Below are positions 1 to 64,000 of a stretch of DNA of 64,000 nt, in pieces. Numbering within the stretch: the stretch's first letter is position 1; every line of letters starts with the position of its first letter. The position numbers and the translations under genes are program-made. Below the pieces are notes generated by a model that was not told the DNA's origin, did no database searches, and was given only the letters and a program-made list of their open reading frames with translations. The DNA comes from Oscillospiraceae bacterium (GTDB lineage Bacteria > Bacillota > Clostridia > Monoglobales > Monoglobaceae), in the NCBI GenBank assembly GCA_015068655.1, contig SVKC01000002.1, forward strand, positions 1-64,000, written 5' to 3'.

Positions 1-331
1 TCCGTCAATTTCAAATTTACTGTTTCGGATATTCTGAGTCCGGTATAACAAATTAGCGTAGCAATAGCGTGATCACGAACACCGTTCCCAACGAGCACAC
101 GTTGTCTGAACTCATCCACATCTTTTCCGTTGCCGTGCTCGGACTTGCGAACTGAGTCTGGACAGAAAGGTAGTCGTGCTTGTCCACCACACGGACCTGC
201 TCAGGATCAACAGAAGAAAGGAATGAATTGTAGATTACCAAAGCAGCAATTTTGACATTGATGGATTCATATTTCAAATTACGAATATTCTTCAGGTAAG
301 AAATAAACTCCAGAATATTCTGACGGTATTG
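1..331 (-). pseudogene. Tyrosine recombinase (phage-type integrase), frameshifted and cut by window edge
   Basis: Read leftward, one frame from about 331 gives a helical segment resembling the SAM-like core-binding domain of tyrosine recombinases (QNILEFISYLKNIRNLKYES). It stays open but turns meaningless after about 150. A second frame from about 175 to base 1 gives RDHAIATLICYTGLRISE, the start of the catalytic domain with the first catalytic arginine in TGLR. Both halves are recognisable only if a frameshift lies around 130-175. A TGA at 332-334 interrupts the upstream end, so the true start is also lost. The gene runs off the left edge, so the C-terminal HxxR and Tyr cannot be checked. 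It is probably a dead integrase marking an old island boundary. Confidence 0.7.
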
Positions 332-393
332 TCAAAGTAGTATATAAACGCATGCCCCTTTTGATGTCTTTATCATTAATCACTCTAAAAAAA

Positions 394-1364
394 TTACCCA
401 AAGTATATATAATCCTCATATGCTCTTTTGTAAGGATACAACTCGTTTCCCGTCTTGGTATAGTTATTCATATCTATAAGGCACTGAGCAATGGTAATTT
501 CCTCCTCGCTGAGCCGAGCCTCTTTAAAAGGGAACTCAAACAAAGTCTTATCCTCAAAAGTAATTTTGTCAATATAAAATCCATCCAGCAATCCGGACAT
601 AACAGTTTTTATATCACCGCTAACAGCCTTGTTCTCCCGATTCAAATATCGAACCTGATTGTTTTCAATTTCACCCTTTGTCCTCGTATCAAAATGCGTT
701 CTTTTCTGATTGGAGAAAAATACTGTTCAATATTATAATCATAAATTGCCGTTGCATTTTTGAATTGATAAACCTTGTTTTGCTGATGCGTAATCTCTTC
801 GGTCTTTTCTGCAAATTCACCTATTCTACCGTGAGTTCTAACCATTTTATCGTCTAAAATATGAGAACTAATCAGGTTAGGCTTTTCATAATCGTCAAGT
901 AAAAACCGAAGCAGGCTCATGGCGTGATAATCATGAGCAACAGAAAGCTGAATATGATTAACATTTCCTATTACCCCTGTATCAATGATTTTTTTTAATG
1001 CCTGATAGGTTCCCTTTAAATGAAATTGCTCGGCAACCTGAATTTTCTCATAGCAATGCCCTTGCTTTGGCTTTTTAATCACGGGTGTTTCGCTTAAAAC
1101 ATAATATCCCATATCTGCAAGCTCAACAGATAAATCCGAAATATCCTCTTTGTTGATGCAATTAACAATAAAGTCAAAAGGTTTCTGCAAGCTTTCTTCA
1201 AGGGAACTTAATACCTTGACATTGAATTTCTCCGTAATGTATCGCCTGCGTTCCGCATTTCTCACACAGATTGCACTAATATGAAACCTTTCAGGCATTG
1301 CTTTTGCAATTCTCAAATAGAACTCTGTACGCCATCCGCCACCGATAATAACAAAATTTATCAT
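394..1364 (-). pseudogene. Gfo/Idh/MocA-family oxidoreductase, disrupted by a frameshift
   Basis: The N-terminal part (from ATG at 1364, preceded by GAGGAG) has a Rossmann start INFVIIGGGWRTE and continues to about 680. The matching C-terminal part continues in another frame as far as a stop at 394. Joining the frames near 674-680 in an AAAGGG-like run restores a continuous protein of about 320 residues; one missing base explains it. ETPV stands where most relatives have EKP. It follows the fibronectin-like fragment, whose stop lies just before its ribosome-binding site, and is the last gene of the leftward dapA-family operon. A sequencing error cannot be excluded, but the neighbouring integrase is also broken. 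Confidence 0.75.
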
Positions 1365-1366
1365 TT

Positions 1367-1630
1367 TCAAAACTCCTCAACATAAAACTCGTAGTCGGTT
1401 TCGTTTTTCAGGAAATTTATTGTATATGTCAATCCCTCTGTCTTTCCGACACAAACAAACTCTCCAATATTTCTTTCTCTTATATATACACTATAACAAT
1501 CACATCCGGCATCAAGCCAGTCGAATGTTATACTATCGCTTGTCGGTGCAATTCTGCACACATATATACCATCATTTCTTCCGAGATATGGTCTGTATGG
1601 AGCATAACTCCAGTTTTTATGTGTTTTCAT
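1367..1630 (-). CDS. Short fibronectin type III-like protein, possibly an N-terminal remnant
   Basis: This is an 87-aa protein starting at an ATG with a GGGAGAGAG ribosome site. Residues 20-87 look like a single fibronectin-III or Ig-like beta sandwich (alternating hydrophobic strands, ending TDYEFYV). There is no signal peptide. Such a domain is normally the N-terminal part of a longer glycan-active enzyme. Here the frame closes at the end of the domain, immediately before the Shine-Dalgarno of the broken oxidoreductase, which suggests a deletion fused two genes. It could still be expressed as a small stand-alone domain. Function unknown. Confidence 0.5.
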   Translation of the reverse strand: MKTHKNWSYAPYRPYLGRNDGIYVCRIAPTSDSITFDWLDAGCDCYSVYIRERNIGEFVCVGKTEGLTYTINFLKNETDYEFYVEEF

Positions 1631-1641
1631 GCTACTCTCTC

Positions 1642-2553
1642 CTATAATCCCAAGTGTTTTTTTAGAGTATTATTTAAATGATACATCTGCTTTACTATCA
1701 TCTTCTGATACTCTGTAAGGTTTTTATGGTCTGCTGACCTTGAATATATATCCATTGGAATACCTTCCAGATTAAGATAATACTTTGCCGTACATGGATA
1801 TGCAGGACTTTCCGTAAAAGCTGACATGCTTAAAATATCCGATATTGTTTCAGATTGCTCATTTTCAAAGTTTTCAAACAACCATACCAGTAACCTTGGA
1901 TGAAAATTTGCCATAATTCCAGAATAACCGCTTGCTCCATACTTCAAAGAATGAACTAATGTCTGTTCATTCGCATTGAATAACGCACAATCGCTTCCAT
2001 TTAGAAATTCAAGTCTTTTCTTTAACAAATCGGGACAACAACATGTGTCTTTGATAAACCGAAACCTCTTTGTTGAAATCATCCATTCAAGAATTTCATC
2101 AGTAAGCAGTCTTTTATAAGGTTTTGGACATTCATAAATACCAAGCGGAATATCTTTGTCAATGTTTTCTAAAAGCTTTTCACCGTTCTCTATAAATGTC
2201 TTATCGCCGTCATTATGTAAATCAAGCCTATTTGAAACTAAAACGAAGGCATCAATTCCTGTTTGTGATATTTGATTAATCTCTTCTGCCTGCTCTTCAA
2301 GCGAATCGGCACAATGACCCGATGCTACAACATCTAACTTCCCTTCTGATGCATCCACTACTGCTTTTGCAAGCCTGACTCTTTCCTTTAAACTTAAAAA
2401 ATGCATTTCACTTGACTGACAAACGGCAAACACGCCCTGACAACCCTCTCTTATATACCACTGTGTCAGCTTTTCAACTGATGCATAATCTATTTTACCA
2501 TTTTTATATGGCGTTATCATTGTTGGATAAATTCCCTTTTTAATTGTTTTCAA
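1642..2553 (-). CDS. Dihydrodipicolinate synthase / N-acetylneuraminate lyase family protein
   Basis: This 303-aa class I aldolase-type TIM barrel starts at a TTG with AAAGGAG eight bases upstream. The family forms a Schiff base on a barrel lysine and uses a nearby tyrosine for proton transfer. Both are present: Lys168 in RFIKDT and Tyr140 in GIYECP. The usual GTTGE pyruvate-binding motif is replaced by CQSSE, so it is unlikely to be true lysine-pathway DapA. A sugar-acid or keto-deoxy-sugar aldolase or dehydratase fits the catabolic neighbours better. It heads a leftward operon with the FN3-like fragment and broken oxidoreductase, and has its own promoter with AraC-type operator sites. Substrate unknown. 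Confidence 0.8.
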   Translation of the reverse strand: MKTIKKGIYPTMITPYKNGKIDYASVEKLTQWYIREGCQGVFAVCQSSEMHFLSLKERVRLAKAVVDASEGKLDVVASGHCADSLEEQAEEINQISQTGIDAFVLVSNRLDLHNDGDKTFIENGEKLLENIDKDIPLGIYECPKPYKRLLTDEILEWMISTKRFRFIKDTCCCPDLLKKRLEFLNGSDCALFNANEQTLVHSLKYGASGYSGIMANFHPRLLVWLFENFENEQSETISDILSMSAFTESPAYPCTAKYYLNLEGIPMDIYSRSADHKNLTEYQKMIVKQMYHLNNTLKKHLGL

Positions 2554-2625
2554 TTTTTGTATCTCCTTTCTTTTTTTGATGCAACCTTTATATTACTCAA
2601 AAATTACTTAATACTTCTTATTAAC

Positions 2626-2654
2626 ATTATATTAAAAAACCTTCTTTTCAACAA
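2626..2654 (-). promoter_or_regulatory. Sigma-A type promoter of the dapA-like operon
   Basis: Reading leftward, -35 TTGTTG (2649-2654) and -10 TATAAT (2626-2631) are separated by 17 bp. It faces the TTG-started dapA-like gene at 2553. The -35 box is weak, and it directly abuts the three GACATCT repeats, the arrangement expected of an activator-dependent promoter. Confidence 0.55.
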
Positions 2655-2693
2655 GACATCTATAGGACATCTTCTTGTCATTTTCGGACATCT
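2655..2693. promoter_or_regulatory. Candidate AraC-family operator: three phased GACATCT repeats
   Basis: GACATCT occurs at 2655-2661, 2666-2672 and 2687-2693. The starts are 11 and 21 bp apart, so all three lie on one face of the helix. The first copy touches the -35 box of the leftward promoter. Direct, helically phased repeats next to a -35 are typical of AraC-family activators, and the adjacent divergent gene is one. Binding is inferred, not shown. Confidence 0.55.
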
Positions 2694-2756
2694 GCATAAT
2701 ATTCTCATTGACTTTTAGAAAGTTTTATATTAAGATGAAAACAAGGTGGTGAGACA

Positions 2757-3644
2757 ATGTTTTCAAAATACAACGAAGCACAGTTGTCTGTTGCTTCAAA
2801 AAGACTAAATAGTTCTTTTCCATATATTAAAAACTCACTTTTTGAAATTGAAACATTCTGGCTTCGATTTGCTTTTGGTAAAAACACAACTTGGAATTTC
2901 AGAGAACATCATCATTCTTTTTACGAATTGCATATAGTCACCTCCGGAAAAGCCACCTACCTCATAAACTCAAAAACAATTACTTTAACAAAAAATACTT
3001 TTCTTTTTATTCCTCCAAACATATCACACCAAGTTGTAAGCGTTTCCGACGATTACACCAAATTCGCATTTTCGTTCGAAATACATAACAATGACGAACT
3101 TTGCAAATTGTTAAAAAGCGAAATTGGAACACATTTTTTCGATACCACTCCACAAATTGTTCTTACTCTTGCAGAAAATATTTTAGATAATATTTTGCAC
3201 GAAAACTTCGGTTATCACACCATAATTGAAAATAATCTGACAAATTTGTTATTATCACTAATGCAACCGATGCTTAAATTATATAACTTCATTGACCATG
3301 CAGAAAAATCCTCAGACTCTCACCTTGCAATGCGAGTAAAAATGGCACTTTCATATATCGACGATAACATTGCAGATGCAACTGCCGTAAATATAGCAAA
3401 CCATTTGCACATAAGCACAAAGCAGTTGTCGCGAACACTAAAAACCGCTTTATCGATGACAACGCAGGAAGTAATTGTTCACAGACGAATTAAAAAAGCT
3501 AAAAAATTAATGCAAAATCTTGATATTCCGCTATCCGAAATAGCAGCAATGGCGGGGTTTAATTCTCAACAACATTTCAGCAAAACATTTAAAAGGACAG
3601 AAGGCACTACTGCCACATACTACAGACAACAAATTTTTGAATAA
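2757..3644 (+). CDS. AraC-family transcriptional regulator (cupin sensor plus double HTH)
   Basis: This is a 295-aa protein. Residues about 40-120 form a cupin-like sensing domain (EHHHSFYELHIV, a histidine-rich first strand). Residues about 190-292 are the AraC double helix-turn-helix with the conserved second helix (IPLSEIAAMAGFNSQQHFSKTFK). The ATG follows GGTGGTGAG. It is divergent from the dapA-like operon, with phased repeats in between, and 27 bp upstream of the FGGY kinase with which it is probably cotranscribed. It likely activates both sides in response to a sugar or sugar acid. The gene and its neighbours look more AT-rich than the rest of the window. Confidence 0.9.
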   Translation: MFSKYNEAQLSVASKRLNSSFPYIKNSLFEIETFWLRFAFGKNTTWNFREHHHSFYELHIVTSGKATYLINSKTITLTKNTFLFIPPNISHQVVSVSDDYTKFAFSFEIHNNDELCKLLKSEIGTHFFDTTPQIVLTLAENILDNILHENFGYHTIIENNLTNLLLSLMQPMLKLYNFIDHAEKSSDSHLAMRVKMALSYIDDNIADATAVNIANHLHISTKQLSRTLKTALSMTTQEVIVHRRIKKAKKLMQNLDIPLSEIAAMAGFNSQQHFSKTFKRTEGTTATYYRQQIFE

Positions 3645-3671
3645 TAATCTTTAATCAGAAAGGAATTTATT

Positions 3672-5261
3672 ATGGAAATATCAACAAAAATAATCAACGC
3701 AGAAACCTCTTTAGGAATTGAACTTGGTTCCACAAGAATTAAAGCAGTTTTAACCGACAATTTGGGTAAAGTTCTCGCCACAGGATGTTATGAATGGGAA
3801 AATCAGTTAATTGATGGTGTATGGACTTACAGTTTGGATGAAGTACATAAAGGTTTACATTCATGCTATAAGGATTTAGCCAAAAATGTTAAAGATAAAT
3901 GTGGCGTTACACTTTCTAAGATAGGCACAATAGGAATAAGTGCAATGATGCACGGATATTTGGTTTTTGATAAAAATAATAAGCTGCTTACACCTTTCAG
4001 AACTTGGCGTAATACAATGACAAAGCAGGCTGTGGATATACTTAGTAAACTATTCAGATTTAATATTCCGCAAAGGTGGAGTATTGCTCATCTTTATCAG
4101 TCGATTTTAAACAAAGAAGAGCATGTTAAAGACATCGCATATATGACGACTTTATCAGGTTATGTTCACTGGCTTTTAACAGGAGAAAAGGTTCTGGGAA
4201 TTAATGACGCATCTGGTATGTTCCCCATCGATAAAGATAGTAACTTCCATAAGGACATGATGAAACAATTTGATAATTTGATTGAAAAAGAAAACTATTC
4301 CTGGAAGCTTTCCGAAATATTGCCAAAAGTTTTAAAGGCAGGATGCTGTGCAGGAACTCTTACAGAAAAAGGCGCCGTTCTTTTAGACGAAACAGGGGTG
4401 CTTCAACCAGGAATTCCTCTTTGTCCTCCTGAAGGTGACGCAGGAACAGGTATGGTTGCAACAAACAGCATTGCAAAAAAAACCGGAAATGTTTCAGCAG
4501 GAACATCAATTTTTGCAATGATTGTAATGGAAAAAGAATTAAAAGGACTGTACCCCGAAATTGATATGGTTACAACACCCGACGGCAGCCCTGTTGCAAT
4601 GGTGCACTGTAATAATTGTACATCTGATTTGAATTCCTGGGTAAATCTTTTTGATGAAGTTTTCAATGCATTCGAAATAAACATAGATAAGGGAAAGTTA
4701 TATACTACACTATATAAAAAAGCTCTTGACGGAGACAAATCATGCACAGGACTTATGGCATACAACTACCTTTCAGGTGAACATATAACAGGAGTTTCTG
4801 AAGGCAGACCATTATTTGTAAGAACACCGGACACCAAAATGACATTGGCCAATTTTATGAGAACTCATATTTATGCAACACTTGGATCATTAAGAATAGG
4901 CCTTGACATTTTAACAGAAAACGAAAATGTTAAAATTGATAAAATTATGGGACACGGCGGATTTTTCAAAACTCCTGAAGTTGGTCAAAAAATTCTTGCA
5001 GCAGCTTTGAATACCGATGTCTCCGTTATGGAAACGGCAGGAGAAGGCGGTGCCTGGGGAATTTCTTTACTTGCTTCGTTTATGAAATGGAAGGATGAAA
5101 AAGAAACATTACCTGAATTTCTAAATAACAAAATATTTGTAGAGGAAAATGCAGTTACAGTTTCGCCTGACAAAGAAGATGTAACTGGTTTTAATGAGTT
5201 TATGAAAGAATATAAATCCTGTCTTGCAATAGAAAAATGCGCGATAGAAAACTTAAAATAA
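3672..5261 (+). CDS. FGGY-family carbohydrate kinase
   Basis: This 529-aa two-domain sugar kinase of the actin-like ATPase fold phosphorylates a pentulose, hexulose or related sugar with ATP. Visible signatures are the N-terminal phosphate loop [13 protein letters not shown] (about residues 15-27), GISAMMHGY in the sugar domain, the central GDAGTG segment, and GHGGFFKTP plus AGEGGAWG near the C-terminus. Length is normal for the family. It follows the AraC gene by 27 bp with AGAAAGGAA as ribosome site. With the aldolase it could form a kinase-aldolase route for a keto sugar. Xylulo-, ribulo- and rhamnulokinase cannot be separated by eye. Confidence 0.85.
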
Positions 5262-5322
5262 TAGGCAGTGTGAGAAATTTTCTGTAAATTCAATTTTTTA
5301 TGATAAAATATTCACTTTTATG

Positions 5323-5354
5323 GGCAGGAACAGCCGTATTTCGGCTTTCCTGCC
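5323..5354 (+). terminator. Hairpin downstream of the FGGY kinase
   Basis: GGCAGGAA and AGCCG pair with CGGCT and TTCCTGCC around a TATTT loop, with one bulged C at 5331. It lies 62 bp after the kinase stop and has no T-tract, so it is a weak terminator or an RNA-stability element. Confidence 0.45.
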
Positions 5355-5368
5355 TTAACTGTAATATA

Positions 5369-5461
5369 GGACGGATTTTACGCCATGTCAAGAGCGGTCT
5401 CGAAAGAGACCGTGAATTTCACCCTTGACATGTCTGTGATTTTATGCTATCAGAACCGTCC
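5369..5461. repeat. Nested inverted-repeat element in a 370-bp gene-free gap
   Basis: Three concentric stems: GGACGG (5369-5374) with CCGTCC (5456-5461); CATGTCAAG (5384-5392) with CTTGACATG (5424-5432); and GGTCTC (5396-5401) with GAGACC (5406-5411), closed by a GAAA tetraloop. All arms match perfectly. The rest of the 5262-5634 gap shows no gene longer than a few codons. It may be a structured RNA or a small palindromic insertion; function unknown. Confidence 0.5.
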
Positions 5462-5634
5462 GTCATACATTACTTTTTTAATTTTGTCAACAAACAGTAA
5501 TTATTATGAAAAGGAAGGTAATTTTTAAGTGAGAATACAACACTTACCCATCATTTAACGGAGTTGATTAAAACTGCATATTCTCTCAGGGCGCACACCC
5601 TTATTTTTCTTCGCTTTATTTTAATCTTTTTCTA

Positions 5635-6543
5635 TTATATCACAACTTTTTGGCGGTATAGTTTTGTTATTTTATAGTTATTTAAAATTTGTTCCGCAAC
5701 CCAGCGGTTAGTTTGCGGAGTATAATGCACAGCATCCTCGATAAAAATCCCGTTTCCCCTGATTCCCGAAGTATAATGGGGGGCATCACAAACATCAAAA
5801 ACTGATATATTTTCGTTTTCTGAGCTTAACTGTTCAAAAACACCATTGATGTAATGCAGCTTTTCAAGGGACTCACCCGAAGGGTCAAGGTCAAGACACC
5901 GGTCATAGCTCACCATTTTGTGCAAAACTATCGGCACTTTTTTACCCAAGGCATCACAAAAGCCGTCAAAAAGTGCGTAATAAGTTTTTTTCAGAGAGTT
6001 GTTCAGCAGCTCAGCAGAAGCTGTTGTGTCGTTTTCTCCCCCACGCCAATGAACGCCCATAATTTCAGGCGTTTTTCCCTGTTCGTTCAGGCTTTTGCCA
6101 ATAAGCGAAAGAATATGAACCGTAAATGGATATAGGGAAATATCAACCGTGCCAAGGACTCCGGGAATGAGCTTTTTTTCATAAGTGGGATTCCACATAT
6201 ACCCGTCTGTGATTCCCTGAGCACCAATTGCAATTTGTACAATATATAAATCGGGAAGATTGTTTTTGTTTCCCGAATCAATCTCCTTCTGCCACAAATC
6301 CGCAAGATAATTGGCAAGAGAGTAAGTGTGATCCTGCTCCTCGGCAAGATTCATTCCGCCGCTTGTGTATCCGCTCCAGCGCAAATTACTTATATCAAAG
6401 GATTGGTTATGTTTTCTGTCTAAACCAAAAACATTTTTTAATGGTTTGCAGAATTTATCCTTGTTTTCCATTGGTATTCCATGCCCCACGGCATTGGATT
6501 GTCCAAGAAGAATGAAAACAGCAGCTTTATCCTGATTATTCAC
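5635..6543 (-). CDS. Sialate O-acetylesterase-like carbohydrate esterase (DUF303/SGNH type)
   Basis: This 302-aa cytosolic protein (no signal peptide) has the family signature ILLGQSNAVG with Ser16 as likely nucleophile, the block MGVHWRGGEND and a late histidine in EDAVHYTP. Members remove acetyl groups from sugars. The GTG start overlaps the end of the preceding SGNH gene, so the two are translationally coupled. It is the last gene of the long leftward locus. It likely deacetylates imported oligosaccharides; the exact ester is unknown. Confidence 0.75.
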   Translation of the reverse strand: MNNQDKAAVFILLGQSNAVGHGIPMENKDKFCKPLKNVFGLDRKHNQSFDISNLRWSGYTSGGMNLAEEQDHTYSLANYLADLWQKEIDSGNKNNLPDLYIVQIAIGAQGITDGYMWNPTYEKKLIPGVLGTVDISLYPFTVHILSLIGKSLNEQGKTPEIMGVHWRGGENDTTASAELLNNSLKKTYYALFDGFCDALGKKVPIVLHKMVSYDRCLDLDPSGESLEKLHYINGVFEQLSSENENISVFDVCDAPHYTSGIRGNGIFIEDAVHYTPQTNRWVAEQILNNYKITKLYRQKVVI

Positions 6544-7141
6544 AGCTTTTACCCCATATATTCTTTTCTATATTTTTTACCACATAATCGGCAATCAATT
6601 GAGAACCCTTTTCATTAAAGTGTACCCAGTCCGAATGTAAATCTTCACCAAAGTCCTTTGTCAGCCCATACAGGTCATTTACCTCCACATTCAGCCGATT
6701 CATTAATTCTTTTGCAGCCTCATTATACTTTTCAATATCAGCATTATACCTGAAGAAATCAGGGTCAGCCCATTCTTCAATAACCGCTGTTGAGGTAGCA
6801 AAAACGATCCTTGCATTGGGAAAAAGCTGAACGATTCTGCCATAAACACGTTCAAGCATATTCACATAAACATCACAAGGTGTAAGAGGCTCATCCTTAT
6901 TTATCCGCAAAACATCCCAAAGCCCGTTATTCCAGTGAACAAGGTCAATCCTCTCACCATCAATATTCTTCGCCCATTCATGCAAATACCTCAGGGTATA
7001 CTGTGCCATACGGCAATTTTCATCGGGAGCATACACATTTGCTCTGCCGTTTAAGGCTTCCTTTACATAACCCCCGTACCCCGGGCTGTTTGGCGGTGCG
7101 CCAAACCGTATGGAATCACCAATCAAAAATATGTTTTTCAT
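6536..7141 (-). CDS. SGNH/GDSL-family hydrolase
   Basis: This 201-aa protein starts at ATG 7141, chosen because GGAG lies six bases upstream; an earlier in-frame codon would read into the upstream gene. Block I is IFLIGDSIRFG (Ser10), and the C-terminal catalytic block is HSDWVHFNEKG, giving the Asp-x-x-His pair. The SGNH fold covers carbohydrate esterases and some lipases; in this locus a second acetyl-xylan or pectin-type esterase is the sensible guess. It overlaps the start of the DUF303 gene by eight bases. Confidence 0.75.
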   Translation of the reverse strand: MKNIFLIGDSIRFGAPPNSPGYGGYVKEALNGRANVYAPDENCRMAQYTLRYLHEWAKNIDGERIDLVHWNNGLWDVLRINKDEPLTPCDVYVNMLERVYGRIVQLFPNARIVFATSTAVIEEWADPDFFRYNADIEKYNEAAKELMNRLNVEVNDLYGLTKDFGEDLHSDWVHFNEKGSQLIADYVVKNIEKNIWGKSCE

Positions 7142-7160
7142 ACTGAACTCCATTTCCTTG

Positions 7161-8168
7161 TTACAAATACATTCTGCCGCCTGTTTTGGCAGCTTCAACT
7201 TCCTTCAACACCAGCTTCACCGACTCACAAGCTGATTCCGGCGATATGTTTTCCAAACCTTCCCCGTCAATTATACACTTCAAAAACGCACGTATTTCCC
7301 GCATATGCGAAGGTTCTGCATCAAGAACAGGCGAAAAGCTGTCCTCGTCCTGATATACCGTCATTGTGCCGTCCTTAATAACCACCGTTGCTTTTTCAAA
7401 ATTAACCATACACCGTTTTTCAAAGGGAAAGCTCTGGGGCATTGCCCAGTCCGCTCCCGAAACAACCAATAAATTGTCATAAAAATAATGAGTAAAAACC
7501 GATTCAAGACCTGCCTTACGCTCGGTAACAGCAGATTCCAGAGCCTTCGGCAGTCCAAAAAACCAGTTAATCAAATCCACATCGTGAATATGCATATCAA
7601 GAGCACATCCGCCGCTTTGCTTCGGGTCCAGAATCCAGTTGTTCCACGTCCAGCAGGGCAGTTGAGAATATCTGAAAAATTCAGCTCTGAAGGGTTCTCC
7701 GAATGTCTTTTTGTCAACATACTCCTTCAGTTTCTCGTATGCAGACTCAAAACGTGCACTGTGTCCAATCATCAGATATTTTCCGCTTGACATTGCCGCT
7801 CTGCTCATATTTTCACAGCTTTCTGCCGACAACGCCATTGGTTTTTCCGAAAACACATGAACCCCCTTTTTCAATGCATACACCGCCACCTCTTCATGCA
7901 AAAAGGTCGGCAGCGTAGAAAGAACAAAATCCAATGGTTCATTATTGAGCATTTCCCTGTAATCCTGATAAAACTTGCACTCCGAAAAATCAACAGAGGA
8001 TAAATCGACCTCGCCAATATTCAGATTCATGCTATTCTTTACGGTCGCTTCATCTGCTCCGCAAATTGCATGCAAATGAATATCTCCGCGTTCCTTTTCA
8101 AGCTCAAGCAGGTTCATCAAATGCTTTTTACCCAAGCCTCCAAAGCCAATAATTGCATATTTATACAT
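7161..8168 (-). CDS. Gfo/Idh/MocA-family oxidoreductase
   Basis: About 335 aa. The NAD(P)-binding Rossmann domain begins YAIIGFGGLGKKH, the mid-domain EKPMA lysine motif is present, and the C-terminal alpha/beta domain includes GGCALDMHIHDVD with the usual catalytic histidine region. I prefer the ATG at 8168, preceded by GGTGATGAG; an ATG four codons earlier is possible. These enzymes oxidise or reduce a sugar hydroxyl, often at C3. It sits between the LmbE and SGNH genes and resembles the oxidoreductase at 11608 (shared GFGGLG and EKPMA). Confidence 0.85.
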   Translation of the reverse strand: MYKYAIIGFGGLGKKHLMNLLELEKERGDIHLHAICGADEATVKNSMNLNIGEVDLSSVDFSECKFYQDYREMLNNEPLDFVLSTLPTFLHEEVAVYALKKGVHVFSEKPMALSAESCENMSRAAMSSGKYLMIGHSARFESAYEKLKEYVDKKTFGEPFRAEFFRYSQLPCWTWNNWILDPKQSGGCALDMHIHDVDLINWFFGLPKALESAVTERKAGLESVFTHYFYDNLLVVSGADWAMPQSFPFEKRCMVNFEKATVVIKDGTMTVYQDEDSFSPVLDAEPSHMREIRAFLKCIIDGEGLENISPESACESVKLVLKEVEAAKTGGRMYL

Positions 8169-8192
8169 CTCATCACCCATTTAAAAACTTCT

Positions 8193-9053
8193 TTACAATG
8201 AAAACAATTCTTCTTTCAGCTCATCAGTCAACGCCGCACCGTATCCGCAAAGTTGAAATGCCTCTGCGTAACGAATTTTTGAACCCTTTTCCTCACCGTA
8301 CTGTTTTTTTAGTTCAGCCCTGAACCTTGATGCTGTTTTTGCAAAACGAACAGCATAACCCCATCCGTCATGCATGAGCTTTGCACTCAGAATTTCTTCA
8401 TCGGTGTAATCATCAAAATTTTTTGTGCCCTTCAGCCATTGCACGCGTTCATTCTCGTCTGTGGGGGCAGTAACACCGTATGTATATGGCAGCCATTCAT
8501 AAAGCTGCGAATCGTTCATATGTGCCATTTGAAGCTTGGTATCAACTTCATCATCCATATCCACAACAATATCTGCACGAAAATCAGGTTCCTGAATATT
8601 ATCCTCATTATACATAATAACAGGCATAAATCGCATTGCAGGAACATCGGGACACTCATGGGGCACCGTCAAAAGATATGAAGCGTCCATAACAAGCTGA
8701 CCCGATGCACGGTGGTCGGCATGATAATCGCTGGGACGGTGAGCAATAATCAAATCAGGCGAAAACTCTCTGATATAACGAATAAGTCTCTTTCGAGTTT
8801 TTAAATCAGCCACCAGATTGCAGTCGTCATAGTCCCATACATCATATGTTATTCCCAAAAACTTTGCGACCGACTGCGATTCCTTTGCCCGCTTTGCCAC
8901 AGTTTCTTCAAATGTCATGATATGATGTCCGCCACAGCCGTTACACATACTCAAAAAACGCACCTCGTGTCCCTTTTTCGCACACTTGTGAGCCAAGCCA
9001 CCGCATCTGAATTCGCTGTCGTCCTGATGCGCACCAATCATTAATACCTTCAT
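8193..9053 (-). CDS. LmbE/PIG-L family deacetylase
   Basis: This 286-aa zinc-dependent N-deacetylase fold has GAHQDD at residues 7-12 (family consensus AHPDD, here Pro to Gln) and the second metal motif HADHR. Relatives hydrolyse N-acetyl groups of GlcNAc-type sugars or amides. There is no signal peptide, so it acts in the cytoplasm. It lies in tight order with the upstream TIM barrel (gap under 30 bp) and downstream oxidoreductase, so it probably processes the same imported sugar. The substrate cannot be named. Confidence 0.8.
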   Translation of the reverse strand: MKVLMIGAHQDDSEFRCGGLAHKCAKKGHEVRFLSMCNGCGGHHIMTFEETVAKRAKESQSVAKFLGITYDVWDYDDCNLVADLKTRKRLIRYIREFSPDLIIAHRPSDYHADHRASGQLVMDASYLLTVPHECPDVPAMRFMPVIMYNEDNIQEPDFRADIVVDMDDEVDTKLQMAHMNDSQLYEWLPYTYGVTAPTDENERVQWLKGTKNFDDYTDEEILSAKLMHDGWGYAVRFAKTASRFRAELKKQYGEEKGSKIRYAEAFQLCGYGAALTDELKEELFSL

Positions 9054-9080
9054 ATTTATCCGTCCTTCCCGTTTTTCTTT

Positions 9081-9911
9081 TTAATATCCCGCTTGTAAAA
9101 ACGCAATTGATTCATCAAGCACTTCAATGCCAACCTGATTATACGTGCTGATTTCAATGCTTAATCGTCCATCAAAACCATCCTTGACAATCGTTGTCAA
9201 TAATTCTTTCAAAGGAAGAAATCCCTTGCCGAGAGCACATCCCTCAAGACAGGCAACACCGTTTTTCTTAATGGTTCCATTTTCATCCTTAACCCAGTCC
9301 TTGAAATGAAAATGTCTGATTCTGTCACGCAGAGTATTATACATTTCCCAAACATCCTCATCAACCACATAGGAGTTGGCTGTATCAAGAACAAAATCCA
9401 AACCCGGCACATTATCCAGAATATATTTAATATCTTCCGTCCTTGAATCAACTCTTTCCAAAGAGCTTCTGTTTTCAAATGACAATCCAACGCCAATCTT
9501 CTTTGCATAGTCAACAAGAAGACCATAGCCTTCAATCGTCAAGTCACGCAGTTCATTAAACTCCTGCTGATTTTTTGCAGGCTCAGTCATTGGTGAAAGC
9601 ATCATATCACCAATTCCATATTTGGACATCTGTTCCATGTATTCTTTTAAAATACAAATATTCTTTTCTCTTTCTTCCTTGTCACGGGCAGCAAAATTAT
9701 TGCCTATAATCAGGCTTCCGGGCTTCATACCACTCAACTCATAATATTTCATATATTCATCCAGTGGATACAAGTCAAAAAACGAACCGATAATATCGGA
9801 ATATTCCATACCCTTCTCCCTGTAATATTTAAATCCCTCAACAGGATTTTCAAACAGATTTTCCCGTGCCTGCATCAATATATTGTGTGAAAAACTTGAA
9901 ATGTGTAACAT
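9081..9911 (-). CDS. Sugar phosphate isomerase/epimerase-like TIM barrel (AP endonuclease 2 fold)
   Basis: 276 aa. The divalent-metal ligands of the xylose-isomerase-like family are visible along the barrel: Glu in GLSFENRS, Asp in FVLDTANS, His in HFHFKDW and Glu in LSIEIST. GAGG-type ribosome site (AAGGAGG). Such proteins are sugar epimerases, keto-isomerases or, when paired with Gfo oxidoreductases, lyases acting on 3-keto glycosides. It lies between the metallo-hydrolase and LmbE genes. The second TIM barrel at 10772 is more divergent, so the two probably act at different steps. Confidence 0.8.
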   Translation of the reverse strand: MLHISSFSHNILMQARENLFENPVEGFKYYREKGMEYSDIIGSFFDLYPLDEYMKYYELSGMKPGSLIIGNNFAARDKEEREKNICILKEYMEQMSKYGIGDMMLSPMTEPAKNQQEFNELRDLTIEGYGLLVDYAKKIGVGLSFENRSSLERVDSRTEDIKYILDNVPGLDFVLDTANSYVVDEDVWEMYNTLRDRIRHFHFKDWVKDENGTIKKNGVACLEGCALGKGFLPLKELLTTIVKDGFDGRLSIEISTYNQVGIEVLDESIAFLQAGY

Positions 9912-9923
9912 GAAATAACCTCC

Positions 9924-10751
9924 TTATTCTATTTCAACTGTAAATCCATCGTATGCAACCAAAAAGCCGTGCTTCCCAACCTGATTTTCCAGCTTATGCT
10001 GAATAGGTCCTCCGTTATGTGAAAAATGATTTATAACCTTAATAGTTTTATCATTAACCGCACCGATTTCCTTCAGTTTTTTAACCAGCCTAAGATTATT
10101 TTCAATTCCCATATGCACATCATTGTCAGAAGTGGGAATATTAACGCAAGTGCAATCAAGAGTGACAAAATCAAAGAAGATTTTGTTATTCTCAATATAT
10201 TCAAAAACTTCGTCAAAAAAATATCCCGTATCGTGTGCATAAAGAATTGTCTTGTCATCTTCTCTGATTATATAAATCAATCCCCCGCCATTTGCGGGAT
10301 TGTGCCTTGCCGTCAATGGTGTCACCCTGTAATTTCCAACATTCACTTCTTCAAAGGGCTTCAATTGATGCACAGAAACCTCTGTGCAATCATCAAGAAA
10401 TCCTTCAAGCTCTTGATATACTTTTTCACCGCAAAACACATCAAGCATGGGTACACGCATATTGTGAGCATAAGGAACGCCTCGATGCTGAAGCTCCTCA
10501 GGATAAAAATGGTCGCCGTGGTTGTGGGTTATGAGCAGATTTGCGATTTTGTCACCCTCAATTCCGTTACACAGAAAATGGCTGTATGTATCAGCAGGCA
10601 AATCAATAAGCAAATCATCATTTATCAGCGTCTGCGATCTTGTTCTTATGTTTTTACCACCAAGATGCCTTGCCTCAGAACAATACTCGCAATTACAAAA
10701 CACACCGGGACATCCCTCTGCCGCTGCAGTACCTAAAAACTTTATTTTCAT
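9924..10751 (-). CDS. MBL-fold metallo-hydrolase, PhnP-like
   Basis: 275 aa. It has the metallo-beta-lactamase zinc motif HNHGDH at residues 76-81, further histidines (TARHNP) and aspartates (AHDTGY, VTLDCT). An N-terminal cysteine cluster (C14, C19, C21, C24) resembles the structural zinc site of PhnP phosphodiesterases. PhnP cleaves cyclic ribosyl phosphates; here, among sugar enzymes, it may open a lactone or a cyclic phosphate. Start ATG follows GGGAGG. The downstream TIM barrel begins 12 bp after its stop. Confidence 0.8.
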   Translation of the reverse strand: MKIKFLGTAAAEGCPGVFCNCEYCSEARHLGGKNIRTRSQTLINDDLLIDLPADTYSHFLCNGIEGDKIANLLITHNHGDHFYPEELQHRGVPYAHNMRVPMLDVFCGEKVYQELEGFLDDCTEVSVHQLKPFEEVNVGNYRVTPLTARHNPANGGGLIYIIREDDKTILYAHDTGYFFDEVFEYIENNKIFFDFVTLDCTCVNIPTSDNDVHMGIENNLRLVKKLKEIGAVNDKTIKVINHFSHNGGPIQHKLENQVGKHGFLVAYDGFTVEIE

Positions 10752-10771
10752 GGGTTTCCTCCCTGAACCAT

Positions 10772-11590
10772 TTACAGTTCATTCCAAATATCTGCAATAA
10801 ACTTAATTGCTTCTTTATTGTCTTTTATTCTCTGTTCTTTATCTGCAATTTCACGTTCAAGAGTAAAGGGGCCGTCATAGCCAACAGCCTTGAGCTTTTT
10901 CAGTAAAATCGGGAAATTAACGCTGCCCTCACCGACCTTTGTCTGCTTGCCGTTTTTTCTTCCGCAAACAGGGGGCACAGCATCCTTGATGTGAACACCT
11001 CGCACATACTTTCCGAATACATCCATTGCATCAACAGGATTGCCTTTTCCGTAACCGATGAGATTAGCAGGGTCAAGGTTCACTCCCATGTTGCCTGTAT
11101 TCACATCCTCAAATGTTCTCAGCAAGGTCATTGGTGTTTCCTGACCTGTTTCAAACAGAAAATGCTGATTGTTTGCCGCACAGTGATTGCCAATCATTCT
11201 GAGATACGGAATCAGACTGTTGTATTCTGCGCTGAGAGGATTTTCGGGTATAAAACCAACATGAGTAATAATATCCTCAACACCAAGCTTTTTTGCAAAA
11301 TCTGAGCCTAACATCATTGATTTTACTCTTTCAGCACGGGTGGAAACGGGCACCAGTCCCAAAGTTTCATAACCGTCATAAGAATTCCAGACAGCCCAGC
11401 CGGGCCAGAAGCACCAAAGTGCCGAAATTTCAAGATTATACTTATCACAAAGCCTTTTTGCCAGCTCCACCTGTTCATCTGTCAAGTTTTCAGGTGTGCA
11501 ATATACCCTCAATTGAATTGTGGAAACCCCGGTTTCGTGAGCTTCAGCAAATTCTTCCTCCAAAAAACCTATAATTGAACCGAATTTCAT
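10772..11590 (-). CDS. Sugar phosphate isomerase/epimerase-like TIM barrel
   Basis: 272 aa. Metal-binding motifs of the xylose-isomerase-like superfamily are present: FLFETGQET, GVNLDPANL, GVHIKDA and TLERE. These match the protein at 39952 closely (IETGPET, VNLDPANL, HAKDG, TIERE), so the two are probable paralogues serving separate operons. It lies directly downstream of the Gfo oxidoreductase at 11608, with a 17-bp gap, a pairing repeated at 38900/39952. Confidence 0.8.
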   Translation of the reverse strand: MKFGSIIGFLEEEFAEAHETGVSTIQLRVYCTPENLTDEQVELAKRLCDKYNLEISALWCFWPGWAVWNSYDGYETLGLVPVSTRAERVKSMMLGSDFAKKLGVEDIITHVGFIPENPLSAEYNSLIPYLRMIGNHCAANNQHFLFETGQETPMTLLRTFEDVNTGNMGVNLDPANLIGYGKGNPVDAMDVFGKYVRGVHIKDAVPPVCGRKNGKQTKVGEGSVNFPILLKKLKAVGYDGPFTLEREIADKEQRIKDNKEAIKFIADIWNEL

Positions 11591-11607
11591 AGCTAAAAAC
11601 CTCTTTT

Positions 11608-12612
11608 CTAAAGCTTTACCTTTTCATTTGTCTCAACTGATTTCATTTCAGCAAAAACCATCTCAATTGATTGCATTGTGCTTTCAGCCGGCACAATGAG
11701 ATTGGGCTTGTTTTCAATAATGCATTCAATAAAATGCTTCATTTCAGCATCATAGCCCGAATAGGTTGCATCGCACTCTATTTCTGTCATTTCGCCGTCC
11801 TCGGGATAAACAACAACACCTTTATCGCCTGTTACAAGAACAGCTTTTTCAAATTGTGCAAACAAGGTTGGTTTGAAGCCATAGCAATTGGGCATACTCC
11901 AGTCACCGGTAACACGAATGATTGCATCATTATCATAGAAGAAACGGCTTGTTATGCAATCAAATCCTGCAATTTTGTGTATGGCTTCCGACTGTACCGA
12001 ATTGGGACGTCCAAGCATATAATTGAGAAAATCCACATCATGAACATGGAGGTCCAACGCCGCACCACCACTTTTTTCAAAGTCCATATACCAGTTTTCC
12101 CAACCCCAAACAGGCGGAAAACCATAGCGGTTTAATTCCAATCTCAAAAGCTTTCCATACTTGCCGCTGTCACAAGCCTCTTTAAGAATTTTATATCTCA
12201 AATTAAATCTGACACACTGACCAATCGCCAGTTGCTTTCCGTTACGTTCTGCTGCCGCAATCATTTCCTGACATTCAGCTACTGTTCTCGCCATTGGCTT
12301 TTCACAAAAAACATGAGCACCCTTATCAAGAGCCATAATTGAATATTTTGCATGAAGATATGTGGGCAATGCAACAACCACAAGATCAAATTTTTCATCG
12401 TTTAGCATTTTCTCGGCATCTGTATACAGCTTATACGAGGAAACATCAAACTCTTTCCCCTTGCCCTGATTGGTGTCTGTTGCTTTTGTAAACTTTTCTT
12501 CGTTTACATCGCATATGGCAACAAGCTCAACATTTTCATTATTAATCAAATTGGAAAAATGAATTTGTCCCAATCCACCAAAACCTATAATTCCGCATTT
12601 TAATTTTGACAT
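11608..12612 (-). CDS. Gfo/Idh/MocA-family oxidoreductase
   Basis: 334 aa. Rossmann motif CGIIGFGGLGQIH at the N-terminus, EKPMA near residue 105, and the C-terminal substrate domain with GGAALDLHVHDVDF. GGACGGAGAG precedes the ATG. It follows the GH31 glycosidase by 20 bp and precedes a TIM barrel by 17 bp. Probable role: NAD-linked oxidation or reduction of a sugar released by, or presented to, the GH31 enzyme. Close in motif to the oxidoreductase at 7161. Confidence 0.85.
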   Translation of the reverse strand: MSKLKCGIIGFGGLGQIHFSNLINNENVELVAICDVNEEKFTKATDTNQGKGKEFDVSSYKLYTDAEKMLNDEKFDLVVVALPTYLHAKYSIMALDKGAHVFCEKPMARTVAECQEMIAAAERNGKQLAIGQCVRFNLRYKILKEACDSGKYGKLLRLELNRYGFPPVWGWENWYMDFEKSGGAALDLHVHDVDFLNYMLGRPNSVQSEAIHKIAGFDCITSRFFYDNDAIIRVTGDWSMPNCYGFKPTLFAQFEKAVLVTGDKGVVVYPEDGEMTEIECDATYSGYDAEMKHFIECIIENKPNLIVPAESTMQSIEMVFAEMKSVETNEKVKL

Positions 12613-12632
12613 AATATCTCTCCGTCCTTTTT

Positions 12633-14858
12633 TTAAATTAATATTTCACAAATATTATCTTTACCTCGCATATCTTCAGCAATTGAAAAACAAGCTGTTT
12701 TTTTCACGTCATCATAAGCAAAATCAATCGTTTCGCCGTCAACGGTCACTTTTTTCGGTTTTTGAATTTGATATAAAATCACGTCAAATCCCTTTTCCTT
12801 GGGTAAATCAATATTTTCGCCATTTGGAACAACTCGTTTTTTCACCTGAACAGTCAAACCTTTTTCCGAAAGGTCTGAAACCGAAATCTCTGTCTTGCCG
12901 TAAGCTCCGTTCATATAATCATAAGTAACTCCGTCATCCTCAATCAGCTCAAAGCGTGCGGCCTCTCCGGGGAAAATATGGATTGTATATTTATCCTTAC
13001 TTTCCTCATCCAGATAAGCCTTCGGAGCCTGTGTGACAATAACCGAACCCTCTTTGGCAAACAAAGCACCGCCTTTTCCTTGGGGAATCTTATAATCCAG
13101 AGTTCTTCCGCCTTCAACAACATCGCCCGTGAACCAGTCATACCACCGTCCATCAGGAAGGGTCAGGTGCATATCAAAAGCCCCCACAAGCAGGCTGTCA
13201 CCAAGCATATACATATTCAGCACATCGTCAAACTCAGGCACATCTTCATAAACAAGGGACAAGGGTCTTGCAACAGCAAGTCCTGTTTTTGACGCATAAT
13301 GCGCCATAGAATAAAGGTACGGGAACAAAGAGGAACGAAGCTCAGAGTATTCCCGAATCATTGTTTCCTTTTCCTTGCCCAAAAACCACGGATGCTGCCA
13401 GTTTCGCCACGCATTGATTTGTGACCATGGCATCAGAAAACCAAAATGTATTCCCTCAGGATATGTAATATCCAAATCGCACGAGGCATTTGAATGACCG
13501 CAAAAAGCCATATTCATAACATAAGGAACAGTGTCCGTACCGCCGCCTGTGTCACCCGCCCAGGTTGCGGCATACTGCTGTGTTCCTGCATAAAGGCTTG
13601 GCGTATATATAAGCGCACGCTGACCCGTATGCTCCGTATATCCCTGCTGCATTTGTTTTGCATAGATAACAGGATATAAATTGTGAATTTCGTCATCATG
13701 ATATTTCCCTGCCCACAATCTGTCGGGATGGGTCATAACCTGAAGTGCTCCGTCAAGCTTGAAGCCTGCCGCACCCTGTTCAACAAACTTTTTAAGATGT
13801 TCAAACCACGGCTCGGACGGAACAGTTACCTTGTCCATTATCACTGCATTTCCGGCAAAATGGTCATCAACAATTTCTGCCCCCGCCATTGAACGGGTTT
13901 CTTCCTTTGTCTCAGCCTTTTGCCCCTCCTCGTACCAGAACAAGTCATAATCACAGCAAAGCCACAAGGATAATTTAAAACCCAACTGCCTCAGGTTAAA
14001 GAAAAAGGACCAGTCACCATTATAGTTTTCGGGCTTCCAGTATGGCAGATAAAACTTTTCAGGGTTCCACCTTTTGTTTACACTGTAATCATAATGGGTC
14101 TCCATCCAGCTGGGTTCAAGTCCCATAATGTCACAGGGGATTTCTCTGTCCCTGAAGGAAAGACAGTTCTGCAGAAGGTCTCTTGCCCCCTCCTCCTCGT
14201 TGCACACAAAGGTGAGCCCGTATGCATAACGGGGAAGCATTATGGGTTTTCCCGAAATATCCGTATAAAGATTTATGATTTCCTTCATGGAATCCCCAAG
14301 GAATATGTAAAAATCAACATTTCCCTTTTCGGCATTTATCATAACCTCATGGGGATTTGTCTTTCCCAAATCATAGGTATGTTTGTATGTGCAGTTGACC
14401 AGAATCCCCCAGCCCTCTGCACTCACAAGGAAGGGAATGGGGCCGTAGGTAACAACATTTTCAACCCACATGGTCGCTGTTCTGCCACGCTTCATAATGT
14501 GTTTTCTGGTTTCATCACCAAGCCCGAATAATCTCTCTGTTTTTGTAATGGGAATTGAAAGTGAGAACCCTTCCCGGTTCAGGGAAACGCCAACCTCCAA
14601 TTGACGCTTTGAGCCCTTGAATCTGAGACTTCCCTCTTTTTCTTCAATTTCCAGCGTATATCCTGAATCAGAAATTACAGTATTTTCCTTTGATTCATCA
14701 ACAGTATAAAGGCTCGTTTCATCCGTGCCCTTCAAAACACCGTATTTATTCAACAGAGACACTCCATAATCATTTGTTTTCGATGCACAAACGTGAAACA
14801 CTCCGTTTTCAGGCATGGAGACCTTCATAAAACCGTCTGAAAAGCTCTGCTCGTACAA
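12633..14858 (-). CDS. Glycoside hydrolase family 31 (alpha-xylosidase/alpha-glucosidase type)
   Basis: 741 aa, no signal peptide, so cytosolic. The GH31 nucleophile is Asp369 in GFKLDG, and the acid/base is Asp436 in WAGDTGG. An N-terminal galactose-mutarotase-like beta domain (about 1-200), the catalytic barrel (about 205-560) and a C-terminal beta domain follow the family order. It starts at a TTG with GGAGGG six bases upstream. GH31 enzymes remove alpha-linked xylose, glucose or galactose with retention. Family context (xyloglucan or pectic side chains) makes alpha-xylosidase plausible. It leads the cytosolic enzyme block of the locus. Confidence 0.9.
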   Translation of the reverse strand: MYEQSFSDGFMKVSMPENGVFHVCASKTNDYGVSLLNKYGVLKGTDETSLYTVDESKENTVISDSGYTLEIEEKEGSLRFKGSKRQLEVGVSLNREGFSLSIPITKTERLFGLGDETRKHIMKRGRTATMWVENVVTYGPIPFLVSAEGWGILVNCTYKHTYDLGKTNPHEVMINAEKGNVDFYIFLGDSMKEIINLYTDISGKPIMLPRYAYGLTFVCNEEEGARDLLQNCLSFRDREIPCDIMGLEPSWMETHYDYSVNKRWNPEKFYLPYWKPENYNGDWSFFFNLRQLGFKLSLWLCCDYDLFWYEEGQKAETKEETRSMAGAEIVDDHFAGNAVIMDKVTVPSEPWFEHLKKFVEQGAAGFKLDGALQVMTHPDRLWAGKYHDDEIHNLYPVIYAKQMQQGYTEHTGQRALIYTPSLYAGTQQYAATWAGDTGGGTDTVPYVMNMAFCGHSNASCDLDITYPEGIHFGFLMPWSQINAWRNWQHPWFLGKEKETMIREYSELRSSLFPYLYSMAHYASKTGLAVARPLSLVYEDVPEFDDVLNMYMLGDSLLVGAFDMHLTLPDGRWYDWFTGDVVEGGRTLDYKIPQGKGGALFAKEGSVIVTQAPKAYLDEESKDKYTIHIFPGEAARFELIEDDGVTYDYMNGAYGKTEISVSDLSEKGLTVQVKKRVVPNGENIDLPKEKGFDVILYQIQKPKKVTVDGETIDFAYDDVKKTACFSIAEDMRGKDNICEILI

Positions 14859-14885
14859 CGGTATCCCTCCTCTTTTTTTACATAA

Positions 14886-16610
14886 TTAGTTAACAAGTAT
14901 AAGATGAAGCATTTTTGCACACTGCGCCCTTGAAAGCAAGTCTTTTGGTGCAAAGCATCCGTCACCCACGCCGTTGATAATGCCTTTTGCATACATATAA
15001 TCAACAGCCGTCTTTGCATAATCGCTGATTGATGCATAATCTACAAAATTTGCTGTTGTTGATGCACTCTCAGGGTTAATTGCACGGTAAAGGATTGTTG
15101 CTGCATCCTGTCTGCTGATTGGTGCATCAGGGTTAAAGCTGCCCTTTTCATCACCTTTAATCAATCCGTGTGCTGCAGCTATGCTCACAACCTCCGCATA
15201 CCATGCATCGGATGAAACATCATCAAAATACTTTTTATTATTTGCTTCGTCCTTTAAATCAAGTCCAAAAACAAGCATTTTCACCAGCTCCGCACGGGTA
15301 ACGTGGTCGTTTGGTGCAAAGGTCGTTGAGTTTCTGCCCGAAACAACTCCCTTTGAATACAAATAGAAAATTGCACTTTCAGCCCATGGAACGTCTTCAA
15401 TATCAGTAAACATCATCGCCGAGGAAGGCGTGCCCGAGGTATCAGCACCAATATATACCGGCGTGTTGCTTCCACCGCGACCTCCACCGCCACCGCCCGA
15501 GGATGAACCGCCCTTATCCGACGAGCTTAATGCATCCTCAATGGCATCATTAACCGCATCCTCAAACAGCTTAATACTGCTGTATGATTCACCTGCAACA
15601 TCAGCGCAAACAGCGTTCTGCTTTGTTGTGCCAAGCTTGTTCCACGCACTGTAATCAACTCTTGTCAAAAGCTTTGGGAACTCATTCAGAACATTTCGAA
15701 CAGCATACTGATTTGAATCCTCAATTGTCTGAAGAATTGCCTGATGTTTCATCAAAATGCTCAGCTCCCTCATACTGCTTGCCGAATCCATGCTGTCCCT
15801 TCTTGCAAGATAAGCGCCTGTGCTCAGAATACCCTCAAAATACGAGGTCATTTCAGCTTCATCAGCCTCAGTATCCTCATCATCCGCAGTCAGACCGTAT
15901 TGCTCCTTGTTCGTATCAAACCATTCTTTCAGTTCCGAAGCCGAATCAAGTTCAAAAAAGTCAGCCAGTACCATAGCTTCCTTATATTGCTCATTGAATT
16001 CTTTGATTGCCTTTTGAATCAGCTCACATTTTTCGGGAGTGTTGTAATCCTCAGGCAATGCATAACGCCTTGTCATAAGATTGCGCACAGCAATTTCTTC
16101 ACTTGAATCAGACAAATCATCAAATTCATCAATGTCAATTCCAAGTGCGTCCTCATATGTATGAATATGCTCAACAAAGGCCGTATCATCCTCTGCCGCC
16201 AAAGCCTCTTCCAGCTTTTCCATTGCTTCAAGGCGATTATCAGCACCAAAGAAATCATAGGTTGTTGAAGTACACCACTCCACATAAGCGGCAGAAACAG
16301 TAATATTCAGCGTTCCGCCCGTTGTTGATGCATTCAGTCCTACAGGAGAGAATTCAAAGGGAACACCCTCCGCTGTGCTTCCAACTGCAAAGGTCTCAGA
16401 AGCGCCAATAATCTCTCCGTCCTTCTCAATGCACAGGGTCATGGGAATTCTGTCACGCTGACTCTTTATAACCCCGCTCACAACAATTGAATTATCCTCC
16501 GCACTGAATTCAACAGGGTTCAGGACAAGGTTCTCCGATGCAAAACCGCAAATTGAGGTAACATTCAGAATAACCAACAAGCTTACAATAATAGAAATAA
16601 ATCTTTTCAA
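14886..16610 (-). CDS. Secreted surface protein with three C-terminal SLH domains
   Basis: 574 aa. Signal peptide residues 1-24, an all-beta N-terminal segment to about 120, then a charged, probably helical region (about 125-360) without a recognised fold. A glycine-serine linker lies at 362-383 and three S-layer homology domains at about 401-450, 461-510 and 520-571. SLH repeats bind pyruvylated secondary wall polymer, so the protein is held on the cell wall with the N-terminal part outward. TTG start after GGAGG. Probably a glycan-binding or structural partner of the other surface proteins in the locus. Confidence 0.8.
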   Translation of the reverse strand: MKRFISIIVSLLVILNVTSICGFASENLVLNPVEFSAEDNSIVVSGVIKSQRDRIPMTLCIEKDGEIIGASETFAVGSTAEGVPFEFSPVGLNASTTGGTLNITVSAAYVEWCTSTTYDFFGADNRLEAMEKLEEALAAEDDTAFVEHIHTYEDALGIDIDEFDDLSDSSEEIAVRNLMTRRYALPEDYNTPEKCELIQKAIKEFNEQYKEAMVLADFFELDSASELKEWFDTNKEQYGLTADDEDTEADEAEMTSYFEGILSTGAYLARRDSMDSASSMRELSILMKHQAILQTIEDSNQYAVRNVLNEFPKLLTRVDYSAWNKLGTTKQNAVCADVAGESYSSIKLFEDAVNDAIEDALSSSDKGGSSSGGGGGGRGGSNTPVYIGADTSGTPSSAMMFTDIEDVPWAESAIFYLYSKGVVSGRNSTTFAPNDHVTRAELVKMLVFGLDLKDEANNKKYFDDVSSDAWYAEVVSIAAAHGLIKGDEKGSFNPDAPISRQDAATILYRAINPESASTTANFVDYASISDYAKTAVDYMYAKGIINGVGDGCFAPKDLLSRAQCAKMLHLILVN

Positions 16611-16625
16611 AACTACCCCTCCCCC

Positions 16626-19600
16626 TTATTCTGATTTCTCGTCACGGAAAATAAATACCTGTCTGAAGGCTCTGTTTGTCAGATAACAAACAACCTTATC
16701 ATCAGGGAAAATACCATCAGCAGCCACCTGTTGAGTGTAATGATAGTTGCCCTTGTCATCCTTTGAGCAAACCACTGCACTTGCCTGAAGTCTGTTTGTT
16801 CTTACCGAATCATTTCCGCATTTTATGCGCATAAAGCCGTCTTCAATAACCTCAACTGTACCATGTGTGATGCCTCCCATATCTCCTATTTCATAAAAAA
16901 ATGCCTCATCATGGAGCATTGCGCCAAAGCCTGCAGCATTTGTTGCCGCACCGTCAGGCAAATATACAAGCTTAACATCCGTAACCCTTGATTTTGTCAG
17001 AACAGGCTGTATAATATCCCCTTGCTTCAGGGAGTCAATCAAAGCCTTCAGATTACCTGTATCCTTTTCGGGCACAATTTCGTACTGTATTGTGCTTGTG
17101 GGTGTAACACCACAAAGGACTCTGCTCACCACACCGTCGTCATTTATTGATGATATAATCTCCTCAAAAACAATTGGTTCAACTGCCGTACCGATGCCCT
17201 TGCTGTAGCCCGGTGCCAGAAGCAAATCTGCAACAATGGAATCACGCTTGAAGGTATATGGTGTGCCGAAAACAGTTTCGTCAACACCATCAACACCTGC
17301 AATAAAGCCATAGTTGTCTTCATTGTTATCTGCCGTCAGGGCAAGGGTTTTGATGCTGCTTCTGTACGGATGAATGTATTCCCAGTCCGTATTAATAAGA
17401 ATACTGCCGAATGTCCACCAGCTTTGACCTTCATCAAGCTTTGTCAGAACGTCGTCCTCGGTTTCCCGACCGGTCAGCTCGGTGTCAATCATACAAAGAC
17501 GATTCTGGGAGTCAACCTCATACAAAACGGGAGTTTTCACAGGTACATTTGCAATGCCCACAAATTCGCCCTTTCCGTTATAGAACTCAAGGGGCTTTTT
17601 GATGCTTACACCGTCTGCTTTAATCACATCCGAGCATTGAAAAACCTCCATATTGTTATTCTCGGTCAGAATTCTTACTTTCACATCATCCGAAAATGCT
17701 TCGCCATCAACCGCCGCAGCCATAAACAAGCCAATCTTACTGCTTCTTGCAGATGCAATCTTATATGTAACAATACGGTTATATGCATTCAGATAGAAAT
17801 CTGCCTGCAGACCAACGTAAATATCTTCGTCACATTCCTCTGCACATTTATATTCCATGCCGTCAATAACAATAATGTCACCTTTGAGCATTTCAACGGT
17901 TCCGCTGACAATTCTCCGGTCAGCAATAACACGTGTCAGCGGTTCTTCGGTTTTGTTTGCACTTCGGTAAACCGTCAGAACATCGCCAATGGTCAAAACG
18001 GTAATCTTTGTCTGACTTCCGTTTTTGAACAGAAACACTCTGCCATCTTCGGTATCAAGAACAAAACCTGTTTCCTCATCAAGAATTTTGCCTGCACCCA
18101 ATTTTGAAATAACCATTGTTTGCGGATGGTCAATCCACACGCAGTCAAAAACTCTGTTGTTGTCATTATCAATAAGAGTGATTGTTCCAACAAAATCCGA
18201 TGCATCAACAAGAGAATTCAAGGGGCAGTCTAAAGCGATTCCGTTGTAAATAATTGCAGTTGTTGCATCAAGTCTGCATTCATATTCCTTTTCATCATCA
18301 AAATACACAATCTGCCGCTCCGAAATTTCCTCAAACTCAATTTTGTCATTTGTTTTAATCTCTTTTATAGTTGCCTTTTTGTTGGGATAAATTGCAGCAA
18401 GAACTTTTTCCTCATTCACCTCATAATAGAAGTATTCACACTCAACACCAAGCAAATCCGATGCCCTTGTGTCGCCCGCATCAAATTCAAAGCCATTGAT
18501 TGTAACGGTGTCCTTTTCCTCAATGGGAACATATAAGTCAGTGTAATAGTTGGCAGATACAACACCTTCGCCATAGAAGAAATCGGAATTGTTTTCAATG
18601 TAATTTTCCTGCGACATATAAACGATTCCCTCCTCGGTAACCATTGAGGGAACCAGGGTCTCCGCAAGGAACAAGTTGTAAAGAACCCTTGCACTTTCGC
18701 TCCTGTTCAGGCTCATTTCCGAGCTGTCAATTCCTTTGAATATTCCAAGTCTGTTTGCAATCTGCCACACCGTTGCGCCGCCGGGCAGGGTGCGGTATCC
18801 AAGAGCATTCACACAAACCGACGCCACCTCCTGCAGGGTAATAAAATCCTTTGCACGGAAGTTTCCGTCAGAATCGCCCTTTAATATTCCCAAAGAATAT
18901 AACCCCTCCAGAAGTGCCGATGCTTCATCGCCTTTTTCAACATCCAGGAAAGGTGCTATACCCGTTGCGGAATAACGTTCTGCCTCAATGATTTTGCCCA
19001 GCATTGCGGCAAACTCAATTCGTGTCACGGGTCGCATGGGTAAAAAATTTGTGCTGTCTGTCGGGAACAGACCCATCTGGGTCATCAGATTAATTTCCAT
19101 ACAATTGCTGTCATCGGAAATATCATTGAAGCTGTTCAGTCCCGACAAGGACGCAAAGCCTCTTTCCACAGCATTGGGGTCCTTGGTTTCAAGAACAATT
19201 TCCTGATAGGTGTGTATTCCCTTTTTGTTTGCAAGGCTCAAAACAACATCCCCCGAAATGGGTTCTTCAAGGGGAATGTACGCTGTCAGAACCGTATACC
19301 AGTCAAGGGGCGACATTGTTTTTGCATCAACTGTGCCCAGAAGCTTGCCGCTGCTGTTGTCAAGATGAAGCTCAAAGGAGCCTGCCTCCACAGTACCTGT
19401 TCTGAACTTCACCTGAATCATATCAGCCTGAAGACTGCCAAGGCTCACCTTATAATTAATCGTTGCACTGCCCGTTGCCTGAGCAGCACCGGTATCGGTA
19501 TACACCGCAAATCCTGCAGATTTACTGATGCAATCCGATGCCCTGACACGAATTTCATCACCGGCTTCAGCATTCACCGTGGGACATATGCTAAAAAGCA

Positions 19601-19637
19601 TTGCTGTTATAAGTAATAAAGTCAGAATTTTTTTCAT
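16626..19637 (-). CDS. Large secreted protein with CBM-like and N-terminal SLH domains
   Basis: 1003 aa with a signal peptide (1-23). Residues about 27-150 look like a CBM6-type beta-sandwich carbohydrate-binding module. Residues about 165-345 contain degenerate SLH repeats (NSFNDISDD, FLDVEKGDE, KGIDSSE). The remaining 650 residues are beta-rich and unrecognised. It stands 15 bp upstream of the second SLH gene. No glycosidase motif was found, so a surface glycan-binding scaffold is more likely than an enzyme. Confidence 0.75.
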   Translation of the reverse strand: MKKILTLLLITAMLFSICPTVNAEAGDEIRVRASDCISKSAGFAVYTDTGAAQATGSATINYKVSLGSLQADMIQVKFRTGTVEAGSFELHLDNSSGKLLGTVDAKTMSPLDWYTVLTAYIPLEEPISGDVVLSLANKKGIHTYQEIVLETKDPNAVERGFASLSGLNSFNDISDDSNCMEINLMTQMGLFPTDSTNFLPMRPVTRIEFAAMLGKIIEAERYSATGIAPFLDVEKGDEASALLEGLYSLGILKGDSDGNFRAKDFITLQEVASVCVNALGYRTLPGGATVWQIANRLGIFKGIDSSEMSLNRSESARVLYNLFLAETLVPSMVTEEGIVYMSQENYIENNSDFFYGEGVVSANYYTDLYVPIEEKDTVTINGFEFDAGDTRASDLLGVECEYFYYEVNEEKVLAAIYPNKKATIKEIKTNDKIEFEEISERQIVYFDDEKEYECRLDATTAIIYNGIALDCPLNSLVDASDFVGTITLIDNDNNRVFDCVWIDHPQTMVISKLGAGKILDEETGFVLDTEDGRVFLFKNGSQTKITVLTIGDVLTVYRSANKTEEPLTRVIADRRIVSGTVEMLKGDIIVIDGMEYKCAEECDEDIYVGLQADFYLNAYNRIVTYKIASARSSKIGLFMAAAVDGEAFSDDVKVRILTENNNMEVFQCSDVIKADGVSIKKPLEFYNGKGEFVGIANVPVKTPVLYEVDSQNRLCMIDTELTGRETEDDVLTKLDEGQSWWTFGSILINTDWEYIHPYRSSIKTLALTADNNEDNYGFIAGVDGVDETVFGTPYTFKRDSIVADLLLAPGYSKGIGTAVEPIVFEEIISSINDDGVVSRVLCGVTPTSTIQYEIVPEKDTGNLKALIDSLKQGDIIQPVLTKSRVTDVKLVYLPDGAATNAAGFGAMLHDEAFFYEIGDMGGITHGTVEVIEDGFMRIKCGNDSVRTNRLQASAVVCSKDDKGNYHYTQQVAADGIFPDDKVVCYLTNRAFRQVFIFRDEKSE

Positions 19638-19689
19638 ATTTCTCCGGCTTTCCTTTCTCCGTTTTCATTTTCTGTGAAACGGGTTGTGG

Positions 19690-20295
19690 TTATTTTTTGA
19701 TGTATACATTAATCCTTTGCTGTTCATCAATAATCAATCTGCATACATCCGTAATTTTTGTTTCTCCACCAATGTCAATCTGTTTTTCAAATAAGATTTC
19801 TTCTGTTTCAAGGTCACTGTTCAAAGCAGAATAAGCCAGCGTAAGAGTCTTCGCGTCCTTTGCCGAATTAACAAGTGTAACCTTCACCTCACACTCACCC
19901 GACCTGGGCTGTCTGTAGGTAAGAACACCGTTTTGCACATATGCAACACTCAGAATTGAAGCATCATAAAGCTCAGGTATATATTCTGCTGAAACCAACA
20001 CATCCCCCGAAAAATCGGCAGCAACGCCGTCAACGGTTTTCAAGCCGCTTGTTGTCACAAAGCACGGCTCGCTGAGAATTGCGTGACGCGAGTCAAGACC
20101 GCACCTCAGAATATTTTCAAGAGGAAGATATGTGACCTCTTTTATTTCCGACGGCTCTGCCGAGCCGTCAGAAATAATTGAAATATTGTTTTTGTTTATG
20201 CTCGTTGCGTCAAGCAACGAATTTATCGGAATGTCAATTTTCCTTATCCGATTATCAAAACCCTGCTGTGGGGAGTACCTCCGGAACTCCCGCAA
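19690..20295 (-). pseudogene. Headless C-terminal fragment of a surface protein
   Basis: An open frame of 201 codons overlaps the end of the 701-aa gene in another frame. Its only start near the beginning is an unsupported TTG without a ribosome site. The segment LLDATSINKNNISII resembles the first strands of bacterial Ig-like (Big_5) domains, and the C-terminal 100 residues form a beta-rich domain. Two hairpins lie inside its 5' part (20201-20217 and 20150-20169). I read it as the surviving 3' end of a deleted surface gene. A programmed or accidental frameshift from the 701-aa gene is the alternative. Confidence 0.45.
20150..20169. repeat. Perfect 8-bp inverted repeat inside the headless ORF
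   Basis: GACGGCTC and GAGCCGTC flank a four-base TGCC loop. Translated, it gives DGSAEPS, a peptide that commonly arises when a hairpin is read as protein. No T-tract follows, so termination is uncertain. A second hairpin (CGTTGC/GCAACG) sits at 20201-20217. Confidence 0.5.
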
Positions 20296-22360
20296 GAGGT
20301 ATCAGAGATGTCATGCCGTCCCAGAGGAAGAGTTTTGCGTTTGCACCTGTTTCCAGTACGAGATTTGTCAATGAAAGTGCAACATCCTCAGCAACACCGT
20401 TTGCATCTGTTGTTCCGTCTGCTACATCAACACCAACAAGTCTGTCACCGTTGTAAACCGCAAGAACAACCGCATATGCCTGATTTGCCTTTTCGGTCTT
20501 CACGTCAACAGTTGCCGAAAGGTCTGTCATATTTGCCGAAAGAGCATCAATAGGCTGACCTCCGCTGACAAACACAGCATTTTCAAGGGCATTTTCCTGT
20601 TCAAGAGACGGGATATAAACCTTCAGGTCAGCAATGTCAACCTTAACATCCACCTGTGAATTACCTGTCATATAGTAATTCCAGAAGAATTCAGCCTTTG
20701 ATGGTGTAAATGTTTTGTCAATGGTCTGTGAACCATCTCCCGTATACGACATCACCAAATTATTTGTAACCATATCATACAAATCAACTGACCAATTATC
20801 CTCCGTGGTTGCTCTATTCCATATAACTTTAATACTGGAGAATTCATCATCACCTACACTCAGAATACTTCCGCCATTTGTATTATCTTTAAATATACCA
20901 CCTGTCCAAAGACCTTCGTCACTTCCATTAATACCTGTCAATGTATGTTTAGTTGAACCATCAGCGCCAATCAAACCATTGTACATTTTGAATCTTCTTC
21001 CTATATGCTGACGAATTTTCATTTCCATAACAAGAGTTCCCTTTTCCACATCATCAAAATCAGCTCGTACAAGTGCTGCATTATCGCTGAGGGGAATGCC
21101 GATTTCAAGGTAGTTACCCTTGCTTGCATCGTTTTCGTCCATCTGCTTAACTGCATAGTATTTTGTCGCCAAGTCGTCCATCCAATCGCCTGTTGTGAAA
21201 ATTAAATCCTCGCTGAGTGCTTCCATTTCGGCAGCTGTATATGCCCGGTCAAGCTCAAAGCCTGTTGAAAAGTCTTCGTCAACAAGAACGATGTCCCCAA
21301 CTCTTTCAACAACAAATGTGCAGTTTGCACCAAAAACCGGCATACCGTCGGATGATTTTTTTGCACCGTTAACAGAAATAGTATATGTTCCGCTTGTGAG
21401 TCTTGCATCTGTTGTCACCTTGATAACACCGTTTTCATAAGAAGGTGTTGCCGCAACAGCTTCCCCGGCGCTGTTTGTTACAGTAACAGTTTCAGAAGTA
21501 ACTGTTGCCGCATCAAGAGCTTCTGATGTTGTGAAGGAAATGCTTTTCTTTCCCGGGTCATATGCACCATTTGCTGTGAGAGAAATTGTTGCAGGAATAT
21601 AAGCCTTCAAGCTTGCAATATCAACCGAAACCTCTGAATCTGCCGCAACCTGCCAGTTGTTATAGAACATAATAGCCGAAGGTATAAAACTTGAATCCAA
21701 AGTGTTCTCACCACCTGTTGTGTATGAAAGCAACAGTTGGTTTGTAACCATATCATACATATCAACAGACCAGTTGCTTGCGGCATTTGCTCTGCTCCAT
21801 ACTGTCTTTACACTGCAGAAATCGTCTTCACCGGGTGTGAGCTGTTTTTGCCAGCTTGGGAAAATACCGTAAGACCAAACAACTGCATCCGAACTGTTCA
21901 CACCGTACAATGTGTATTTCACTGACTGGTCAGCACCGACTACGCCGTTATACAGCTTTGTTCTTCTGCCTACCTGAGGACGCATTTTCATTTCAACAAC
22001 AAATGCGCCTGTTGTTATATCAGCAAAATCACCCATAACAATAGCATGGCTATCATCCTTTTGAGATGAAATTTCAAGGTAATTTCCCTTGCTTGCATCA
22101 TTTGCATCAATCTGTTTTACTTTGAAATATGCATTTGTCTTGTCAGGCCAATGATTTGCAGGAACGCCTGTTGCAAAGTTCAAATCCTCGCTGAGTGCTT
22201 CCATTTCGGCAGCTGTATATGCCTTGTCAAGCTCAAAGCCAGTTGAAAAATCTTCATCAATAAGAATTATATCTTCGTTTGCAGCCGATACCGAAACAAC
22301 ACCCGTGAGCATTGCCAAAATCATTGATAAAACCAAAGTAATTGAACATATTTTTTTCAT
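20255..22360 (-). CDS. Secreted surface protein with two copies of a ~230-aa module
   Basis: 701 aa with signal peptide (1-26). Module A (about 30-255) and module B (about 358-580) are homologous: each starts DEDFSTGFELD, then YTAAEMEALSEDL, then a jelly-roll-like beta sandwich ending in NWSVD(L/M)YDMVTN. An Ig-like (Big_5) domain lies between them. The C-terminal domain ends LFLWDGMTSLIPL. The modules resemble concanavalin-like laminin-G/CBM folds, so glycan binding is likely. The same module is present once in the upstream gene. Confidence 0.75.
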   Translation of the reverse strand: MKKICSITLVLSMILAMLTGVVSVSAANEDIILIDEDFSTGFELDKAYTAAEMEALSEDLNFATGVPANHWPDKTNAYFKVKQIDANDASKGNYLEISSQKDDSHAIVMGDFADITTGAFVVEMKMRPQVGRRTKLYNGVVGADQSVKYTLYGVNSSDAVVWSYGIFPSWQKQLTPGEDDFCSVKTVWSRANAASNWSVDMYDMVTNQLLLSYTTGGENTLDSSFIPSAIMFYNNWQVAADSEVSVDIASLKAYIPATISLTANGAYDPGKKSISFTTSEALDAATVTSETVTVTNSAGEAVAATPSYENGVIKVTTDARLTSGTYTISVNGAKKSSDGMPVFGANCTFVVERVGDIVLVDEDFSTGFELDRAYTAAEMEALSEDLIFTTGDWMDDLATKYYAVKQMDENDASKGNYLEIGIPLSDNAALVRADFDDVEKGTLVMEMKIRQHIGRRFKMYNGLIGADGSTKHTLTGINGSDEGLWTGGIFKDNTNGGSILSVGDDEFSSIKVIWNRATTEDNWSVDLYDMVTNNLVMSYTGDGSQTIDKTFTPSKAEFFWNYYMTGNSQVDVKVDIADLKVYIPSLEQENALENAVFVSGGQPIDALSANMTDLSATVDVKTEKANQAYAVVLAVYNGDRLVGVDVADGTTDANGVAEDVALSLTNLVLETGANAKLFLWDGMTSLIPLAGVPEVLPTAGF
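21204..21245. repeat. 42-bp direct repeat, copy 1 of 3
   Basis: An identical 42-bp block (AAATCCTCGC to TATATGCC) also occurs at 22182-22223 and 24827-24868 in the same orientation. It encodes the AYTAAEMEALSEDL stretch of the shared surface module. Identity at the DNA level beyond protein similarity suggests recent duplication or gene conversion. Confidence 0.85.
22182..22223. repeat. 42-bp direct repeat, copy 2 of 3
   Basis: Same 42-bp block as at 21204 and 24827. It lies in the first module of the 701-aa surface gene, 978 bp from copy 1. Confidence 0.85.
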
Positions 22361-22389
22361 TTTTAAATCCTCCTGAATTTATAAAAATT

Positions 22390-25014
22390 TTATTTTGCAA
22401 CCGGCAAATAACCTGTTGTCATTTTTTCCCAGATTAAGCACTTCAATTCATTTGCAGATGCTTTTGTAAGCTCTTCCTGTGTAATTGTATCGTCTATCTG
22501 AGCATTGGAAGAATTTATTGTTTTTGTAGTAATTTTATTAATTTTGCCGTCAGCCCTATATGAAATGAGAATCAGCAAAATTTCTTTATTGTCCCTTTGT
22601 AGGTTTGAAAGTGTCACGTCATAAGCTGCCTTATATGTCCCCTCATCAGGCAGGGTTGTGATAACCCCATTGCTGTTATCCAGATATGAAAGTGTCTCGG
22701 CAGTAACCAAAAGCGGTGCATCCGCCGTAGAAAATTCATATTCCGAAATTTCGGCATTTTCAAAGCGAATCACATAGTCCGCTCCAAAATCAAGATAGCT
22801 GTTAAAGTCAAGCTGAAGTCGTCTTTCGTCGGGGAAATATTCCGCCTTTGTTGAAATCACAACATCTTCATTGTTTTTGTCAACAACAAACGCTTTCAGA
22901 TTTTCTGCCTCTATATCCCCATTAAGCAGAAGATTAACCGTCTCAGTTGTGGGCAAAATGCCTTCGCAATCACTTGACAAAACCTTTGAAAACCGTGAGA
23001 TTTTCACCGACAACTCCGAAACACTTATTGATTCTGTCAGCTCCGATTCCTTCAAAGTATAAACCGAAACAAGTGAGAATTTCTTCACATCCAAAAGTTT
23101 GTCAGCTCCGATTTCAGCAGTATACACATCGCTCTCGTTGAGCTTGTCAACAACTCTGAAATCCCACGCATCTTGCGATGTACTGCGGCTCACGGTAATT
23201 TTCAGCGACATAAACTCATTTTCGTCAACAGACGGATTCCCTGCAATAACACCGCCAACCTTTGATTTATCCGAAGAATAGTCAAGCTTTGTGCCACCTG
23301 CTGTTGCCACAACAGTCATGGCGTTTTTGTTTGCAGAATCGTTAACACCAAACATATTGGTGAACATGTTGCCGCCAGAGCGCTTCATTCTCACATCAAG
23401 CTCAAATGTTCCAACCGTCAACGGATCGTCCAGTTCAACCGAAAGACCGGGGCCGGAATTAACTGCTGTGGGTCTCATTGTAATAAACTTGTCACCATCT
23501 ATCTCTTCAACAGTATAAATTCCTTCATTTTTATACACAAGCCCTGCCACTTTTCCGTTCAGACCTACTCCTGTGTATTCTTCGCCTGTCTCATATTCAT
23601 CCGAAGAATAATCCTCAAACAAATCTATGGTTTCAACTGCTGTAAATGTATATATACCTTCACTTTCAAGGAATTCGCCGTCTTCCTTGGACGCAACTCC
23701 CGTTCCGATTGTAAGCACATAATCACCGGGAGTCAGCGTTCCGAATGAAATTGTAACCGTCTTTCCGTCAACCGTTGTTTCCGAAAATCCCGCAACTGGT
23801 CTGCCGTCTGCCTTGGTAAAGGTTATTGCCGAAGCTGTGTCCGGGTCAATTTCCTGCGAGAAAACAATCTGAATACTTGGAATTGTGTTTGGAATTTCGC
23901 CTTCATCGGGGGTCACGCTTGCAATTTTCAGGGGCATAACCGTCTTTTCGCCTGCGAAGGTTGCTGTTTTGTTCACAGCAAAGCCCCGGGCTGTTCTGAT
24001 TCCCGAAAAATCAACGGTATAGTCACCGTTGACGGGCAAGCCGTAAGGGAAGCTCAAAACAAGTTCCATGGATGCAGCATTCCACGAGGGATTCACCGCA
24101 ACATCCTGATCCGAAGGCCCTGTAACCTTGACGCTTCCTGCAATGAGGCTATCCTCGTCAATATCCTCCGAAACAGTATATGAAATCACCTTTTCCATGC
24201 TGTCATAGGGAGCACTTTCCAAAAGTGTAACCTCCGCAGGAATATATGCCTTCAAGTCCGCAATATCAACCGAAACCTTTGTGTTTACCGCAAGCTCCCA
24301 GTTGTTAAAGAAGAAAACAGCCGAGGGGGTAAATCCTGCATCGATGGTCTGAGGTCCGCTGCCCGCATAAGAAAGCAACAGCGAATCTTTAACCATATCA
24401 TACATATCAACAGACCAGTTATCCGTTGTCTGTGCTCTGCTCCAGACCGTCTTTACACTGCAAAAGCCATCCTCATCAGGTGTAAGCTGCCTGCTCCACT
24501 GGGGGAAAATACCCGTAGACCAAACCACAGCATCCGAACTGTTGACACCATACAATGTGTTTTTCGTTGTGCCGTCAGCACCCATTATACTGTTGTAGTA
24601 TTTTTCTCTTCTGCCCGCCGAGGGACGAATTTTCATTTCAACAACCAATGTCCCTGTTTCTATATCGTCAAAATCCGCAAAAACAAGTGCATGGCTGTCG
24701 TTTTTGGGAGATGAAATTTCAAGGTAGTTACCCTTGCTTGCATCACCGGCGTCCTTTTGCTTCACTGTGTAATAAGCATTTGTTTTATCGGGAAACCAGC
24801 CGGAAGGGAAGCCTGTTGCAAAGTTCAAATCCTCGCTGAGTGCTTCCATTTCGGCAGCTGTATATGCCCGGTCAAGCTCAAAGCCTGCGGAAAAATCCTC
24901 ATCAACCAGAATTATATCTCCTTCAACCGTTGAGGCACTGACCACGGTGGGCAGGCAGCAAGTGCCTGCCAGAACCGTGAATACCGTCAAAAAAGCAATC
25001 AATCTTTTTTTCAT
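22390..25014 (-). CDS. Secreted surface protein with one shared module and Ig-like domains
   Basis: 874 aa with signal peptide (1-27). The shared module occupies about 32-260. A Big_5/SbsA Ig-like region follows (about 265-460, with VTPDEGEIPNTIPSI). Another beta-sandwich domain (about 465-650) and a beta-rich C-terminus ending CLIWEKMTTGYLP complete it, analogous to the LWDGM end of the neighbour. Its ATG overlaps the stop of the upstream beta-helix gene (ATGA). No catalytic motif is visible. A secreted glycan-binding partner of the beta-helix protein is likely; no SLH or sortase motif was found. Confidence 0.75.
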   Translation of the reverse strand: MKKRLIAFLTVFTVLAGTCCLPTVVSASTVEGDIILVDEDFSAGFELDRAYTAAEMEALSEDLNFATGFPSGWFPDKTNAYYTVKQKDAGDASKGNYLEISSPKNDSHALVFADFDDIETGTLVVEMKIRPSAGRREKYYNSIMGADGTTKNTLYGVNSSDAVVWSTGIFPQWSRQLTPDEDGFCSVKTVWSRAQTTDNWSVDMYDMVKDSLLLSYAGSGPQTIDAGFTPSAVFFFNNWELAVNTKVSVDIADLKAYIPAEVTLLESAPYDSMEKVISYTVSEDIDEDSLIAGSVKVTGPSDQDVAVNPSWNAASMELVLSFPYGLPVNGDYTVDFSGIRTARGFAVNKTATFAGEKTVMPLKIASVTPDEGEIPNTIPSIQIVFSQEIDPDTASAITFTKADGRPVAGFSETTVDGKTVTISFGTLTPGDYVLTIGTGVASKEDGEFLESEGIYTFTAVETIDLFEDYSSDEYETGEEYTGVGLNGKVAGLVYKNEGIYTVEEIDGDKFITMRPTAVNSGPGLSVELDDPLTVGTFELDVRMKRSGGNMFTNMFGVNDSANKNAMTVVATAGGTKLDYSSDKSKVGGVIAGNPSVDENEFMSLKITVSRSTSQDAWDFRVVDKLNESDVYTAEIGADKLLDVKKFSLVSVYTLKESELTESISVSELSVKISRFSKVLSSDCEGILPTTETVNLLLNGDIEAENLKAFVVDKNNEDVVISTKAEYFPDERRLQLDFNSYLDFGADYVIRFENAEISEYEFSTADAPLLVTAETLSYLDNSNGVITTLPDEGTYKAAYDVTLSNLQRDNKEILLILISYRADGKINKITTKTINSSNAQIDDTITQEELTKASANELKCLIWEKMTTGYLPVAK
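24827..24868. repeat. 42-bp direct repeat, copy 3 of 3
   Basis: Third identical 42-bp copy, in the module of the 874-aa protein, 2645 bp from copy 2. Confidence 0.85.
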
Positions 25015-28000
25015 TCTGCCGTACCTCCCTGTGTGCTGTCATTAAAGAACTTAAAGTAAAGGAAATTAGAACACTTGGTAGAACTACAGAAGTCAAAGTA
25101 GAATGTGTGTGTTCCTTTTTCCAGAGTTCTACTGAGGGGTACTGTCTTATAGGTTGTTAGCCAACCGTCGCCTTCAAGCACCGTATCCAAAATAGGCTCG
25201 GAATTCATGGAATCAACATAAATTTTCAGGCGCTGACCCGAATATTCATAGCCTGTTTCAAATGACATTTCAATTGCATTTGCATCCTCTGTGATAACTC
25301 TGTCCTTGAATATTGCTCTGTTATCCCATGTATAGCACATACCGTTCCAGCCGCCGCTCTTTATCATGGGGAGTGTGTAATTGATGAATTTACCCAATTC
25401 CTGCTGACCGGGTGTTTTCATAACCGCTTCATCCCATGTACCGCCGTAGATAACAGTATTATCTGATGCATTCTTGTATTCTTCGGTGGTTTCTGCTATA
25501 CTCAGACTGAAAATATCGGTAGTCTTGTCGGCAAGCTCAAGCTCAATATCATAGCTTCCATCTGCCATAGGCGGCAAAATGATGTAGCCCTCGCCCAAGG
25601 TATCAATATAGAATATTTTGTCATACACAACGGTGGTTTCGTTTTCATATGAATCTGCTGTACCACTGACCTTTGCCTTTACTGTAAAGTTCTTGTCTGT
25701 GGCATTCAGCGGACGGTCAAAGTAGAAGGTCAGGCGGTTGTAGCAATCGCCCTTGATTGCCACGTCCTCAAAGACATACTTGTGGCTTTCCGCTGTTTCA
25801 TCCACCCTTTCAGGATAGCTCAGAGTTGTCAAGCCCTTTGAAATAACATTGTAGTTATCCATAAACCGTTCACGCCCGTCATGGTCGCTTCCTGCATAGA
25901 AAGGTTTGGTGCCGGGATAGTCACCTGCCGAAAGTCCTTCAATTCCTTGTGGGAAATAGGTCAGGTCGCTGTTGGCATAAGTTCTTGCCTCGGTGTGAGG
26001 ACGGTTAACAAAAATACCTGTCTTGATTGGAGCATTGGGGTCCTGATAAAATACAATATTATTGTAGGTTTCTCTGCCGGCAATACGTCCGTCATGGTAA
26101 ATACCAAATGTCATATGCTGAGATTCCGGGTCGGAATGAACCAGATTATAAACAATATTGTGATGCATTGTTGTTCTGATTGCATCTGTTCCCTGATATG
26201 CACCGTATTCATAGGTGATACCCGTATCTCTTGTCATCAGAGAGCCGTTATAGAATCTGTTGTAGGCAATCTCAGACGGGAACATGGGGTTGATTGAATC
26301 ACCGTATGCATCGCCGCCGCCAGTTTGCATAACAGCACGGCCTGCGTTATAGCTTGTGTTCTTAACAACCGTATGTCCGCCTCCGTTGGTTTCCATATTA
26401 TCCTTTTTGAGACAAATACCGCTTATATAAGTACCGGTATACGAAGTGTTTGAAACGGTGTTGTTTTCAAAGTAATGATAACGTCCTGTTGCATAAATAC
26501 CTGCCGCCGCACTGTAATCAATTGTTGCATTCACAATGGCATTGTTCTCGCCGCCAACAAAGAATCCAACCTCACCCTTGTGAGGAGCGTTTGGCTCACC
26601 TCTTGAAACGTTGGCTTCAATCAAGCCTTCCATCTGGTCGATATACTTTGTGTAATGGCTGATAAAGCGATGAGAACCGCCATTGAGCACGTTGCCTTCA
26701 GTGTCGCCATACATTGTAAGACCGCCGCCGATTGTGTTTATATCCTTCAATACGATATACTGTCTTTCACGCAAATCAACAACAAGCTGACGCTGCTTGA
26801 TTTCAAAGTCCTTTGTCAAATCAGCACCAACGGGCGGATAAAGATACAAAATACCGTCCTCCATGTGCCATTCACCCGGAATATCAATGGTGTTGATATG
26901 ATTTGTTATGTAGCCAAAGTCATTGGGCTTTACGTTTGCGTAGTATTTACCCCACATAAGCCCCTGCTCGGCAAAGGTACTTCCCACCACAAGACCAAGA
27001 CCGTATGAACGCTGACCTTCATGGTCTGCCACCACAAGCTGTCCTTTTGAAGAACCAACAATATCACCACTGGACACAGACCAGCCGTAGCCCTTGAGGG
27101 TAACAAAGGTTCCGCCCTTCCAGTAATCTTCTTCCTCCTGATTCAAATCAATATCACTTGTTGCAATATTTCCATTTTCTTCCTTAATTGAAATGTCGCC
27201 CTTTGTTGGCATATATAACTCAGGCACATCCTCGGGCCAGTCATAAATTGCAGGAGCCGTGCTTGTGTCGGTGTTTGGATGTCTGCCTTCTTCAAGACCG
27301 CTTCCGTTATAGAAAAGCTGGTTTCTGCCCGAACCCAAATCTGTTGGGATTGATGCACAGTAAATGTTGTCCTTATAGGGAACAAATTTACTTACAGACT
27401 CAAGTGCCGAAATCACAACCTTCTCGCCCTCTGCCGCACGGAAGACAATTGGTGCGGTCTTTGTACCGCTGTTCTGGGGTCGGAAAGTTTCACGGTATGT
27501 CCCTTCATGGATAATAACCGTGTCACCAGCCTTTGCAACTGCCGAAGCCTTTTCCAATGTTGCAAAGGGATAAGCTTCTGTTCCCGAATTGCTGTCGCTT
27601 GCTGTGGCTGACTTTGCAACGTGATAGGTTTTTCCCGTTGTCAAAGGTGCATAAGCCTGCAATTCGGTTTTGAGCTTTCCAAAAATGCTGTCATTCTCAA
27701 CAACATTCTTTGTGCAAATTCTGTCACCGATTACCACAACGCCGTCACGGTATTCCACATGAAATCCAAAGCTCTCCGCAACCCTGCGGATGGGAACCCA
27801 GGTAATGCCGTCACGGTAAAAAACATTCAGATCCAACTCCTCTTTATTGCCTTTTGCGTCAACAGCATAGCCTTTTCCGCCAATCAGGGCAAGCTCGTTG
27901 TTTACGTCCCTCAGCAATATGTACGACTTATCCGCATAGTCCTCACAATAGAGCTTGAGAGCAACAGCCAGTGACTGAAGGGGAACATAAAGTGAACCCT

Positions 28001-28595
28001 CAATGTTCTGGGGAATTGCATTCAGCGTGTCTATATCAAGTCGCTGTATGCCAAGTCTGTTTTTGAGAACGGTTGAATTTTCCGCAAAAGCAACCGTTGT
28101 AAGTAGCGCTGTTTCATACTCGTCCATCTCGGGAATTTTCTTGAAATACTCCGCAGGCATCTCCTTGATTTTTTGGAACAGAATGCCTGTTATTGTAATC
28201 GCCTTATCAGCCGAGAATGTTATGTGCTTGCTTCCGTAAGCCTCTGAAACCGCAACATTGCACGTTTTCGTTTCGGGTGCTATGTTGCAGGTATAAGTAT
28301 AGTCTTCGGTAGAAATCGTAAGATTAACAGCTTCCTCAACGCCCTCATAGCTCAGAACCATATTTTCGCTTTCAAAGGGCATCAGATGGTCAAAGCAAAT
28401 GCTTCCTCCTGCCGAAAAAACCAGCTTGTTTCCGTCCCGGGTAACACCGCTTTGCGAAACCACTCTTGTACGGTCAAGCTCATATTCCGTAGGTCCCGGG
28501 GTGTAATAATCTGCAGCCTGCACCGTTACGGCACACAAAAGACAGAGGCTGAGAATCAATGCAATGATGTTTTTGAATTTATATTTTCTCAACAT
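25011..28595 (-). CDS. Large secreted parallel beta-helix protein (putative polysaccharide lyase or glycosidase)
   Basis: 1194 aa. Signal peptide ends at VQA (residue 27). Residues about 185-293 form a copper-amine-oxidase N-terminal-like domain (WVPIRRVAESFG), a wall-associated module common in Clostridia. From 322 the pattern TYHVAKSAT, NSGTEAYPFATL, AGDTVIIHEGTYRET is the DUF1565-type entry to a right-handed parallel beta-helix, which continues to about 850 with repeated Asn-rich turns. A C-terminal region (about 870-1194) has CBM-like beta domains. GH141, GH120 and pectin lyases share this fold; the family cannot be fixed by eye. Probably the main extracellular cutting enzyme. Confidence 0.8.
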   Translation of the reverse strand: MLRKYKFKNIIALILSLCLLCAVTVQAADYYTPGPTEYELDRTRVVSQSGVTRDGNKLVFSAGGSICFDHLMPFESENMVLSYEGVEEAVNLTISTEDYTYTCNIAPETKTCNVAVSEAYGSKHITFSADKAITITGILFQKIKEMPAEYFKKIPEMDEYETALLTTVAFAENSTVLKNRLGIQRLDIDTLNAIPQNIEGSLYVPLQSLAVALKLYCEDYADKSYILLRDVNNELALIGGKGYAVDAKGNKEELDLNVFYRDGITWVPIRRVAESFGFHVEYRDGVVVIGDRICTKNVVENDSIFGKLKTELQAYAPLTTGKTYHVAKSATASDSNSGTEAYPFATLEKASAVAKAGDTVIIHEGTYRETFRPQNSGTKTAPIVFRAAEGEKVVISALESVSKFVPYKDNIYCASIPTDLGSGRNQLFYNGSGLEEGRHPNTDTSTAPAIYDWPEDVPELYMPTKGDISIKEENGNIATSDIDLNQEEEDYWKGGTFVTLKGYGWSVSSGDIVGSSKGQLVVADHEGQRSYGLGLVVGSTFAEQGLMWGKYYANVKPNDFGYITNHINTIDIPGEWHMEDGILYLYPPVGADLTKDFEIKQRQLVVDLRERQYIVLKDINTIGGGLTMYGDTEGNVLNGGSHRFISHYTKYIDQMEGLIEANVSRGEPNAPHKGEVGFFVGGENNAIVNATIDYSAAAGIYATGRYHYFENNTVSNTSYTGTYISGICLKKDNMETNGGGHTVVKNTSYNAGRAVMQTGGGDAYGDSINPMFPSEIAYNRFYNGSLMTRDTGITYEYGAYQGTDAIRTTMHHNIVYNLVHSDPESQHMTFGIYHDGRIAGRETYNNIVFYQDPNAPIKTGIFVNRPHTEARTYANSDLTYFPQGIEGLSAGDYPGTKPFYAGSDHDGRERFMDNYNVISKGLTTLSYPERVDETAESHKYVFEDVAIKGDCYNRLTFYFDRPLNATDKNFTVKAKVSGTADSYENETTVVYDKIFYIDTLGEGYIILPPMADGSYDIELELADKTTDIFSLSIAETTEEYKNASDNTVIYGGTWDEAVMKTPGQQELGKFINYTLPMIKSGGWNGMCYTWDNRAIFKDRVITEDANAIEMSFETGYEYSGQRLKIYVDSMNSEPILDTVLEGDGWLTTYKTVPLSRTLEKGTHTFYFDFCSSTKCSNFLYFKFFNDSTQGGTAE

Positions 28596-28632
28596 TTTTT
28601 CCTCCTTTCAAAACTTTAAAATACAAATGTTA

Positions 28633-30549
28633 TTATTTCTCTTTCCAGTTTCTTATATCGTCCATGTAATCTGCATTAATTTCGTTAAACACCTTGTTAA
28701 ATTCATCAAGGCAGGCGTCATCATAGCCATTGCGTTCTTCAATTGCCACAAACTCTTTATATGCCTTTTCAAATGCATCTTCGGTTTTTGATGCAAGAAC
28801 TGCCTTCAATGCATCCTCAATAACCTGTCTTGCATCCCACATCTTCTTTACACCCGGAACCTGACCTGTGTAGTTGTAAACCACCCACGACTGAGCTGCA
28901 CGGGGATAATCTGCTTTGGGTATTACCTTTGAGATTTTGAATTCATTCACGTAGTTTGATGCAACACGTTCTTTTTCTTTGTTTGCATACATAAGCTGCG
29001 GATGGAACTTGTTGAAATATGAAGTTGAACCGCCAATCATGGTTGTAATAACAGGGAATGACTTATAGCCGTAATCATACATAACCTGGTCGTCACCATT
29101 ATAAAGCATTGCCGATTCAAATTTCTTGTCTGTATATTCAAAAGTTCCGTCATCATTCACCTTATACAAGCCACTCTTTTCGGGACCCCACATAGCAAAC
29201 TTCATACCTGCATCGGTATAGAAGAAGTCAAGGAAACGAAGAATCTGTTCAACCTGCGTTTCATTCAGCATATCCTTGAAGAATATCACATTATAGTCAG
29301 CAAGCAGACGGTTTGCATTTACGTTGAGGAAACGGCTGTGGTCAACGGGAATATCAATGAAAACCTTTCTGTATGAATAGTTCTTGCCGCCTGCAGCCAG
29401 AACCTCATCCGACGGAGGTGCTGTCAGACCGTAAAGAATTGCATATTCGCCGTTATTCTTTTTCTGGTCAAATGCCGCCTTGGTATCAATAAAGGCTTCT
29501 TCCGATGCAAGACCCTCACGGTACAGCTCGTTGAAGAACTTAACCAAGTCTTTGAACCAGTCTTCCTTTGCAGGATTAACCAGCTTCTGCTTTTGCACGT
29601 CATAATATCCGAAATATGTAACCGCATCACCATAGCCTGTGCCTGCCAATGCATCCATCTCGGCAAGCAAGCTCCAGTTGTCAGTTCCCTCTGAAATATA
29701 GAAGGGCCAGACAGTTCTGCCGTTTTCGGTGATATTCAACGCCTTTATATCCTGAAGCAGCTTTTTGAATTCATCCATACTTGTAATCGTGTAATCAAGA
29801 ATCTGCTCCTTGGTAAAACTGCCCTTTTGCATATAAATGTCCTTCAGCTCCTGAGCTGTGTGAGCCTCGGGGCGGATGGTCTTTAAAATGTCATCACGAA
29901 CCCAGACCCAGTTTCTGCTTTCACCCATGGGCGTAACATTTTTATATCTTTCAGGAGTATATTCGGGGTCAAGATACTGGGATGAATGCTTGCTCAGTCC
30001 CGTCCATGAATACATCTTTCCGTTATGGAACAAACGTCTGTTAAACTCCCTCTTTATATCATCATGGGAATTAACATATGACATATAATTTGGCATATAC
30101 TTGGGAACCATTTCTGTCAAATCATAAATCTTGTCTTCCTCAAAGAGCATTGTTGCAATGTTTCCTTCAACACCAATGCCGATATGAGGCCAGCTCTTTG
30201 TTGAAACCATTTTTGCAATCCTTGCATCACAGCTTTCACCACCGTTGTCAAAGGATGTTTTTTCGCTGAAGCTGATGCCCGTTGCTCTGGTCAGCTCACC
30301 CTGAAACTTATCGTTTGTTTTTGTTCTGCCGATGGCAACATTATTTGTTCCTGCGCCGTACCACACAGACAGGTCAAGCTGTTCACCCGTCCAGTCAGGC
30401 AAATCATCAATGATGTCTATCCCGTCCATTTCATTGATGGCATAGGGAAGGGGTTCGGATTCATTCTTACCCTTTCCCGAACATCCTGCAAGAATACCCG
30501 CCATAAGTACCGCCGCCAAAGCCAGAGAGACAATTCTTAATTTCTTCAT
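28633..30549 (-). CDS. Extracellular solute-binding lipoprotein of a carbohydrate ABC transporter (LplA-like)
   Basis: 638 aa. Type II signal with lipobox LAGC (lipidated Cys23), then an acidic, tryptophan-rich bilobed binding domain. Length is at the upper end for LplA-type proteins. It follows two permease genes with only 34-76 bp gaps. It should capture oligosaccharides released by the surface proteins and pass them to the permeases. No ATPase gene occurs in the window, as usual for Lpl systems that share an MsmX-type ATPase. Confidence 0.9.
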   Translation of the reverse strand: MKKLRIVSLALAAVLMAGILAGCSGKGKNESEPLPYAINEMDGIDIIDDLPDWTGEQLDLSVWYGAGTNNVAIGRTKTNDKFQGELTRATGISFSEKTSFDNGGESCDARIAKMVSTKSWPHIGIGVEGNIATMLFEEDKIYDLTEMVPKYMPNYMSYVNSHDDIKREFNRRLFHNGKMYSWTGLSKHSSQYLDPEYTPERYKNVTPMGESRNWVWVRDDILKTIRPEAHTAQELKDIYMQKGSFTKEQILDYTITSMDEFKKLLQDIKALNITENGRTVWPFYISEGTDNWSLLAEMDALAGTGYGDAVTYFGYYDVQKQKLVNPAKEDWFKDLVKFFNELYREGLASEEAFIDTKAAFDQKKNNGEYAILYGLTAPPSDEVLAAGGKNYSYRKVFIDIPVDHSRFLNVNANRLLADYNVIFFKDMLNETQVEQILRFLDFFYTDAGMKFAMWGPEKSGLYKVNDDGTFEYTDKKFESAMLYNGDDQVMYDYGYKSFPVITTMIGGSTSYFNKFHPQLMYANKEKERVASNYVNEFKISKVIPKADYPRAAQSWVVYNYTGQVPGVKKMWDARQVIEDALKAVLASKTEDAFEKAYKEFVAIEERNGYDDACLDEFNKVFNEINADYMDDIRNWKEK

Positions 30550-30583
30550 TTTTTCTTCCTCCTTATATTTAAACTTTTAATTT

Positions 30584-31507
30584 TTAACCTTTTACCGAGC
30601 CAAGAGTAACACCCTTAACAAAATATTTCTGCAGGAATGGATATGTCAGAATTATAGGAATTGTAACCACAATAACCTGAGCCGCTTGCATAGATTCCGT
30701 TGTGACCTTCATTTGCGACGCAAGCTGCTGTACGTCTTCACCTTGCTTGAGTGCCTCCTGCATAAGTGCCGTAATTCTTTCAGACTCCTTCAATGTCTGC
30801 ATCAGCTTATACTGAAGGGTATGCAAGTCGGGATTTTGAATGTAATAAAGGGTTGATGTCCATTCGTTCCACGATGCAACCGCCGTCCAAAGGATAATTG
30901 TTGCCAAAATGGGCTTGCAAAGGGGCATAACAATTTTTGAAAATGTAATCCATTCGTTTGCACCGTCAATATTTGCCGCTTCTACAATGCTGTCTGATAT
31001 ATTGGAGCTCATATATGAACGGATGATAATAACGTTATAAAAATTCCACATAGCAGGGAAAACATACACCCAAAAGCTGTTCAGAAGCCCGATATTTGAA
31101 TACAGAATATAATTGGGAATAAGACCACCGGCAATGTATGTGGGAATCAGGAAGAAAAGGTTGACACCTTTCAATCCCCACAGATCTTTTCTTGACAGAC
31201 CGTATCCCGCCATAAACTGAACCATAACACTGCCCACAACAAAAAGTACCACCTTTGCAACCGTCACAAAAAATGCTCGATACATACTACTGTCAGCCAA
31301 AAGTACTCTATAATTTTCCCAGGTAAAAACTCTTGGGAAAAACGTAATACCGCCTCGCATACTGTCAATTCCATCATTAAGTGATTTCGCCAAAACGTTT
31401 AAGTAAGGCAGCAATGTAATCAAAATTACGAAAAGCATAACAAATGTATTAAAAACTTTAAATACAGCGTAAGCTTTGCCTTCATTTTTTAACTTGTTTA
31501 TAAACAT
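30584..31507 (-). CDS. Carbohydrate ABC transporter permease (LplC/YtcP type)
   Basis: 307 aa from ATG 31507, chosen because AGGGG lies nine bases upstream; a GTG three codons earlier has no spacing. Six hydrophobic segments are visible. The ATPase-contacting EAA loop reads EAANIDGANEW. Typical of the YtcP/LplC family that imports plant oligosaccharides, partner of the LplB permease 14 bp upstream. Confidence 0.9.
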   Translation of the reverse strand: MFINKLKNEGKAYAVFKVFNTFVMLFVILITLLPYLNVLAKSLNDGIDSMRGGITFFPRVFTWENYRVLLADSSMYRAFFVTVAKVVLFVVGSVMVQFMAGYGLSRKDLWGLKGVNLFFLIPTYIAGGLIPNYILYSNIGLLNSFWVYVFPAMWNFYNVIIIRSYMSSNISDSIVEAANIDGANEWITFSKIVMPLCKPILATIILWTAVASWNEWTSTLYYIQNPDLHTLQYKLMQTLKESERITALMQEALKQGEDVQQLASQMKVTTESMQAAQVIVVTIPIILTYPFLQKYFVKGVTLGSVKG

Positions 31508-31521
31508 AATTCTCACCCCTT

Positions 31522-32490
31522 TTATATCAGCGAAGTATCATTCAACTTCTTTGAGAGGTAGTTTGCACCCAGAATAAGCAAAACGCTGAGTGTTCCGCTC
31601 ACAAAGCTAAATGCCGTTGCCACAGAATAATTGCCCTGTGTGATACCTTGCTTGTAGATAATAGTAGAAATAACCTCAAAATCAATAAACACATTCTGCA
31701 ATCCGAAAATCAAATCAAAATTCGAAGTAAACAGTTGTCCGATTTGCAATACGAATAGCATAATTATAGTTGTCCTCAGACTTGGCAGCGTAATGTGCCA
31801 GCATTGCCTCATTTTCCCTGCACCATCAATAATCGCAGCTTCATACAGAGAAGGGTCTATTCCCGAAATACCCGAAAGATAAATAATGGTATTCCATCCA
31901 ACACTTTGCCATATGGTCAATATTACAATATTGGGAACAAAAAAGCTTTGCTGTCCAAGGAACAAAATACGTTCTGTGCCTTCTCCCAGCAAGGAAATTC
32001 TCAAGTCATTAACAATACCCGAGCTACTGAAAAGTGTTGTCGCAATGCCCACAACAGCAATTGTAGAAATAAAATGGGGCAAATAACTGAAGGTTTGTGT
32101 AAGCCGTTTTAGTGGTCTGCAGCTTACCTCATTCAAAAGCAATGCAAAAACAATCGGTAACGGGAATATCAAAAACAAGCTGATACCGCTGAGCAAAAGC
32201 GTATTTGTTATGGCTTTTAAAAACTCAGGAATCATAAAAATCGATTTGATATTTTCCAAACCGACAAATGTACTTCCAAAAATTCCTCTGAACGGATTAT
32301 AGTCAACAAACGCCATATAAAGCCCCGGCAATGGTATGTAACCGAACACAATTGTGAGAATCAGTCCGGGAAGCAAAAACATATACTTTCCTTTGTTCTT
32401 CTTTATGCACTTGAAAGCATAGCCGCTTGAAATTGCCCTTAATCCTGTTTGTCCACGTTGTTTTTCATCAAATTTTTTTTCAGTCTTCAC
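31522..32490 (-). CDS. Carbohydrate ABC transporter permease (LplB type)
   Basis: 322 aa, GTG start after GGAGG with seven-base spacing. Six transmembrane segments, and the EAA loop YEAAIIDGAGKMRQ. First gene of the long leftward locus after the YesM terminator, so its 5' region holds the locus promoter. Forms the channel with the LplC gene. The first gene after the two-component system is the usual YesMN target. Confidence 0.9.
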   Translation of the reverse strand: MKTEKKFDEKQRGQTGLRAISSGYAFKCIKKNKGKYMFLLPGLILTIVFGYIPLPGLYMAFVDYNPFRGIFGSTFVGLENIKSIFMIPEFLKAITNTLLLSGISLFLIFPLPIVFALLLNEVSCRPLKRLTQTFSYLPHFISTIAVVGIATTLFSSSGIVNDLRISLLGEGTERILFLGQQSFFVPNIVILTIWQSVGWNTIIYLSGISGIDPSLYEAAIIDGAGKMRQCWHITLPSLRTTIIMLFVLQIGQLFTSNFDLIFGLQNVFIDFEVISTIIYKQGITQGNYSVATAFSFVSGTLSVLLILGANYLSKKLNDTSLI

Positions 32491-32524
32491 AAAACTACCT
32501 CCTCTATATACCCTTTAATATAGC

Positions 32525-32553
32525 AAAATGCAAAAATTTAGTCTATGATATTT
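32525..32553 (-). promoter_or_regulatory. Possible promoter of the long leftward locus
   Basis: Reading leftward, TATATT (about 32518-32524 region) follows TAGACT at a 17-bp spacing. The -35 is poor, as expected for an activator-dependent promoter. The YesN promoter shows the same TAGACT-17-TA pattern. Positions are approximate. Confidence 0.3.
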
Positions 32554-32567
32554 ATTGTGAAAAAGTT

Positions 32568-32600
32568 GACCGTTTTTGTTTTATCCAAACAAAAACGGTC
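32568..32600 (-). terminator. Strong intrinsic terminator of the yesN-yesM unit
   Basis: A perfect 14-bp stem, GACCGTTTTTGTTT (32568-32581) with its complement (32587-32600), around a five-base loop. Read leftward, the stem is followed by AACTTTTTC. It lies six bases after the YesM stop and separates the sensor genes from the transporter operon. Confidence 0.8.
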
Positions 32601-32605
32601 AATCC

Positions 32606-34327
32606 TTACTTCTGTTCAATTTCTATTGGTATTTTTATTGTCACTCTGGTAAAATGCTGTTCTTCGGATTCCACTTCAAAAAAGTATTCTTCATTATACC
32701 AATGCTTCAGTCGAGCTATGGTGTTATATAAACCAACGCCAAATTTTCTTTCATCTGTTTTCAGCATAGACATAATTTCTGTTACAACACTATCCGGCAT
32801 CCCCTCGCCGCTGTCAAACACTTCAATGGCAAGCATATCATTTTCTCTTTTTATTTTAATTCGCAAAAGGCATTCCGTTCTCTTGTTCAACCTCTTTGAC
32901 AAACCGTGAATAATTGCATTTTCCACAACAGGCTGCAACAAAAAGTTCGGCACTATATAGTCTTTCACATCATCATCAACGAGAAAAAAGGTATTAAGCC
33001 TATTGTTGTATCTTGTACTCATAATTGCAATATAGTTTTCGATAAAATCTATTTCTTCACTGACCTTGACATAATTTGTTTTTCCTGACAGCAAATATCG
33101 GTACATTTTTGTCAGCCTCGAAATAGCCTCACTTATTTCCGATTGTCCGTTTGTCATAGCAAGAATCTTGATATTCGAAAGTGTGTTATAAAGAAAATGC
33201 GGTTTTATCTGATACCTCAGTGCATCCACCTCAGCCCGTCGCTTTTGTTCCTCCTGAACCTTGAGAGCCTCAACAGACTTGCTAATTTCACTACGCATTT
33301 TGTTATAGTGGCTTACCAACATTTCAATTTCTTTTCCCCCACTTATGGTAAATTCATCCTCCGTCAGATTCCTGTCCATATGATGCATCAATTCCTGCAT
33401 CGGTTTTATAAACCGTTTTCTCATCAACGAATATACCCACAAAATCAGGACAACGAAAATCAAAACAAGAATAAGCATTGCCAAAATTATTCCGTATCCA
33501 TCTTTATAAAATTCCCACGTTTTGTAAATTGTCAAGAATTTAAACGAACTGCCCGGCACCTGATAATGAGCTGTAATATATCTGTCACTGTATTTTTGGA
33601 AATCAAAAATGCCGGTTTCTGTTTCATAGAGCAAAACAAGCATATCAAAGGTTATTGCTGAGCCCTCTTTGAACTCCTCATGGTTATTCACCGCAAGAAC
33701 CTTTCCTTCATTCATAATCAGAGTCAGGTTATTGTTGTTCTCCATCCCCTTCATTATATTATCAATAGCTTCTTTCCTCACAAAAAAGAACAAAGTAGTG
33801 TAAGCAGCATCACTTTCTGAAATATTTGCTCTCACAATATAATAATTTGTATAACGGTAAACATAATCCTTGTCATCGCCGTTATACCATCTTAATCTGC
33901 TTATTGCATCGGGGTTATGACCGTATTGCATTTTCAATTGAATTGTATCAACATGAATTCTGTCAGGGTTATATGTATATTCCCGCCCATCAGATGTAAA
34001 CAAAAAACACGCTCCAATGCTGTTGTCATACAAAACCTTTGCGAGCATTGTTTCCACTTTTGTAACCTCATTTTTTTCAGAGCCTGAAAAACAGTCCTTG
34101 TTGCTTTCAATGTCATCCACCATATTTTCGATGCGCGCAACCAAGGCTTCCATCTTTTCGCTGGCATTCTGCATCTGAAGCAATGCGGTTTTTTCAATCT
34201 GCTGAAATACGGTCTTCGACACCACAGTGCAGGAGTATGTTCCCAGAATAATTATCCCAAGTATACAAATGACAACAACACAAACAAATAACCGTTGCAG
34301 GGTTCCGGCAAAAAGATGCTTATTCAT
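32606..34327 (-). CDS. Sensor histidine kinase, YesM type
   Basis: 573 aa. Transmembrane segments at about 14-34 and 280-302 bracket an extracellular sensor domain of the dCache kind. HAMP follows at about 303-355, then the phosphorylated histidine His377 in QIKPHFLYNTLSN. The ATP-binding N-box QPVVENAIIHGL is at 465-476 and DSGEGMP at 505-511. The start overlaps the YesN stop by a few bases. It should sense an extracellular oligosaccharide and phosphorylate YesN. Confidence 0.9.
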   Translation of the reverse strand: MNKHLFAGTLQRLFVCVVVICILGIIILGTYSCTVVSKTVFQQIEKTALLQMQNASEKMEALVARIENMVDDIESNKDCFSGSEKNEVTKVETMLAKVLYDNSIGACFLFTSDGREYTYNPDRIHVDTIQLKMQYGHNPDAISRLRWYNGDDKDYVYRYTNYYIVRANISESDAAYTTLFFFVRKEAIDNIMKGMENNNNLTLIMNEGKVLAVNNHEEFKEGSAITFDMLVLLYETETGIFDFQKYSDRYITAHYQVPGSSFKFLTIYKTWEFYKDGYGIILAMLILVLIFVVLILWVYSLMRKRFIKPMQELMHHMDRNLTEDEFTISGGKEIEMLVSHYNKMRSEISKSVEALKVQEEQKRRAEVDALRYQIKPHFLYNTLSNIKILAMTNGQSEISEAISRLTKMYRYLLSGKTNYVKVSEEIDFIENYIAIMSTRYNNRLNTFFLVDDDVKDYIVPNFLLQPVVENAIIHGLSKRLNKRTECLLRIKIKRENDMLAIEVFDSGEGMPDSVVTEIMSMLKTDERKFGVGLYNTIARLKHWYNEEYFFEVESEEQHFTRVTIKIPIEIEQK

Positions 34328-35843
34328 CAGTTCTCATCCTTTCTATCTTGCTGGGAGAGCATCCATATTGCTCACAGAACAGCCGACTGAAATGCTCATA
34401 ATTGCGATAACCGACTGCTGTGGCAATTTCGCTGTATTTCAGACTGCTGGTCTTGATAAGCTGCATCGCTTTTTCAAGACGAACCGAATTCAGATATTTT
34501 TTAAAGGTCACACCTTTTAACTTTCTGAACATTCTTGAAAAATATCCATATTCATACTGAAAATTCTTTGCAATCATTTCCAGGGTCAGTTCTTCGGCAT
34601 AATGCTGCTGAACATATTCATCCAACTGTTCCGCAAGCCGCTTATCAGGGAACAACAAACTACCGGATATGGTCCGGACATATTTTTTCAGGAGCTCTAT
34701 TGCCACTTCATAATTGTAACACTCCATAATTTCTCCGAACGACAAACCTTCATCAAGAACAATATCAGAGGATTTTGCATAATCCGTAACCAACAAATAG
34801 ATATGTCTGTAAAAAAACAAAACTGTTTCGATTACATCATTCTCCGGATATACATCCTTCATTGCATCAAGCTTTTTAATTATGGTATTAAATTCCTTTT
34901 TCTGAAAACAGTTTTCAATATCCGAAAACTCTTTTTTGTAATCAAAAGAGTCCTGAAATCTCTCGGCAATTTTAAATGTAATAATTTCCGACTCCGAACA
35001 GAAAAATCTGTATTTCCTTAAATTATAAATTTCTTTGTATCTGCTTCTAAGGTTTCTCAAAAGGGTATAGGTGTTATCAAGATATACATATATCCGAAGT
35101 CCGAATTTTTGTTCCAATACAGTCTTTGTCTTGTACAAAATTTGCTTAATTGCAACTATATCACTGACAGAAAACAGCATAATAATTTTATCCGGTTCGT
35201 TAAAAAAGTACTCAATATGTTTAAATTCTGAAAACGCCTGATCAAGATAATTCGATATAGAATTTTTCAAAAAATCCTTATCCATATTCCACTCATCTTT
35301 AACAATTCGCTCAAGATTCAATATATCAATCAACGCAAACAACAATTTGCATTCAAGAAAGTTTTCGGATATATTCTTTTCCTCCGCAACCTGTATTTCT
35401 CCCCAAAATATTTCTTTCAGGTTCTTCTCCTTTTGAATATTTTCGTCACGCTGCAGCTGTTGCTTTGAGAATTCCTGTTCAACGAAAGTGGAGATTACTT
35501 TCCGATAGTGTTCTGTTTCGAACTCCGTCTTTGGGATATAATCACAAATTCCTATTCTGAACGCCTTTCGCACAAGCTCAAAGTCCTGATAATTGCTGAT
35601 AACAATAAAATGCGTATCCTTATTGAAACGCAACAGTTCGGACATAAATTCAATGCCGTTCATTCCGGGCATAACAATATCCGTCACCACAAGATCAACT
35701 TTATTGTGCCGAAGATTTTCCAGTGCATCTTCCGCACAACAAAAAGAACCGCATATTTCCAATCCAAGCTCCTTGTAGTCAATGCAGCCTTCAAGAAATT
35801 CACGCATAAATAGTTCATCTTCAACAATAGCCAGCTTTAGCAT
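34320..35843 (-). CDS. Response regulator with AraC-type DNA-binding domain (YesN type)
   Basis: 507 aa. N-terminal receiver domain with acidic pocket (IVEDE) and the phospho-acceptor Asp55 in VVTDIVMPGMNG. A middle coiled or helical linker follows (about 130-400). The C-terminal AraC double HTH (about 405-505) includes LKYSEIATAVGYRNYEHFSRLF. Cotranscribed with YesM. It likely activates the transporter and surface operon downstream of the terminator at 32568. Confidence 0.9.
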   Translation of the reverse strand: MLKLAIVEDELFMREFLEGCIDYKELGLEICGSFCCAEDALENLRHNKVDLVVTDIVMPGMNGIEFMSELLRFNKDTHFIVISNYQDFELVRKAFRIGICDYIPKTEFETEHYRKVISTFVEQEFSKQQLQRDENIQKEKNLKEIFWGEIQVAEEKNISENFLECKLLFALIDILNLERIVKDEWNMDKDFLKNSISNYLDQAFSEFKHIEYFFNEPDKIIMLFSVSDIVAIKQILYKTKTVLEQKFGLRIYVYLDNTYTLLRNLRSRYKEIYNLRKYRFFCSESEIITFKIAERFQDSFDYKKEFSDIENCFQKKEFNTIIKKLDAMKDVYPENDVIETVLFFYRHIYLLVTDYAKSSDIVLDEGLSFGEIMECYNYEVAIELLKKYVRTISGSLLFPDKRLAEQLDEYVQQHYAEELTLEMIAKNFQYEYGYFSRMFRKLKGVTFKKYLNSVRLEKAMQLIKTSSLKYSEIATAVGYRNYEHFSRLFCEQYGCSPSKIERMRTDE

Positions 35844-35978
35844 GTTACAAACCTCCTATATTTTATATATTAACATAAAAGCAGTCTAAATAAATATGAT
35901 ATATTTCGTCGTTAATTTGATATAATTTGTTTTCTTCATTAAAATTAGTTTTATACCATCCATAGTTAAAAAAAACAA

Positions 35979-36007
35979 TTGAATTTGTTTTTTTGTTGTG
36001 TTATACT
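35979..36007 (+). promoter_or_regulatory. Promoter of the AraC gene at 36027
   Basis: -35 TTGAAT (35979-35984), 17-bp spacer, -10 TATACT (36002-36007). It gives a short leader and supports the ATG at 36027 rather than an earlier in-frame codon within the promoter. Confidence 0.65.
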
Positions 36008-36026
36008 CTCCCTTGAGGTGAGTTTC

Positions 36027-36911
36027 ATGGATTTTTCCAATCAGCTATTCGCATATGATAATTTGTTTTCCGATGAACAACTGGATATACCTGCTGCAAA
36101 AATCTTTCAGGTATCCGAGCTTTCAATTGTCAGCGGAGGAGAAATTGTCACACACACACAGCAATGCGATGAAATAACCTTTGTTGTTTCCGGAAGCGGA
36201 ACGGTTTTTTCGGAAAACAAGGCAGACCACCTGTGTACCTCTCAGGTTCATTATATCAAAAAAGGCTGTATTCATCAAATACTTGCCGACAAGAATGAAA
36301 ACCTGCGTTTCATTTGTATCGGTTTTACGGTAAACGAGAACCATAATATTTTCAGGATGTATAATAGCACGTTTGAGAACAAAAGATACTGTACCGTTCC
36401 TGACAACAGAAGCATCAAAACCCTTTCCGAGCTTTTAATCCGCGAGTTTTATGCATGGGACGAGCACAGCATTGATTCGGTCAACCGATATATGGAACAA
36501 ATCATCGTGGCACTTTGCCGTATTCTCAGCGGTCAGTCAGGAAGCCCTCAGGGCGAATTATATGAGAAAAACAGTTCTAACCTTATTGTGTACAGAACCT
36601 TGCGTTATATTGACCGTGAATATATTCACCTGAAATCCGTTCAGGAAATTATCAGTGCCTTATCTTACAGCGACAGCTACCTGTCTCACTTGTTCAAGGA
36701 AAAGGTGGGAATTTCACTAAAAAGCTATCTGATGCAAAAAAAGATTGCACATGCAATTGAGCTTTTGAAAACAAGTCGTTTGAGCATAGAAGAAATCGCC
36801 ACCTATCTAAACTTCTCTTCCGCCCACTCTTTCCGCCGTGCATTCAAGCTTCATACAGGTCAGGTTCCGTCACAGATACAGAACCAAAAAGCAGAAAATG
36901 TACCCTATTAA
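36027..36911 (+). CDS. AraC-family transcriptional regulator
   Basis: 294 aa. ATG 36027 is preceded by GAGGTGA at five bases. N-terminal cupin sensing domain (about 25-110, with QCDEITFVVSGSG) and C-terminal double HTH (about 190-290) containing RLSIEEIATYLNFSSAHSFRRAF. It is divergent from YesN and upstream of the three-oxidoreductase operon, which it probably controls. A hairpin at 36943 separates the two, so they may be separate transcripts. Confidence 0.9.
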   Translation: MDFSNQLFAYDNLFSDEQLDIPAAKIFQVSELSIVSGGEIVTHTQQCDEITFVVSGSGTVFSENKADHLCTSQVHYIKKGCIHQILADKNENLRFICIGFTVNENHNIFRMYNSTFENKRYCTVPDNRSIKTLSELLIREFYAWDEHSIDSVNRYMEQIIVALCRILSGQSGSPQGELYEKNSSNLIVYRTLRYIDREYIHLKSVQEIISALSYSDSYLSHLFKEKVGISLKSYLMQKKIAHAIELLKTSRLSIEEIATYLNFSSAHSFRRAFKLHTGQVPSQIQNQKAENVPY

Positions 36912-36942
36912 TACAGATTTTCATATTGTCATCCAATTTCTT

Positions 36943-36976
36943 GCGTGATATATTTTCTTTAGAAAGTGTATCACGC
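36943..36976 (+). terminator. Terminator or attenuator between AraC and the oxidoreductase operon
   Basis: GCGTGATA (36943-36950) pairs with TATCACGC (36969-36976); the inner TTTC/GAAA also pairs. TTTTATTATG follows. It lies just before the GGAGG of the next gene, so it could attenuate read-through. Confidence 0.6.
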
Positions 36977-37002
36977 TTTTATTATGTAAGGAGGATTATA
37001 AA

Positions 37003-38052
37003 ATGAAAATAGGTATTATCGGATGCGGTACAATCGCAAACAACGCACACATTCCATCTTATATGAACAACGCAAAAGCAGAAATCAAGTATTTCTGTGA
37101 TATTATCCCCGAGCGGGCAAAAGCGGCTGTTGAAAAGTATAATTGCGGAATTGCGGTAACTGACTACAAAGAGGTTTTAAGCGACCCTGAAATTGAAGCT
37201 GTTTCAATTTGTACCCCCAACAAAGCACACTCAGAAATCGCTATCGAAGCGCTCAATGCCGGCAAAAATGTCTTGTGTGAAAAACCTGCAGCCAGAATTT
37301 ATTCCGAAGCATTAAAGATGCAGGAAGCACAGCACAAAACAGGAAAAGTTCTCAACATCGGTGTAGTTAACAGATTCAACGCCGGAGTAAACAAGCTCAA
37401 GGAATTAATTGACCAGGGTGAGCTTGGCGAAATTTATCAGGTATATGTAAGCTTCAGAAGCCACCGCTCTATCCCCGGTCTTGGCGGTGCATTCACCACC
37501 AAGGAAATCGCAGGCGGCGGTGTTATGATTGACTGGGGCGTTCATTTCTTTGATATTGTTATGTATGCCTGCGGTGACCCCAAGCCCATTTCTGCATCAG
37601 CTGAAACCTTTTCAAAACTGGGTTCTCCCATCAATGACTATGTATTCACCGATATGTGGGCAGGTCCTCCCGTACAGGACGGTATTTATGACGTTGAAGA
37701 AGGCGTAACCGGTATGGTTCGCACCGAAGGTCCCGTTATCACATTCAACGGAGCATGGGCACAAAACATCGGTGAAGACGAAATGTTCATTGACTTTATG
37801 GGAACAAAGGGCGGAATCCGACTCCAATATGGTGCAGACTTCACTCTCTATTCCACCAAAAACGGTATGCTGTCCAAAACTACATACAAAATGAATATGC
37901 CCAATATGTTCCAGAACGAAATCGACAGCTTTATCAACTGCATAGAAAACAACGAAAAACTTGCATCTCATATTGACACCAATATTATCACTGCAAAAAT
38001 GATGGATGCAATCTACCGCTCGGCAGAAACACACAAGGAGGTTATTTTATGA
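37003..38052 (+). CDS. Gfo/Idh/MocA-family oxidoreductase
   Basis: 349 aa. Rossmann start KIGIIGCGTIANNAH, lysine motif EKPAA, and a C-terminal domain with GGGVMIDWGVHFFD. AAGGAGG is nine bases before the ATG. Its stop overlaps the start of the next gene (ATGA), so the three oxidoreductases of this operon are probably cotranslated. Likely NAD(P)-dependent sugar oxidation or reduction. Confidence 0.9.
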   Translation: MKIGIIGCGTIANNAHIPSYMNNAKAEIKYFCDIIPERAKAAVEKYNCGIAVTDYKEVLSDPEIEAVSICTPNKAHSEIAIEALNAGKNVLCEKPAARIYSEALKMQEAQHKTGKVLNIGVVNRFNAGVNKLKELIDQGELGEIYQVYVSFRSHRSIPGLGGAFTTKEIAGGGVMIDWGVHFFDIVMYACGDPKPISASAETFSKLGSPINDYVFTDMWAGPPVQDGIYDVEEGVTGMVRTEGPVITFNGAWAQNIGEDEMFIDFMGTKGGIRLQYGADFTLYSTKNGMLSKTTYKMNMPNMFQNEIDSFINCIENNEKLASHIDTNIITAKMMDAIYRSAETHKEVIL

Positions 38053-38885
38053 AAAAAATAGGATTTATTGACTATTACCTCGACGAATGGCACGCAAACA
38101 ACTATCCTGACTTCATCAAAAAACTTTCGGATGGCAGATATGAAGTTTGCTACGCTTACGGAAAAATTGACAGTCCTATTGGCGGTATGACAAACGAGGA
38201 ATGGTCAAAGAAACATAACATTCCGTTGCTGGACAGCATTGAAGAGGTAATTGAAAAAAGCGATTTACTCATCGTCCTTTCTCCCGACAACCCCGAAATG
38301 CATGAGGAGCTGACCGACCTCCCCTTGAAATCAGGAAAACTGGTTTATGTTGACAAAACCTTTGCTCCTGACAAGGAAACTGCCATCCGCATTTTCAAAA
38401 ATGCTGAAGAACACAACACACCCTGCTTTTCAAGCTCGGCACTTCGCTTTGTTACCGAACTGAAGGATGTTGACAAATCAAAGATTTTCAAAATTTACAG
38501 CGAAGGTCCCGGCACCTACGAAATGTATTCAATCCACCAGATTGAGCCTATCGTTATGCTTATGGACTGCCCTGCAAAAAGAGTTATGGGCTTGGGAGAC
38601 CCTGAACATCCTTCCTTAATCATCGAATTTGAGGACGGACGTTTTGTTCAGATGCATCAGGGCTTTGAAACACCCTTCAAGATTTCATTAACAAACGAGG
38701 ATGACAACATCATAACCGATTATCCCATCAAGTCAGACTATTTCAATCTGTTCTTGAGTGCATTGGTTGAATTCTTTGACACAGGAATTGCCCCTGTGAA
38801 TCACCAGCAGACAATAGAAGTTATAGCAATCAGAGAAGCAGGCTTGAAAGCACTTAATCAACCCTTCACCTGGTTCGACGTTTAA
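38049..38885 (+). CDS. Short Gfo/Idh/MocA-like protein with degenerate cofactor motif
   Basis: 278 aa, some 60 residues shorter than its neighbours. The usual GxGxxG is replaced by MKKIGFIDYYLDEWHANN, and the EKP lysine motif by VDKTFAP, which still keeps a lysine. The C-terminal domain is abbreviated. It could be a substrate-binding or regulatory partner, or an enzyme with altered cofactor use, forming a complex with the oxidoreductases on either side (4-bp overlap upstream, 14-bp gap downstream). Confidence 0.7.
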   Translation: MKKIGFIDYYLDEWHANNYPDFIKKLSDGRYEVCYAYGKIDSPIGGMTNEEWSKKHNIPLLDSIEEVIEKSDLLIVLSPDNPEMHEELTDLPLKSGKLVYVDKTFAPDKETAIRIFKNAEEHNTPCFSSSALRFVTELKDVDKSKIFKIYSEGPGTYEMYSIHQIEPIVMLMDCPAKRVMGLGDPEHPSLIIEFEDGRFVQMHQGFETPFKISLTNEDDNIITDYPIKSDYFNLFLSALVEFFDTGIAPVNHQQTIEVIAIREAGLKALNQPFTWFDV

Positions 38886-38899
38886 AAGAGGTTTACGAT

Positions 38900-39925
38900 A
38901 TGAACAAAATATACCGAATTGCACTTATAGGTTGCGGCAGTATGGGTGCCGCACATCTTGATGACATATGTCAGATGTCCCACATAGAGCTTTCCTGCGT
39001 GTGTGACATCAACCCTGAACGGGCACAGTCTTTTGCCCGTCAATATCACGCTTCATCATATGAAACAAATTGGCGGAAGGTTGTTGCATCAGACAATGTT
39101 GATATCGTCATTATCTGCACATACCCCTCCACTCATCTGGAAATATTAGAGGAATGTATTCGCCACGGAAAACACGTTTTATGCGAAAAGCCCATTACAC
39201 AAGATATTGAAAGCGGAGAAAAGTTTTTTGAGCTCGTTCGCTCAAATCCACAGATAAAAGTCCTTGTGGGATACATTCTCAGGCACAACAAAACCTACCA
39301 GAAAGTTGCAGAAATGATACAGTCAGGTGCAATCGGATTTCCCATTGTTATGAGAATGACCCAGAATCATCATACAATGGATTGGCAAAAGTATTTTAAT
39401 TTGATTTGCGAAACATCACCTATTGTTGATTGCGGAGTTCACTATCTGGACGTTATGCGTTGGTGCACAGGGGCTGAAATCCTGGAGGTTAACGGAATAG
39501 GGCTAAAAACCGAGGCAGATATTCCCGACGGAAAGTATAACTACGGATTGATGACTGTCCGTATGTCCGACGGTTCTATGGGATACTACGAAGCCGGTTG
39601 GGGAAATACCGTTGCTGCCGAAAACTTGAAGGAATTCATAGGTCCAAAAGGCAGAATCAGAATAACCCTCCAGATGTCACGGGCAATCAATCAGGAGGAA
39701 GGCGATTTGATTGAGTACTATACATATCCTGAAGAAAAGTATGAAACCATAAACCTTCTGTGCAAACGCAAACCCACCGGCGATCAACTGAATGCCCTGA
39801 TTTCAATGATTGAAGGAAAGGACGACGTAAAACCAACAATGGAAGATGTTCAAAAAAGCTTTCTCTGGGCAAACAAAGCTGACGAAATAATCAAAAAGAA
39901 CTTGCCCAATAAAAATCCAAAATAA
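38900..39925 (+). CDS. Gfo/Idh/MocA-family oxidoreductase
   Basis: 341 aa. Rossmann motif ALIGCGSMGAAH, EKPIT lysine motif, and the catalytic region DCGVHYLDVMRW. Third oxidoreductase in a row; the TIM barrel follows by 26 bp. The combination of consecutive oxidoreductases with a xylose-isomerase-like barrel matches pathways that act through 3-keto sugars, but the substrate is unknown. Confidence 0.9.
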   Translation: MNKIYRIALIGCGSMGAAHLDDICQMSHIELSCVCDINPERAQSFARQYHASSYETNWRKVVASDNVDIVIICTYPSTHLEILEECIRHGKHVLCEKPITQDIESGEKFFELVRSNPQIKVLVGYILRHNKTYQKVAEMIQSGAIGFPIVMRMTQNHHTMDWQKYFNLICETSPIVDCGVHYLDVMRWCTGAEILEVNGIGLKTEADIPDGKYNYGLMTVRMSDGSMGYYEAGWGNTVAAENLKEFIGPKGRIRITLQMSRAINQEEGDLIEYYTYPEEKYETINLLCKRKPTGDQLNALISMIEGKDDVKPTMEDVQKSFLWANKADEIIKKNLPNKNPK

Positions 39926-39951
39926 ATCATTCAAAGAAAGGATATGATAAA

Positions 39952-40794
39952 ATGTATAATTTTCCAATAGGAGCACTGCTTGATTCCTTCAGAACCGATA
40001 CAAAGAGTGCAATCAAAAAGGCCGCTGAAATCGGTGTTCAGGGACTTCAGATGTATTCAACCACAGGCGAAAACTCACCCGAGAACCTTACCGGAGAAAA
40101 AAGACGTGAGCTTTTGGACTTTGTAAAGTCACACGGTTTGGTTTTTTCAGCAATTTGCGGAGACCTTAATATGGGCTTTGGCAACAGAGAGCTAAATCCC
40201 GAGCTCATTGAAAAATCAAAAAGAATTCTGGATTTGGCAAAGGATTTGGAAACCGACGTGGTAACAACACACATCGGCGTTGTTCCGGCAGACAAAAACC
40301 ACGAACGCTACAAAATTATGCAGGAAGCCTGCTTTGAGCTTTCACGCTATGCCGACTCTATCGGTTCACATTTTGCAATTGAAACAGGTCCCGAAACATC
40401 CGCTGTACTGAAGGAATTTCTGGACTCTCTGGGCTCAACAGGTGTTGCCGTAAACCTTGACCCTGCAAACCTTGTTATGGTTACAAATGACGACCCTGTT
40501 CAGGCTGTATATAACCTGAAGGACTACATCGTGCATACCCATGCCAAGGACGGAAGTCACTTCGGCAAAAACAATCCCGAAGAAATTTACCGGGTTGTAC
40601 CTTGTGACAACATCATAAGAAACTTCAAGGAAATGCCTCTTGGCGAAGGTCAGGTACCCTTCAATGAATACTTGGCGGCTCTTGAGGATATTGGTTATCG
40701 CGGATTCCTGACAATCGAAAGAGAAGTGGGCGACAGCCCCGAAAAGGATATTGCAGCCGCTGCTCAATACCTCAAAGGAATCATCGGCAAATAA
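39952..40794 (+). CDS. Sugar phosphate isomerase/epimerase-like TIM barrel
   Basis: 280 aa. Metal motifs AIETGPET, AVNLDPANL, THAKDG and TIERE are the same set as in the protein at 10772. A GAAAGGA ribosome site precedes the ATG. Last gene of the rightward operon, followed by a strong terminator. Probably epimerises, isomerises or eliminates a keto-sugar product of the preceding oxidoreductases. Confidence 0.85.
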   Translation: MYNFPIGALLDSFRTDTKSAIKKAAEIGVQGLQMYSTTGENSPENLTGEKRRELLDFVKSHGLVFSAICGDLNMGFGNRELNPELIEKSKRILDLAKDLETDVVTTHIGVVPADKNHERYKIMQEACFELSRYADSIGSHFAIETGPETSAVLKEFLDSLGSTGVAVNLDPANLVMVTNDDPVQAVYNLKDYIVHTHAKDGSHFGKNNPEEIYRVVPCDNIIRNFKEMPLGEGQVPFNEYLAALEDIGYRGFLTIEREVGDSPEKDIAAAAQYLKGIIGK

Positions 40795-40806
40795 CGTCTG
40801 CTGATA

Positions 40807-40838
40807 AAATGGGCTGTTGCACATGCAACAGCCCATTT
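40807..40838. terminator. Bidirectional terminator between convergent operons
   Basis: AAATGGGCTGTTGC (40807-40820) pairs perfectly with GCAACAGCCCATTT (40825-40838) around ACAT. It lies 12 bp after the TIM-barrel stop and 7 bp from the stop of the convergent alcohol dehydrogenase. A/T flanks serve both directions. A related hairpin with GGCTGTTGCA lies at 50219. Confidence 0.85.
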
Positions 40839-40844
40839 CATTAG

Positions 40845-41810
40845 TTAATTCATTACCACAACACCCTTGATATATCCCTTTGGTTTATTCTCAAGGATTT
40901 CAAAAGCTTCATTAATCTCTTCAAGCTTAAATCTGTGAGTTATAATTTCTTCGTTTCTGAAAACATTGTTATTAATAAGAGCCACGGCACGTGTCATGTC
41001 GTTGAGCGGACTGTCAGAATGGGTAGGATGTGCACATTTCACGTCAATTCCCCGATAAAAGATGGTCCTGAAGTCAAACTCTTTGCATATATCCTCATAA
41101 CTGCTCATAACAACAAGTCTGCCTTGGAGCTTCAAGTAATCAGCACTACTGCTCAAAAGGCTTTCAAGGCCTGTACCTTCAATAAGGAAGTCCGCCATCC
41201 GTCCGTTTGTAATTTCCTTAACTCTCTCCACCGCATTTTCTGTTTTTGAATTTACTGTGTGTGTCGCACCAAACTTCTTTGCAAGTTCAAGTTTTTTGTC
41301 ATCTATATCTATTGCAATAAGTCCCGCCAAAAGGTTGCCGCAAAGCGCCTGAACACACCAAAGCCCCATAGCTCCACACCCCAAAACAACACCATAATCT
41401 CCAATTCTTGGAGTTGCTGCAGAAATAACCGTCGAAATGCACTTCAAGGGCTCTCCCATAGAATTTTCAAATATTGCATCTGCACTGAGCTTATAACACT
41501 CATTTTCATTTACCGCAACATATTCTGCAAATCCCTCGAACGTATCACCGGGCAAAACAGTCACCTTGTCACCCACCTTGTAATTTGTCACACCTTCTCC
41601 AAGTTCAACAACCGTCCCTGCCCATTCATGACCTATAACCTGAGGATAGTTAGTATAATAATCTCCCGTACCCTTCCAGAAATTCAGTTCCCAATTGCAC
41701 AATCCGCAAACCTCAACCTTCACAAGTACCTGTCCTTTTTGGGGAACAATATTCTCCTCAACTATTTCAAATTTTCGTTCTTTGACCAAATAAGCCCTTT
41801 TTCCTATCAT
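40845..41810 (-). CDS. Zinc-dependent alcohol dehydrogenase (medium-chain, sugar/polyol type)
   Basis: 321 aa from ATG 41810, six bases after GGAGGA; an ATG two codons earlier touches the ribosome site. Catalytic zinc ligands are Cys in VCGLCNWE and His-Glu in VIGHEWAG. The structural-zinc cysteine loop is missing, as in some polyol enzymes. The NAD-binding motif is VLGCGAMGLW. Last gene of the rhamnosidase operon. Likely interconverts a sugar alcohol and ketose released downstream of GH78. Confidence 0.85.
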   Translation of the reverse strand: MIGKRAYLVKERKFEIVEENIVPQKGQVLVKVEVCGLCNWELNFWKGTGDYYTNYPQVIGHEWAGTVVELGEGVTNYKVGDKVTVLPGDTFEGFAEYVAVNENECYKLSADAIFENSMGEPLKCISTVISAATPRIGDYGVVLGCGAMGLWCVQALCGNLLAGLIAIDIDDKKLELAKKFGATHTVNSKTENAVERVKEITNGRMADFLIEGTGLESLLSSSADYLKLQGRLVVMSSYEDICKEFDFRTIFYRGIDVKCAHPTHSDSPLNDMTRAVALINNNVFRNEEIITHRFKLEEINEAFEILENKPKGYIKGVVVMN

Positions 41811-41826
41811 TTTCATTCCTCCGTAA

Positions 41827-44334
41827 TTAATCAATCTCGTAACGATACTCACCGCACTTCAGCTCCACAGGTTTGCCGTCTGTAATCAGTTTGGCTGTTG
41901 TATTAAAAGGCACTTTTACATCAAGACAAATCTTTTTGTCAACTCTGTTCCAGCAAACACCGATTTCGCCGTATTCCGAATCAAGGCTCACGTCAACATA
42001 TGACAAGTTCTCCGCAAAACAGGGTTTTAACGTAAATGTTTTATAACCTCCGTCAGGCTTAATTCCCGCAAGCCCGTATATATACCAGGCGCCAATTGAG
42101 CTAAAGGCATTATGACTTCTTGCACCTGTGCCCTCCCATGTTTCCCAAAGGGTTGTTGCCCCATTTTTCAGCATATACCCGATTGACGGATATTCCGTCG
42201 CCATAAGCATATTAAGTGCCACATCATTTCTGTCCGCTCCGTCCAGAACCTTGAACAAAAGCTCCGTTCCAACCATACCGCTGTTAAAGGTATAACCTCG
42301 GTTTTTGATTCTTGCAATCAGACCGTTTAACACAGTCTTTGCTTTATCTCCTGTTACAGCATCAGCAAACAGTAAATATGCATCGGCTTCCTGTTCATCA
42401 AACACACCGTTGCTGTGCACATATTTATCCGCAAGAGCCCCAAGGCTTTCTTTCATCTCAATATCAAGCCACGGCTGAACCTCAATGCTCAATTTCGCAC
42501 ACATTTTTATAAACAGCTTTATGCAATAAACATAATATACAGTGTTCACCAGTTCAGGCGGAATCTTTATTGCCTCAGGCTTTGGGTCACTCCATTGATA
42601 TTCACTTGGCATAACCCAATCGCCCAAGCTCCAGCTTCCTTCCACGTGTCGGCTGATCAGACCATCTTCGTCTTTATGTTCTTTCAGATACAAAATCCAT
42701 CTTTCAATATGGGAAACACTTTCTTTGAGGAAATCCTTATCCCCATACTGCAGATAAAAATGCCACGGCACGGTTACAACCGCACTTCCCCAGGCATGAC
42801 CGCCGCAACCTCCCGAAAAAGGTGCCGTATAGGGCACAAATCCCGTCTCCGTGCTTTGGGAATCATTTATATCTGCAATCCATTTCCGATACGCCTGATA
42901 AGCATCAAAGTTATACATTGCGGCATTAGCCGAAAGCTGTCCGTCGCCCGTATAAGGCAGACGTTCTCTGTGAGGGCAGTCCAGAGGTGTGCAACCATGC
43001 ATATTGGAAAGAGCCGTATTCTGATACATTTTGTAAATTGCATTTATGTTGTCATCCGAGCATTTGAAGCGTGCCCGTTTGGGCATATCCGTACACACAA
43101 ACAGGGAGTCAACACCCAAAATTTCAACATTTTCCGTATACCTGATATAAATATATCTGTAAGTATGCCAAACGAATCGGGGAGTATAGGTCTGCACTTC
43201 AGAATCATCGAGAATATACACATCCTTTTGAATCTGGTTTATGTCATCCTCAACATATCCCACAGTTGATGTGTAGTCCAACTTCTCGCCATCAAAATCT
43301 TCGGCATAAAAAATCTCAACTCTTTCGCCCCTCAGCCCTTTAAGCCGAAGTTTGACGAATCCGCTCACCACTTCGCCTACGTCATAAATATCCGCTTTGA
43401 TACGTTTCACCTTTACAGATTCAATAACCCGTTCCCCCGGACATAGCTGTGAAATCAGCTTTGCCTTTGGTGCAGACACAGCAGCCGCATAATTACTGCA
43501 CTCATATCCGCTCTCAAAAAAATCAGGGTTTTCTTTGGTTGCATCATATATTTCACCTGAGAAAAAGTTGTTGTGAACAATGGGGCTCTCGCAATATTGC
43601 CATGTTTCATCAGTTTCAATCAGAACATTGCCTGCGCTAAGCCGCAAAAATGCCTTCAACTGATTGCCGTAATCAAAATCACCCCGAATTGTTGCCCTTG
43701 CCTTTTCCCGGTACCAACCGTTTCCAAGCCACAAAACTATGGTGTTCCGTCCCTGTGTAAGATACCTTGAAACCTCATACGACAAGTAATATACACTTTT
43801 TCTTGTTGAGCCATCATACGCATTATGAATATTTCGGTATGTAACCTCATCATAATCTGACCGAACAGGTTGCATTATGTCATCCGAAACCTTTTTGCCA
43901 TTAATATACAATTCAAAAAAGCCAAGACCACAAACATTTGCCACAGCATATTCGGGAACAGCATCCAGCTTAAACTCTTTTCTCAGCAGGGGCGAAGAAA
44001 TGGCTGAATCTGCTGTTATCCATTTTAAATCCGCCTCATCAATAAGTCCTGTGATAAACCAGCCAGCTTCACCTTCAAGCTCCCCTTGATTTGTATAAAT
44101 CTTTACCTTCCAGTAATACTTTCTGTTGCTTTCAAGCTTGGAGCAATCACAGCAAACCCGTACACTTTGGTCGCTCTCTACCTTGCCGCTGTGCCAGGAA
44201 TATTCTTCGCCATATATCCATATTTCATATGCCCTTTGCATCAATCCATGGCACTCTGTTACCTTCCATGTGAATGTAGGCACAATAACCCCCACAGGAT
44301 TAACAGCATCGCAGCACTTGATGTATATTTTCAT
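41827..44334 (-). CDS. Alpha-L-rhamnosidase, glycoside hydrolase family 78
   Basis: 835 aa, no signal peptide. N-terminal beta domains (about 1-410) precede the (alpha/alpha)6 barrel. The acid motif DCPHRERLPYTGDG lies at 452-465 with Glu457 as likely general acid. TTLWETWEG near residue 735 carries the likely base. A C-terminal beta domain follows. GH78 removes terminal alpha-L-rhamnose with inversion, from rhamnogalacturonan, flavonoid glycosides or cell-wall rhamnans. Its start lies 4 bp after the isomerase stop. Rhamnose release with a RpiB-type isomerase and dehydrogenase suggests a complete route. Confidence 0.9.
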   Translation of the reverse strand: MKIYIKCCDAVNPVGVIVPTFTWKVTECHGLMQRAYEIWIYGEEYSWHSGKVESDQSVRVCCDCSKLESNRKYYWKVKIYTNQGELEGEAGWFITGLIDEADLKWITADSAISSPLLRKEFKLDAVPEYAVANVCGLGFFELYINGKKVSDDIMQPVRSDYDEVTYRNIHNAYDGSTRKSVYYLSYEVSRYLTQGRNTIVLWLGNGWYREKARATIRGDFDYGNQLKAFLRLSAGNVLIETDETWQYCESPIVHNNFFSGEIYDATKENPDFFESGYECSNYAAAVSAPKAKLISQLCPGERVIESVKVKRIKADIYDVGEVVSGFVKLRLKGLRGERVEIFYAEDFDGEKLDYTSTVGYVEDDINQIQKDVYILDDSEVQTYTPRFVWHTYRYIYIRYTENVEILGVDSLFVCTDMPKRARFKCSDDNINAIYKMYQNTALSNMHGCTPLDCPHRERLPYTGDGQLSANAAMYNFDAYQAYRKWIADINDSQSTETGFVPYTAPFSGGCGGHAWGSAVVTVPWHFYLQYGDKDFLKESVSHIERWILYLKEHKDEDGLISRHVEGSWSLGDWVMPSEYQWSDPKPEAIKIPPELVNTVYYVYCIKLFIKMCAKLSIEVQPWLDIEMKESLGALADKYVHSNGVFDEQEADAYLLFADAVTGDKAKTVLNGLIARIKNRGYTFNSGMVGTELLFKVLDGADRNDVALNMLMATEYPSIGYMLKNGATTLWETWEGTGARSHNAFSSIGAWYIYGLAGIKPDGGYKTFTLKPCFAENLSYVDVSLDSEYGEIGVCWNRVDKKICLDVKVPFNTTAKLITDGKPVELKCGEYRYEID

Positions 44335-44337
44335 AGC

Positions 44338-44883
44338 TTAACCCTTGCTTCTGTCAAAAATCTCGGCATCAGCCAAAGGACCTGTGGAAATCTTTCTGGG
44401 TTCTTCGCACCATACCTCATCGTTCATCATCATATTCTCTGCATCCCTGATTAAATCAAGTGAACCGTCATGGAAGCCTCCGTCATAATCGGTATTGAGA
44501 AATGTTTCAAGAATGTCAATTGCTTCCCATTCACCGATTGTTCTTCCGCCAAGGCAGAGGATATTTGCATCATTGTGTCTGCGTGTCATTCTTGCAAGAT
44601 ATGTACTGTTCACAAGAGCCGCTCTCACACCCTTGAACTTGTTTGCCGCCATGCTTATTCCGATTCCCGTGCCGCAAATCAGCAATCCGCAGCGAGCCTC
44701 ACCGCTTGCCACAGCCTTTGCAACCTTTGCCGCAAAGAAGGGATAACGTGTTGATTCAATATCAGGATTATCCTCCGAACCGCAATCCACATATTCAATT
44801 CCTTTACCCTCGAGATATTCAATACATTTACTTTTGAGATAATACCCTGCTGTATCATTTCCAATATAAATTTTCTTTGTCAT
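44338..44883 (-). CDS. RpiB/LacA/LacB-family sugar-phosphate isomerase
   Basis: 181 aa. Family signatures are IYIGNDTAGYYLK (N-terminus), CGTGIG with Cys70 as catalytic base, and RRHNDANILCLGGRTIG. It interconverts aldose and ketose phosphates (ribose-5-P, allose-6-P or galactose-6-P). It is adjacent to a DUF4867 gene, a pairing known from tagatose or galactose-type operons. A GGAGG is nine bases before the ATG. A C-terminal tail of about 25 residues extends past the usual core. Confidence 0.85.
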   Translation of the reverse strand: MTKKIYIGNDTAGYYLKSKCIEYLEGKGIEYVDCGSEDNPDIESTRYPFFAAKVAKAVASGEARCGLLICGTGIGISMAANKFKGVRAALVNSTYLARMTRRHNDANILCLGGRTIGEWEAIDILETFLNTDYDGGFHDGSLDLIRDAENMMMNDEVWCEEPRKISTGPLADAEIFDRSKG

Positions 44884-44896
44884 AATTTTCTTCCTC

Positions 44897-45529
44897 CTAT
44901 ACTGTATAAACTATATTCTCACCCGTAAGACCCACATAAGCACCATTTTTGGCTTCATCCGAATCAGGATGGGCAAGAAGCCACTTGTTGCTACCAAGGC
45001 ACATTTTTGCTTCAGCACTATCCATATTTTCAATATGCGGTTTTTCCAGATTTGTGCCCTTTGGCAGAACACAAACCATCCGGAATGCACTCTCGGGTTT
45101 CAATCCACAGGGTGCATAATGAAGGGTGGTTCCGTAAAGCTCAACCCCAACCCCTGCAGGAACATGAAAAGCTTCCGTTTTGGATGTATCATATTTTCCC
45201 TTCTCTATGTCTGACTGCAGTCCAAGAATGAGAACAAGGTCATCCTTTGCAATATTAAACTCACTGCTTTTGTGATATTCCAGACAATTAAGGGTATCAT
45301 TAACACCATTGCAATACCCCAACTGAATTGGCATTCCCCCAAAGCCTCTGCTGCAAAGCTCGCCAAAAACCTTACATTGCTCCAAAACGCTTACGCATGC
45401 CACATATTCTATGCCTGCATTCGGAGTATTGCATTTTTCAAGAGCTTCAAACAGCTCGCCAAAGTCATAGCCCTCCAAAACAGCACCGTATTTTTTAAAC
45501 TCTGTATCAAATACCGATTTCACATTCAT
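44897..45529 (-). CDS. DUF4867 family protein
   Basis: 210 aa with the typical blocks of this uncharacterised, cupin-like family: FGGMPIQLGYCNG, LNCLEYHKSSE, FHVPAGVGVELY, TTLHYAPC, NKWLLAHPD. The His and Glu in these suggest a metal-dependent sugar isomerase or epimerase. Genes of this family are known next to RpiB/LacAB-type and tagatose-metabolism genes. No direct function is established. Confidence 0.8.
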   Translation of the reverse strand: MNVKSVFDTEFKKYGAVLEGYDFGELFEALEKCNTPNAGIEYVACVSVLEQCKVFGELCSRGFGGMPIQLGYCNGVNDTLNCLEYHKSSEFNIAKDDLVLILGLQSDIEKGKYDTSKTEAFHVPAGVGVELYGTTLHYAPCGLKPESAFRMVCVLPKGTNLEKPHIENMDSAEAKMCLGSNKWLLAHPDSDEAKNGAYVGLTGENIVYTV

Positions 45530-45546
45530 AATGTCACCTGCTTTGC

Positions 45547-46728
45547 TTATTTAATGCTGTTGCAAACTTCCCAAATTGCATTTACGGTATTGTCAATATC
45601 CTGTTCTGTCCAGTCGCAATGAGGAAGAACATGATAAGTTCTCTCAACCAAATCAATTGTGCGCGGAAGCATATCATGGCTGTATTCCATGTTCAAATCC
45701 TTGTTTTCAGCAAGATTATAAGGATTTGTTGCATCACAGTGACTTCCGCGATGCTCCATAAGCGGTGTCCAGTTGTAATAAATGTGCTTCCCGCTGTCTG
45801 CAACAAGAATACCGTTGATTTTTCCGTTTATTGCATCTGCAAACCTGCGTGCAACTGCCTTATCCTTGAACTGAAGCGGCAAGGTTGTTCCCAAATCACC
45901 CTTGATGTCATTACTGGGCGCAAAATCAAATAAATCACAGCCGGCAAGACGTTCCATCAATGTAGCCTTAACACGACGCAAATCCTCAATTATGCCATCC
46001 ATTCTGCCAAGCTGAACACGCATAATAGCGGCAGTAATTTCATTTGTACGCATCTGCGTTCCCATAAACACGGGTTCGGTGAAATCACCCGAATAAGGAC
46101 GGAATGCCGCACCGCCGTCATGGTAAATAAGAGCTCTTTCATAAACCTTTCTGTTATTTGTGACAATACTTCCGCCTTCACCTGCTGAAAGCAGCTTCCA
46201 GTGATTAAAGCTGAACGCACCTGCATCACCGATGCTTCCCACTCTGCGACCCTTATAGGAACCGCCGTCCGCCTGACAGGCATCTTCAATCACATAAAGA
46301 TTGTGTTTCTTTGCAATCTCACAAACAGCATCCATATCACAGGGATAGCCGCAGATATGTACGGGAATAATGGCTTTTGTGTATTTTGAAATTTTCTTTT
46401 CAATGTCTTGCGGGTCAATTGTCATGGTTTCATTAATTTCCGCAAGTACAGGAATGGCACCAACTGCCAGAACGGCACTTGCACTTGCCATAAATGTATA
46501 GCCCGGAACAATAACCTCATCCCCGGGGCCTATGCCAAGGCTTGCCAGAGCAGTCATAAGTGCTCCCGTACCCGACGATACAAGTATAGAATACTCCGTT
46601 CCGATAACCTTGCTGAATTCTTTGTCAAACTTTTCAGCTTCCTTCAAAGCATTGTTAACACGAAAAAGCTCCTTGCTTTCAATTACCCGTGCAACTGCAT
46701 CAATTTCTTCCTGTCCCATTCTGAACAT
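45547..46728 (-). CDS. DegT/DnrJ/EryC1/StrS-family aminotransferase
   Basis: 393 aa, PLP-dependent fold I. Lys178 in FSFNHWKLLSAGEGG forms the aldimine; EDACQADGG (Asp near 149) contacts the PLP nitrogen. The ATG follows GAGGAGGAA. First gene of the leftward rhamnosidase operon. These enzymes usually make amino sugars for nucleotide-sugar synthesis. In a catabolic operon it may instead transaminate a keto sugar or work as a sugar dehydratase-like member of the family. Confidence 0.85.
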   Translation of the reverse strand: MFRMGQEEIDAVARVIESKELFRVNNALKEAEKFDKEFSKVIGTEYSILVSSGTGALMTALASLGIGPGDEVIVPGYTFMASASAVLAVGAIPVLAEINETMTIDPQDIEKKISKYTKAIIPVHICGYPCDMDAVCEIAKKHNLYVIEDACQADGGSYKGRRVGSIGDAGAFSFNHWKLLSAGEGGSIVTNNRKVYERALIYHDGGAAFRPYSGDFTEPVFMGTQMRTNEITAAIMRVQLGRMDGIIEDLRRVKATLMERLAGCDLFDFAPSNDIKGDLGTTLPLQFKDKAVARRFADAINGKINGILVADSGKHIYYNWTPLMEHRGSHCDATNPYNLAENKDLNMEYSHDMLPRTIDLVERTYHVLPHCDWTEQDIDNTVNAIWEVCNSIK

Positions 46729-46764
46729 ATTTAAAATTCCTCCTCAACTTTATTGTTTTTTTTC

Positions 46765-46794
46765 AATATAACATATGAAATTCTCTACTTTCAA
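46765..46794 (-). promoter_or_regulatory. Promoter of the DegT-GH78-ADH operon
   Basis: Reading leftward, -35 TTGAAA (46789-46794), 18-bp spacer, -10 TATATT (46765-46770), about 40 bp before the DegT start. Confidence 0.55.
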
Positions 46795-46830
46795 GGCTAT
46801 TTCCTATCAGGTTTTACCCAAAAATTAGCA

Positions 46831-46865
46831 AAAAAAGAAGAGACCGCTATTCTGAACGATCTCTT
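46831..46865 (-). terminator. Terminator of the AraC gene at 46882
   Basis: AAGAGATCG pairs with CGGTCTCTT (one G-T pair) around an 10-base loop, followed leftward by TTCTTTTTTT. It ends the AraC transcript before the DegT promoter. Confidence 0.7.
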
Positions 46866-46881
46866 ATTTTGACATACATAC

Positions 46882-47721
46882 CTATTCCACAGGTTCAATC
46901 TCTTTGAATATACATTGTCGGTATTCTCTCGGTGACATACCCGTATACGTTTTAAAAACCCGTCCAAAGGTCTTTGCAACAGGGATTCCCACCTGCTGAC
47001 CAATCTCTCCGATTGACATATTTTTATTTGTAAGCAGCCGCATGGCTATATTAACCCTGAAAATATTCAAATACTGATGAAAGGACGAGTTCGTTATTTC
47101 CTTGAATATTCTGCAAAAAGCATTTGGGTCGTACCCCACAAGATTTGCAGCTTCCGCAAGAGAAATGGGTTCGCTGTAATTGTTTTTTACAAAATCAAAA
47201 ACCTTTTGAATTCTCATATACCGCTCAAGCTGCTTCTGACGCTGCGAGTTCTTTTGCAGCAGCATAGGAACAGAACGCATCAAAAGGGTAAACAGCTCAT
47301 TCAGATACCCACGCATTGCCCATGCCGTTGCCTCATCAGAATTCAAATATTCCTCATAAATCCGCTGCACTATCTCACGCATGGAAACAGCATAGACGCT
47401 GTTGCTGTCATGTGTAATATGAGGACATCCAAAACACTTTTTGGCAAATTCCTGAAAAAACGCACCAACAAACTGTGCACCAAATTCTATGTCAAAAATT
47501 CCGGTATCATTTTCAAGCTCAATCTGATGCATTGCAAGGCTGTCAATACACAGAATATCATTTTCTTTCAAAATATACTCCTTTTCTTCGACAATCACCC
47601 TTGCATCTCCGTGAACACAATATATGAATTCTATCTCATTGTGGCAATGTTGCGGATATGACGCTTTCACATATGAAATAAAATATGGTTCATCTCCCAA
47701 CAACAGTTTTTGATATTCCAC
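46882..47721 (-). CDS. AraC-family transcriptional regulator
   Basis: 279 aa. I prefer the GTG at 47721, six bases after GAGGTGA; a GTG three codons upstream overlaps the ribosome site. N-terminal cupin with HCHNEIEFIYCVHG (about residues 25-40) and the C-terminal double HTH (about 165-270, MSIGEIGQQVGIPVAKTFGRVFK). It is immediately upstream of, and codirectional with, the DegT-GH78 operon, its likely target, and divergent from the ceramidase-like gene. Confidence 0.85.
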   Translation of the reverse strand: MEYQKLLLGDEPYFISYVKASYPQHCHNEIEFIYCVHGDARVIVEEKEYILKENDILCIDSLAMHQIELENDTGIFDIEFGAQFVGAFFQEFAKKCFGCPHITHDSNSVYAVSMREIVQRIYEEYLNSDEATAWAMRGYLNELFTLLMRSVPMLLQKNSQRQKQLERYMRIQKVFDFVKNNYSEPISLAEAANLVGYDPNAFCRIFKEITNSSFHQYLNIFRVNIAMRLLTNKNMSIGEIGQQVGIPVAKTFGRVFKTYTGMSPREYRQCIFKEIEPVE

Positions 47722-47851
47722 CAAAATCACCTCAACAGTCTTTTTATGAAACTCCGTATCTTCAATTTTATACTACTACAAATTTGCTCGTGTTGCAAGT
47801 TCTTTTTATTCACGCTGCTAATTTTTGGGTATTATATATCACAATATGACC

Positions 47852-47880
47852 TTGACACGTTTTTTTGTGAATGTTAAAAT
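47852..47880 (+). promoter_or_regulatory. Promoter of the ceramidase-like gene
   Basis: -35 TTGACA (47852-47857), 17-bp spacer, -10 TAAAAT (47875-47880), about 32 bp before the ATG at 47913. Confidence 0.7.
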
Positions 47881-47912
47881 TTATTCAACAGTACATATAA
47901 GGAAGTGTTTGA

Positions 47913-49226
47913 ATGAATAACTTTAAAATTGGTTTTTCCAGACGTAAAATTACGCCCCAAGTGGGCACAAGACTATTCGGTTATCCCGGTGCAAGAGTCT
48001 CAAAAGCTTTGCACGATGATTTACTTGTTAATGTATTGGCATTCTCGTCAATTGATAAAATAGCGCTTATGATAAGCGCAGACCTTTGCACTCTGCCACA
48101 GGAAATGAATTATGAATTACGAAGACAAATTTCCGCAGAAACCGGAATTTCCCCTGACAAAATGATTCTTGCTACCATACACACCCATTCAGGGCCTGCA
48201 ACATCAGGCTCAAGTACTGCGGAAAAAGGCTGGGGAAGTGCCAATACGGAATATATCAGCGAAATTCTGTTCCCCCAAACAATAGCTGCCGCAAAAGAAG
48301 CTGTCAGCAATATGCAACCGGCACAGATGGGAATAGGCGAAGCCTCAAGCAATACCGGAATCAATCGCCGTGAGCTTACACCTGACGGAAAGGTTATTCT
48401 GGGACAAAATCCCGACGGTCCATACGATAGCAGAATGAGAATACTGTCCTTCCGCAAGCCCGAAGGCGAAACCATAGTTTCACTTTTACACTTTGGCTGT
48501 CATCCTACCGCCGCAGGACAAGCACCCGAAATCTCAAGAGACTGGCCGGGATATATGGTAGACCGACTCGAAAAAGAAACCTCAGCCCCTGCTGTATTTT
48601 TCAATGGTGCCATAGGTGACATAGGTCCCCGTCTTTCCAACGGAATGACAACGGGCGATATGGAGCTTATGAAAGAAGTAGGTTTGATTGCCGCTGAAGA
48701 TGCTGTTCGGGCTTTTGAAAGCATTACAACATATTCCGAACCGAAGCTGTTCGTAAAATCAGATACACTAGCCATGCCTTATCGAAAGCTCCCTTCAATT
48801 GAGGAAGCAAAATCTGCAATGGAAGCAATGGGCGACCCCGAAAAGCTGATTGAAGTTGAAATTCTTGAATATGAGCGATATAAAAACATTGTAGCACATT
48901 ATGAAAACAATCTACCCATCGAAACAGAATGGAAATTCGAACAAACATACATTGCCCTTGATTCAGTTGTTTTTGTTCCTTATCCTCTGGAACCCTTCTG
49001 CCGTATAACATTAAACCAGCAGGAATCAAGTCCGTTCACTCATACACTGTGTCTTTCAAACGCAAACGGAAGCATTGGCTATCTGCCCACAAAAGACCAG
49101 ATTCCATACGGTGGATACGAAATTGACAGTTTTCAGTCACATAATGTCTTTATTCTCGAAGAAAAGGCTGAACATCAGATTGTTGAAGAAAACACAAAGC
49201 TGTTAAATAAATTATTCAACGCATAA
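47913..49226 (+). CDS. Neutral/alkaline ceramidase-like (N-terminal domain) protein
   Basis: 437 aa without signal peptide. It opens GFSRRKITP, contains the zinc-type histidine motif THTHSGP and GCHPTA, and ends without the C-terminal domain of full ceramidases (about 650 aa). Bacterial relatives of this length are common in glycan-utilisation loci and are thought to be metal-dependent hydrolases of unknown substrate. GGAAGTG precedes the ATG. It has its own promoter and is divergent from an AraC gene. Confidence 0.75.
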   Translation: MNNFKIGFSRRKITPQVGTRLFGYPGARVSKALHDDLLVNVLAFSSIDKIALMISADLCTLPQEMNYELRRQISAETGISPDKMILATIHTHSGPATSGSSTAEKGWGSANTEYISEILFPQTIAAAKEAVSNMQPAQMGIGEASSNTGINRRELTPDGKVILGQNPDGPYDSRMRILSFRKPEGETIVSLLHFGCHPTAAGQAPEISRDWPGYMVDRLEKETSAPAVFFNGAIGDIGPRLSNGMTTGDMELMKEVGLIAAEDAVRAFESITTYSEPKLFVKSDTLAMPYRKLPSIEEAKSAMEAMGDPEKLIEVEILEYERYKNIVAHYENNLPIETEWKFEQTYIALDSVVFVPYPLEPFCRITLNQQESSPFTHTLCLSNANGSIGYLPTKDQIPYGGYEIDSFQSHNVFILEEKAEHQIVEENTKLLNKLFNA

Positions 49227-49257
49227 AACCAAATGCTGAAAAGGAGAAAAAAATAAA

Positions 49258-49407
49258 TTACCTGTTTTTGGTGCTGTCAATTTTTTGCAACAGTCTGAAA
49301 AGCTTGTATGCAAAAAAAGCAATGCATACATAACCAAAAGTCACAATACTTACAATTTTTATATGTTTCTTGTTGCTTTTTGGATTGTTTTGTTGCGGGA
49401 ATCCCAT
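49258..49407 (-). CDS. Small putative single-pass membrane protein
   Basis: A 49-aa open frame starting ATG at 49407: polar N-terminus (GFPQQNNPKSNKK), one hydrophobic segment (IVSIVTFGYVCIAFFAYKLF) and a basic tail. An in-frame stop lies shortly upstream. The ribosome site is poor, which lowers confidence. It lies between the ceramidase-like gene and the headless amidase on the opposite strand. Confidence 0.35.
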   Translation of the reverse strand: MGFPQQNNPKSNKKHIKIVSIVTFGYVCIAFFAYKLFRLLQKIDSTKNR

Positions 49408-49488
49408 CTTGGAACGGAGTTAGTGTGTGGACGTGTGCTATGTCTGTTATGTACGGCACTCTCTTAATTCTGGGACGGTTCTTACTGA

Positions 49489-50055
49489 TTACTGTTTTTT
49501 GTTAAGACCCATTCCGGACACGGCGGTCCCGACCCGGGTGCTGTAGGCAATGGTGTTACCGAAGAATTCGTAAATCTGAATGTTTCGCTTGAACTCGCAC
49601 GCTTGCTTCGTGATGCCGGCTACGATGTGAGACTTTACCGCACGACGAGTGATGAAAATGTTCTTCAGGACAAAAACGCAGATTTACGCAACCGTGCCTC
49701 AACAGCAAACAATTGGGGCGCAGACTACTTCATCAGTATACACACAAACAGCTCTGTCCGTCCCGAAGCACAAGGTGTAGAAGCTTATGTCTACCGTCTC
49801 GGAGGAACATCGGAACGTCTTGCACAATCAATAGTTGATTCGGTTTCCCAAGACCTCGGTTCACAAAACCGTGGAGTTATGCGAGCAAACTTCGCCGTGC
49901 TTCGCCGCACAAATATGCCGGCAGTTCTCGTAGAGCTCGGTTATCTCACAAACTCAACCGAAGCCCTGAACCTGAATAGTCCGGCATGGCAACGTGCTGT
50001 TGCCGCCTCAATTTTCCGTGGAATTGTAGATGACATAGGGTTACCAAGACCTTAA
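49489..50055 (+). pseudogene. N-acetylmuramoyl-L-alanine amidase (Amidase_3), lacking a proper start
   Basis: The frame opens after a TGA at 49486 and encodes an almost complete catalytic domain of about 185 residues. Zinc-site residues are intact: His in HSGHGG, Glu in VTEEFVNLN, His in ISIHTNSS and the catalytic Glu in VLVELGYLTN. The usual DPGHGG reads HSGHGG, and no ATG, GTG or ribosome site precedes the domain; the first possible start (TTG, 49603) would delete the first zinc ligand. A six-T run at 49495-49500 is a possible frameshift point from an upstream frame that ends at 49505. Likely a truncated cell-wall hydrolase, perhaps phage-derived. Confidence 0.6.
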
Positions 50056-50116
50056 AATCAAGGTTTTCTCTGCGTAACAATAAGCAAGCTGTTGCACAAA
50101 TAAGCACAAAGGAAAG

Positions 50117-50170
50117 GCGCCTCATTCTTCATCATCGGATTAAAGTATCCGGTAATACAGAATGAGACGC
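50117..50170. repeat. Long imperfect hairpin
   Basis: GCGCCTCATTCT (from 50117) and AGAATGAGACGC (ending 50170) anchor 23-base arms with four mismatches and an eight-base loop. It lies 62 bp after the amidase stop without a T-tract. Possible structured RNA or remnant of a small insertion. Confidence 0.5.
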
Positions 50171-50218
50171 TTGTAGTATTTGTCTGGCAAGTCAAATCAA
50201 TATATATTGATTAAAATA

Positions 50219-50263
50219 GGGGTTGCTGCGTTAAGCATTTTAAATGCATAATGCAACAGCCCC
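50219..50263 (-). terminator. Terminator of the YesL-like gene
   Basis: GGGGTTGCTGCGTTAAGCATTT pairs with AAATGC-TAATGCAACAGCCCC over about 20 bp with few mismatches; leftward it is followed by TATTTTAAT. Related in sequence to the terminator at 40807. Confidence 0.65.
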
Positions 50264-50315
50264 GTTTTGGACTATTTCAGTAATTCCGAATATATTGGAT
50301 TTGAACCAACCTACA

Positions 50316-51191
50316 TCAAATTTCAACTGTCTGCTCGGTTTTTTCTTCGGCACGGTTGTCGCCATTTACATACATCTCCAAGGTTGTATAAACGAAGAAG
50401 TTTGTTATGAACGAGCTAAGTGCAGGAAGCATACAAGCCTCCAACAAAACAATCACAAGAATGGAAATTACATTATGGAAAAGTGAATATATAAGGTATG
50501 GAATTCCAATATTCATAGCCAAAACAACAAACAGCAACAGAACATTTTGTGGTGCCTTTATGAAGGTGAGTAAAAGTGAATTTTTGATTATATCAATGAA
50601 TGAAAGCTTGTAGCTAATCATCATCTGATATATGTACATATGCATCATTGTATACACAACCGTCACAGAAGCAACCAATATTGTCAGCAGAAACATTGAG
50701 TTTCTGTGATAAAACATAAACGCTACCGCAAGAAGATAGAAAACCACAAGGTCAATAATCCAAAGAAGAATGCTCTGTTTGAAGTTCTGTCTGAATTTTT
50801 CAAAGTAATCGCTGAAAAGCCAGCAATGTTCTTCTTTGCCGTAGTTTCTTGTGATAAACGTAAAGCCTGCCGTACAAGGACCCAGTCCCCAGAAAATCAA
50901 AAAACACATAGAAACTGCAAATCGCACAAAAAGGTCAAACACAGCAAGCATTGTAAGATCCACATCATTAGAAAAATCTGTAATACTGTTTATAATCGGC
51001 GAAGAAAAGATACCGGCAATAAACATAGTAACAAGAAAGAAAGGAATCGCTGTAATCAGGTACAGCCAATTGAGCTTGCAAAGATTCCACAGCTTTCTCG
51101 GCAATATTTCAAAAAAAGTCTTGATTCTGGGCTGATTTGGGTCGCGCTTATTGACACCCTTGCCCGGCTTTGCATAATTCTGAAAAAACAT
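50316..51191 (-). CDS. YesL-like (DUF624) membrane protein
   Basis: 291 aa from ATG 51191, nine bases after GGAG. The opening MFFQNYAKPGKGVNKRDPN and about six hydrophobic segments are typical of DUF624/YesL proteins, which accompany Lpl-type sugar transporters and are thought to assist them. Here the gene stands alone, 18 kb from the transporter. It has its own promoter and terminator. Confidence 0.8.
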   Translation of the reverse strand: MFFQNYAKPGKGVNKRDPNQPRIKTFFEILPRKLWNLCKLNWLYLITAIPFFLVTMFIAGIFSSPIINSITDFSNDVDLTMLAVFDLFVRFAVSMCFLIFWGLGPCTAGFTFITRNYGKEEHCWLFSDYFEKFRQNFKQSILLWIIDLVVFYLLAVAFMFYHRNSMFLLTILVASVTVVYTMMHMYIYQMMISYKLSFIDIIKNSLLLTFIKAPQNVLLLFVVLAMNIGIPYLIYSLFHNVISILVIVLLEACMLPALSSFITNFFVYTTLEMYVNGDNRAEEKTEQTVEI

Positions 51192-51220
51192 ACTTATCAA
51201 CTCCTGTATAATGTTTTAAT

Positions 51221-51249
51221 ATTATATCATACCCAATAACAAAAAGCAA
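51221..51249 (-). promoter_or_regulatory. Promoter of the YesL-like gene
   Basis: Reading leftward, -35 TTGCTT (51244-51249), 17-bp spacer, consensus -10 TATAAT (51221-51226). Confidence 0.65.
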
Positions 51250-51439
51250 GCATTTTTGAAATGTTACAATTTATTAACAATTTTCAGAACCCATACTGTC
51301 AATTTTCGGAATAGCCTCGAACTTGTTTGGCAATGATATAAATGTTGATGAAAGAGATGTTCTAAAAAATTACTTTGTGAATATAAATTACATAAACATT
51401 GTTTAAATATCACCAAAGTTTATTAGGGAGTGAATTATC

Positions 51440-52075
51440 TTGAATACCGAAAGCTATACAGAGAATAATAAGGTCGTTATTGCCGGGACTGTTGCAAGTG
51501 AACCGGAGTTTTCCCATGAGGTTTATGAAGAGGTTTTTTATACCTTTATGTTGAATACTCCAAGGCTCAGCGAAACCCGTGATACCGTGAAGGTCACTAT
51601 ATCCGAAAAGTTTCTTATGGGAGAAGGTCTTGCGGTGGGTGATATGGTTGTAATTCAAGGACAGTTCAGGTCGTACAACAATTTCACCAATGTGGGAAAC
51701 CGTTTGATTCTTACGGTTTTTGTGAAGGATATTGAAAAAACAGAAGACGAGGAAAAAAGTCTCAATTCTATTTGTCTCAACGGCTACATATGCAAAAAGC
51801 CGGTCTATCGGACGACACCCTTCGGGCGTGAGATTGCGGACATTCTTCTTGCGGTCAACCGCTCCTACAACAAATCGGATTACATCCCCTGTATTGCCTG
51901 GGGCAGAAACGCCAAGTTTGCGGAATGTCTGAACGTTGGGGACAACGTTGTGGTGAAGGGAAGAATACAAAGCCGGGAATACCAGAAACGGCTCAGCGAC
52001 ACAGAAGTTGAAAGCAAAACTGCTTTTGAGGTTTCTGTGTCGAGAATGGAGGTTTGCGAGCGGTTTGCGGAATAA
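51440..52075 (+). CDS. Single-stranded DNA-binding protein with two OB folds
   Basis: 211 aa. TTG start nine bases after GGGAG. Two OB-fold units are visible: about 8-95 (NKVVIAGTVASEPEF) and about 108-205 (NSICLNGYICKKPVYRTTP, then IPCIAWGRNAKFAE, GDNVVVKGRIQSREY). The second matches bacterial SSB/PriB. There is no acidic C-terminal tip of the classical SSB type. Such double-OB proteins occur in Clostridia beside a standard SSB. Confidence 0.8.
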   Translation: MNTESYTENNKVVIAGTVASEPEFSHEVYEEVFYTFMLNTPRLSETRDTVKVTISEKFLMGEGLAVGDMVVIQGQFRSYNNFTNVGNRLILTVFVKDIEKTEDEEKSLNSICLNGYICKKPVYRTTPFGREIADILLAVNRSYNKSDYIPCIAWGRNAKFAECLNVGDNVVVKGRIQSREYQKRLSDTEVESKTAFEVSVSRMEVCERFAE

Positions 52076-52201
52076 TACCGGAATCACACAAATTTAACGA
52101 ATTTTGTGCAATATATCAAGTTTCAACCTCAAAGCATTATGTGTTTCCAAGCATAAAAAACGCAAGTTTACGATATTATACCTTTTAGTACAAAAAAGGT
52201 A

Positions 52202-52230
52202 TTGAAAATTTTTTACATTTGTTGTATAAT
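52202..52230 (+). promoter_or_regulatory. Promoter of the oxidoreductase at 52270
   Basis: -35 TTGAAA (52202-52207), 17-bp spacer, consensus -10 TATAAT (52225-52230). Confidence 0.75.
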
Positions 52231-52269
52231 ACTCGTAAAATCTTACGTTAGAATATGGAGGAAATCTAA

Positions 52270-53298
52270 ATGTTGAGAGTTGGTATTGTAGGATGCGGTA
52301 ATATTTTCACAATGCACGCAACAAGTGCGGATTATTTGAAGAATGCACAGATTGTCGGCGTTTGTGACATAAAAAAGGACAGAGCAGACAAAGCGGCAAA
52401 AAAGTATGGCTGTAAGGCTTATTATGATTACACCGAAATGATAAGCAAGGACAATTTGGATGTTGTACACGTTTGTGTTCCTCATTATTTGCATCCGATA
52501 ATTTCACGTTTTGCAATTGAAGCGGGCGTAAATGTACTTTGTGAAAAGCCCATGAGCATAAAATATGAAGATGCGATAGCAAATGTTGAGCTTGCAGAAA
52601 AAATGGGTGTGAAATATGGAATTATTTTTCAGTGCAGATTCAATGATTCCTCAAAGCTTGTGAAAGAAAAGCTTGAGGACGGGACACTGGGAAAAATTAT
52701 TTCTGCAAGGGTTGTACTCACCTGGTGCAAGCCTGATGAATATTACAGCCTATCCGACTGGAAAGGTACTTGGGAAAAAGAGGGCGGCGGCGTCCTGATT
52801 GACCAGGCAATTCATTCAATTGACCTTGCCAACTGGTTCATCAACGACGAGATAGAAAGCGTTCAGGCACATTTGTCAAATCGAGGTCATTCCATTATGG
52901 AGGTTGACGATACAGCAGAAGGTCTTGTGAAATACAAGGGCGGTGCTACTCTCGGTTTCTGGGCTATGAACAATTACGGTTGTGATGATCCTATCGAAAT
53001 CAGACTTTGCTGTGAAAACGGAAAGGTAACAATGGACTATGACAACGCAGAGATTGTTCTGAATGACGGACGCAAATTCACAGCAGCAACTACGGTAGAC
53101 CCCGATGTAACTTATGAAGACGGTAAGGATTACTGGGGATTCCAGCATATACGTGAAATTGCAGATTTCTATGATGCTGTGGAAAATGACCGCGAGCCAT
53201 CAATAAGCGGCAGAGAAGCATTGAAAATCCAAAAGCTGATTTGCGAAATTTATGAAAAGGGAACCAAGAATTTCGAAAGAAATTCCTGTGAAAACTAA
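52270..53298 (+). CDS. Gfo/Idh/MocA-family oxidoreductase
   Basis: 342 aa. Rossmann start VGIVGCGNIFTMH, lysine motif EKPMS, and substrate domain with GGGVLIDQAIHSIDL. GGAGG is ten bases before the ATG. It is monocistronic, with its own strong promoter and terminator, unlike the operon-borne paralogues. It may serve a general sugar (for example inositol or glucose) oxidation. Substrate unknown. Confidence 0.9.
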   Translation: MLRVGIVGCGNIFTMHATSADYLKNAQIVGVCDIKKDRADKAAKKYGCKAYYDYTEMISKDNLDVVHVCVPHYLHPIISRFAIEAGVNVLCEKPMSIKYEDAIANVELAEKMGVKYGIIFQCRFNDSSKLVKEKLEDGTLGKIISARVVLTWCKPDEYYSLSDWKGTWEKEGGGVLIDQAIHSIDLANWFINDEIESVQAHLSNRGHSIMEVDDTAEGLVKYKGGATLGFWAMNNYGCDDPIEIRLCCENGKVTMDYDNAEIVLNDGRKFTAATTVDPDVTYEDGKDYWGFQHIREIADFYDAVENDREPSISGREALKIQKLICEIYEKGTKNFERNSCEN

Positions 53299-53311
53299 AA
53301 CGAATATATGA

Positions 53312-53345
53312 AAAATGACAACATCAAATAGTTGTCATTTTTTGT
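53312..53345 (+). terminator. Terminator after the oxidoreductase at 52270
   Basis: AAAATGACAAC (53312-53322) pairs with GTTGTCATTTT (53331-53341) followed by further T's. Only 14 bp after the stop codon. Confidence 0.85.
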
Positions 53346-53360
53346 TTGATGTGGTATAAT

Positions 53361-53557
53361 GATTTCATCGAAGATGAAATCAGCGATATAAATTCCTGAC
53401 GGAATTTGCGATATACCTTGCTGTGCGATATATCCTGACGGATGCGATATGTCCCTTCGGGACGAGAAAAGGAATTTATATCATATCGCTTTGCTTGCAA
53501 AATATCGCAATCGAACTTTTGTGAGATTATATCGCACGAACGGAGTGAGTATATCGC
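53361..53557. repeat. Modular palindromic element with 4+4 GCGATAT units
   Basis: Four GCGATAT copies (53383, 53408, 53425, 53444) are followed by four inverted ATATCGC copies (53483, 53502, 53529, 53551). Between units lie mini-hairpins such as TTCCtgacGGAA, TCCCttcgGGGA and TTGCttGCAA. A flanking stem, GATTTCATC/GATGAAATC, opens the element at 53361. The whole could fold into one large cruciform or RNA. It fills the gene-free gap between the oxidoreductase terminator and the YeiH gene. Confidence 0.75.
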
Positions 53558-53653
53558 CAAAATATTGGCATCCAAATCGTTCATTGATTCTATAATAAAT
53601 TCACTAAAACAAGCCAAATTCATTTAAATTGTAAAAAAATGGAGGAAAGCACA

Positions 53654-54673
53654 ATGAAAGCTTTAAAAGCTATGTCCAAAATAATTCCGGGATTTGCCGT
53701 ATCTCTTGTAATAGCGGTAGTTGCACGAACGTTGGAAAACCTTTTGCCGATACATATTATAGGAGCATCTGTCATTGCTCTGTTTTTGGGAATGATAATA
53801 AACTCTTTTTGGAAACCGAAATGTTTGAATGCCGGTATCAAGTTTACTTCAAAAAAGGTCTTGAAAATTGCAATTATACTTCTGGGGGCTTCTCTCAGCG
53901 TCAGGGTAATTCTTTCTGTCGGAAAGCTATCCCTTCTGGTAATGCTTTTCACCTTGCTTACGTGTTTCGGCGGAGGATATTTCATTGGAAAAGGGCTGAA
54001 GCTGAACTGGAAGCTTTCAAACCTTATTTCCGCAGGAACAGGAATTTGCGGAGGTTCTGCCATAGCCGCTATTGCTCCTGTAATTGATGCAGAAGATTCG
54101 GATATTGCTTATGCAATGTCAGCAACCTTCTTGTTTGATATGGCAATGATTGTACTGTTTCCCATTATGGGAAAAGCTCTGGGACTCAGCGATATGGCTT
54201 ATGGTCTTTGGGCAGGGACTGCGGTGAATGACACCTCAAGCGTGGTAGCGGCAGGTTATGCTTTCAGCGAAGGCGCCGGTGATTTTGCTACAATGGTAAA
54301 GCTGACGCGAACATTGTCCATAATTCCTACGGTTCTTGTTTTCTCTTTTGTAAATTTGAGACTCAAGAGAAAAGAAAGCTCTGGCGCAGAATATACAAAA
54401 ATAAACATTTGGAAGTTGTTTCCCTGGTTTATCCTCGGCTTTTTGAGTCTTGCAGCAATCAACAGCGTTGGTATCATTCCGGCAAACATTTCGGGAATTG
54501 CCAAGGATATAAGCAAGTTTTTAATGGTTGCGGCACTTGCGGCAATCGGACTTAATACAAGCTTCAACGATATGAAAAAATCAGGCATAAGCCCTATGGT
54601 TCACGGTTTTGTTATATCTGCCCTTGTAGTAATTGTAGCTATCAGCGTTGAATGGTGTATGGGTTTGGTGTAA
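53654..54673 (+). CDS. YeiH-family putative sulfate exporter
   Basis: 339 aa from ATG 53654, eight bases after GGAGG. About ten hydrophobic segments; family motifs GTGICGGSAIAA, WAGTAVNDTSSVVAAG and VKLTRTLSIIPT are clear. UPF0324/YeiH members are thought to export sulfate or sulfonates. Followed by a MATE gene on the same strand after 40 bp; likely cotranscribed. Confidence 0.85.
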   Translation: MKALKAMSKIIPGFAVSLVIAVVARTLENLLPIHIIGASVIALFLGMIINSFWKPKCLNAGIKFTSKKVLKIAIILLGASLSVRVILSVGKLSLLVMLFTLLTCFGGGYFIGKGLKLNWKLSNLISAGTGICGGSAIAAIAPVIDAEDSDIAYAMSATFLFDMAMIVLFPIMGKALGLSDMAYGLWAGTAVNDTSSVVAAGYAFSEGAGDFATMVKLTRTLSIIPTVLVFSFVNLRLKRKESSGAEYTKINIWKLFPWFILGFLSLAAINSVGIIPANISGIAKDISKFLMVAALAAIGLNTSFNDMKKSGISPMVHGFVISALVVIVAISVEWCMGLV

Positions 54674-54713
54674 TAGTTTGGTTCACATTAGATGAAAAGG
54701 AAGCGAATATAAG

Positions 54714-56078
54714 ATGGAAAAAAGAAAACAAAAAAATGATTTTTCCAAGGGTGCAGTATGGAGACTTATTGTAGCTCAGGCAGTTCCTTTGACCGTCGCT
54801 CAACTAGTTCAGCTTCTCTATAATGTAGTAGACAGAATTTACATCGGGCATATGGAGGCGGGGAACAGTCTGGCTCTCACGGGAATTGGACTTACCTTCC
54901 CCGTAATCACACTTATAATGGCTTTTACCGCACTCTTTGGTATGGGCGGAGTTCCATTGTTTTCTATGGCAAGAGGTGCGGGCGACACAAAACGAGCAGA
55001 AAAAATACTGGGAAATTCCTGTGCTTTGCTTGTGCTCAGCTCAATAATTCTTACAGCTATTTGTTATGCTTTTCGCAAACCGATTCTTTTTGCCTTTGGT
55101 GCCGGTGAAAACTCCTATATTTATGCAAAGGATTATCTAGACATATATCTTGCCGGCACAACTTTTTCAATGCTTGCTACGGGACTGAATGGTTACATAA
55201 ACGCTCAGGGCTTTCCAAAAATAGGTATGCTCTCTGTGATTTTGGGCGCAGCTCTGAATATTATTCTCGACCCGATTTTTATTTTTGGACTTGATATGGG
55301 TGTCAAAGGTGCGGCTCTTGCAACAGTCATCAGTCAGGTTGTTTCTGCAATATGGGTTCTTAGCTTTCTTTTCAGCAAACGTGCAATTGTACGACTGATG
55401 TTAAAGAGCATCTCCTTGAATCAGAATATAACAAAAGATATTCTCAGGCTTGGAACGTCAAATTTCATAATGCAGGGTACAAGCTGCCTTGTTCAGGTTG
55501 CGTGTAATTCAACCTTACAGATATATGGCGGAGACATTTATGTAGGTATTATGACCGTAGTGAACTCTGTACGTGAAATTCTTATGCTTCCCGTAAGCGG
55601 AATTATGAACGGAGCTTTGCCTGTTATCAGTTTCAACTATGGTGCAAAGCTTTATTCAAGAGTGAAATCGGGTATAAAGTTTAATGCAATCTTAGGTGCA
55701 GTATACACTATGGCAGCCTGGATTCTTGTGGTTGTTTTCCCCGGCTTCTGGTTCAATGTTTTTTCGGACGACCCGGGACTTGCTGCTATGGGATGCAATG
55801 CTCTGAAGACCTATTTTTTCGGTTTTGTCTTTATGGCACTTCAGTTTGCGGGTCAGTCAACTTTTCAGGCTCTCGGTGATGCAAAGCACGCAATTTTCTT
55901 TTCCCTTCTCAGGAAGGCAATTATTGTGGTGCCTCTCACGCTTCTTCTTCCTTCGGCAGGTTTTGGAGTAAATGGCGTTTTTCTTGCAGAGCCTATCTCA
56001 AACCTGATTGGCGGCGTTGCCTGCTTTCTCACTATGCGTCTTACAGTTTACAAAAGGCTTGGGAATGAAAATAAATAA
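54714..56078 (+). CDS. MATE-family multidrug efflux transporter
   Basis: 454 aa, twelve transmembrane segments in two pseudo-symmetric halves. Begins with the MATE pattern LIVAQAVPLTVAQLVQLLYNVVDRIYIG and shows NPIF-like LDPIFIFGLDMGVKGAALATVISQ blocks. It expels cationic compounds with sodium or protons. Start ATG with AAGGAAG upstream. Confidence 0.9.
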   Translation: MEKRKQKNDFSKGAVWRLIVAQAVPLTVAQLVQLLYNVVDRIYIGHMEAGNSLALTGIGLTFPVITLIMAFTALFGMGGVPLFSMARGAGDTKRAEKILGNSCALLVLSSIILTAICYAFRKPILFAFGAGENSYIYAKDYLDIYLAGTTFSMLATGLNGYINAQGFPKIGMLSVILGAALNIILDPIFIFGLDMGVKGAALATVISQVVSAIWVLSFLFSKRAIVRLMLKSISLNQNITKDILRLGTSNFIMQGTSCLVQVACNSTLQIYGGDIYVGIMTVVNSVREILMLPVSGIMNGALPVISFNYGAKLYSRVKSGIKFNAILGAVYTMAAWILVVVFPGFWFNVFSDDPGLAAMGCNALKTYFFGFVFMALQFAGQSTFQALGDAKHAIFFSLLRKAIIVVPLTLLLPSAGFGVNGVFLAEPISNLIGGVACFLTMRLTVYKRLGNENK

Positions 56079-56090
56079 ACGGGTGATATT

Positions 56091-56372
56091 ATGATATATA
56101 ATTATATTCTTGCTGGATGGAATCTGCTTGTTATGCTGTTTTTCGGACTTGACAAGCTTCTTGCGAAAACTGCATCACGAAGGATAAGTGAAAAAACTCT
56201 GCTTCTGCTCAGCTTTGCCCTTGGCGGTATGGGGGCTTTGTTTGGAATGGTTTTGTTTAACCACAAAACAAGTAAACCAAAATTCAAATACTCCGTTCCG
56301 ATAGCAGCTTTATTGACACTGATTTCAGGCGGAGCAATACTTTATTTTTTTGTATCAGGTGAGATAAAATGA
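56091..56372 (+). CDS. DUF1294 small membrane protein
   Basis: 93 aa with three hydrophobic segments and the family's FGLDKLLAKTASRRISEKTLL and GGMGALFGMVLFNHKTSKPKF stretches. Function of DUF1294 is unknown. It lies 12 bp after the MATE stop and overlaps the formyltransferase start by four bases, so it is cotranslated with it. Confidence 0.85.
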   Translation: MIYNYILAGWNLLVMLFFGLDKLLAKTASRRISEKTLLLLSFALGGMGALFGMVLFNHKTSKPKFKYSVPIAALLTLISGGAILYFFVSGEIK

Positions 56373-57148
56373 AAATTGCATATATAGGAATAGATTTGTT
56401 TTATACAGCACTGGAAAGTCTTGTGGATTGCGGATGTGAGATTGGCGAAATTTTCACCTGCAAAACTGACAATAAAACTGAATTCAATCTGAAAATCCGT
56501 AATTTTGCAGAAACAAGAAACATTCCCTGTCAAATGACTCGCATAACATTAGAAGACATTGAACGGCTGAAAAAATCAGGCTGTGAGCTTGCTGTTTGTG
56601 CAGGTTATTATTACAAAATTCCTGTCAACACAGACTTTCCCATTGTGAACATTCACCCCAGCCTTCTTCCTGTGGGACGCGGCTCTTGGCCTATGCCTCA
56701 AACAATTCTCAAAGGACTGAAAAAAAGCGGTGTTTCGGTTCACAAAATTGCAGAAAGCTTTGATACAGGCGATATTCTTCTTCAAAAAGAATTCAACTTA
56801 GATGAAAAGGAAACCCTTGTTAGCTTTATGGAAAAAGTTTATGTATTGATTCCCCAAATGATGGATGAGCTTGTAAATAATTTTGAAGAGCTGTGGAAAA
56901 AAGCTCGTGTTCAAACTGGGGATGAATATTGGGAAGCCCCGTCTGTCTCAGATATGACGGTGAGAGAAAATATGACCGTTTGGGAGGCTGACAGAATTCT
57001 TCGTGCCTTTTTGGGATATGAATGTTATTACGAAGGACAGGAACGCTTTGAAATCATAGGCGGTCGTGCCTTTGAAGGCACAGCGAGAGGAAATGTTCTC
57101 CCTCTTTCTGACGGATATATAACATACGAAAAAATCAGCCTAATCTGA
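56369..57148 (+). CDS. Formyltransferase-family protein (Fmt-like)
   Basis: 259 aa. Formyl-transferase core with the catalytic signature VNIHPSLLPVGRG and the Asp of SFDTGDILLQKE. A C-terminal extension contains the OB-like segment of Fmt-type enzymes in shortened form. True Fmt is about 310 aa, so this is more likely a relative acting on a sugar or amine, using 10-formyl-tetrahydrofolate. The N-terminus is short. Its last codons form the left arm of the terminator. Confidence 0.8.
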   Translation: MKIAYIGIDLFYTALESLVDCGCEIGEIFTCKTDNKTEFNLKIRNFAETRNIPCQMTRITLEDIERLKKSGCELAVCAGYYYKIPVNTDFPIVNIHPSLLPVGRGSWPMPQTILKGLKKSGVSVHKIAESFDTGDILLQKEFNLDEKETLVSFMEKVYVLIPQMMDELVNNFEELWKKARVQTGDEYWEAPSVSDMTVRENMTVWEADRILRAFLGYECYYEGQERFEIIGGRAFEGTARGNVLPLSDGYITYEKISLI

Positions 57149-57170
57149 TAAATCAGGTTAGGCTGATTTT
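57131..57170. terminator. Bidirectional terminator overlapping the formyltransferase end
   Basis: AAAATCAGCCTAA (57131-57143) pairs perfectly with TTAGGCTGATTTT (57158-57170); T-rich flanks on both strands. It serves the rightward formyltransferase and the leftward alarmone synthetase, which ends at 57175. Confidence 0.85.
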
Positions 57171-57174
57171 GATT

Positions 57175-57849
57175 TTACAGCATTTCAATATGCTTTGCAA
57201 TATTCTGCATTTCCTCGTCTGTTGCGGAAATCACTTCGGCACATTTTTGAAGACGTGCCGCAATCCCTTCAGGGTCGGGAATATCCTTCTTGTACTTCAC
57301 GTGATGTTCAAGACTTGCCCAGAAATCCATAGCAATTGTTCGTATCTGCACCTCAACCTTGATATACTGTTTTTTGTCCGAGAAGAAAACAGGAATCTCA
57401 ATTATCATATGATAGCTTCGATAGCCGTTTGGCTTTGGATTTTTTATGTAATCCTTGACAGCAAGCAATACAATATCATCCTGCTGTGTAAGCATATTTG
57501 CTACTGTGTAAATATCTTCAATAAAAGAGCATATCACACGGACACCCGCAACATCGTTCAGGTTCTCGGAAACAGATTCAAGAGAGACATCCTTGCCGTT
57601 GCGGATAAGCTTTTCAGCAATGCTTTTTGGTTTTTTTATGCGGTATTTTATGCTTTCAATAGGGTTACGTTGCTGGCGCACCGACATTTCGTGGCTCAGA
57701 ATTTCCAGCTTTGTCGTAACCTCCTGAATGGCACATTGATAAATCATCATCAGTTCTTCAAACTGTTTTGCGTAACTTGCAAAGATTTTACCCGTGTCCT
57801 CGGGAATGTTCACCTGAGCAAGAAAAGCTTTTTTCAGTTCTTTTTCCAT
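57175..57849 (-). CDS. Small alarmone (p)ppGpp synthetase (RelQ/YjbM type)
   Basis: 224 aa, single RelA/SpoT synthetase domain with no hydrolase domain. Conserved blocks are RVICSFIEDIYTVA, KDYIKNPKPNGYRSYH and VEVQIRTIAMDFWASLEHH. It makes (p)ppGpp from GTP or GDP and ATP in starvation or wall stress. Ribosome site GAAAGGA. It follows proA by 16 bp and is probably cotranscribed from the promoter at 59128. Confidence 0.9.
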   Translation of the reverse strand: MEKELKKAFLAQVNIPEDTGKIFASYAKQFEELMMIYQCAIQEVTTKLEILSHEMSVRQQRNPIESIKYRIKKPKSIAEKLIRNGKDVSLESVSENLNDVAGVRVICSFIEDIYTVANMLTQQDDIVLLAVKDYIKNPKPNGYRSYHMIIEIPVFFSDKKQYIKVEVQIRTIAMDFWASLEHHVKYKKDIPDPEGIAARLQKCAEVISATDEEMQNIAKHIEML

Positions 57850-57864
57850 GGTTAATTCCTTTCG

Positions 57865-59118
57865 TTAACGTATTTGTCCGTTTCCACGAATAATATATTT
57901 TGTGGTTGTCAGGGCTTTCAGCCCCATAGGTCCTCTTGCGTGAATTTTCTGTGTGCTTATTCCGATTTCTGCACCAAACCCGAATTCAAATCCGTCCGTA
58001 AAGCGTGTTGACGCATTGACATAAACCGCCGCCGCATCAACGGCTTCAAGAAACCTTTGGGAATTTTTGTAGCTTTCGGTAATAATCGCTTCCGAATGAC
58101 GGCTTCCATATTGGTTTATGTGAACAATTGCAGCTTCAAGGTCATCAACAACCTTCACTCCAATCTTCAGGTCAAGATATTCGGTTCCCCAGTCTTCTTC
58201 TGTTGCCGCTGTTGCATGTGGGAATATTTTACAAACAGCTTCATCACCGATTATCTCAACAGATTTTTCAGTCAGAGCTCCGAGAATTTCAGGCAGAAAA
58301 GTCTCTGCAACATTTTGGTGAACAAGAAGCTTTTCCTCTGCATTGCAAACAGAAGGACGTGAGGTTTTTGCGTTTATAACAATATTCTTTGCCATTTCAA
58401 GGTCAGCACTTTCATCAATGAAAACGTGACAGTTTCCTGTACCTGTTTCAATTGCAGGAACTGTTGCATTTTCTACAACGCTTCGGATAAGACCTGCACC
58501 GCCTCTGGGAATAATTACATCCAGATAGTCGTTGAGTTTCATAAGTGCCAAAGCACTGTCACGGCTTGTATTCTCCACAAGGTTAACACAGTCGGAAGGC
58601 AGACCTGCAGCCGCAAGGGACTCACGTATAATTCTCGCAATTGCCATAGCCGATTTGTGCGCCTCCTTGCCACAACGGAGTATGCAAGCGTTTCCGGACT
58701 TTATGCAAAGAGCGGCAGCATCGGCTGTTACGTTTGGGCGTGCTTCATATATAATTCCAACAACACCCAGAGGAACTCTCGTTTCACCGATATGAAGACC
58801 GTTTGGACGTTTAAATTCTCCAACAACCTCACCTATCGGGTCAGGAAGCTCTGCAATTTGTCTTATACCCTCGGACATAGCTGAAATACGAACATCATTC
58901 AGGGTAAGCCGGTCAATAAGCCCTTCAGAAATACCATTTTGCCTTGCGGCAGCTATATCCTTTTGGTTTTCTGCAATAATATATTCCGAGTTTGCAGAAA
59001 AAGCTTCTGCAATCTTATATAACGCCGTATTCTTGGCATCGGTTCCTGCCGTTGCAAGAATTGATGCTGCCAACTTTGCGGCTTTGCCTTTCAGTATAAG
59101 TTCTTCCATTTGGTTCAC
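57865..59118 (-). CDS. proA: Glutamate-5-semialdehyde dehydrogenase
   Basis: 417 aa, normal length. It reduces gamma-glutamyl phosphate to glutamate-5-semialdehyde with NADPH, step two of proline synthesis. Clear ProA blocks are VPLGVVGIIYEARPNVT, the catalytic cysteine in SRPSVCNAEEKLLVH, and FGFGAEIGISTQKIHARGP. The proB kinase is not in the window. Downstream is relQ, an unusual partner. Confidence 0.95.
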   Translation of the reverse strand: MNQMEELILKGKAAKLAASILATAGTDAKNTALYKIAEAFSANSEYIIAENQKDIAAARQNGISEGLIDRLTLNDVRISAMSEGIRQIAELPDPIGEVVGEFKRPNGLHIGETRVPLGVVGIIYEARPNVTADAAALCIKSGNACILRCGKEAHKSAMAIARIIRESLAAAGLPSDCVNLVENTSRDSALALMKLNDYLDVIIPRGGAGLIRSVVENATVPAIETGTGNCHVFIDESADLEMAKNIVINAKTSRPSVCNAEEKLLVHQNVAETFLPEILGALTEKSVEIIGDEAVCKIFPHATAATEEDWGTEYLDLKIGVKVVDDLEAAIVHINQYGSRHSEAIITESYKNSQRFLEAVDAAAVYVNASTRFTDGFEFGFGAEIGISTQKIHARGPMGLKALTTTKYIIRGNGQIR

Positions 59119-59127
59119 CTCTTAGAA

Positions 59128-59156
59128 AATATAACATACTTTGTTTATGTTTTCAA
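59128..59156 (-). promoter_or_regulatory. Promoter of the proA-relQ operon
   Basis: Reading leftward, -35 TTGAAA (59151-59156), 17-bp spacer, -10 TATATT (59128-59133), just before proA. Confidence 0.65.
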
Positions 59157-59204
59157 TAATTATCTTAATTTGTTTACACATACTTAATGAAAATTTAACT
59201 TTTG

Positions 59205-59936
59205 TTAAGGAAGGACAATTGTTTCTCCGCTTATTTCCAGAAGATAGTCTCCTGACTTCAAAAGCTCCACAAGCTCAAAGGTATCCGTCGGCATTTCTTT
59301 TGCGAGAAGAGCACCGCAGCCCAGATGAAATTTTTCGTGAAAGTCGGAGCCTGCGGTTTTTATTTTTGCCTTTGTTTCGTAAGCATAACGTGTGGAAAGT
59401 GCCACAGAGGAATTGTGTCCCGGATGCAGATTCAATATTTCAATGCCGTCAACAAGCTCAGGTGACACACGGGTCATACCATTGCGAAATGGATGTGCGT
59501 GAACAAGCACACTACCCGGGAGCTTCACCTCTTTTCGAAAAGCTTCAAGACCTTTGGAAAAATAATCGTAACAAACGGAAAGAATATCACGGTCTACGCC
59601 ATAAAGAAGATAATCATTTGGGTTTTCATCAAACCTGATTTCTGCTCCGACAAAAACGGTTATTCCATATTTTTCAGCTACCTTTTTTGCGTCATCCACA
59701 GCCTTCAGGTAGGAGTCAATATAAGCCTCCTTTGAGAATTCAGGAAACCGTTCAATATTGTAACGATTGAAGTGATTTGTAACAACTATCCCGTGATAGT
59801 TCCTTTGGTGATAAAGCTCAACCATATCTTCGGGAGAAACCGCACCGCACGAGCTAACCGGAGACGTGTGAGCGTGTAATTCTATTCTATATTTGTAATC
59901 TTTCCGTAGTGTGTGTTTTAATTCCGAGACTGTCAT
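59205..59936 (-). CDS. PHP-domain phosphoesterase
   Basis: 243 aa from ATG 59936, seven bases after GGAG. Metal motifs of the PHP fold are IELHAHTS, VTNHFNRYN, VGAEIRFDE, VHAHPFRNG and TAGSDFHEKFHLG. Relatives hydrolyse 3',5'-nucleotide bisphosphates or histidinol phosphate; substrate not fixed. Confidence 0.85.
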   Translation of the reverse strand: MTVSELKHTLRKDYKYRIELHAHTSPVSSCGAVSPEDMVELYHQRNYHGIVVTNHFNRYNIERFPEFSKEAYIDSYLKAVDDAKKVAEKYGITVFVGAEIRFDENPNDYLLYGVDRDILSVCYDYFSKGLEAFRKEVKLPGSVLVHAHPFRNGMTRVSPELVDGIEILNLHPGHNSSVALSTRYAYETKAKIKTAGSDFHEKFHLGCGALLAKEMPTDTFELVELLKSGDYLLEISGETIVLP

Positions 59937-60044
59937 AATGTCACTCCTTTTTGCATAAAAATATTTTATCACAGAAAAGAAAAAAAGTAAAGTCTACCTT
60001 TGAGCACCCATCTTTTTACACAAAGCTCCTACAGATTTCAGGCA

Positions 60045-60084
60045 GAAAAAAAGCCGCATCAAACAGCCAACGTTCGATACGACT
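60045..60084 (-). terminator. Terminator after rpmF
   Basis: A 13-bp stem (60072-60084 with 60052-60064, several G-T pairs) around a seven-base loop; leftward it is followed by TTTTTTT. It ends the yceD-rpmF transcript. Confidence 0.75.
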
Positions 60085-60101
60085 TCTTTATACTGAAAAA
60101 T

Positions 60102-60281
60102 TTACGCCTCTTTTTTTACAACTTCTTTTCCGTTGTAATATCCGCAAGCCTTGCAAACTCTGTGAGGCATTTTGTATTCACCGCAGTTGGGACATGCAAC
60201 CATACCGGGAATAAGGAGCTTCCAGTTAGCTCTTCTCTTATCTCTTCTTGCTTTAGAAGTTTTTCTCTTTGGAACTGCCAT
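60102..60281 (-). CDS. rpmF: 50S ribosomal protein L32
   Basis: 59 aa starting [17 protein letters not shown]; the ATG at 60281 is the conserved L32 start. Zinc-ribbon cysteines CPNCGEY and CKACGYYNG are intact (C+ form). Forms part of the large subunit near the peptide exit. Follows the yceD-like gene by 59 bp, the standard arrangement. Confidence 0.97.
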
Positions 60282-60340
60282 AGTTAAACACACCTCTTTC
60301 CGACAATAATAATTTCAACAGGTTCAAAGCCCTGCATAAT

Positions 60341-60838
60341 CTACAAAAGTTTGTCCAGAATATCAAATCTGGGATCAGCGGGTCTTGTATCACAGCAACA
60401 CTCCGATTGGTTGAGGTTTTGTCCGCAATTGGGACACAAGCCCTTGCATTCTTCGTGACACAAACGCTTTGTAGGAAGGTTGACAAAAATGTTTGCCAGA
60501 ACAATCTCGTCAATTTCAACAGCGGTACCCGAAAGAATTACAGCATCAGGGTTCTGATCGTCTCCGACCCTTGCATCTTCTTTTTTGAAGACCTCTTCAA
60601 AAGAACATTCAAAGTCCGACTGGAAAGTTTCACAGCATCTGTCGCAAGCATATTCAACTGTACAGGAAGCCTTTGCCTTCAGCTCGATACTTCCACCAAT
60701 GTTGACAAACTCACCGGAAACAGAAACAGGAGTCAGAAACTTGGCACCCTGCTCTTCGCAACCGACCGTATCAAGCTCTGTTTTGAGTGGAAGCCGTCTT
60801 CCGTCAGCATTCAGAATAGGTAACAAATCAAACTTCAT
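60341..60838 (-). CDS. YceD/DUF177-family protein
   Basis: 165 aa. Family patterns are CDRCCETFQSDFECSFEEVF in the middle and a C-terminal zinc-ribbon-like CHEECKGLCPNCGQNLNQSEC. In bacteria and plastids the family supports 23S rRNA accumulation, and its gene is routinely upstream of rpmF, as here. The tandem tRNA-Val genes lie directly upstream. Confidence 0.9.
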   Translation of the reverse strand: MKFDLLPILNADGRRLPLKTELDTVGCEEQGAKFLTPVSVSGEFVNIGGSIELKAKASCTVEYACDRCCETFQSDFECSFEEVFKKEDARVGDDQNPDAVILSGTAVEIDEIVLANIFVNLPTKRLCHEECKGLCPNCGQNLNQSECCCDTRPADPRFDILDKLL

Positions 60839-60863
60839 TTCAAATATCCTTTAAAAAGAAAAG

Positions 60864-60939
60864 TGGTGGGCACAATAGGGCTCGAACCTATGACCCTCTG
60901 CTTGTAAGGCAGATGCTCTCCCAGCTGAGCTATGCGCCC
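60864..60939 (-). tRNA. tRNA-Val (anticodon UAC)
   Basis: A 76-base cloverleaf: acceptor stem GGGCGCA/TGTGCCC, D-arm GCTCAGCTGGGAGAGC, anticodon loop CTTACAA giving TAC, T-arm with GGTTCGAGCC, and an encoded CCA. Second of a tandem pair, 38 bp after the other copy; sequences are identical. Confidence 0.97.
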
Positions 60940-60977
60940 ACATAAACGCTGAACCGATGCTGTTTCTGAAAGAAATA

Positions 60978-61053
60978 TGGTGGGCACAATAGGGCTCGAA
61001 CCTATGACCCTCTGCTTGTAAGGCAGATGCTCTCCCAGCTGAGCTATGCGCCC
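60978..61053 (-). tRNA. tRNA-Val (anticodon UAC)
   Basis: Identical 76-base copy of the tRNA at 60864, first in the leftward transcript, with encoded CCA. Transcribed from the perfect consensus promoter at 61113. Confidence 0.97.
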
Positions 61054-61112
61054 ATACATTTTCCAGAATACTGCACAAAAACAACATATTGCTATTTTTA
61101 GTCAGCTTGATT

Positions 61113-61141
61113 ATTATACACAATTCCGTTCTGTTTGTCAA
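61113..61141 (-). promoter_or_regulatory. Consensus promoter of the tRNA-Val pair
   Basis: Reading leftward, -35 TTGACA (61136-61141), 17-bp spacer, -10 TATAAT (61113-61118): a perfect sigma-A match, about 60 bp before the first tRNA. Confidence 0.85.
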
Positions 61142-61176
61142 TAGAAAATTTCAAATTTCAGCAAAAAATTTTTAGA

Positions 61177-61203
61177 AAAAGAAAAGACATCCCGCAGGAT
61201 GTC
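61177..61203 (-). terminator. Terminator after the DUF1858 gene
   Basis: GACATCC (61186-61192) pairs with GGATGTC (61197-61203) around a four-base loop; leftward it is followed by TTTTCTTTTT. Confidence 0.75.
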
Positions 61204-61228
61204 CGGATGTCCTTCTTCAACTCTCATT

Positions 61229-61435
61229 TTATGCCTTTGCAGCCAAAAAAGCATTTATTTTTTCAACAAGAGCATCTGCATCGGTTCCGTGAACCATACA
61301 AGCCTGTTCAATGCTTTCACCGCTTGCTGAGGGGCATCCCAGACAATGCATACCTATTTCAAGGAAAAAGGGAGCAGTTTCGGGGTCAAGACGAAGAACA
61401 TCAAGAATAATTGTATCCTTTGTAACCTTTGCCAT
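61229..61435 (-). CDS. DUF1858 domain protein (hybrid-cluster-associated disulfide-type)
   Basis: 68 aa from ATG 61435, eight bases after GAGGTG. Pattern ITKDTIILDVLRLDPETAPFF followed by GMHCLGCP, a CxxC pair typical of DUF1858 domains that sit alone or fused to redox enzymes. Role probably a small redox or metal-binding protein. Downstream of the fumarase-beta gene by about 97 bp. Confidence 0.85.
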   Translation of the reverse strand: MAKVTKDTIILDVLRLDPETAPFFLEIGMHCLGCPSASGESIEQACMVHGTDADALVEKINAFLAAKA

Positions 61436-61532
61436 TTTGCGGCACCTCACTTTCGTATATCTTAAATATTTAACATTCTTTTTTTAGTATAACCTATTTC
61501 TTTCAAATTTTCAAGTAGTTTCGAAAATATAT

Positions 61533-62060
61533 TTATCTGTCATAAAGACTTTTTCCAAAGCAGTCGATAACCACAATAGCCGGAAAATCCGTCACTGTCA
61601 AGGCTCTTACGGCTTCCGTTCCCAAATCATCATATGCAACAACCTCTGCCTTTTCAACACATTCAGCAATCAACGCACCGGCACCGCCTATAGCGCCGAA
61701 ATAAACCGCCTTGTTCTTTTTCATCGCCTCAATCACAGCAATATCCCGTTCACCTTTTCCAATCATACCCGTAAGACCAAGCTCAATCAGCGTTGGAGCA
61801 TAAGCATCCATACGGCAGCTGGTAGTAGGACCGCATGAGCCGATAATTCTTCCCGGCTTTGCAGGTGCGGGACCTGCATAATATATAATCTGATTTCTAA
61901 TGTCAAAAGGAAGTTTTTCACCTCTTTTTACCGACTCAACCATCCGTTTGTGGGCAGCATCTCTCGCAGTATAAATTATGCCGCTGATAAGAACTTTTTC
62001 ACCGCACCTGAGTGTCTCAACCGCTTCTTTTGAAAAAGGCGTTGTAATTTTCAAACTCAT
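61533..62060 (-). CDS. Fumarase/L(+)-tartrate dehydratase beta-type subunit (FumA C-terminal domain)
   Basis: 175 aa from ATG 62060, five bases after GGAGG. Class I Fe-S hydro-lyase C-terminal domain: GEKVLISGIIYTARDAAHKR, GPTTSCRMDAY and GAIGGAGALIAECV. In two-subunit enzymes this swivel domain needs an alpha subunit with the [4Fe-4S] cluster, normally encoded directly upstream. The 388 bp upstream hold no such gene, so the partner is elsewhere or the subunit is orphan. Confidence 0.85.
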   Translation of the reverse strand: MSLKITTPFSKEAVETLRCGEKVLISGIIYTARDAAHKRMVESVKRGEKLPFDIRNQIIYYAGPAPAKPGRIIGSCGPTTSCRMDAYAPTLIELGLTGMIGKGERDIAVIEAMKKNKAVYFGAIGGAGALIAECVEKAEVVAYDDLGTEAVRALTVTDFPAIVVIDCFGKSLYDR

Positions 62061-62199
62061 AGCTTCCTCCTGTTTCTTTTGCAGAAAAAACAACTTGCAA
62101 ATAACAAAACCATAAATAATTTGTTTAAAATTATAGAATAATTATTGTAAACCAAATTGCTTCTTTTACTATATTTTTGAAAGGCTCGTAAAATCAAGC

Positions 62200-62313
62200 T
62201 TTTCCACAGTTTTTGAGGGTATTTTGTCAATTTTTGCCTTTATATATCCCCAAACCTGTGGATAATGTGGATAACTCTGTTAATAACTTATACTATGGGC
62301 TTTGCTGTCCACA
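62200..62313. promoter_or_regulatory. DnaA-box cluster
   Basis: Two adjacent perfect DnaA boxes in direct repeat, TGTGGATAA at 62257-62265 and 62266-62274. Near-consensus TTTTCCACA lies at 62200-62208 and CTGTCCACA at 62305-62313. The surroundings are AT-rich. No dnaA or dnaN is nearby, so this is more likely a DnaA titration or regulatory site than oriC. Confidence 0.6.
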
Positions 62314-62318
62314 ATCCG

Positions 62319-62362
62319 AATTATGTAAACCAAGAGCACTTCAAAAACAAGTTTACATAATT
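62319..62362. repeat. 12-bp inverted repeat
   Basis: AATTATGTAAAC (62319-62330) and GTTTACATAATT (62351-62362) match perfectly, 20 bp apart. Palindrome centred beside the DnaA boxes in the 388-bp gene-free gap. Possible operator; no gene starts nearby in an obvious orientation. Confidence 0.5.
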
Positions 62363-62448
62363 ATCAAAACTTTTTTCTTGACAACGAGAATTTTTTATGT
62401 TCAACAGAAAAATTAATTACATATTTTCCCATTTTCCTCTGCAAAATA

Positions 62449-63069
62449 TTACATTCCGCTGAACTTTTCCATCTTCTTTTTCACTCTCTGCAGAGCATTG
62501 TCAATTGACTTTTGAGGCTTGTCCAGAATTGCTGAAATTTCCTGATAAGATTTTCCTTCAAGATAAAGTGCAAGAACGCTTCTTTCAAGCTTGCTCAAAA
62601 CCTCGTCCATCTTCACCGTAAGGAACTGTGCATTCTCCTTGCTGATAAAAAGGCGTTCAGGGTCGTCATCAAAAGACCCCGAGAGAATCTCTTCAAGAAT
62701 ACCCTCTGTATCTCCTTCGTACATAGGATTGCTGAGAGATACATATGTATTGAGCGGCATATGTTTTTGGCGATTTGCGGTTTTCACTGCCGTAATAATC
62801 TGACGTTTGACACAAAGCTCCGCAAAGCCCTTGAAAGAAGCCTGACGGCTTTTGTCAAAATCACGAATGGCTTTAAAAAGTCCAATCATACCTTCCTGAA
62901 TAATATCCTTTTCGTCTGCACCAACAAGAAAATACATTCTTGCCTTTGCAAGAACAAGATTTTTGTAACGAACAAGAAGACATTCCGTTGCATCACGGTC
63001 TCCCGAGCCTGAAAACTCAACCAGCTCTTCATCCGTCATTTTCTCATACTTGCCAAAAAGGTCTTCCAT
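62449..63069 (-). CDS. sigH: RNA polymerase sigma factor SigH (Spo0H type)
   Basis: 206 aa. Sigma-70 region 2 (YFLVGADEKDIIQEGMIGLFKAIRDFD, then AELCVKRQIITAVKTANRQK) and region 4 (LSKLERSVLALYLEGKSYQEIS, then KSIDNALQRVKKK) match the Spo0H family. It directs early sporulation and transition-state genes. The ribosome site is AGGGGGG. It lies 68 bp downstream of ackA, behind ackA's terminator. Confidence 0.93.
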   Translation of the reverse strand: MEDLFGKYEKMTDEELVEFSGSGDRDATECLLVRYKNLVLAKARMYFLVGADEKDIIQEGMIGLFKAIRDFDKSRQASFKGFAELCVKRQIITAVKTANRQKHMPLNTYVSLSNPMYEGDTEGILEEILSGSFDDDPERLFISKENAQFLTVKMDEVLSKLERSVLALYLEGKSYQEISAILDKPQKSIDNALQRVKKKMEKFSGM

Positions 63070-63093
63070 ACCGAACTTTCCCCCCTTAATGCC

Positions 63094-63122
63094 AAAAACG
63101 GGCTGTCCTTGCCGACAACCCG
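63094..63122 (-). terminator. Terminator after ackA
   Basis: CGGGCTGTC (63099-63107) pairs with GACAACCCG (63114-63122) with one G-T pair; leftward it is followed by TTTTT. Lies between ackA and sigH. Confidence 0.8.
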
Positions 63123-63137
63123 AATTGAATTTTAATC

Positions 63138-64000
63138 TTATTTTACAAGTGCAAGAGTTTCCTTCGCAATCATAAGCTCTTCATTTGTGGGAACAACAAG
63201 AATCTTTACCTTTGAATCTGCTGCCGAAATATCCATCTGTGCACCGCGAATTGCTTTTTCGTTCTTTTCGGAATCAACCTTGATACCGAAAGCTTCGAGG
63301 TTGGCTGTGATAGCTTCACGCATAACAGGAGTATTTTCACCGATACCTGCTGTGAAAATAATTGCATCAACACCGCCCATTTTCACCATATATGAACCAA
63401 TGAATTTTCTTACGCTTTCAACAAACATATCAAGTGCAAGAGCAGCTCTCTCGTTGCCTTCAGCCTGAGCAGCTTCAAGGTCACGGAAGTCTGAGCTTAC
63501 GCCGGAAATACCCTGAACACCTGATTCCTTGTTGAGAAGAGCATCAACCTCTGCAATTGTCTTGCCTTCAGCCTCTGCAATAAACTTCACAATAGCAGGG
63601 TCAATATCACCGCAGCGTGTACCCATAACAACACCTGCAAGGGGTGTAAAGCCCATTGATGTGTCAACAGACTTTCCGCCGTCAACAGCTGTAATACTCG
63701 AGCCGTTGCCCATATGGCAGGTAATCATTTTCAAATCTTCGGGATTCTTTCCGAGCATTTTTGCTGCTTCCTGAGCAACATATTTGTGTGATGTACCATG
63801 GAAACCATATCTTCTGATTTTATGTTTCTCGTAAAGCTCATAGGGTACAGCATACATATAAGCTTCCTTTGACATTGTCTGATGGAAAGCTGTATCGAAT
63901 ACACCAATCTGAGGAACACCGGGCATAGCTGCTTCGCAGGCTGCAATACCGATAAGGTTGGCAGGATTGTGAAGGGGAGCAAGGGGAACACAAGCTTCAA
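63138..64000 (-). CDS. ackA: Acetate kinase (5' end beyond the window)
   Basis: The C-terminal 287 residues are visible, reading from the right edge. Motifs [40 protein letters not shown] and [10 protein letters not shown] identify acetate kinase, which makes ATP and acetate from acetyl phosphate, the main energy-yielding fermentation step. The gene continues rightward past base 64000; pta may lie beyond. Confidence 0.97.

Follow-up and report, generated by a model that had tools for sequence, protein, structure and literature searches.

A six-gene set within a sugar-utilisation operon

The window, a 64,000-nucleotide stretch of DNA, comes from an uncultured gut-type Clostridia bacterium. Within a sugar-utilisation operon, positions 7161-12612 hold six adjoining genes which the ORF list places on a single strand (-) with close spacing; the gaps between them are 12-27 bases, and a Shine-Dalgarno-like sequence is found at most genes. 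They are transcribed in the order Gfo2-TIM2-MBL-TIM1-LmbE-Gfo1. The features of the operon, from its head, are as follows.

32606..35843, minus strand: two-component system made up of a sensor kinase and an AraC-type response regulator, located upstream of the importer (sequence reading)
28633..32490, minus strand: extracellular binding lipoprotein and two ABC permeases, towards the operon head (sequence reading; permease families)
12633..14858, minus strand: GH31 glycoside hydrolase, same operon (PF01055, 106 bits)
11608..12612, minus strand: Gfo2, Gfo/Idh/MocA NAD(P)-dependent oxidoreductase, 334 aa (PF01408, 103 bits)
10772..11590, minus strand: TIM2, PF01261 TIM barrel, 272 aa (Pfam; conserved metal ligands; AF2)
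9924..10751, minus strand: MBL, PhnP-family metallo-beta-lactamase-fold hydrolase, 275 aa (Pfam; conserved ligands; AF2)
9081..9911, minus strand: TIM1, isomerase/epimerase-like PF01261 TIM barrel, 276 aa (Pfam; profile; conserved ligands)
8193..9053, minus strand: LmbE, PIG-L/LmbE-type zinc deacetylase, 286 aa (Pfam; conserved residues)
7161..8180, minus strand: Gfo1, second Gfo/Idh/MocA oxidoreductase, 339 aa (Pfam; motif)
6536..7198, minus strand: SGNH/GDSL esterase that follows Gfo1; it probably starts at 7141 or 7153 (Pfam)
5635..6543, minus strand: SASA-type carbohydrate acetylesterase, final gene of the run (PF03629 at its cut-off)

The preliminary description had set Gfo, LmbE, TIM barrel, MBL hydrolase, TIM barrel and Gfo in series, and ORFs, Pfam and intact residues confirm this. 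By coordinate, the proteins exceed the Pfam cut-offs for GFO_IDH_MocA, PIG-L, AP_endonuc_2, Lactamase_B_2, AP_endonuc_2 and GFO_IDH_MocA, and catalytic residues are kept in all six. The unit extends beyond these genes, with GH31 20 bases upstream and the GDSL/SASA esterases (7198-5635) directly downstream. The host operon of ~30 kb also encodes SLH/surface proteins, the two-component system and, as read from sequence, a probable oligosaccharide importer made up of the lipoprotein and two permeases. The genome (1.78 Mb) has 14 PF01261 and 16 PF01408 matches, so that four in six consecutive genes lies far above chance.

Oxidoreductases and TIM barrels

Gfo1 and Gfo2, which are 38% identical, both have the PF01408 fold and the EKP...D-x3-H catalytic motif by which the Gfo/Idh/MocA superfamily is recognized. 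In Gfo2 the EKP lysine and D-x3-H motif are intact, with EKP and D187/H191 invariant across 22 homologues. The ATG of codon 5 (8168) is the more likely start of Gfo1. The best PDB match of Gfo2 is DgpA (7xr9, 5e-28), with a slight lead over the inositol dehydrogenases that come next (1e-23). All NCBIfam equivalog cut-offs are missed by a wide margin; for LevoglcsnDh NF052479 (cut-off 650 bits), Gfo1 scores 49.6 and Gfo2 58.4 bits.

Both barrels exceed the PF01261 Pfam cut-off and carry E/D/H/E metal ligands, E147, D173, H200 and E245 in TIM2 (invariant in 18 homologues) and E146, D176, H202 and E253 in TIM1 (invariant in 10). TIM1 profiles match Art22, on which a literature search gave nothing, IolI and tagatose epimerase. 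The top TIM2 profile match is 3tva, a structural-genomics entry, followed by weak matches that include AtHYD (8ro4, 4.6e-6), a 2-hydroxy-3-keto-glucal hydratase; the similarity is remote and partial, yet it is the best sequence match of characterised function. When the AF2 model of TIM2 (pLDDT 89) was used in a fold search, many epimerases ranked above AtHYD, and the 3-keto-glucoside 4-epimerase YcjR (6wn6) appeared low in the ranking at a score similar to that of AtHYD. Calling TIM2 a hydratase by structure is unsupported, the fold search having no preference for hydratases over epimerases.

These matches bear on an alternative that we consider possible but somewhat doubtful, in which a YcjS/YcjR/YcjQ-like set would convert a rare sugar or glycoside to a common one by oxidation, epimerisation and reduction, leaving the glycosidic bond intact for GH31 to hydrolyse. 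It is favoured by the TIM1 profile matches, by the YcjR score in the TIM2 fold search, by the ordinary glycoside hydrolase in the operon and by the precedent of the E. coli ycj cluster, in which two sugar dehydrogenases are paired with one PF01261-type barrel (PMC11543891). Against it, a single epimerisation would not require two barrels from different subfamilies, and the hydratase match of TIM2 points elsewhere.

Accessory hydrolases

In LmbE, H9, D11, D12 and H114 are invariant in 14 homologues; its score against the bacillithiol deacetylase BshB1 (TIGR04001) is 88 bits, below the cut-off of 182.5 bits. Homologues with 65-72% identity adjoin DUF4432/AraC genes rather than Gfo/TIM genes, and the other TIM2-Gfo loci are without LmbE. 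With its homologues located elsewhere, LmbE was rejected as a core part. At G000:C33 there is another LmbE-like protein, 236 aa long.

MBL retains H76/H78/D80/H81/H150/D174/H242 and C19/C21/C24, and the top fold match of its AF2 model (pLDDT 89) is PhnP (3g1p). Although it scores 53 bits against PhnP TIGR03307, below the 272-bit cut-off, ligands and fold agree. MBL loci with a TIM, Gfo or GH31 neighbour are a minority: the upstream neighbour is a TIM gene in L027, L028 and L046 and a Gfo gene in L032 and L138, and GH31 lies beside the homologue in L050 and L051. Most homologues have other neighbours, and MBL was rejected as a cassette marker. Both hydrolases, which had been proposed as parts of the pathway, look like accessory recruits.

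We regard as unlikely an amino-sugar route that would have LmbE de-N-acetylate an N-acetylhexosamine, or the 3-keto derivative of one, and would itself produce a phosphodiester or lactone for MBL to hydrolyse. Diacetylchitobiose deacetylases are the nearest solved LmbE structures, both Gfo proteins have UDP-GlcNAc 3-dehydrogenase in second place among their NCBIfam matches, a GH123 gene lies beside the related core in L111 (see below), and GH20, heparinase or sulfatase genes occur in the vicinity of two LmbE relatives from haloarchaea (41-43% identity); each of these favours such a route. The window's glycosidase, however, is GH31 and not a hexosaminidase, most of the haloarchaeal loci inspected have no GH20, and the TIM2-Gfo loci that lack LmbE also argue against it.

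Conservation across genomes

The preliminary description had named a lack of conservation of the set in relatives as one outcome that would refute its proposal, and here the result goes against a conserved six-gene pathway. No locus with all six genes turned up among 148 relatives, among 391 genomes of the class and 399 of the phylum, or in 16 named MAG loci, and the cassette appears to be a local assembly. What is conserved is TIM2+Gfo: a same-strand Gfo gene is adjacent or one gene off in 17 of 27 TIM2-family places, and distances of TIM2 and its Gfo partner are correlated (Mantel r 0.48, 3/5000 permutations), which shared descent can partly explain. L111, in a distant genome, keeps TIM2-TIM1-Gfo1-GDSL, with the TIM2-TIM1-Gfo1 order of the window and the GDSL gene again after Gfo1; GH2 adjoins it, as does the GH123 mentioned above. 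In L071 the order is TIM2-Gfo1-GH3-TIM2-Gfo1-TIM1.

These distributions could also mean that there is no single pathway. TIM2-Gfo2 and TIM1-Gfo1 might serve different sugars, with MBL and LmbE as separate removers of decorations, all in one substrate-induced operon. We consider this, too, possible but somewhat doubtful. The full set is missing from every other genome examined, the pairs occur apart (Gfo1-TIM1 in L113, TIM2-Gfo2 in L067), and the neighbours of LmbE homologues fit the same picture; against it, TIM2 and TIM1 occur together in L111, L071, L088 and L110, and in L111 in window order. At the other extreme, it is improbable that the six genes form one route, not yet described, in which 3-keto chemistry in the cytoplasm oxidatively opens an N-acetylated, phosphate-bearing glycan and the keto-sugar intermediates are the substrates of the deacetylase and the PhnP-like hydrolase.

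A keto-sugar module as the preferred reading

The reading we prefer, with a probability of about one half, is a cytoplasmic Gfo/TIM keto-sugar module in a glycan-utilisation operon to which accessory hydrolases have been recruited. Around the observed gene content and order, intact active sites and recurrent Gfo-TIM2 pairing, we infer a substrate, attack at C3, a division of labour and a direction. GH31 and the esterases would trim an imported, probably acetylated, saccharide. One Gfo would oxidise a ring hydroxyl, most likely at C3, with NAD+ to yield a keto-sugar. The metal-dependent TIM barrels could then act on the acidified carbon beside the ketone by metal-catalysed enolisation, leading to elimination/hydration or to epimerisation/isomerisation, and the second Gfo would reduce the product and restore NAD+. 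On particular substrates, LmbE may take off an N-acyl group and the PhnP-like hydrolase a group of phosphate or lactone type, both enzymes being recruits and not part of the core.

The keto-sugar module is favoured because two Gfo and two PF01261 proteins reproduce the lgdA-B1-B2-C composition and come close to that of the Agrobacterium operon; because DgpA enzymes are the nearest solved relatives of Gfo2 and catalytic residues are all kept; and because the Gfo-TIM2 pairing recurs, with the Mantel correlation, the L111 and L071 loci and the AtHYD profile match alongside. It is weakened by low identity to Lgd enzymes, the missed NCBIfam cut-offs, the slight DgpA lead and the neutral fold search. 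On the DgpA match, the operon compositions and the glycan-uptake context, the link of Gfo and TIM proteins to 3-keto-sugar chemistry in the preliminary description is reasonable; its suggestion of a possible new oxidative glycan-breakdown pathway overreaches for the Gfo+TIM part, where the four-enzyme logic is already published.

Many of the sampled genomes have the Gfo+TIM2 subfamily in their glycan operons, and among its members we found none of known reaction, 3tva being the best solved relative of TIM2. Knowing what the pair does would give a widespread module its function and reveal how common 3-keto chemistry of a non-hydrolytic kind is in these bacteria.

Comparison with known systems

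In the levoglucosan operon lgdA-lgdB1-lgdB2-lgdC of Bacillus smithii (PMC7676230, PMC10066097), a sugar ABC importer is accompanied by two Gfo proteins and by two PF01261 barrels that are unlike each other, and oxidation, elimination, hydration and reduction have been demonstrated biochemically (PMC7676230). The window's operon has the same two-plus-two composition. It differs in having LmbE, MBL, GH31 and SLH genes, which the published operon is without, and its enzymes are only 22-27% identical to Lgd enzymes over partial alignments. True LgdA proteins in L118, L119 and L122 score 747-758 bits (NF052479). A family search of the phylum for Lgd loci gave LgdA-like relatives only; true ones were found on Klebsiella, Metabacillus and Arthrobacter plasmids. 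Lgd membership was rejected by sequence, on the missed LgdA cut-off and the low identity.

The preliminary description had pointed to Dgp-type systems. C-glycoside deglycosylation by Dgp/Dfg (PMC8563793) likewise combines a Gfo (DgpA, which tops the Gfo2 PDB matches) with a TIM-barrel alpha subunit. Its required beta subunit, CGDB/DUF6379 (PF19906), was not found over the cut-off in the window's own genome (~82% complete; best 11.7 versus 27.6 bits), and Dgp membership was rejected. Bacteroides BT2158/BT2159 are Gfo-type glycoside/disaccharide 3-dehydrogenases; the window's two Gfo proteins score 35 and 50 bits against NF058561 (cut-off 750) and 23 and 51 against NF058563 (cut-off 650). MBL shares with the PhnP cyclic phosphodiesterase family the fold, full metal-ligand set and Cys cluster, but falls short of the family cut-off, and no phosphonate genes were seen nearby.

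E. coli ycjS-ycjR-ycjQ, which belongs to a cluster for sugar import, also combines sugar dehydrogenases with an epimerase of the PF01261 type, but with a single barrel where the six-gene set has two. In Agrobacterium, an oxidoreductase (GlycDH), two sugar-phosphate-isomerase-like enzymes (OGE and HYD) and a Gfo reductase form one operon (PMC10628242), and the TIM2 profile reaches its HYD; GlycDH lies outside the window's Gfo subfamily. The six-gene kit matches none of the known 3-keto-sugar pathways, and it resembles them.

A six-gene set within a larger glycan-utilization locus

The six genes lie on the minus strand at 7161-12612; the positions and families given in the preliminary description are correct, and each product scores above its Pfam cut-off.

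Genes of the set (Gfo, Gfo/Idh/MocA oxidoreductase; TIM, PF01261 barrel)
7161-8180, minus strand, Gfo1
8193-9053, minus strand, LmbE, PIG-L/LmbE-type deacetylase
9081-9911, minus strand, TIM1
9924-10751, minus strand, MBL, PhnP-family metallo-beta-lactamase-fold hydrolase
10772-11590, minus strand, TIM2
11608-12612, minus strand, Gfo2

Intergenic gaps, from Gfo1 to Gfo2 by coordinate, are 12, 27, 12, 20 and 17 bases. The set is no stand-alone cassette; it runs on into further genes at both ends. A GH31 gene lies 20 bases upstream, and beyond it are two SLH proteins and large secreted proteins, a right-handed beta-helix protein weakly similar to Pel9A and, further up, a binding lipoprotein, two permeases and a two-component system. 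GDSL and SASA esterases lie downstream. The single-strand gene run, from 35843 down to 5635, has the layout of a Gram-positive glycan-utilization locus. Separately, a 242-aa Gfo at 642-1370 matches the N-terminal domain only and may be truncated.

Alignments with homologues show the EKP lysine and D-x3-H motif intact in Gfo1 and Gfo2 (n=22 sequences). Also retained are TIM2 E147, D173, H200 and E245 (n=18), TIM1 E146, D176, H202 and E253 (n=10), LmbE H9, D11, D12 and H114 (n=14) and MBL H76, H78, D80, H81, H150, D174 and H242 with its cysteine cluster (n=16). We take these, from established family knowledge, to be catalytic or metal-binding residues, and by sequence all six proteins look like working enzymes.

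Conservation of the set and of its core

Searches covered 148 relatives, 391 genomes of the class (with TIM1), 399 of the phylum (with the TIM1 profile) and GTDB contigs scanned with MBL (16 loci), and gene neighborhoods were then annotated. None of these genomes or loci holds all six genes together, and the set does not stand as a conserved system. Smaller groupings recur. TIM2-family genes occur at 27 places outside the window's genome (E <= 1e-40; 25 examined), 17 of which have a same-strand Gfo adjacent or one gene away. A genome carries some tens of Gfo genes at most, so chance alone would give such proximity in a few per cent of cases. For TIM2 and the partner Gfo proteins, the distance matrices correlate (Mantel r 0.48, 3/5000 permutations), to which shared descent contributes. 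A TIM1-family gene neighbors TIM2 in three loci (L088, L110, L111) and Gfo in eight (L071, L091, L111, L113, L135, L136, L142, L144). L111 reads TIM2-TIM1-Gfo1-GDSL, as in the window, with GH2 and GH123 adjoining, and L071 reads TIM2-Gfo1-GH3-TIM2-Gfo1-TIM1. Such recurrence makes a TIM2-TIM1-Gfo core, accompanied by another Gfo, the best reading of the six genes, with MBL and LmbE as additions to it.

Other Gfo/TIM clusters were also seen. At 37003-41852, GfoC, GfoD (Gfo-like, under the Pfam cut-off), GfoE and TIM3 lie with a convergent Zn-alcohol dehydrogenase, a combination resembling YcjS/YcjR/YcjQ; locus L028 has GfoC-GfoD-GfoF-type-TIM3 in the same order. Consecutive GH78-like, RpiB-like, DUF4867 and DegT genes lie at 41827-46728, adjoined by an AraC regulator. 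A paralogous cluster in this genome (G000:C3:1-3249, L069) encodes TIM2-like, Gfo2-like, 222-aa and TIM3-like proteins, then SLH proteins; the order of its first four genes is preserved in a same-genus genome (G004, L068).

Gene neighborhoods of LmbE and MBL

LmbE homologues of 64-72% identity occur at eight places, none with a Gfo or TIM directly beside them. In three genomes (L059, L061, L062; 67-69%) the partner is DUF4432, a carbohydrate-related domain. Among seven haloarchaeal loci examined (39-43%), two have GH20, heparinase or sulfatase genes nearby, and a third has TIM, Gfo and sulfatase genes.

The neighbors of MBL homologues (about 30 loci) are mostly unrelated, and their association with sugar genes is loose: in L027, L028 and L046 the gene directly upstream is of PF01261 type, in L032 and L138 it is a Gfo, and GH31 adjoins in L050 and L051. 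PhnP-like genes form adjacent tandem pairs in L048 and L138, the latter pair after a Gfo. Since the predicted structure (pLDDT 89) and the profile search both point to PhnP, the likeliest MBL substrate would be a phosphodiester or phosphate ester.

Predicted chemistry and comparison with known systems

True levoglucosan (lgd) operons were obtained on plasmids (L118, L119, L122; LgdA 747-758 bits). Because the window's proteins are only 22-27% identical to their main parts and fall short of every equivalog cut-off tested, the set does not count as an lgd operon. L118, on the mobilizable IncR plasmid pBS317-1.2 of Klebsiella pneumoniae, bears LgdA over its cut-off, two PF01261-type genes, a second Gfo and an ABC importer. 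Membership in the Dgp C-glycoside deglycosylation system was rejected as well, no beta subunit having been found in the genome; as the genome is about 82% complete, this absence carries much weight for the operon but less for the rest of the genome. The cut-offs of the Bacteroides 3-dehydrogenases BT2158/2159 were likewise missed.

The likeness lies in composition. The levoglucosan operon, whose enzymes carry out C3 oxidation, elimination, hydration and reduction, also pairs two Gfo proteins with two dissimilar PF01261 enzymes (PMC7676230), and a similar Agrobacterium operon performs the same chemistry on O-glycosides (PMC10628242). DgpA is the top PDB relative of Gfo2; Art22, IolI and tagatose epimerases are nearest to TIM1. 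This composition supports a logic in which the Gfo/TIM module would oxidize its substrate, enolize it at a metal and re-reduce it. The barrels may either merely epimerize or effect bond-breaking elimination. The same-operon GH31, an ordinary glycosidase, makes non-hydrolytic cleavage less necessary, and a TIM2 fold search ranks many epimerases level with or above the 2-hydroxy-3-keto-glucal hydratase AtHYD and also lists the 3-keto-glucoside 4-epimerase YcjR; the TIM2 profile does, however, reach AtHYD weakly (4.6e-6).

The portion deserving experiment is the widespread Gfo-TIM2 pair. The biochemistry proposed in the preliminary description is reasonable in outline, but these six genes are not a conserved system, and their core logic is one already published.
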